Of a DNA stretch of 20,153 bases, positions 1 through 20,153 are shown one piece after another (positions within the stretch are counted from its first letter, which is position 1; every line of letters begins with the position of its first letter). This DNA comes from a virus. Both the position numbers and the translations under genes were made by a program. Below the pieces are notes generated by a model. It searched no databases and was not told the DNA's origin. It saw only the letters and a program-made list of their open reading frames with translations. The stretch covers positions 1 to 20,153 of the IMG/VR virus record IMGVR_UViG_3300035698_013387; one strand, 5' to 3'.

Positions 1-35
1 TAAAAAAACCTTTAAAAATGAAAGGAAATAAAACC

Positions 36-290
36 ATGAAAAAATATATCACAATAGCAATCGCAAGTAATCTTGAGACAAGAAAATTAATGGTATCAAT
101 TAACGTCAAAGGTTTTAAGGTGTCCGGTATGGTTCCATACTACAAAGGATATATGTTCCTAAATGCCTGTAAAACCATTATCCATAACAGGTATGGTTTT
201 AATTCAAAAAAATACAAGGCAATATGGAAGGCAATGAATTTAATAAACACTATAGATAGTATTAATGATGTTTATCAGATTGCAAAATAA
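36..290 (+). CDS. hypothetical protein, 84 aa
   Basis: A small basic protein that I do not recognise. The ATG at 36 is preferred over the ATG at 18 because AAAGGAAA at 21-28 sits at normal Shine-Dalgarno distance from it. The N-terminus is a short beta-like stretch (KKYITIAIA). The middle is rich in Gly, Tyr and Lys, and the C-terminus reads as an alpha-helix. There is no signal peptide or clear membrane segment. It lies 34 bp upstream of a larger gene and is probably co-transcribed with it. The Lys/Asn/Ile-rich composition matches the next gene and differs from the genes after 3098. Function unknown. Confidence 0.6.
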   Translation: MKKYITIAIASNLETRKLMVSINVKGFKVSGMVPYYKGYMFLNACKTIIHNRYGFNSKKYKAIWKAMNLINTIDSINDVYQIAK

Positions 291-324
291 ACCGTAAACC
301 TTATTGAATAAAGGATATAAGACA

Positions 325-1659
325 ATGAGAAAAAGCAAATCAGTATTAAAAAGGGATAATGAGATCGAACAAGAAAAGATTAAAAACGTTCAAAATATAA
401 ACAATATAGTATCTAATTACAAAGCAGATATATCAACTACTTCCCGTAACATTTTAAATCAGGCGCTCAAGGCGCTAACGTCTACAAATAAAGGCTTGTT
501 ACCATCTCAAGCGCTTATTGATACAAAACAGGACTATCAAGAAGCATTATCTATAGTATCCTTGACTGTATTAGAGAAAATTAACAACAATGATATTTAT
601 GAAAAAGATACTGAAAACGTTTTAAGGTTTGAATATAAAACGCGCGAAAATATGGCGCGATATTTGAAAGGCGCAACAAAATTAAGAATGATAAGTATCA
701 ATCAAGAAGTTGACACAATGCCTTTGACTGTTGAGCTTGAGAGTATAATTCCAGATAATGAAAACAAGCCGATTGAAGAAAAAGCAAACTATCTTTTAGA
801 CGTGGTTATATATCCAAAATTAAATAATGTCTTTTGGTTTAAAGCACAAAAATCACGCTCAAGCAGTTATAAAAGTATATCGGAAAAAGAGTTATTTGAT
901 TTACTCTATTTGGATAAAGTATCAATCCGCACAATAGCGATTGATAATGGTATAGAGAAAACACAAGTGATTCGCTGTAAAGTAAAACTAGATAAAAAAA
1001 TCGGCACAATGCCTTTAAAATGCATGATTGATGCAAGGTTTGTCTTTGGTTCCGGTGTCCCTAACAATTGGTATCCAGTAGAAAATAGCCAAAAATATAA
1101 TGTTAATGTGACACCTTTAAAAAGGTATAGGCGCTCTAAAAATCCGGCTGAATTAATGCGATTTAAGGAAAACAGCCAAATGATACAAGACAGAATATCG
1201 GAGGGCTTATTAAAGGATAATGCTGTAAAAATCAATCCTGATAATGTTTATTCAATCCCTAAATTGTCTAAAAATACAGCGCTCACAAGGTTACAACGTA
1301 TTTATAATGACAAGATAGGAAACGAAAAAACTAATAACTTTATTCCCGCTTTGACAATGAAAATATCCATGGCATTGTTTAACAAATTGGGGAAAGATTA
1401 CTATACAAATTATCCTGTTTCCTTTGAGAATGGAACAAGGGAAAAAGAAGTAAAAAGGATAAAAAACAATTCATGGCATTTATTAAAAAATACTTTATCC
1501 GATCTTTTAATTATCGATCCTATAACAGGATTGAAAAGGGAAGTATTAGAAAAACATAAATCGTTTAATTTGATTAATCTATTTTGTTACGGCATTGGGA
1601 ATATCGATATTAAAAAAGAAATAAAAACATATAACTGGTTAAAAAATCAAACTACTTAA
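325..1659 (+). CDS. hypothetical protein with possible helix-turn-helix, 444 aa
   Basis: The ATG at 325 is chosen because AAAGG at 310-314 precedes it at about 10 nt; the in-frame TTG at 304 has no ribosome binding site. The protein is basic and without membrane segments. Residues about 70-125 (DYQEAL..., then ARYLKGATKLRMISI) are followed by an acidic linker and then residues about 199-225 (SIRTIAIDNGIEKTQVIRCK), which read as a helix-turn-helix. That order loosely recalls region 2 and region 4 of sigma70-family or sigma-like phage regulators, but the C-terminal half (about 230-444) is unrecognised. The family assignment is inference only. The gene contains several GGCGCT motifs that are shared with the non-coding DNA downstream. 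An intrinsic terminator follows 21 bp after the stop. Confidence 0.7.
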   Translation: MRKSKSVLKRDNEIEQEKIKNVQNINNIVSNYKADISTTSRNILNQALKALTSTNKGLLPSQALIDTKQDYQEALSIVSLTVLEKINNNDIYEKDTENVLRFEYKTRENMARYLKGATKLRMISINQEVDTMPLTVELESIIPDNENKPIEEKANYLLDVVIYPKLNNVFWFKAQKSRSSSYKSISEKELFDLLYLDKVSIRTIAIDNGIEKTQVIRCKVKLDKKIGTMPLKCMIDARFVFGSGVPNNWYPVENSQKYNVNVTPLKRYRRSKNPAELMRFKENSQMIQDRISEGLLKDNAVKINPDNVYSIPKLSKNTALTRLQRIYNDKIGNEKTNNFIPALTMKISMALFNKLGKDYYTNYPVSFENGTREKEVKRIKNNSWHLLKNTLSDLLIIDPITGLKREVLEKHKSFNLINLFCYGIGNIDIKKEIKTYNWLKNQTT

Positions 1660-1680
1660 TAAACCTTTAATTCATTAAAT

Positions 1681-1717
1681 AGGGATACCATTTATCAATC
1701 TTGGTATCCCTTTTTTT
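1681..1717 (+). terminator. intrinsic terminator
   Basis: A perfect 10-bp inverted repeat (AGGGATACCA at 1681-1690 with TGGTATCCCT at 1702-1711) has an 11-nt loop and a run of seven T at 1711-1717. It closes the two-gene unit upstream. Confidence 0.9.
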
Positions 1718-1928
1718 ATGGTTTTAATCCTATCAAACCACGATACCAGTCAAAGCAATATCCTTTTTAATCCCTTTACACCTTAAAACAAGCAAATCGC
1801 TTATAATCCCTATTTATAGGCTTATAGATAGGCTTTTAATATTATATCTAAGGCGCTTGACTGTCTATTGACTGAAAATATAAATGGTCGTGAATATACT
1901 AGTATAGGTATATCGATTTAAAGCGCTT

Positions 1929-1950
1929 GAGCGCTTGATTTGGAGCGCTC
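1929..1950. repeat. GCGC-cored inverted repeat
   Basis: A perfect 7-bp inverted repeat, GAGCGCT (1929-1935) and AGCGCTC (1944-1950), with an 8-nt loop. It directly follows the palindrome AAGCGCTT at 1921-1928. Confidence 0.7.
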
Positions 1951-2546
1951 ATTTTTAAGTATCTGATATTGTTAATGAATAAAGTTCTAAATTATCTATA
2001 CTTATATGATAGTTATGTATAATAAAAAAGCGTGATTTGATATGTTTTGATATATCAGCTTAAAATATGGCGCTGAATAGACGAACGGCAAAAAATCCGC
2101 CTATAAGTATATATAATAGAGGTATAGTTATCATAAGTTATGTTTAATTAAGGTTTGCGAATTAATGCCATAAAATCCATGGTACAATCTGCTATTTTAT
2201 CCGCTCTATTCTGGATACCAGTTTAAAAATATCTCTATATTCAATACTTCAATGCGCCTATTGATTTAATCTATAAGAACTATAATCCAATTTACTCAAT
2301 CAATTTATGGCGCTTTAATTCTCTGCGCTCTATTAATCCAATGGCGTAAAAGATCAATATCAATCCTGATATGGTTTGCAATGAAATAAGGTTTTAATAT
2401 CTCAATGGTTCAATTCCTTATTTTGATTTAATCCTTTATCAATCCTATACCGGAAAAAAGGAAATAATCGTTTCAATATGCTATCTAGTTTATCAATCAA
2501 TCCTATTCTTAATACCAATATTCCATTTATTAATTTACGTCTATTC

Positions 2547-2564
2547 AGCGCCTTATATGGCGCT
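2547..2564. repeat. GCGC-cored inverted repeat
   Basis: A perfect 6-bp inverted repeat, AGCGCC (2547-2552) and GGCGCT (2559-2564), around an AT-only 6-nt loop. It is the same type of element as the one at 1929-1950. Confidence 0.7.
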
Positions 2565-2589
2565 CTAAATCGTAAGGTTTCTTTACACT

Positions 2590-2633
2590 GTTAACTATTG
2601 CTATGTGTTAAGGTTAACAGGGTTAACACGTGT
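2590..2633. promoter_or_regulatory. GTTAAC box cluster, left copy
   Basis: Three GTTAAC palindromes lie at 2590-2595, 2613-2618 and 2622-2627. The last is part of AGGGTTAACACGTGT (2619-2633), which recurs with one change (AGGGTTAACACCTGT) at 2959-2973. This fits a protein-binding site array; the binding protein is unknown. Confidence 0.45.
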
Positions 2634-2731
2634 GCACTGTACTTCACACCGTTGTATATCCTTTGTTTATAGGGCTTATAGTGACATGAAGTGGTGACAG
2701 CCTCTATTCATAGGTATCTTGAGCGCCCATC

Positions 2732-2745
2732 TGTCAACAATGACA
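2732..2745. promoter_or_regulatory. TGTCA/TGACA inverted repeat
   Basis: TGTCA (2732-2736) and TGACA (2741-2745) face each other across four bases. Two more TGACA words in direct orientation lie just upstream (around 2682 and 2695). This could be a dimer-binding operator; the evidence is pattern only. Confidence 0.3.
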
Positions 2746-2836
2746 TAAGATAGGTAATTATAATTACTATTTATAATCAATATTAACAGGTGTCTTGACG
2801 TTTGATACCATGTAAGTTATTGTTATCATTGAATAA

Positions 2837-2876
2837 ACCCCCCGCCTTCAAAGTGAAAAGGGGTGGGGCTTTTTTT
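2837..2876 (+). terminator. intrinsic terminator upstream of the accessory operon
   Basis: A GC-rich hairpin with a C-rich arm at 2838-2848 and AAGGGGTGGGG at 2858-2868, imperfect with a small bulge, is followed by seven T at 2870-2876. No gene ends just upstream, so it may stop read-through from the non-coding region or act as an attenuator. Confidence 0.8.
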
Positions 2877-2951
2877 CGTGCACGGGTAGTGACCATATTT
2901 TTTTTAAAAAAACGAGCCTCATATGAAGGACTAAAAAAGGGTGATTTGGGA

Positions 2952-2999
2952 CCTGTTAAGGGTTAACACCTGTAAACCCCCTGTTAAGTTAACGTTAAC
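2952..2999. promoter_or_regulatory. GTTAAC box cluster, operator-like
   Basis: GTTAAC occurs at 2962-2967, 2988-2993 and 2994-2999, and CCTGTTAAG occurs twice (2952-2960 and 2980-2988). The cluster sits about 35 bp upstream of the -35 element at 3035. The 16-mer GTTAAGTTAACGTTAA (2983-2998) reappears exactly, in reverse orientation, at 13407-13422 in front of the portal gene. A shared regulator is inferred. Confidence 0.5.
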
Positions 3000-3034
3000 C
3001 TTTGGAGTAAATTGCTTATGGAGTAATTTTTATG

Positions 3035-3070
3035 TTGACAAAGAAGATCGTGATAAACTATAAGTATAGT
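3035..3070 (+). promoter_or_regulatory. sigma70-type promoter with palindrome over the -10
   Basis: TTGACA (3035-3040) and TATAAG (3059-3064) are 18 bp apart; the alternative hexamer CTATAA would give 17. The -10 lies inside the perfect palindrome ACTATA-AG-TATAGT (3057-3070), which could be an operator. A start around 3070 would give a short leader to the ATG at 3098. Likely main promoter for the accessory genes. Confidence 0.65.
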
Positions 3071-3097
3071 CATGGATAATCAAAACAAGGAGATAAT

Positions 3098-3301
3098 ATG
3101 GCAAATAAATACCGAAAAGGCAGAGTTATTTATTCTTTCCGGAGCCTGTTCCTCCATCTTAAAAAAGAACACCGTGTATATTTAAACGGAAGATTATTGC
3201 ACGAAGGCTGGGTTATATCTCTTCAGGTCCGAACGTTAAAGGGTTATATCGATAGGAAACTTGCTCGTGTAGCTTTAAGGATAGAGGATAATAAGTTATG
3301 A
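3098..3301 (+). CDS. small basic hypothetical protein, 67 aa
   Basis: First gene of the accessory operon, with AAGGAG at 3087-3092 ahead of the ATG and a promoter just upstream. The protein is strongly basic (many Arg and Lys), has no Cys and no membrane segment, and reads as alternating beta-strands and a C-terminal helix. Its stop overlaps the next start as ATGA, which implies translational coupling. No family recognised. As the first gene after the promoter it may be an early regulatory or host-interacting protein, which is inference from position only. Confidence 0.65.
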   Translation: MANKYRKGRVIYSFRSLFLHLKKEHRVYLNGRLLHEGWVISLQVRTLKGYIDRKLARVALRIEDNKL

Positions 3302-3510
3302 ATAACCAAGAAGCATACGACTTTGGTTATGATTTTGGTAAGAACGGTGCAAATACTACTAACTGTCATTTCAGTATTTTTGCAACAACAGAGTTAATGA
3401 AGTCCTGGGAGAAAGGTAAGAATAAAGCGACATTGGAGGGCTGTACCTGTTCAGGTCCTAGCAATATAGTATGTAAAGCTCACGGTGAGATTAAAAGGGA
3501 GGAAGAATAA
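3298..3510 (+). CDS. RMF/CrpP-like small protein, 70 aa
   Basis: Residues about 6-46 follow the pattern of the ribosome modulation factor superfamily widespread in phages: an AYDFGYDFGKNG start, a central Cys, then a W..G...A ending (SWEKGKNKA). The C-terminal tail adds Cys residues and a His (CTCSG...VCKAH) not typical of RMF. In known relatives the core helix pair binds ribosomal RNA; whether this copy does is unknown. It overlaps the preceding gene by 4 bp and is followed after 2 bp by the next, so it belongs to the same operon. Confidence 0.65.
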   Translation: MNNQEAYDFGYDFGKNGANTTNCHFSIFATTELMKSWEKGKNKATLEGCTCSGPSNIVCKAHGEIKREEE

Positions 3511-3512
3511 CT

Positions 3513-3851
3513 ATGGCTCAAAATACAGAATGGCAGGATATAGGTGGAATTATTGAAATACCGGATGGCTGGTTTGTCCATGGCGCCAACTTTGATGCCG
3601 ATGAACCTTTTATATTAATGACTAAAAATGATGGTAGATCCAATAGCTCTGAATATGAAAAGAAAGTCTTTGTTCCAAAAGCCCTGGCGTATTATCTCAG
3701 TACCCATTTTTGTGGCTCTACTAAAATGGCTGATCGCCTTATTGAGCAAGGTAAATGGAATGTAAGAAATAAGATACAGGATGCTTTAGGGTTAACAGAT
3801 AAGCCCTGGAAGAAGGCACACCTGATACAAAAGAGACACTTAACAATATAA
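3513..3851 (+). CDS. hypothetical protein, 112 aa
   Basis: GGGAGG around 3497-3502 precedes the ATG. The N-terminal part (IGGIIEIPDGWFVHGANF) looks like a beta-rich segment and the C-terminal half is helical and basic (KWNVRNKIQDALGL). No membrane segment and no recognised motif. It is the third gene of the operon, 2 bp after the RMF-like gene. Function unknown. Confidence 0.65.
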   Translation: MAQNTEWQDIGGIIEIPDGWFVHGANFDADEPFILMTKNDGRSNSSEYEKKVFVPKALAYYLSTHFCGSTKMADRLIEQGKWNVRNKIQDALGLTDKPWKKAHLIQKRHLTI

Positions 3852-3885
3852 TAAAGCTTCATAGCCTTAAAGGAGAAGAATAAAT

Positions 3886-4071
3886 ATGCCGGATAATAAA
3901 TGCGCCAGCTGTAAGTATCACGAATCAAGTATGTGTAAACTTCACCCGCCCAGGATATTTGTCTTCATTTATGGTGCGGATATAGGAATAGGGGAAGAAA
4001 CGCGATATCCTTCAGTATATGCAACTGATTGGTGCGGTCAGTGGGAGTTAAAGGAAAATAGAGGAGAATAA
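3886..4071 (+). CDS. Cys-rich zinc-ribbon-like protein, 61 aa
   Basis: AAAGGAG at 3869-3875 supports this start. The layout is C-x2-C near the N-terminus (CASCKYH), then MCKLHPP, then DWCGQW near the end. The four Cys are spaced as in a common small phage family presumed to bind one metal ion. Such proteins are frequent in phage accessory regions, but their targets are unknown. The neighbours on both sides are small and Cys-containing. Confidence 0.7.
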   Translation: MPDNKCASCKYHESSMCKLHPPRIFVFIYGADIGIGEETRYPSVYATDWCGQWELKENRGE

Positions 4072-4074
4072 CTT

Positions 4075-4275
4075 ATGTGGTGCGGTAAGTGTAATAATCA
4101 TATAGCGGATTGTACTTGTGGAGATATGGATGAACGGCTGGCTAAGTTAAATAATAAGGCTAACGTTTTAATTAAAATCTGTAAGACCTGTGGAAAGCAT
4201 TATTCCAGGTGTAAATGTAAAACTCCTATCTGGACAACGAGCCATGACCCTGATTTAAAAGGTAAGAATAATTAA
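4075..4275 (+). CDS. double Cys-knuckle protein, 66 aa
   Basis: GAGGAG at 4061-4066 precedes the ATG. Two similar Cys clusters are visible: CGKCNNHIADCTC at the N-terminus and CKTCGKHYSRCKC around residues 36-48. Each has the form C-x2-C-x5-C-x-C, so the protein looks like an internal duplication of a small zinc-binding knuckle separated by a helix. It ends in a polar tail. A nucleic-acid or protein adaptor role is plausible but not shown. Confidence 0.7.
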   Translation: MWCGKCNNHIADCTCGDMDERLAKLNNKANVLIKICKTCGKHYSRCKCKTPIWTTSHDPDLKGKNN

Positions 4276-4318
4276 CGGGAGTTAATATAAACAATTAACT
4301 TTTTAAATGGAGAGAATT

Positions 4319-4497
4319 ATGGAAGCTTCAGGATCAGTGTTTAAAGTAGAAAAGGAAAGTTCTATGCTCGGCTTACAGCAGAGACAGACGCAATGTATCA
4401 GTGTAGCCTTTGTAAAAGGATGAAGGATGCTATCGCCGACTGCAATGCAACTGCAAAAAAGCTGAAATGGAAAGTTACGGGTTATACTCGTAAGTAG
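4319..4497 (+). pseudogene. frameshifted small gene, about 59 aa if repaired
   Basis: GGAGAG (4309-4314) precedes ATG 4319, which opens MEASGSVFKVEK. After that the reading frame that looks coding moves to another frame (GKFYARLTAETDAMYQCSLC, then helical residues to GYTRK) and stops at 4495-4497. Restoring a single A in the A-run near 4354 joins both halves into one 59-residue protein. The start (GSVFKVEKGKFYARLT) loosely resembles the arm DNA-binding domain found at the N-terminus of tyrosine integrases, though it is too short to be one. This is either a real indel, an assembly error in a homopolymer, or less likely programmed frameshifting. Confidence 0.55.
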
Positions 4498-4505
4498 GTG
4501 TTTTT

Positions 4506-4711
4506 ACTGGAAGTGGCGGAGTGGTAGACGTACAGCTTAGCGGGCTGGGGGGGATCATGAAGAAGCCTATCTGTAAGACAAGTCAGGTAAATATCCGGTA
4601 AGATAGGATGGTCCTAAAGAAACTTAATGAATATATTAACGCTTATCCTACTGAGGTAGTGCTGACTAACATTAAGTATAACCCGTGCAGGTTCGAATCC
4701 TGTCTTCCAGT
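4506..4711 (+). tRNA. interrupted tRNA-like element, class II-like 5' half
   Basis: The ends form a perfect 8-bp acceptor-type stem: ACTGGAAG (4506-4513) with CTTCCAGT (4704-4711). The 5' half has a canonical leucine-type D-arm (GGCGGAGTGGTAGACGT, 4515-4531) and an anticodon-like arm: stem CAGC/GCTG with loop TTAGCGG (4537-4543), formally anticodon AGC. The 3' half has a T-arm, GCAGG-TTCGAAT-CCTGT (4687-4703). About 138 nt separate the anticodon-like arm from the T-arm, far beyond a normal variable arm. This insert holds two helices (CCTATCT 4566-4572 with AGATAGG 4601-4607; ACTTAATG 4622-4629 with CATTAAGT 4670-4677). A degenerate intron, a tmRNA-like RNA or a tRNA relic are the alternatives. 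Confidence 0.5.
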
Positions 4712-4732
4712 ACAATAACTATTTTAAAAAGG

Positions 4733-4761
4733 TCCACCTTCCTGAGAAGCGGAAGGGTGGA
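4733..4761 (+). other. intergenic hairpin without U-tract
   Basis: TCCACCTTCC (4733-4742) pairs with GGAAGGGTGGA (4751-4761) with a single bulge and an 8-nt loop. No T-run follows. It lies 21 nt after the tRNA-like element and could be a processing or stability structure. Confidence 0.6.
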
Positions 4762-4788
4762 GCGGATATATATAAAAGGAGTTAATTA

Positions 4789-5127
4789 ATGTCACAAGGC
4801 GAGTTATTTGAATTTGATGATTGTTTTAAAACCGGAAAAATAGGTCATTATGATCGTGAATCCTTTGAGGATAGGTGTCAAGCCGTTAAAGTTGCGTTAC
4901 AGGGTTGGGCAAGTGCAACAGGAAGTGGCCGGAGACCGGAGAATTTTGGTAGGGCTATGTTTTTACTGGGTCAGGTGGTTGGAGAACGGTTAACTCAAAC
5001 GAATGTGATAAAAGTAGGCCAGGACTATGCTGCTGAACGGAACCGAAGGGCGGAAAAGGCAAGCTTGAATAAGGAAGGGTTTGTTAAACGAACGCTTAAG
5101 GTGGATAAGGATGATTTTGAAATATGA
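4789..5127 (+). CDS. hypothetical protein, 112 aa
   Basis: AAAAGGAG precedes the ATG. The protein is mixed charged and mostly helical, with a conserved-looking core (QGWASATGSGRRPENFGRAM) and a basic C-terminal third rich in Arg and Lys. It has one Cys pair far apart and no membrane segment. It is the first gene after the tRNA-like element and is followed by a 260-bp gap containing the triple hairpin repeat. No family recognised. Confidence 0.6.
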   Translation: MSQGELFEFDDCFKTGKIGHYDRESFEDRCQAVKVALQGWASATGSGRRPENFGRAMFLLGQVVGERLTQTNVIKVGQDYAAERNRRAEKASLNKEGFVKRTLKVDKDDFEI

Positions 5128-5155
5128 ATAAGGGTTTAATGTCCTTTATTATTTT
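5127..5155 (+). terminator. possible weak terminator
   Basis: AATAAGGG (5127-5134) pairs with CCTTTATT (5143-5150) including one G-U pair, followed by ATTTTTGCTT. The stem is AT-rich and the T-run short, so termination would be weak. It coincides with the start of the 260-bp gap. Confidence 0.35.
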
Positions 5156-5230
5156 TGCTTGGGAGTAAATGGTATGAATGGTTGCTTGAGAATTGAGTCT
5201 ATTAGATATATATAGATAGGGGGTCACCAG

Positions 5231-5313
5231 ATAGGCTATGTGGTAGCCTATGGGGGGTTAGTATAGGCTATGTGATAGCCTATGTGAGAGTCATAGGCTA
5301 TGTGGTAGCCTAT
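5231..5313. repeat. three 21-bp hairpin repeats at 30-32 bp spacing
   Basis: Three near-identical copies start at 5231, 5263 and 5293. Each is ATAGGCTA, a 5-nt loop (TGTGG or TGTGA), then TAGCCTAT, a perfect 8-bp inverted repeat. The spacers are 11 and 9 bp. The block is flanked by related words: GAATTGAG and TATTAGATA occur on both sides (about 5190-5212 and 5317-5347). This is the only content of the gap 5128-5387. Period and palindromy suggest a dimeric DNA-binding site array or an origin-type iteron set. Confidence 0.85.
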
Positions 5314-5387
5314 AGGAATTGAGAATCGAGTTTAGCCGGTATTAGATAGTTTAATTGTTTTATATATTTGTAGGGGAGTATGTAGTT

Positions 5388-5729
5388 ATGGAGATTAATC
5401 TTAATATGAGCTATCAGAGGATTTTAGTACCGCTTTTCACGTTATTTTGGTGGAAAAGGTTATTCGATATCAGTGATCAGGGTTATATGATCTTTAAACC
5501 CGTAATAAAAGTTAAATCCTGGAATACAGCCATCATCTTTAACCAGGATAATGAAAAGGAAAGTTTAACGTTTATTACAAAAAGGCAGCAGTATCAGAAG
5601 GACCTGGAATCTGATAGAAAAGCAATTGATAGATTTATCAAAATAGGTCATACAAATCATTGTGCTTGCCGACTTGTTCTTGGTGATGGGAAATGTGAAT
5701 GTGGTTTATGGAAGGAGACAAATGGATAG
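5388..5729 (+). CDS. hypothetical protein with C-terminal CxC pairs, 113 aa
   Basis: GGGGAG at 5373-5378 supports ATG 5388; an upstream in-frame TTG at 5355 has no binding site. The N-terminal half is hydrophobic and aromatic (ILVPLFTLFWWKRLF, residues about 12-26), possibly a membrane-associated helix or a beta core. A charged helix follows. The end (HCACRLVLGDGKCECG) carries two C-x-C pairs that could bind a metal. The stop overlaps the next start by 8 bp. Unrecognised family. Confidence 0.6.
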   Translation: MEINLNMSYQRILVPLFTLFWWKRLFDISDQGYMIFKPVIKVKSWNTAIIFNQDNEKESLTFITKRQQYQKDLESDRKAIDRFIKIGHTNHCACRLVLGDGKCECGLWKETNG

Positions 5730-6156
5730 TATGACAGACACATATACAAAGATGCTACGAGCTAAAGGTGCGGAGTGGATACAGGAAGGATGGGAGCCTA
5801 AAGTTGGGGATAAATACATCTCGATGAGAACTGGATCAATGGGTGGATATATAGATGTTGCGTTGTTCACTGTCAATGAAATGGTTGGGAATAGATTAAA
5901 ACATGATGGATTCTGGCTCCCCTCAATAGAGGACTTGTTGGGGATGGCAGGATCAATAATGGATAAACATGGAAAGCATAGTGAAACAGGCAATAGTTAT
6001 TATGGTTGCCCTAATGCCTTATTAGAAGATTTATACGAATTTTCGGCCTGTGATTGTGAATTAGGATTGCATACTATTAAGGAAGTGGCTTTGGCTTTCA
6101 TCCAACACGAACTCAAAGACTTGAAGTGGAACGGGGAGGAATGGAATAATGGATAG
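5722..6156 (+). CDS. conserved-looking hypothetical protein, 144 aa
   Basis: GGAAGGAG directly before ATG 5722 decides this start over the earlier in-frame TTG at 5662; ATG 5731 is a second possibility. The sequence has features of a small phage accessory family: EWIQEGWEPKVGDKY near the N-terminus, FWLPSIEDLLGM in the middle, and a closing LKWNGEEW. It is soluble and acidic with a mixed alpha/beta look. Function unknown. It overlaps genes on both sides and is probably translationally coupled. Confidence 0.65.
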   Translation: MDSMTDTYTKMLRAKGAEWIQEGWEPKVGDKYISMRTGSMGGYIDVALFTVNEMVGNRLKHDGFWLPSIEDLLGMAGSIMDKHGKHSETGNSYYGCPNALLEDLYEFSACDCELGLHTIKEVALAFIQHELKDLKWNGEEWNNG

Positions 6157-6307
6157 CGTGAAATACAAATTAGTCGGAGAGAATATCCTAAAAGATGGCC
6201 ACACAATGTTCCTTCAAGATATAATTAAGGATTTGAACAGAACAGCAGACCTGGAGAAAGTAAAAATAGAATTTGATGCCATGAAGCAAAAGGAAAAAAA
6301 TGGATAG
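6149..6307 (+). CDS. small hypothetical protein, 52 aa
   Basis: GGAGGA at 6135-6140 lies 8 nt ahead of ATG 6149, and the gene overlaps its neighbours by 8 bp at each end, as do the other genes of this cluster. The product is charged and helical (MDSVKYKLVG..., LNRTADLEKVKIEFDAMKQK) and could form a short coiled coil. No family recognised. Confidence 0.55.
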   Translation: MDSVKYKLVGENILKDGHTMFLQDIIKDLNRTADLEKVKIEFDAMKQKEKNG

Positions 6308-6470
6308 CCTAACAGCCCATGAAATCTTAACCAAAAAACTTATTAAACAACAGAGAAGGTGTGAACTTCTTAGATATGTCTGGAAGAGAATGACTTTTGC
6401 TCCTGGGGTTCCTTATAACCTGGAAGAAGTTAAGGCTTTAATACTTGAATGGAAAAGGAAATATGAGTGA
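6300..6470 (+). CDS. small basic hypothetical protein, 56 aa
   Basis: AAGGAA about 6291-6296 precedes ATG 6300, and the stop overlaps the next start as ATGAGTGA. The protein is basic and helical: LTKKLIKQQRRCELLRYVWK, then a turn with Pro and Gly (FAPGVPYN), then a second helix. A two-helix nucleic-acid or protein-binding peptide is conceivable. No family recognised. Confidence 0.55.
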   Translation: MDSLTAHEILTKKLIKQQRRCELLRYVWKRMTFAPGVPYNLEEVKALILEWKRKYE

Positions 6471-6654
6471 TTTAAGCGATAAAGCTATTGAGGAATTTGA
6501 TAAAGAGGAGATGGACCTTCATTACAGGGACGGCTTTTGTGAGGTTCGGGAAGGATGCGAATGGTGCCGGAGACTTCAGTATGAGCTAGATTATTGGGCT
6601 GATTTCGAAGAGGATGAAAAAGATAGAATTATGAAGGAGAAAGATGATAACTGA
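6463..6654 (+). CDS. small acidic Cys-containing protein, 63 aa
   Basis: ATG 6463 with AAAGGA a few bases upstream is preferred to an in-frame TTG at 6445. The protein is strongly acidic (about one third Asp/Glu) and has FCEVREGCEWCRRL in the middle, giving three Cys that could contribute to a metal site. It overlaps the next gene by 11 bp. Highly acidic small phage proteins sometimes act as DNA mimics or inhibitors; nothing here shows that directly. Confidence 0.6.
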   Translation: MSDLSDKAIEEFDKEEMDLHYRDGFCEVREGCEWCRRLQYELDYWADFEEDEKDRIMKEKDDN

Positions 6655-7015
6655 TATGCAACACTGGAATGAAATTTTTGAACCTGGAAATGAATTCATG
6701 TTAGATGCTTGGGCTGACTATTATGATGGAGAAATGGTCAGATGGTTCCATGAGCGTGAAGCGTTCTTGAATAAACCACTTAGCGAAGTTGTAAAAGAAG
6801 GATATGAGATAGAGATAAACTTTGTTGAGAAGGATAACATGGAAAAGAAAATAGGAATTGAAGAAGGTAACACTTGTAATCGTGATGGTTGCCAGGGAAC
6901 GATGGTTTTTGAACGGGAGGGCGCTTGCGGTTGCCATATTAATCCACCATGTCAAAACTGTGTTGATGCTCCGCTGGTTTGTGACGAGTGTGGAACAGAG
7001 TTAGAGGAGGAATAA
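6644..7015 (+). CDS. Cys-rich zinc-binding protein, possible two-part fusion, 123 aa
   Basis: AAGGAG precedes ATG 6644. Residues 1-65 are acidic and aromatic without Cys. Residues 66-123 are a Cys-rich module: CNRDGC, then CGCHINPPCQNC, then LVCDECG, enough ligands for two zinc ions. The Cys-rich part has its own ATG at 6839 with AGAAGG 5 nt upstream, so it may also be made as a separate 58-residue protein. Either a fusion of two phage genes or an internal start is possible. Followed after 3 bp by a helix-turn-helix gene. Confidence 0.65.
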   Translation: MITDMQHWNEIFEPGNEFMLDAWADYYDGEMVRWFHEREAFLNKPLSEVVKEGYEIEINFVEKDNMEKKIGIEEGNTCNRDGCQGTMVFEREGACGCHINPPCQNCVDAPLVCDECGTELEEE

Positions 7016-7018
7016 AAG

Positions 7019-7294
7019 ATGGGAAGATTGCCGCTTAACTTGGATAAAATTACACAAGAGAAGTTTCAAATGACGGAAACAGAGTTTTGGGCAGAGTATC
7101 ACAAGAAATTAAAGCTTGGTACTCGATCTCTTGCCAGATTGTTGAGTTGCAGCAGCACAGCAGTCGGAAAACGATTGGATGCGTTAAAACTCAAACGCCA
7201 TTCACCCGGGAAGGATCAGAAGTCCAAAAAACGACAAAAGGCCTTTAAAGGTGTTCCACCTATTGAATTGGCCAAGGACGAGGGAGTTATATAA
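7019..7294 (+). CDS. small helix-turn-helix protein, 91 aa
   Basis: Residues about 35-60 (GTRSLARLLSCSSTAVGKRL) form a convincing helix-turn-helix: a first helix ending LARLL, a turn, and a recognition helix with TAVGKRLDAL. A basic tail follows (RHSPGKDQKSKKRQK), consistent with DNA binding. It may regulate this operon or bind the hairpin repeats at 5231-5313, which is inference. TAATG overlap couples it to the next gene. Confidence 0.65.
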   Translation: MGRLPLNLDKITQEKFQMTETEFWAEYHKKLKLGTRSLARLLSCSSTAVGKRLDALKLKRHSPGKDQKSKKRQKAFKGVPPIELAKDEGVI

Positions 7295-7434
7295 TGTTTT
7301 ATCTATGGCACTTATGGAACATGACAACCTTCCACGATGATACCAGGGATGCAACTTTGGAGTATTGGAAGCTTCTGGACGATATAGGCGGGTGGGAAGA
7401 ATTTTTAAAAAACAGTAGCTGGAGATATATATGA
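7294..7434 (+). CDS. small Trp-rich hypothetical protein, 46 aa
   Basis: ATG 7294 overlaps the stop of the preceding gene (TAATG), with GAGGGAG at about 7280-7286 upstream. The product is rich in Trp and aromatic residues (MFYLWHLWNM at the start; EYWKLLDDIGGWEEFL) and ends in WRYI encoded by the same bases that form the ribosome binding site of the next gene. It shares an ATGA junction with that gene. Function unknown. Confidence 0.5.
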   Translation: MFYLWHLWNMTTFHDDTRDATLEYWKLLDDIGGWEEFLKNSSWRYI

Positions 7435-7682
7435 GCGAAAAAGATGATTTTTCAGAAAAGATGCGGGAAGCCCTGCTTGAGTTTGGGGGTAAGGTGGAAG
7501 AACTACTCAAAGAGTTTATCACTGACGAAGAAGCGGTAAAAAATATGCAGACAGTAACGTATTCGGATAAGCCGGGATTTATTGAGTACAGGTTTAATAC
7601 CGTCCCGATGTTTTATACGGAGATGGATATATCTGATGCTGTAGTTACTTTTAAAATAGTGAGGTATGCACATAACAGATGA
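7431..7682 (+). CDS. hypothetical protein, paralog 1 of a tandem pair, 83 aa
   Basis: GGAG at 7421-7424 precedes the ATG. An N-terminal amphipathic helix (DDFSEKMREALLEFGGKVEE) is followed by an alpha/beta half containing DKPGFIEYRF, MFYTEMDI and FKIVRY. The gene at 7738 encodes the same pattern in the same order, so the two are paralogs from a tandem duplication. The family is not recognised. The DNA around both starts is also duplicated (CTGGAGATATATATG at 7419-7433). Confidence 0.65.
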   Translation: MSEKDDFSEKMREALLEFGGKVEELLKEFITDEEAVKNMQTVTYSDKPGFIEYRFNTVPMFYTEMDISDAVVTFKIVRYAHNR

Positions 7683-7737
7683 GGACGGTACAAACTAAAA
7701 CTGGCTGGAAAGTAATAACCACCAACTGGAGATATAT

Positions 7738-7986
7738 ATGGACGAAGAAATAGCAAAGTTTCACGAAACGATGGCTAAAGCCATAAAAGAGTTTGGCGAT
7801 GATGTGGAAAATGAACTCGCAACTCTCATTCCCAAGGGATTGGAAGACAGGGTGAAGAAAATCTGTTTCGAGGATAGACCTGGATTCACCGAGTATAGGT
7901 TCGATGATATCTCGGTTTTTTATACAGAATTGTTTATACCTGAAGGTGTAGTTAAATTCAAAATAGGGAGATATATAAATGGCTAG
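7738..7986 (+). CDS. hypothetical protein, paralog 2 of a tandem pair, 82 aa
   Basis: Shares with the preceding gene the helix with EFG and VE, then DRPGFTEYRF, VFYTELFI and VVKFKIGRY, at matching positions. The start is preceded by an identical 15-base copy (7726-7740) of the other paralog's ribosome binding site and start. The two have diverged clearly in the middle (residues about 28-42), so the duplication is not recent. The 3' end overlaps the radical SAM gene by 8 bp. Function unknown. Confidence 0.65.
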   Translation: MDEEIAKFHETMAKAIKEFGDDVENELATLIPKGLEDRVKKICFEDRPGFTEYRFDDISVFYTELFIPEGVVKFKIGRYING

Positions 7987-8710
7987 AACGCTGGCAATAT
8001 ATGAACCAAAAGGAAGAGCTCTCGAATATTCACCTTTAGCCTGCAATCTTTATTCAGGATGCCTCCATGGTTGTACCTATTGTTACGGCCCTGCGGTTCT
8101 ACACAGAAAACGAGAAGTCTTCAGTGGCTTTGCCAAGCCAAGAGATAATATCCTCAAGCAAGTAGAAAAAGACTGCCGGACATTGGAAGGTGACGAACGA
8201 GAAATCTTGTTATGCTTTACGTCCGACCTTTACCAGCCCGGGGGAATTGACGACACCACCAGAAAAGCACTTCTGATCTTCGAAAAATACAATATGAAGA
8301 TCCAGGTCCTGACCAAAGGCGGGAACCGCGCGGTGAGAGACTTTGATATTCTGAAACGCAATAACTGGAAGTTCGGCACCACCTTGATATTTGTAGACAA
8401 CGCTCTTCAGAGAGAATGGGAGCCGAACGCTGCAAGTTTACTGGATCGGGTGAATACCATCAAGGAAGCCAAGAAACAGGGAATATTTACCTGGGTAAGC
8501 GTAGAACCAGTTATTGATCCGGATCAGGCTTTAATGGTGATGGAGTCTTTAATTGACTATGTAGATTTTTGGAAAGTAGGAAAAATCAATTATAACAAGG
8601 AATACGAGCAAAGAGTGGATTGGAAGAAGTTCGTCAATGATACAAAAGCTATTCTTCCTGAAGGCAAATATTACATTAAAAAAGATACTTTAGTGGCCGC
8701 AAGACTCTGA
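7979..8710 (+). CDS. radical SAM protein, SPL/photolyase-like, 243 aa
   Basis: The [4Fe-4S] cluster motif C-x3-C-x2-C is explicit (CLHGCTYC, Cys28, Cys32, Cys35) and is preceded by SPLACNLYSGC as in the spore-photoproduct-lyase-like group. Later segments fit a radical SAM barrel: LLCFTSDLYQP, IQVLTKGG, FGTTLIFVD, and WVSVEPVIDP. Such enzymes cleave S-adenosylmethionine to a radical; this group is annotated in many phages without a proven substrate. At 243 residues it is shorter than SplB and has no SPASM domain. GC content is slightly higher than in its neighbours. Its neighbours are the paralog pair upstream and a Gly/Lys-rich peptide downstream. Confidence 0.85.
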   Translation: MARTLAIYEPKGRALEYSPLACNLYSGCLHGCTYCYGPAVLHRKREVFSGFAKPRDNILKQVEKDCRTLEGDEREILLCFTSDLYQPGGIDDTTRKALLIFEKYNMKIQVLTKGGNRAVRDFDILKRNNWKFGTTLIFVDNALQREWEPNAASLLDRVNTIKEAKKQGIFTWVSVEPVIDPDQALMVMESLIDYVDFWKVGKINYNKEYEQRVDWKKFVNDTKAILPEGKYYIKKDTLVAARL

Positions 8711-8743
8711 TACCAACGATGGCCATCAAACACCATTTTGGTA
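8711..8743 (+). other. hairpin after radical SAM gene
   Basis: TACCAA (8711-8716) pairs with TTGGTA (8738-8743), and inside it ATGG (8719-8722) with CCAT (8733-8736). There is no T-run, so it is not a classical terminator. It begins immediately after the radical SAM stop codon. Confidence 0.5.
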
Positions 8744-8770
8744 AACACAACAAATAGGAGGTGATTAAAG

Positions 8771-8905
8771 ATGCCGAAAAGAGATAAAACAGGACCACCA
8801 TCAGGAGCAGGTGGAGCGAAAAAAGGAGCTGGTGGAGGCAAAGGAAATGCCTCAGGTAAAGGAACTGGAGCCAAGACCGGAGGCAAAAAAGGTACTAAGA
8901 AATAA
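8771..8905 (+). CDS. Gly/Lys-rich basic peptide, 44 aa
   Basis: A strong AGGAGGTGA (8757-8765) precedes ATG 8771. The peptide begins MPKRDKTGPPSGAGG and continues with repeating G-x-G-K units to a Lys-rich end. It has no hydrophobic core and must be disordered. The MPxxDxTGP opening resembles small Gly-rich proteins of the MPRGDGTGP type seen in many phages and anaerobes. The codon pattern, without stops and with a strong ribosome binding site, supports a real gene. It could bind nucleic acid, or be a substrate of the neighbouring radical SAM enzyme; both are guesses. Confidence 0.65.
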   Translation: MPKRDKTGPPSGAGGAKKGAGGGKGNASGKGTGAKTGGKKGTKK

Positions 8906-8916
8906 CAAAGGAGGGA

Positions 8917-8957
8917 GTGCTGGCAGTAACAAGCTGACGAGTTTATTCTGTCAGCAC
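8917..8957 (+). other. 10-bp hairpin with orphan ribosome binding site
   Basis: GTGCTGGCAG (8917-8926) pairs with CTGTCAGCAC (8948-8957) over 10 bp with one G-U pair; AAC/GTT can extend the inner helix. No T-run follows. AAAGGAGGG at 8908-8916 lies just before it without a usable start codon. Confidence 0.6.
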
Positions 8958-8979
8958 AACTTTGTAAAAGGATAAAAAC

Positions 8980-9168
8980 ATGGGTATGGCTACCACAAGA
9001 ACAGATGATCATTTACAATATATATATTATTTTCATGATAGAGATATAAAGGATATATTTGATGATCTCAATGAACATCCTAAAAAAATAATAGAGCCAA
9101 AGGAGGATATTCAACTGGCGCATAAGAAGATGCCAATGAAAAAGGCGTTTTCTGTGCGTCATGTCTGA
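8980..9168 (+). CDS. hypothetical protein, 62 aa
   Basis: AAAAGGA before ATG 8980 supports the start. The product is polar and mostly helical (YYFHDRDIKDIFDDLNEHPK), with several His and Asp residues, and ends after a basic stretch (KKMPMKKAFSVRHV) at a TGA. The same frame stays open for another 49 codons beyond the TGA (to 9315), see the separate finding. Family not recognised. Confidence 0.5.
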   Translation: MGMATTRTDDHLQYIYYFHDRDIKDIFDDLNEHPKKIIEPKEDIQLAHKKMPMKKAFSVRHV

Positions 9169-9174
9169 CGGGCA

Positions 9175-9315
9175 ATGGCTGTTCTTGATTATATTACTGA
9201 GGATGAGAGGCTACTCACACATCAGATTAGGCTTGGGCTTGATCAGTCCAAGATGGTGTCCGGTTCGATTCCGGTGAGAAGGAAGGTGCCACCGCCGATC
9301 CAAAATCGGAGGTAA
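9175..9315 (+). CDS. doubtful small ORF, 46 aa, overlapping tRNA-like DNA
   Basis: ATG 9175 opens 46 codons in the frame of the preceding gene, with no good ribosome binding site. The first 25 residues (MAVLDYITEDERLLTHQIRL) look like a plausible helix. The rest (VSGSIPVRRK onward) coincides with a T-arm-like sequence and is typical of false translations of tRNA genes. It may be the remainder of the upstream gene after a TGA mutation. Confidence 0.25.
   Translation: MAVLDYITEDERLLTHQIRLGLDQSKMVSGSIPVRRKVPPPIQNRR
9211..9282 (+). tRNA. degenerate tRNA-like element
   Basis: The length is 72 nt, as for a tRNA. CTACTCA (9211-9217) pairs with TGAGAAG (9275-9281) except one A-A mismatch. CTTGGGC (9232-9238) pairs with GTCCAAG (9246-9252) around the 7-nt loop TTGATCA, formally anticodon GAT. 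A T-arm with stem CCGG and loop TTCGATT lies at 9260-9274. The D-arm region is too short and unpaired, and the base after the anticodon is C, so this is at best a decayed or unusual tRNA. Confidence 0.35.
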
Positions 9316-9341
9316 GCAGGGTTCGAATCCCTAGCGGGTAA
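9294..9341 (+). tRNA. tRNA 3'-half-like fragment
   Basis: CCGAT/ATCGG around CCAAA (from about 9295) resembles a Trp-type anticodon arm lacking two loop bases. It is followed by a T-arm, AGGG-TTCGAAT-CCCT (9318-9332). No matching 5' acceptor strand for the 3' end GCGGGTA was found nearby. Probably a fragment next to the element at 9211-9282. Confidence 0.3.
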
Positions 9342-9363
9342 CATAATCACTTTATATATAAAC

Positions 9364-9392
9364 GTCCCCGGAATTATTGGCTCTCCGGGGAC
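9364..9392 (+). other. 9-bp hairpin without U-tract
   Basis: GTCCCCGGA (9364-9372) and TCCGGGGAC (9384-9392) are perfectly complementary with an 11-nt loop. ATTCTAAAA follows, so no U-tract. It lies about 23 nt after the tRNA-like fragment, the same arrangement as the hairpin at 4733 after the first tRNA-like element. Confidence 0.65.
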
Positions 9393-9418
9393 ATTCTAAA
9401 AAGGAAAGAAGAAATAAG

Positions 9419-9622
9419 ATGAAAATTATAATGTTAGCGGCTATGTACTGGTGGGCATTTATTATATTAGCGGTCTTAGCGTGGTCAATGAAATTAAAGT
9501 GGCATCAAGGTATTCTTGAAGTCATTGGAAGGTATGATGGATATGGGTGGTGGATCTTTTTAATAGTAGCAGCAATTGCTGGAGTGATACGATTGATGCT
9601 CAGTGGACTCAATGTGCAGTAG
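9419..9622 (+). CDS. small membrane protein, two predicted helices, 67 aa
   Basis: ATG 9419 with AAGGAAAGAAG upstream is preferred to the in-frame TTG at 9377, which lies inside a hairpin. Two hydrophobic segments are visible: residues about 3-22 (IIMLAAMYWWAFIILAVLAW) and about 43-62 (WWIFLIVAAIAGVIRLML), joined by a polar loop with KLKWHQG. Size and topology would allow a holin-like or superinfection-exclusion role. No lysin gene is nearby, so that remains a guess. Confidence 0.6.
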   Translation: MKIIMLAAMYWWAFIILAVLAWSMKLKWHQGILEVIGRYDGYGWWIFLIVAAIAGVIRLMLSGLNVQ

Positions 9623-9634
9623 ACTGGAGATCAA

Positions 9635-9982
9635 ATGAAATATGAATATAAGATAACTTTCAAGCGATTAACGGGTATAATAATGCCTGAATCTTTTTAT
9701 AAACCAATTCCTCCGGATGATTGTTGGGAGCATTACTCGACAGTTAAAAGAGGCGATCACCTTGTTTATTATTGGAAAAGAGAGATAACCGCGAAAAGCT
9801 TTAAAGATCCTGAAAAACAAAAGATTCTTCTATGGATGGAGAATTACATGGTAGAAGAAGACTTCCCAAAAGAATACCTAGATGCCTTATCCAAAATAGT
9901 AGGCCTCTTCAATGATTCCGAAGAAACAGAAAAAGAAATATTCGAGTTTGTAATAAACCTCTTCCAGAAGTATGCGGAGTGA
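9635..9982 (+). CDS. hypothetical protein, 115 aa
   Basis: CTGGAG about 11 nt upstream of ATG 9635 serves as ribosome binding site. The N-terminal half is beta-like with many aromatics (YEYKITFKRL, HLVYYWKRE). The C-terminal half is acidic and helical (YLDALSKIVGLF, then EEIFEFVINLFQKYAE-like sequence). Soluble. No recognised family. It sits 12 bp after the small membrane protein gene and just before the next small gene. Confidence 0.6.
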   Translation: MKYEYKITFKRLTGIIMPESFYKPIPPDDCWEHYSTVKRGDHLVYYWKREITAKSFKDPEKQKILLWMENYMVEEDFPKEYLDALSKIVGLFNDSEETEKEIFEFVINLFQKYAE

Positions 9983-9984
9983 TT

Positions 9985-10182
9985 ATGCAGGATATAACTA
10001 AAATACCTTATGATGAACTTGTTAAAGATCGGCAGGATTCAATCATTGATATTGGTCTTTGTGAGATTGCGTTATTGCAAGGTATTACCAAGTGTGGCGG
10101 TAAGAGTGTTAAAGAGCGTTTGAATACAAACAAAAACATTGTAGCTAAAATAGATGCTGAAATTGAAAGAAGGGAGCAATAA
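9985..10182 (+). CDS. small hypothetical protein, 65 aa
   Basis: CGGAG at 9975-9979 is well placed for ATG 9985; the in-frame GTG at 9979 overlaps it. The product is helical with two Cys (GLCEIALLQGITKCGG) and ends in a charged helix (NKNIVAKIDAEIERREQ) that could form a coiled coil. Its stop overlaps the next start as TAATG. No family recognised. Confidence 0.55.
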   Translation: MQDITKIPYDELVKDRQDSIIDIGLCEIALLQGITKCGGKSVKERLNTNKNIVAKIDAEIERREQ

Positions 10183-10550
10183 TGGAAGTATCCCAGGAAA
10201 TTAAAAACTATCTTGAACTCATTGATGCACAGTTCCTAAAATACAAACTGGAACGTATCTCCAGACTTGACACAAAATGGGGAATATGGTCTCGTAAAAT
10301 GAATTTAGAGATCAGGCCCAAGATGGATAAGCATCCTGACTCGTTGTTATACAAACACCTGTTCGTATATTGGATTACAATATCTCAATTGTTACAGCTT
10401 CATTTTAACTCGAAATTGGGTAAGACGTTCCTGAAGCGGAAGCTCAAGAAAGAAGCAGCACAACTTAAAGCAATGATTCTTACTGGCGATGTACCAGCCC
10501 TTAAGCTGGAAGAATTAACAAACAAACTCCTTTCAAGTACCAAACCATAA
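10182..10550 (+). CDS. basic helical hypothetical protein, 122 aa
   Basis: Starts by TAATG overlap with the previous gene, with AAGGGAG just upstream. The protein is basic and almost entirely helical, without Cys. A hydrophobic stretch in the middle (LFVYWITISQLLQLHF, residues about 65-80) could be a buried or membrane-peripheral helix. The C-terminal helix is amphipathic and Lys-rich. Last gene before the packaging module. Unrecognised. Confidence 0.6.
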   Translation: MEVSQEIKNYLELIDAQFLKYKLERISRLDTKWGIWSRKMNLEIRPKMDKHPDSLLYKHLFVYWITISQLLQLHFNSKLGKTFLKRKLKKEAAQLKAMILTGDVPALKLEELTNKLLSSTKP

Positions 10551-10555
10551 TGGGG

Positions 10556-10601
10556 TTGGCCGATCCCAAACAATCATGCCAAGCTGTAGAGAGCTTGCCA
10601 A
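10556..10601 (+). other. alternative hairpins between genes
   Basis: CAAGCT (10580-10585) pairs with AGCTTG (10592-10597) around a 6-nt loop. TTGGC (10556-10560) can instead pair with GCCAA at 10578-10582 or with GCCAA at 10597-10601. The structures are mutually exclusive and lie just ahead of the gene starting at 10617, so they could influence its translation. Confidence 0.4.
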
Positions 10602-10616
10602 TGGAAATTATTGTCT

Positions 10617-10940
10617 ATGACTTCTAGGGGTAAATTCGTCAGATTAGACTATAAATTATTAGATTCAATGAGCTGGAATCAATTATCAGTTTATGCACAA
10701 GCCACTTATGTTGTATTACGAAAGCATAGTTGGATAACTGGTGTGCAACTTGATAAGTTTCCGTTCGGTTGGACTGATATGCCAAATCCTAAGGCTATGT
10801 CAAAGGGAAGGTGGCAAAAATCTATGAATGAATTGTTAGTGAATTCCTTTATAAATAGATTAGAAGTAGGCAGCTACCCGAACAGAAAAACCATTTATGA
10901 GTTCTCTAATTGGTGGGAACAAAATTCAACAATGGATTAA
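10617..10940 (+). CDS. winged-helix-like protein, 107 aa
   Basis: ATG 10617 is chosen; TTG 10611 in frame is possible because GGAA at 10603 is weak for both. The sequence (FVRLDYKLLDSMSWNQLSVY, then AQATYVVLRKHSW, then a later KGRWQKSMNELLVNSFINRL) resembles the winged-helix fold at the N-terminus of phage replisome organisers and related DNA-binding proteins: helix, helix, then a recognition helix and wing. It has no further domain. Position directly ahead of the terminase genes suggests a role in DNA recognition for packaging or regulation, by inference. Confidence 0.55.
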   Translation: MTSRGKFVRLDYKLLDSMSWNQLSVYAQATYVVLRKHSWITGVQLDKFPFGWTDMPNPKAMSKGRWQKSMNELLVNSFINRLEVGSYPNRKTIYEFSNWWEQNSTMD

Positions 10941-10951
10941 GCGAGGAAAAG

Positions 10952-11545
10952 ATGGCAGTAGCAAAAGATAAAATAAACGATTTGGGCCTCAGCGTAGGGA
11001 ACGTGGCGGGCAAAGACCTTAAGTATTTAGCTTATGTCAGAACTTGTACCAGGGACAATTGCCCTGTGTTTAAAAGCTGCACCTATAATAAAAGAGGTAA
11101 ATGCTCGCTTGAACATACCTTCCTGAAGAATATCTATGTTTCATGGGTTGATCCGGTGCATGGCCTGGGGGATGTTTTAACACAACCTCAATTGCATAGA
11201 CTTGGCAATCATGTAATGCCTCTCTACAGTATATATATCAGATTATCAAAGGAGATGTTTGCCTTAGACGCGTTGACGTACACTGACGGCAAACTCCAGA
11301 AAAGGCCTTATCCTCAGTTGAAGGAAATACGCGATACTCTTAAATCAATTACCATGGAGCTAGATAAAATAGGCCTGGACAAACTGTGGGAGAAAAAGTT
11401 CAAAAATAAAATAATGCCCGCAGACCAATCTATACCTGAGGCAATGGATTCTGAGGCTATGAAGTACGGTAACACTAATAGATATAAAGTTTTAGAAAAA
11501 GATAAAAAGGATAAGGAGGCCAAATCAAATGACGATGATTCGTGA
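10952..11545 (+). CDS. Cys-cluster protein, candidate small terminase subunit, 197 aa
   Basis: GAGGAAAAG before ATG 10952 decides the start; the upstream in-frame ATG at 10910 overlaps the previous gene deeply. A Cys cluster at residues 32-51 (C-x4-C-x5-C-x7-C, around CTRDNCPVFKSC) probably binds zinc. Helices follow (PLYSIYIRLSKEMFALDAL; LKEIRDTLKSITMELDKI) and the C-terminus is a charged, disordered tail. The small terminase normally lies just upstream of TerL and binds the packaging site. Position and helical content fit, but no TerS family is recognised directly. The 3' end overlaps TerL by 17 bp. Confidence 0.55.
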   Translation: MAVAKDKINDLGLSVGNVAGKDLKYLAYVRTCTRDNCPVFKSCTYNKRGKCSLEHTFLKNIYVSWVDPVHGLGDVLTQPQLHRLGNHVMPLYSIYIRLSKEMFALDALTYTDGKLQKRPYPQLKEIRDTLKSITMELDKIGLDKLWEKKFKNKIMPADQSIPEAMDSEAMKYGNTNRYKVLEKDKKDKEAKSNDDDS

Positions 11546-13361
11546 TGAGTATCGTGATGGTGGTGAAGGATTTATAAAGTGGGCTGAAGAAAATGCGCGA
11601 CTACCTATTTATCCTGAAGGCTCTGATCTTCCGGAATGGTTTTTAATAAGTGAGCTTCCAGATACTAAAAATCCCGATACAAATAGATCATACCACGATA
11701 TATGGGAAGCTCAGAAAGAAATACTTAGAGATGCTTTAAGGATGGAAAACGGTAGGTTCGTGCATAGGTTGATCGTATTCTGCTGGCCTCGTGGTGAAGG
11801 TAAGTCAATTATCGTTTGTCTAATAAAGATATGGAAGTTTGTTTGCTGGATAGATCATAAGATCGTATTAGGTGCAAATTCAAAGGACCAGGTTAAATTC
11901 GTTCATTATGATATTATCCGGGATATCATAGTAAACTCACCAAATATATTAGCCGAAGTTGGTCTGGGTAATGTAAAGCAAAAAGAAATAAGCTTAACTG
12001 ACGATAAGAAAACAGTAAGGTCTTTTATAAGAACTATCAGTTCCTTCACTGGTATCGTATCAAATGTTAACGGCTACACCTTCTCTGAAATGTTCGATAT
12101 GAAGAATCCCCGCTTTTTTGTTCAGCTTGATGGTTCTATCCGTAATATTCCAAATGCCTTCGGTTGTATTGACTCCACAGTTTCTGCAAAAGATCATATT
12201 CTGTATAAATTATATAAAACGTACCAGGAAAACAAAGATCCTACTCTATACTTCTCATATCGATATAGCGAAAAAGGAAGTGTAGAGGATTATTGGAATC
12301 CTAATATGCACCAGCAACAGCTTGATTCATACCGGGCAAAGTTCCCTATGGGAGATTTTGAAAGATATTTCCAGAATCTCTGGTCAGCTGGAGCTGAAAG
12401 AGTGTTTACAGATGAAATGATTGAAGCCACTAATTACCTTGGCTCCGATAGAACAATTAACACACACAAGACGGTTATTGAATTAATCTCTAAGAGAAAT
12501 AAGATTATTAATACTGAGACAAAACTTATAGAAGAGGGGGGCTTGCCTTCTTTCGAGTTAGATACTGAAAGATACCTTAAAGAAGTAGACGACAGGCTAT
12601 GGCCTGTAAACGATATATATCAATTGGAATCACCTTATGGATCAATTCAGGCAGCAGAAATAAAAGATGTTTCTACATTGTCCGATATATACGATACGGA
12701 TTGGGCTGTCCTTGCAGGATTTGATAGGGCTGATCCAATGAAAACAAGAACTGGTGCAAGAACCATAACAGGAGCAGTTGCAAAAGGCTTAGTTGGAAGT
12801 AGGTCTCATCCTTTTCTTGATGAAAATGTTGTCCCGCTTTATATTTATTTACTTCTTGGCATAAGAAACATAGAAGATCATTCGTTAAGTGGTATAAAGA
12901 ACTTCTTTAATGAAGTTCATAACGAATATGATGGCCTGGACGTTATAGGATCAGAGAGGTGGGGAGCTTGGGATTTAGCTCCATGGTGTGAAGAGAATGA
13001 TATCGCCCTGGACCTATGGGCAACGAACTACAATATTCAGAAAACTATGTTCACAGAGGTATATACAGTATTTCAAAAAGGACGGTTCAAGACTCCAACC
13101 ATAGGTATTCCCGGTTCTAAGCAAGACGATATACTAAAAGAAGAGGCTGCTTTATTTGACCATGATACTGATAAAAGGTGGTTCGGTAGTCCAGAGAAGA
13201 ATGAGAAATATGGAACTCAGGATGATGCAATGTTTATGCTGGGTGCCGCAATGTATGCAGGTAGAAACTTAGGAGTATCAGATTTTAGAATCAGAAGTGG
13301 AGCTATCAATTTTGGAGATTTCTTCACAAACGATAGAAACTTAGGAGATTACGATAAATAA
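11529..13361 (+). CDS. terL: terminase large subunit
   Basis: ATP-driven DNA packaging motor and nuclease. The Walker A motif is WPRGEGKS (residues 86-93) in the usual position after an N-terminal adaptor region. The nuclease half starts at about residue 395 with the acidic motif GFDRADP (Asp399), followed by a segment with IGSERWGAWD (about 473-482) and a late acidic pair GTQDDAM (Asp565, Asp566) that would complete the metal site. A canonical Walker B acid pair is not obvious, and FSEMFDM may be its place. At 610 residues it is slightly long for TerL. AAGGAGG at 11513-11519 supports ATG 11529. It would dock on the portal encoded next. Confidence 0.85.
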   Translation: MTMIRDEYRDGGEGFIKWAEENARLPIYPEGSDLPEWFLISELPDTKNPDTNRSYHDIWEAQKEILRDALRMENGRFVHRLIVFCWPRGEGKSIIVCLIKIWKFVCWIDHKIVLGANSKDQVKFVHYDIIRDIIVNSPNILAEVGLGNVKQKEISLTDDKKTVRSFIRTISSFTGIVSNVNGYTFSEMFDMKNPRFFVQLDGSIRNIPNAFGCIDSTVSAKDHILYKLYKTYQENKDPTLYFSYRYSEKGSVEDYWNPNMHQQQLDSYRAKFPMGDFERYFQNLWSAGAERVFTDEMIEATNYLGSDRTINTHKTVIELISKRNKIINTETKLIEEGGLPSFELDTERYLKEVDDRLWPVNDIYQLESPYGSIQAAEIKDVSTLSDIYDTDWAVLAGFDRADPMKTRTGARTITGAVAKGLVGSRSHPFLDENVVPLYIYLLLGIRNIEDHSLSGIKNFFNEVHNEYDGLDVIGSERWGAWDLAPWCEENDIALDLWATNYNIQKTMFTEVYTVFQKGRFKTPTIGIPGSKQDDILKEEAALFDHDTDKRWFGSPEKNEKYGTQDDAMFMLGAAMYAGRNLGVSDFRIRSGAINFGDFFTNDRNLGDYDK

Positions 13362-13367
13362 TTTTAC

Positions 13368-13396
13368 TTGACACAGTATAAAAGATATGCGATATG
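13368..13396 (+). promoter_or_regulatory. possible promoter for the head genes
   Basis: A consensus TTGACA at 13368-13373 begins just after the TerL stop. At 17 bp the -10 would be GATATG (13391-13396), a weak match, so activator help or another -10 is possible. Transcription would start near 13403. Confidence 0.4.
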
Positions 13397-13446
13397 TGAC
13401 CTTTAATTAACGTTAACTTAACGTAAACTTATTAAATTGAAGGTCA
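13397..13446 (+). promoter_or_regulatory. hairpin sequestering the portal ribosome binding site
   Basis: TGACCTTTAATT (13397-13408) pairs with AATTGAAGGTCA (13435-13446) over 12 bp with one G-U pair. The 3' arm contains the GAAGG ribosome binding site and the A of the portal ATG. The loop carries the GTTAAC box. Confidence 0.6.
13407..13422. promoter_or_regulatory. GTTAAC box, portal copy
   Basis: TTAACGTTAACTTAAC is the exact reverse complement of 2983-2998. It lies downstream of the TTGACA element, near the expected transcription start, a position typical of a repressor operator. It overlaps the 5' arm of the hairpin above. Confidence 0.5.
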
Positions 13447-15047
13447 TGGCTAACAATGACGATCTTGAGTTAACAGAAGAACAAGATATCAAAGACCAAT
13501 TTGCTACTCCGTGGCAATATGGCCCTGGTGTCAAACAGTATGTTGACGCTGACGGTGCTCCTATCCGAATCTCCTCCTCAGATAAATCAGACCCAGAATT
13601 AACCCGCCAAGTATTACAATCTCGTTGCTGGGAAAAGTTCCAATTAAATCCTCATGTGAATACAAGTGTAAGAGGCATAGTCGGTAGAGTTACTGGCGAT
13701 GGCTTTGGCGCTTTTTCTGATGAACAGAAAATCCAAGAGGTAATAGATGAAGTAGAACTTGATCCCAGGAACAGACTATATGACTACTGGAGACAGTTTG
13801 TTGGAAGATCCTTTATTGAAGGGGAGCTGTTCTTACGGCTGACAATACATGATAATGGATTTATAGAGATAGACTTCATTGATCCCAGCGCTGTAACCGG
13901 AGCAAGTGGAGATGGTGTTATATTCCATTCGAGAAAACCCAATCTACCTCTTTTCTATTGTTTAGAGTATGAAGATACCAACGGACATACAGTTAAAGAA
14001 CAAGTTCCTTCCATATTTGTTGCAAGATATCCAGACCTTCTTGAAGATGCCAAGAAAAATAATAACTTCAGTGTCAGTGAGCAGCAGAACAGTAAATCCC
14101 GTAAAAAGATATATAAGCAGTTTGGTGGGTTTCGCAGCTTCATGATATTTTGGAACAAAGGCTTCGTAGTAAAAAGAAACATATCTCATTTAAGAACAGT
14201 TCTGGAATGGCTTGAATATTGGGAAGACCTTAAAAAATACGAAATAGATCATAAGAAGAGTTCCGGTGCTTATCTCTGGGTAGTGAAAATAAGTAATATG
14301 AAAACCTGGAAAACCTGGTTAAGCCTTACGGATGATGAAAGAGCAAAAAGCGGGATAGCTACTGTAAAAACCCCTGGCAGTACATTGGTTTTGGGGCCCG
14401 ACATGGACCTTACCGCGACCAACCCACAGTTGCCTAAGATATCCGATAGTGATACAGACATACTACACATGGTAACATCAGGCTTGAATGAGGAAGAAGG
14501 TGTTACAACCGGACAATCAACAGGAACCTTTGCTTCTGTTAAAGCCTCAAGAGGGCCAATGAGTGACAGGACCACTGATGAAGTTACTTATTTTGCCAGA
14601 TTCTACAGGTATGATTTTTGGGGAAGTATCTTTTTCTTAAAATCAGCGGTTACTGATTTCCCAAAAACATTTAAAGTAAAAGAAGCGGTTTCATTTGACG
14701 ATAAACAGAAGCCTGTATTCAAGGATATTGAATATAGTCCGGAACGTGTAATAGAACTATCCTTCCCTACATCTGAAATAGATAGTCCGGAAGCGGTGGC
14801 GAAAGCAACTCTTGGAGTAAAGCACGGATCGTTGTACGACCAGGCCGGATTGCCGATGGCCTCTTTAGTTAAAAAGCTTGGATTCGGTAATTATAAAAAA
14901 GCTCGATTGCAGAAGGCAACGGAAGAAGAAAGATACCCCGCTCTTGCATCAGCAGTAGATGAAGGTGATCAAGAGAAAGAAATAGAACCAGGTAAAGATA
15001 AAAATAAAAAGAAAGATGAAAAAAAAGATGACACTAACAAGGAATAA
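13446..15047 (+). CDS. portal protein
   Basis: Dodecameric ring at the capsid vertex through which DNA enters, and docking site for TerL. The assignment rests on a portal-like pattern: an early core (NPHVNTSVRGIVGRVTGDGF), an EGELFLRL segment, IDFIDPSAV, a long wing-to-stem region with LRTVLEWLEYWEDLKKY, then LNEEEGVTTGQSTGTFASVK before the last domain, and its place right after TerL. It is 533 residues, a normal portal length. The C-terminus is a Lys/Asp-rich disordered tail. The start is unusual: ATG 13446 has GAAGG only 2 nt upstream and both lie inside a hairpin; TTG 13437 is a poorer alternative. Confidence 0.85.
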   Translation: MANNDDLELTEEQDIKDQFATPWQYGPGVKQYVDADGAPIRISSSDKSDPELTRQVLQSRCWEKFQLNPHVNTSVRGIVGRVTGDGFGAFSDEQKIQEVIDEVELDPRNRLYDYWRQFVGRSFIEGELFLRLTIHDNGFIEIDFIDPSAVTGASGDGVIFHSRKPNLPLFYCLEYEDTNGHTVKEQVPSIFVARYPDLLEDAKKNNNFSVSEQQNSKSRKKIYKQFGGFRSFMIFWNKGFVVKRNISHLRTVLEWLEYWEDLKKYEIDHKKSSGAYLWVVKISNMKTWKTWLSLTDDERAKSGIATVKTPGSTLVLGPDMDLTATNPQLPKISDSDTDILHMVTSGLNEEEGVTTGQSTGTFASVKASRGPMSDRTTDEVTYFARFYRYDFWGSIFFLKSAVTDFPKTFKVKEAVSFDDKQKPVFKDIEYSPERVIELSFPTSEIDSPEAVAKATLGVKHGSLYDQAGLPMASLVKKLGFGNYKKARLQKATEEERYPALASAVDEGDQEKEIEPGKDKNKKKDEKKDDTNKE

Positions 15048-15084
15048 GTGGGTACTGTTGAGGACGGCCACCCTTAATAGTTAA

Positions 15085-15133
15085 ATTAAGAGGAGGCAAG
15101 CGATGCCTCTACTCATTCTTGTCTTCTCTTAAT
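15085..15133 (+). promoter_or_regulatory. 16-bp hairpin with leader ORF upstream of the protease
   Basis: ATTAAGAGGAGGCAAG (15085-15100) pairs without interruption with CTTGTCTTCTCTTAAT (15118-15133), two pairs being G-U. The left arm holds a strong AGGAGG. The 17-nt loop holds the ATG (15103) of a nine-codon reading frame (MPLLILVFS) that stops at 15130-15132. The true protease start lies 36 nt beyond with its own GGAGGAG. Confidence 0.65.
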
Positions 15134-15169
15134 GCCCTTCTTATAAGGCCTAAATTCTTGGAGGAGAAA

Positions 15170-16366
15170 ATGGAACACAAAAAGATGCCAAAGGGTGCAC
15201 TGCACTTTATTGATCATTCATGTGGTAATGTTAATGTCAAGTTTGCTGAAGGTGAAGAAGAGACTCCTCCAATCCTTGAAATGGTTGGATATTCAGGAGG
15301 TATAATCAAAGGTCACTGGTGGTGGGGAGACCTTGTAATTGATTTATCAGGAATGTCTTTTCCAAAAGCTAAGTATCCTATCCTTGAAGGTCATATGACA
15401 GCTTCAAAGATAGCCTTCACTGGTAAACCAATTATAACTCCGGATCATAAATTAACGATAAATCCCAAAACCACAGTGTTTGTTGATACAGAAGAAAGCG
15501 AGAAATTCCTTAAAGTATCCAGAAAGGGGTTTCCTTATGAAGCTTCAATATATGCTCAGCCTTCCACTATTGAGGAAGTTGGTAAAGGAGACACTGCGGA
15601 AGTAAATGGACTTAAGCTCAAAGGTCCTGCTACAATATGGAGAAAATCAACATTTAAAGAAGTATCAGTCGTTGTGTTTGGATATGATTCCAATACAAAG
15701 GCAGCAGCTTTTGGTCAAGGGGATATTGAAATTCCCATTGAAACACTGGGGACTATACCCAGCGATGATAATAACCTTAACGTAAAGGAGGTGAACAACG
15801 TGACATTCGAGCTTAACAAGTTTAAAGAAGAGAATCCTAATGATTATAAAGTTATTGAGGATTCGATTATGGCCGAGGCTACGACAAAGTTTCAGGGGCA
15901 GATTGATACTCTGACAACTGATAATGCAAGCCTCACAGAGAAACTTGCTGAGAAAGAGACTCAGAATCAGGGAATGGCTGAAAGAGTTCTTAAGCTGGAG
16001 AAGGTAGACGCTATCCGGGGTGAGAACGAATTATCAACCAGAGCTGATCAGATTTGGTCTGAAAAACTCAGCGCCAGCACTGTTGCTGAAAACCTTTATG
16101 ACAAATGCAAACCTCAGGTGAAGCATAGTAAGTTCATGAAGGACGGTAATGTTGACTGGGCGAAGTTCTCCGAAGCTGTTGATGCAGAGATCGTGGATTG
16201 GGTAGCGAAAGGTGCTACCGTTAGCGTTCTCGGTATGGGCATTAACACTAAGGATTCTTCTGGTAATGACTCTGATGAACTTAAACTACAGGAAAAAGCT
16301 GATGATGATCTGGCTGATGGCCTGTATTCTCTCGCTCCGGAACCTGAAGCGAGTAACGAAACATAA
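15170..16366 (+). CDS. prohead protease fused to scaffold, 398 aa
   Basis: GGAGGAG immediately before ATG 15170 decides the start over the in-frame TTG at 15119. Residues about 1-180 resemble HK97-type prohead serine proteases: ILEGHM (His75) and FPYEASIYAQP (Ser126) are candidate catalytic residues, followed by IWRKSTFKEVSVVVFGYD, typical of the EVSvV region. Residues about 211-398 are helical, with a coiled coil around 255-290 (LTEKLAEKETQNQGMAERVL), and fit a scaffold domain. The protease would clear the scaffold and mature the capsid. A strong internal start at 15800 allows the scaffold to be made separately. Confidence 0.8.
   Translation: MEHKKMPKGALHFIDHSCGNVNVKFAEGEEETPPILEMVGYSGGIIKGHWWWGDLVIDLSGMSFPKAKYPILEGHMTASKIAFTGKPIITPDHKLTINPKTTVFVDTEESEKFLKVSRKGFPYEASIYAQPSTIEEVGKGDTAEVNGLKLKGPATIWRKSTFKEVSVVVFGYDSNTKAAAFGQGDIEIPIETLGTIPSDDNNLNVKEVNNVTFELNKFKEENPNDYKVIEDSIMAEATTKFQGQIDTLTTDNASLTEKLAEKETQNQGMAERVLKLEKVDAIRGENELSTRADQIWSEKLSASTVAENLYDKCKPQVKHSKFMKDGNVDWAKFSEAVDAEIVDWVAKGATVSVLGMGINTKDSSGNDSDELKLQEKADDDLADGLYSLAPEPEASNET
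15800..16366 (+). CDS. nested in-frame scaffold protein, 188 aa
   Basis: AAAGGAGGTGA at 15784-15794, a full-length ribosome binding site, lies 5 nt before GTG 15800, which is in frame with the protease gene (codon 211). The product would be the helical C-terminal domain alone, starting with TFELNKFKEENPNDYK, ending with an acidic tail. Overlapping protease and scaffold genes sharing a C-terminus are known from lambda (C and Nu3) and many other phages. The same binding site sequence precedes the decoration and capsid genes, which supports high expression. Confidence 0.75.
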   Translation: MTFELNKFKEENPNDYKVIEDSIMAEATTKFQGQIDTLTTDNASLTEKLAEKETQNQGMAERVLKLEKVDAIRGENELSTRADQIWSEKLSASTVAENLYDKCKPQVKHSKFMKDGNVDWAKFSEAVDAEIVDWVAKGATVSVLGMGINTKDSSGNDSDELKLQEKADDDLADGLYSLAPEPEASNET

Positions 16367-16382
16367 AAGGAGGTGAATTGAT

Positions 16383-17069
16383 ATGGTATTAGGAACTACC
16401 CCTTATATTAACAAAGGCGGTCAGTCTGATCCTAAGCGTATCTGGTATGACTCAGAAAACGCTCAGACTTTTCCTGTAACTGTACCCGCTGGGTATGGTG
16501 TTTTATCTGCCGGACAGGTTATGGGTATTATAACCGAAAGTACGAGCAGAGTGAACTATGCTGTTCCGTATGTCCCGGGTGATACTGCCGGGAGGCTTAC
16601 CGCCTCTCTCGCTAATGTGCCTGGTCTTGCGTATTTGGTTGCCGATGCAGAGGTTAATAAATTAGCCTATGTCAGACTAGAAGACAGCTACAAGTTTGCT
16701 GTTGGAGATCATCTTGTCTTAAATGATAGCGATGGTGACAAAACTGACCTCGGAGCAATCGTATCCATTGACAGGACCACATACAGTCAGATGGCTCTTA
16801 TCACAGTAACCAATAATCTTGCAGCTGATACAGTTGCAAAGGGCGCTGCTATCTATATTCAGACAGCAACCGCAACCCCTTTCATCGAAGCAAAAGGTAT
16901 TTTGCTTGGATCTATTGACACAGGAGTTGGCGAATTCGCCAAAGGCGGTCAGGGTACAATGGTAGTTAAAAACGCTACTGGTTACAAAAACAGCCTTTAC
17001 AATTACAACTCAGATGTTCTCACCGATCTCTCTTGGGGGTTCGAGCTGGGCAACTATCTGTATCTCTAA
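16383..17069 (+). CDS. head decoration protein candidate, 228 aa
   Basis: AAAGGAGGTGA at 16366-16376 is ideally spaced to ATG 16383. The protein is beta-rich, Gly/Ala/Thr-rich, without Cys or membrane segments. Place between scaffold and major capsid protein is the usual position of the decoration or head-stabilising protein (lambda D position). Residues about 98-160 (YKFAVGDHLVLNDSDGDK, then AIVSIDRTT, then LAADTVAKGAAIYI) look like a small beta-domain similar to the insert in the capsid protein next door. The assignment is from context and composition, not from a recognised family. Confidence 0.6.
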   Translation: MVLGTTPYINKGGQSDPKRIWYDSENAQTFPVTVPAGYGVLSAGQVMGIITESTSRVNYAVPYVPGDTAGRLTASLANVPGLAYLVADAEVNKLAYVRLEDSYKFAVGDHLVLNDSDGDKTDLGAIVSIDRTTYSQMALITVTNNLAADTVAKGAAIYIQTATATPFIEAKGILLGSIDTGVGEFAKGGQGTMVVKNATGYKNSLYNYNSDVLTDLSWGFELGNYLYL

Positions 17070-17086
17070 AAAGGAGGTGACAAGAT

Positions 17087-18313
17087 ATGACTATATCTGT
17101 AAGTGGAATACCGATTCTTCGTTTGACTGTGCTTAATAAGTTGATCACAAAATATCTAACGCCTCCCAATCTGGTTCTCAGTAAGATATTCAAGCAGGTT
17201 AATTATGAGTCTGATGCTATCGAATGGGAATCTCAGATAGGCAGTAGAGGGTTGACCCCCTTTGCGGCGGAAGATGGTACATCGCCAAATGCGTCTGTTC
17301 CGGGCGTAGCCCAGAATGAGGCACAGGCGGCTTTCTGGAAGGAAAGAACATTCTTCGGAGTGTCTTTTCTAAACAATATACGTCAGCCAGGAACTGACAG
17401 GAAATATCAGCAAGCTTCAAGGACACTGGCAAATCAGTCTCGTAACTTGAGCAACCGCGCGTATCGGCGAAAAGAGTGGATGATATCACAGATGTTGTGT
17501 AATGATGGCTTTACTTATAAAGACAAGAACGGCCATTATATTACCATCGACTATGGTATCCCTGACGACAACAAATCCACATTGACCGCTGACTACAAGT
17601 GGAGCAATGGTACGAAACGAGATATCCAGGGAGATATCTTTGATGCCAAGTTGCAGGTTTCTAATGACAATGCCGGAATACTGGCAAATGCCATTTTCAC
17701 AACGGAAGTTCTGAAGTACATGGTCTTTGACCCGTCCATTCAGACGCTGTTGCAGAAATCTTCATTCGGTGAAGGCGATTTATTCGCAAGGCCTCTTCCC
17801 GTACTGGGATCATTGCTGGGTATTGGTAACATGATACTCTATGATGAAGCGTACCAAATCAGGGCGTACCTGACAACAGCTCTGACATCCGGAGCTGGTC
17901 CTCATACTGTTTATGTAGATGAAACCACTGATTTTGAGGTGGGCGGAACTTTGACAGTTATGGACTTGTCTGCAAGGACAAAAGAAACCTTAACCATCAC
18001 AGCAGTCGATACGGATGCTGGCACAATAACCGCTACCGGGACATTATCCTCAAGTTACAAAGCTTCAGAGGACTATGTTTACATGACCAAGAAGTTCATC
18101 CCGATCACTAAGTTCATCATGTGGGCAAGCACAGTTGACGGCGCTCCTATTGCCGAATACATGAAAGCTCCTCACGAACTGTCAAGGAAATGGGGCCAGC
18201 AGATGGATCGCTGGACTAAGACTGATCCTGACGGTATGTATCTTAGGGTTGAGGATAAGGGTCTCCCGGTTCTCTATCACGAGGATGCTGTTTATCAACT
18301 AACGGTAGCCTAA
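17087..18313 (+). CDS. major capsid protein, lambda gpE family
   Basis: Forms the icosahedral shell (HK97 fold). The signature of the phage major capsid protein E family is clear: RAYRRKEWMISQMLCNDGF (residues 125-142), followed by YITIDYGIP, a later WSNGT segment, and IFTTEVLKYMVFDP. AAAGGAGGTGA (17070-17080) gives strong translation. Length is 408 residues against roughly 340 for lambda E. The extra length is explained by an apparent beta-rich insertion at residues about 264-332, between LYDEAYQIR and KKFIPITKFIMW. It is flanked by the decoration protein and further head genes. Confidence 0.85.
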   Translation: MTISVSGIPILRLTVLNKLITKYLTPPNLVLSKIFKQVNYESDAIEWESQIGSRGLTPFAAEDGTSPNASVPGVAQNEAQAAFWKERTFFGVSFLNNIRQPGTDRKYQQASRTLANQSRNLSNRAYRRKEWMISQMLCNDGFTYKDKNGHYITIDYGIPDDNKSTLTADYKWSNGTKRDIQGDIFDAKLQVSNDNAGILANAIFTTEVLKYMVFDPSIQTLLQKSSFGEGDLFARPLPVLGSLLGIGNMILYDEAYQIRAYLTTALTSGAGPHTVYVDETTDFEVGGTLTVMDLSARTKETLTITAVDTDAGTITATGTLSSSYKASEDYVYMTKKFIPITKFIMWASTVDGAPIAEYMKAPHELSRKWGQQMDRWTKTDPDGMYLRVEDKGLPVLYHEDAVYQLTVA

Positions 18314-18330
18314 AGGAAAGGAGGGAGACT

Positions 18331-18804
18331 ATGAAAAAATTAAAAGGTCTCTTTTCTGATCCTTCGGAAATGAGTCGCGGTGCCGCCAATATGCTGATTC
18401 CGATGTCATCTAAGTTCTCCGGTGAGTTAGTTTTAGACCGGGACACTCTTGTTGGTGCTCCTGGAAGCGGAGGAAGGGTATCTAACGTTTGGCTATCCGT
18501 TGAAGCCAGTGGTAAAGATGACTCTGCTACCTTGCAGGTCGCTGGTGACATTATGATAAACGGAACAAGCTGTCTCACAACTCAGCCCGTAATTGCTCAT
18601 GTTAGCGGTGAAGCTTCACAACAGAAAACAACCGTTATAACTGGCGATACAGGCATAACTCAGGCTGTTATGGATTCTGACAATAACGAGTTTTCTCCTG
18701 GGGATGTAATTACGGGTCTGCTTGATTTAACCCGTACTACTTCTCCCACTACGGAGATTCTAAACCCTGTTATGGTTGTAGAATTTGAGCCTGCAATTAA
18801 TTAA
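18331..18804 (+). CDS. head-associated structural protein, 157 aa
   Basis: AAAGGAGGGAG precedes ATG 18331. After a short basic N-terminus (MKKLKGLF) the protein is beta-rich and Ser/Thr/Gly-rich, with no Cys pair, ending in a hydrophobic strand (NPVMVVEFEPAIN). This composition fits a virion protein. Location right after the capsid protein suggests a decoration, spike or head-completion role. No family recognised; the neighbouring decoration candidate does not share obvious motifs with it. Confidence 0.6.
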   Translation: MKKLKGLFSDPSEMSRGAANMLIPMSSKFSGELVLDRDTLVGAPGSGGRVSNVWLSVEASGKDDSATLQVAGDIMINGTSCLTTQPVIAHVSGEASQQKTTVITGDTGITQAVMDSDNNEFSPGDVITGLLDLTRTTSPTTEILNPVMVVEFEPAIN

Positions 18805-18818
18805 GGAGGATTTAATCG

Positions 18819-19271
18819 ATGGACATCGAAAAAGTTAGAGTTTTGACTACATTAAAAGCTGGAAGCACGATTTACAAAAAGGGGACTATTTATCCTCAAG
18901 GTGGAGCGCAAATTCCGGCTGACCTTATTTCCGAGGTTAGGAAAAATACAGGAACGGTGGAGGTCTTGTCTTCGTCACAAACAGTTGAAGAAAAGGCTTC
19001 CGCTAATCCTGCACCAAAAGAAGGCATTTTTTGTCCTTTTTGCGAGCATGATGAATTCAAGTCACTTCCGGCATTGAAGACTCATCTGACCAAAAAGTGT
19101 ATGCGTAAGGACGACGATCCTGAAGAAACAGGCGCAGAAACAGAAACAGGTGCAGGCGAAATTGAGAAAGATGATGAAAAGAAAGATGATGAAAAGAAAG
19201 ATGAAACTCAAACTGGGTCAATCGGAACCGGGATATTTACTCCACCGGAAAGTGGCCTGAAGGATGAGTAA
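18819..19271 (+). CDS. C2HC zinc-finger head protein, 150 aa
   Basis: AAGGAGG precedes ATG 18819. Residues 1-51 form a small beta-domain with YKKGTIYPQGGAQIP and GTVEVL. Residues 72-94 are a single zinc finger, CPFCEHDEFKSLPALKTHL, with ligands Cys72, Cys75, His89, Cys94 (C-x2-C-x13-H-x4-C). The remainder is an acidic low-complexity tail with KDDEKKDDEKKDE repeats. Zinc fingers are uncommon among head/neck proteins, which makes the function unclear. The gene lies 14 bp after the previous one and 6 bp before the next. Confidence 0.65.
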   Translation: MDIEKVRVLTTLKAGSTIYKKGTIYPQGGAQIPADLISEVRKNTGTVEVLSSSQTVEEKASANPAPKEGIFCPFCEHDEFKSLPALKTHLTKKCMRKDDDPEETGAETETGAGEIEKDDEKKDDEKKDETQTGSIGTGIFTPPESGLKDE

Positions 19272-19277
19272 CAGCAA

Positions 19278-19739
19278 ATGACTAAAGAAGAGCTGATGGT
19301 TCAAGCGCAACAAGAAGTTAAAGGGTTAGATTCATATCTAACGTATCCGGATGATTACAGTAATGCTTGCGACGACGCGTCACGAGAGACGGGCTGGGCA
19401 TACCCTGTAACAACCGATTTTAAGATCCTTTGGCAGAAAAAACGAACCATTCGTTATTTGTTGAATTACCTAGTCACCCAGAGTGCTTACAAATTCAAAT
19501 ACAAGCAAATCAGCCTTCAACAGAGATTCGAAAATTTATTAAAGCTGATTAACACGCAGGATGCTGAGTTTGAAAAGGCTGTGGATGATAATATGGCAGA
19601 GTTTGCCGGAGTCGGAGGGTTTGCGTTATTCGGTCATAAGATAGATGCCGGATTTAAGTATGCTTCGCAAACTGGAGAAGACTTAACGTACACAACTGAG
19701 AATGAGGTTATAATTAACCCTAACGAGAATAGTGAATAA
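19278..19739 (+). CDS. head-tail connector candidate, 153 aa
   Basis: ATG 19278 follows AGGATGAG. The protein is mostly helical (ELMVQAQQEVKGLDSYL; KKRTIRYLLNYLVTQSAYKF; LQQRFENLLKLINTQDAEFE) and ends in a polar tail. Helical proteins of about 100-160 residues after the capsid gene are commonly the adaptor that binds under the portal ring. That role is inferred from position and fold type; no family motif was recognised. Confidence 0.55.
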   Translation: MTKEELMVQAQQEVKGLDSYLTYPDDYSNACDDASRETGWAYPVTTDFKILWQKKRTIRYLLNYLVTQSAYKFKYKQISLQQRFENLLKLINTQDAEFEKAVDDNMAEFAGVGGFALFGHKIDAGFKYASQTGEDLTYTTENEVIINPNENSE

Positions 19740-19741
19740 TA

Positions 19742-20153
19742 ATGGTTGATACCGGAATAGGGAACGACATTAAAGAAACCCTGGTAGAAGTAGGGGCTAC
19801 GATCACTATACTTAGAGATTCTGGAAATATAACGGGTGATTATGTTGATTATGAGACTAATAACCAAGTAACAAAGCCATTTATACGAGAATACTTTCTT
19901 GAAGCAACAATGGCCTATGACACATTAGCGATTGCAGGCGATATATTAACTATAGATACCCTAGAGCAGACATTTATTGTCATGAATTCTTCAGCAGAGC
20001 AGTTTGAAAATTCAATAATAGCAAAAGGGGTAGTCCTTTATAAGTGCAACGTATCTGGGGAATTATTAAGGTTTTCTGGAGAGGGTAGAGATGCTAATTA
20101 CAGACCTATAACCCAATGGAATACTATAAAAAGTAATGCTTATGGGTTGCTTA
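19742..20153 (+). CDS. neck or head-closure protein candidate, partial (3' end outside window)
   Basis: ATG 19742 opens a frame that runs to the window end without a stop (137 codons seen). The visible part is beta-rich: TLVEVGATITILRDSGNITG, then REYFLEATMAYDTLAIAGD, then TFIVMNSSAEQF and VVLYKCNVSG. Small beta-barrel proteins at this place are typically head-closure (stopper) proteins. The ribosome binding site is weak, which may reflect coupling to the preceding gene 2 bp upstream. Assignment tentative. Confidence 0.55.
   Translation, partial: MVDTGIGNDIKETLVEVGATITILRDSGNITGDYVDYETNNQVTKPFIREYFLEATMAYDTLAIAGDILTIDTLEQTFIVMNSSAEQFENSIIAKGVVLYKCNVSGELLRFSGEGRDANYRPITQWNTIKSNAYGLL

Follow-up and report, generated by a model that had tools for sequence, protein, structure and literature searches.

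A predicted hairpin over the portal start and a candidate family-wide promoter at the terminase–portal junction of a group of phages

In bacteriophage T4, the leaders of genes e, soc and I-TevI have been described as carrying RNA that hides the start of translation (PMC3014915, PMC2988022). Long transcripts of gene e form an inhibitory structure that lowers lysozyme synthesis 100-fold, and the gene's late promoters sit where the DNA encodes the 5′ strand of that structure (PMC3014915). A preliminary description of the phage DNA studied here had likened its portal gene to some T4 late genes, proposing that the portal start is locked by a hairpin in mRNA read through from the terminase and is freed in mRNA from a local promoter. 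The likeness is apt, given the e, soc and I-TevI precedents (PMC3014915, PMC2988022); overall, what that description observed was mostly right, and its interpretation is partly supported by the analysis below.

The window, by which we mean the whole stretch of DNA that was analyzed, corresponds to a virus record in IMG/VR with a length of 20,153 bases. The gene for the terminase large subunit (11529–13361, plus strand; PHROG 2 match, E 4.9e-10) is the cistron upstream of the portal gene (13446–15047, plus strand) and the source of any read-through mRNA; 84 nt separate the terminase stop (13361) from the portal ATG (13446). The portal was recognized by matches of the PHROG 21 profile, which 9 of 19 aligned family members share (best 1.5e-5), and of an AlphaFold2 model (mean pLDDT 65), whose best PDB matches include the portals of lambda, SPP1 and chi (best E 2.9e-8). 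By its predicted fold and its position directly after the terminase, this gene is the portal of a tailed phage. A search for annotated phages with a similar portal returned none, and a search of cellular genomes for the host gave four MAG matches in unrelated bacterial groups, so no host was assigned. Elsewhere in the window, 7979–8710 encodes a radical SAM protein (Pfam PF04055; PHROG 13321 and 9252) with relatives among repair families of the spore photoproduct lyase/photolyase type.

A hairpin is predicted over the portal start, and the 12-bp stem that had been reported there, with its 5′ arm beginning at 13397, is present. The 5′ arm TGACCTTTAATT (13397–13408, plus strand) pairs with the 3′ arm AATTGAAGGTCA (13435–13446, plus strand) in 12 contiguous pairs, 11 Watson–Crick and one G-U, across a loop of 26 nt. 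This stem is the core of the MFE fold and spans positions −11 to +1 of the portal start. Its 5′ arm lies directly after the −10 element and spans the predicted transcription start, such that roughly half of this arm would be missing from a local transcript. Its 3′ arm covers the A of the ATG and the Shine–Dalgarno (SD)-like GAAGG (13439–13443, plus strand). The ribosome binding site had been placed inside the stem, and the GAAGG is indeed covered; however, it is a poor SD that ends only 2 nt before the ATG, unlike the AAGGAG-type sites found 5–9 nt upstream of the start in most clearly annotated window genes. By the rule used, a well-spaced SD was lacking at 21 of the 77 portal starts examined, the window's included, and the sole other nearby portal start is an in-frame TTG at 13437. 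When the start region was held fixed and the upstream gap was shuffled, no stem over −4 to +1 exceeded 10 pairs in any of 300 shuffles, a value to be discounted somewhat because the site had been picked beforehand in the preliminary description. The overall fold of the region is only moderately stable (z −1.29), and an Rfam search gave no match. Two smaller hairpins are also seen. One, ACGTTA-ACT-TAACGT (13410–13424, plus strand), is predicted by the fold inside the loop, and its pairing is kept in the nearest relative, L002, with one C-G to U-G change. The other, GTCAT-ggctaaca-ATGAC (13443–13460, plus strand), was read from the sequence directly over the start; it would stay in a short mRNA and is absent in L002.

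As a measure of accessibility, we computed the free energy needed to open positions −16 to +3 of the portal start while the 5′ end of the message was varied. The cost was about 9–11 kcal/mol for 5′ ends from 13250 to 13398 (10–11 kcal/mol for most at or before 13396) and 6.5 kcal/mol for 5′ ends from 13400 to 13410, a relief of about 4 kcal/mol, and the predicted local start at 13403 falls just beyond this step. The residual 6.5 kcal/mol probably comes from the second hairpin, GTCAT...ATGAC at 13443–13460. The model predicts relief of the start, not an open start. The proposed lock in long mRNA and bypass in short mRNA is consistent with the predicted drop from 10–11 to 6.5 kcal/mol, but the short mRNA is still predicted to be structured and the stem is not conserved in L002. 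As a separate observation, the start of the gene at 18331–18804 is predicted to be more structured than that of the portal (11.3 kcal/mol for −8 to +3).

The local promoter was then judged from the window phage and from its relatives. The TTGACA that had been noted at 13368 is exact (13368–13373) and lies within CTTGACA (13367–13373, plus strand), the candidate −35 of the portal promoter. After a spacer of 17 nt comes a weak extended −10, TGC-GATATG (13388–13396, plus strand; TG at 13388–13389, GATATG at 13391–13396), and spacing arithmetic puts the predicted transcription start about 7 nt beyond it, at 13403 on the plus strand. A consensus sigma70 scan of the window did not report this TTGACA-N17-GATATG; by the bare scan alone the promoter would have been rejected, and it was the family comparison that reversed this. 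Relatives were collected from IMG/VR by terminase and portal, the gap was located in 274 loci, and removal of near-duplicates left 131 unique gaps, of which the 77 with a length of 40–300 nt were used for promoter counts. TTGAC occurs on the coding strand in 66 of these 77 gaps, as against 9.9 ± 2.7 in shuffles (maximum 18), and on the minus strand in 5; in control stretches of equal length it was found in 17 of 74 after the portal stop and 8 of 60 before the terminase. When the 66 gaps were aligned on TTGAC, the preceding base was C in 47, with A/T-rich sequence before it, TA followed at a spacer of 16–18 in 54 (null 22.4 ± 3.7, maximum 32), and column +23, on which no selection had been made, was T in 50. 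Between related pairs of gaps the −35 is kept, the −10 is usually kept and the remainder drifts. These counts argue that the terminase–portal gap holds a family-wide promoter of sigma70 type for the structural genes. The −35 of the window phage matches that of the family in position and sequence, and its CTTGACA and the TATAAAA that follows are unchanged in L002. The promoter is likely, as judged from sequence, to function in the window phage as well. The proposed start near 13403 holds as arithmetic, and the local promoter gains strongly from the family comparison, but the −10 matches at only 3 of 6 positions (2 of 6 in L002), belongs to the weaker end of the family's range and is not shared by the two phages. 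The TATAAAA at 13377, which L002 conserves, was also considered as a −10; transcription would then begin at about 13389 and leave the stem complete in the transcript, but this is not favored for want of a good −35 at a fitting distance. A T4-type late promoter TATAAATA was not found; the nearby TATAAAAG at 13377 differs from it. A second TTGACACARTATAAAA was sought elsewhere in the window, with none found. Separately, the gap exceeds 300 nt (up to about 2.9 kb) in 45 of the 131 non-redundant relatives, L005, L006, L011 and L042 among them, and insertions appear to be especially frequent at this junction.

Conservation of the pairing in relatives, which had been proposed as a check, gave a divided answer: L002, whose portal is 91% identical, breaks the stem, but a different stem can hide its start. 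At the positions of the arms L002 has GGTCCCTTAATT and TATTGAAAGTCA, and about five of the twelve pairs, as read from the alignment, are lost without compensation. The alternative stem, formed with TGACACAATATAA, joins TGAC-CAATATAA, which belongs to the −35 and spacer, to TTATATTG-GTCA at the start, and the predicted opening cost falls by about 4 kcal/mol, to 3.8 kcal/mol, once the TGAC-CAATATAA arm is lost. The window phage and L002 are two cases, too few for the re-formed stem to be called selection. A wider comparison was made by a swap test in 62 gaps, in which the segment before the start that a local transcript would lose was set against those of the other 61 gaps, themselves natural promoters with a similar composition. 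A gap's own segment hid the start at p<0.05 in 10 of the 62 gaps, versus 3 expected (Stouffer z 2.5), and in 9 of 60 (z 2.1) when the window phage and L002 were left out; with dinucleotide shuffles in place of swapped segments, the respective z values were 2.5 and 2.2. The window's own segment was the best of the 62 natural segments at hiding the window's start (p 0.016); against its own dinucleotide shuffles it gave p 0.066 (0.089 in an earlier version). The median relative shows no hiding (median p 0.43). Strong cases, with a change of 8–14 kcal/mol, are L013, L032, L276, L025, L021, L040 and L034, although some relatives' starts are uncertain, such as that of L276, whose hairpin resembles a terminator. 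In L021 (TATTGTTTTCTC / GAGAGGAAACAATA), L034 and L032 the −10 box is itself within the 5′ arm. From these folding predictions (z 2.1–2.5), the T4-like logic of a locked long and an open short message seems to recur in a minority of the family and not to be universal. Apart from these, L147, L186 and L187 carry, in the interval from the −10 to the SD, a small hairpin that adjoins the SD without covering it; between close relatives one of its base pairs has changed on both sides, from A-T to G-C.

We tentatively favor, at a probability of about 0.4, the reading that the terminase–portal gap of the window phage is a structural-gene promoter whose downstream DNA also specifies the 5′ arm of a hairpin that would hide the start. 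The family's own promoter, CTTGACA-N17-TA..., of host sigma70 type, would drive the structural genes from within the gap. Messages read through from the terminase would carry the whole stem and hide the portal start, and messages begun near 13403, lacking the outer half of the 5′ arm, would have a start that opens more easily, by about 4 kcal/mol. Computation establishes the stem, the promoter signal across the family and the predicted change in accessibility. Our reading would further have the promoter fire at 13403, and fire late, the read-through mRNA be abundant and the change in accessibility alter translation; this last consequence is drawn from likeness to T4 gene e (PMC3014915) and I-TevI (PMC2988022). 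The locus would then be a known T4-type trick at a new gene, the portal, and is still only predicted.

It is quite possible, on the same evidence, that the gap is simply a conserved structural-operon promoter, with transcription alone timing the portal and the hairpin incidental. The promoter signal is overwhelming and general, whereas start hiding is found in about one gap in six and its sequence is unconserved between close pairs (the window phage and L002, and L020 and L037). What speaks for more than a promoter is that the 12-bp stem exactly over the start went unmatched in the 300 shuffles, that hidden starts are in excess across the family (10 versus 3 expected) and that L002 forms a different stem over its start.

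A further possibility, which we consider credible, lies in the GTTAAC (13412–13417) of the gap, to which the preliminary description had ascribed potential transcriptional control. It forms part of the 16-bp word TTAACGTTAACTTAAC (13407–13422, no strand assigned), which contains the palindrome GTTAAcTTAAC (13412–13422) and lies just downstream of the predicted transcription start, a location that suggests repression. A second exact copy stands at 2983–2998 on the minus strand, upstream of the early gene cluster. Such a match arose in 0 of 1000 shuffles of the gap, but once when the noncoding early region was shuffled 200 times. There are also six GTTAAC in 2580–3005, versus 0.29 expected (0 of 1000), and the palindrome, unlike the stem arm, is kept in L002 as GTTAASTTAAC with a flipped base at its center. 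The 16-bp word is thus probably an operator, a site for a shared regulator, to judge by these repeats. In its full form this explanation has a phage regulator bind TTAACGTTAASTTAAC, the portion of the gap that is conserved, both here, beside the start and probably for repression, and ahead of the early genes around 2983, with the palindromes giving rise to the RNA fold as a by-product; it is compatible with the promoter and does not exclude the hairpin switch. Transcriptional control by this box is hence plausible, given the exact repeat and a conservation better than that of the stem, but in an IMG/VR search with the gap motif of the two phages L002 was the sole further copy, a search for relatives of the early region in which to test the operator found none, and the regulator was sought and none was identified.

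The surroundings of the second copy have features of their own. GTTAAC and GTTAA words cluster in the noncoding 2580–3005 before the early genes, the 16-bp word included, and about 40 nt downstream of this array TTGACAAAGAAGATCGTGATAAACTATAAG, at 3035–3065, likely serves the early cluster as a sigma70 promoter. The 1.4 kb of 1660–3097 lack convincing genes and contain terminator-like hairpins (1928–1951 and about 2836–2878) and repeated AT-rich words; they could be a regulatory or replication region. The early proteins of 304–1659 and 4789–5127 had no relatives in IMG/VR, unlike the widely shared head genes, and most tested proteins of 304–1659 and of the small genes in 3098–11545 had no PHROG match.

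We think it distinctly unlikely that the window phage lacks a functional local promoter, so that the portal, of which 12 copies are needed per head, would be made from read-through mRNA only and be kept low by its weak SD and the hairpin. The poor −10 (3 of 6, and 2 of 6 in L002), the placing of GAAGG just 2 nt from the ATG and the silence of the promoter scan would fit this; the fit of the −35 to that of the family in position and sequence, and the unchanged CTTGACA and TATAAAA in L002, argue against it. That the junction hairpin is a transcription terminator or processing site is highly improbable, for although several relatives (L008–L011, L276) have terminator-like hairpins at the junction, no T-run follows the window stem, the terminator scan did not list it and Rfam gave no match. 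In those relatives the stem and T-run stand just before the portal start, and in L276, where the 5′ arm contains the predicted transcription start, a locally begun transcript would evade the terminator.

A bolder extension of our favored reading, which we regard as unlikely though worth stating, is that the whole family times its entry into structural gene expression through a promoter at the junction, and that the DNA of this promoter has time and again been put to use as the 5′ arm of a start-hiding hairpin; function would keep the layout while the pairing sequence is reinvented, and only mRNA begun locally would yield portal. The reinvented arms would be those of the window stem, at the −10 and transcription start, of the L002 stem, at the −35 and spacer, and of the stems of L021, L034 and L032, which contain the −10. 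If this were true, the T4 lysozyme trick would be a general device rather than something peculiar to T4 and its dangerous late genes, and one piece of DNA would serve as both promoter and RNA lock. The portal nucleates head assembly; early or excess portal could plausibly misdirect it, and the lock would be a guard against this. The family-wide promoter, hairpin aside, offers a concrete annotation for several hundred uncharacterized viral contigs.

Set beside ordinary sigma70 promoters at phage module boundaries, the candidate promoter shares with them the TTGACA, the 17-nt spacer, a TA-rich −10, an upstream A/T tract and a frequent TG extension; it differs in that its position is conserved in most relatives though the gap is otherwise largely unalignable, and in that its −10 is loose beyond the first TA. 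The hairpin-regulated homing endonuclease genes segB and mobE resemble this locus in having hairpins that sequester the ribosome binding site of phage late genes inside longer transcription units (PMC2988022), but they are homing genes with T4-type promoters, and no homing endonuclease was recognized at the window junction. From the T4 leaders of e (lysozyme), soc, 49 and I-TevI the window leader differs as follows: its promoter is of host sigma70 type and lacks the T4 late TATAAATA box; it stands before the portal gene, which opens the structural operon; only half of the arm is predicted to be lost, with the short mRNA still structured, as seen from sequence and folding predictions; and the pairing is not conserved in L002. 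We did not file it as a member of the gene e type because conservation in a close relative and a T4-type promoter were both looked for, and neither was found. What it shares with those leaders is a helix that would sequester the start in long upstream transcripts (PMC3014915, PMC2988022) and a nearby promoter, predicted in the window, that overlaps or adjoins the DNA for the 5′ arm, so that its transcripts would miss part or all of that arm and the lock would differ between long and short mRNA. L021, L034 and L032 carry the −10 box itself in the 5′ arm, as does T4 gene e its late promoters (PMC3014915).
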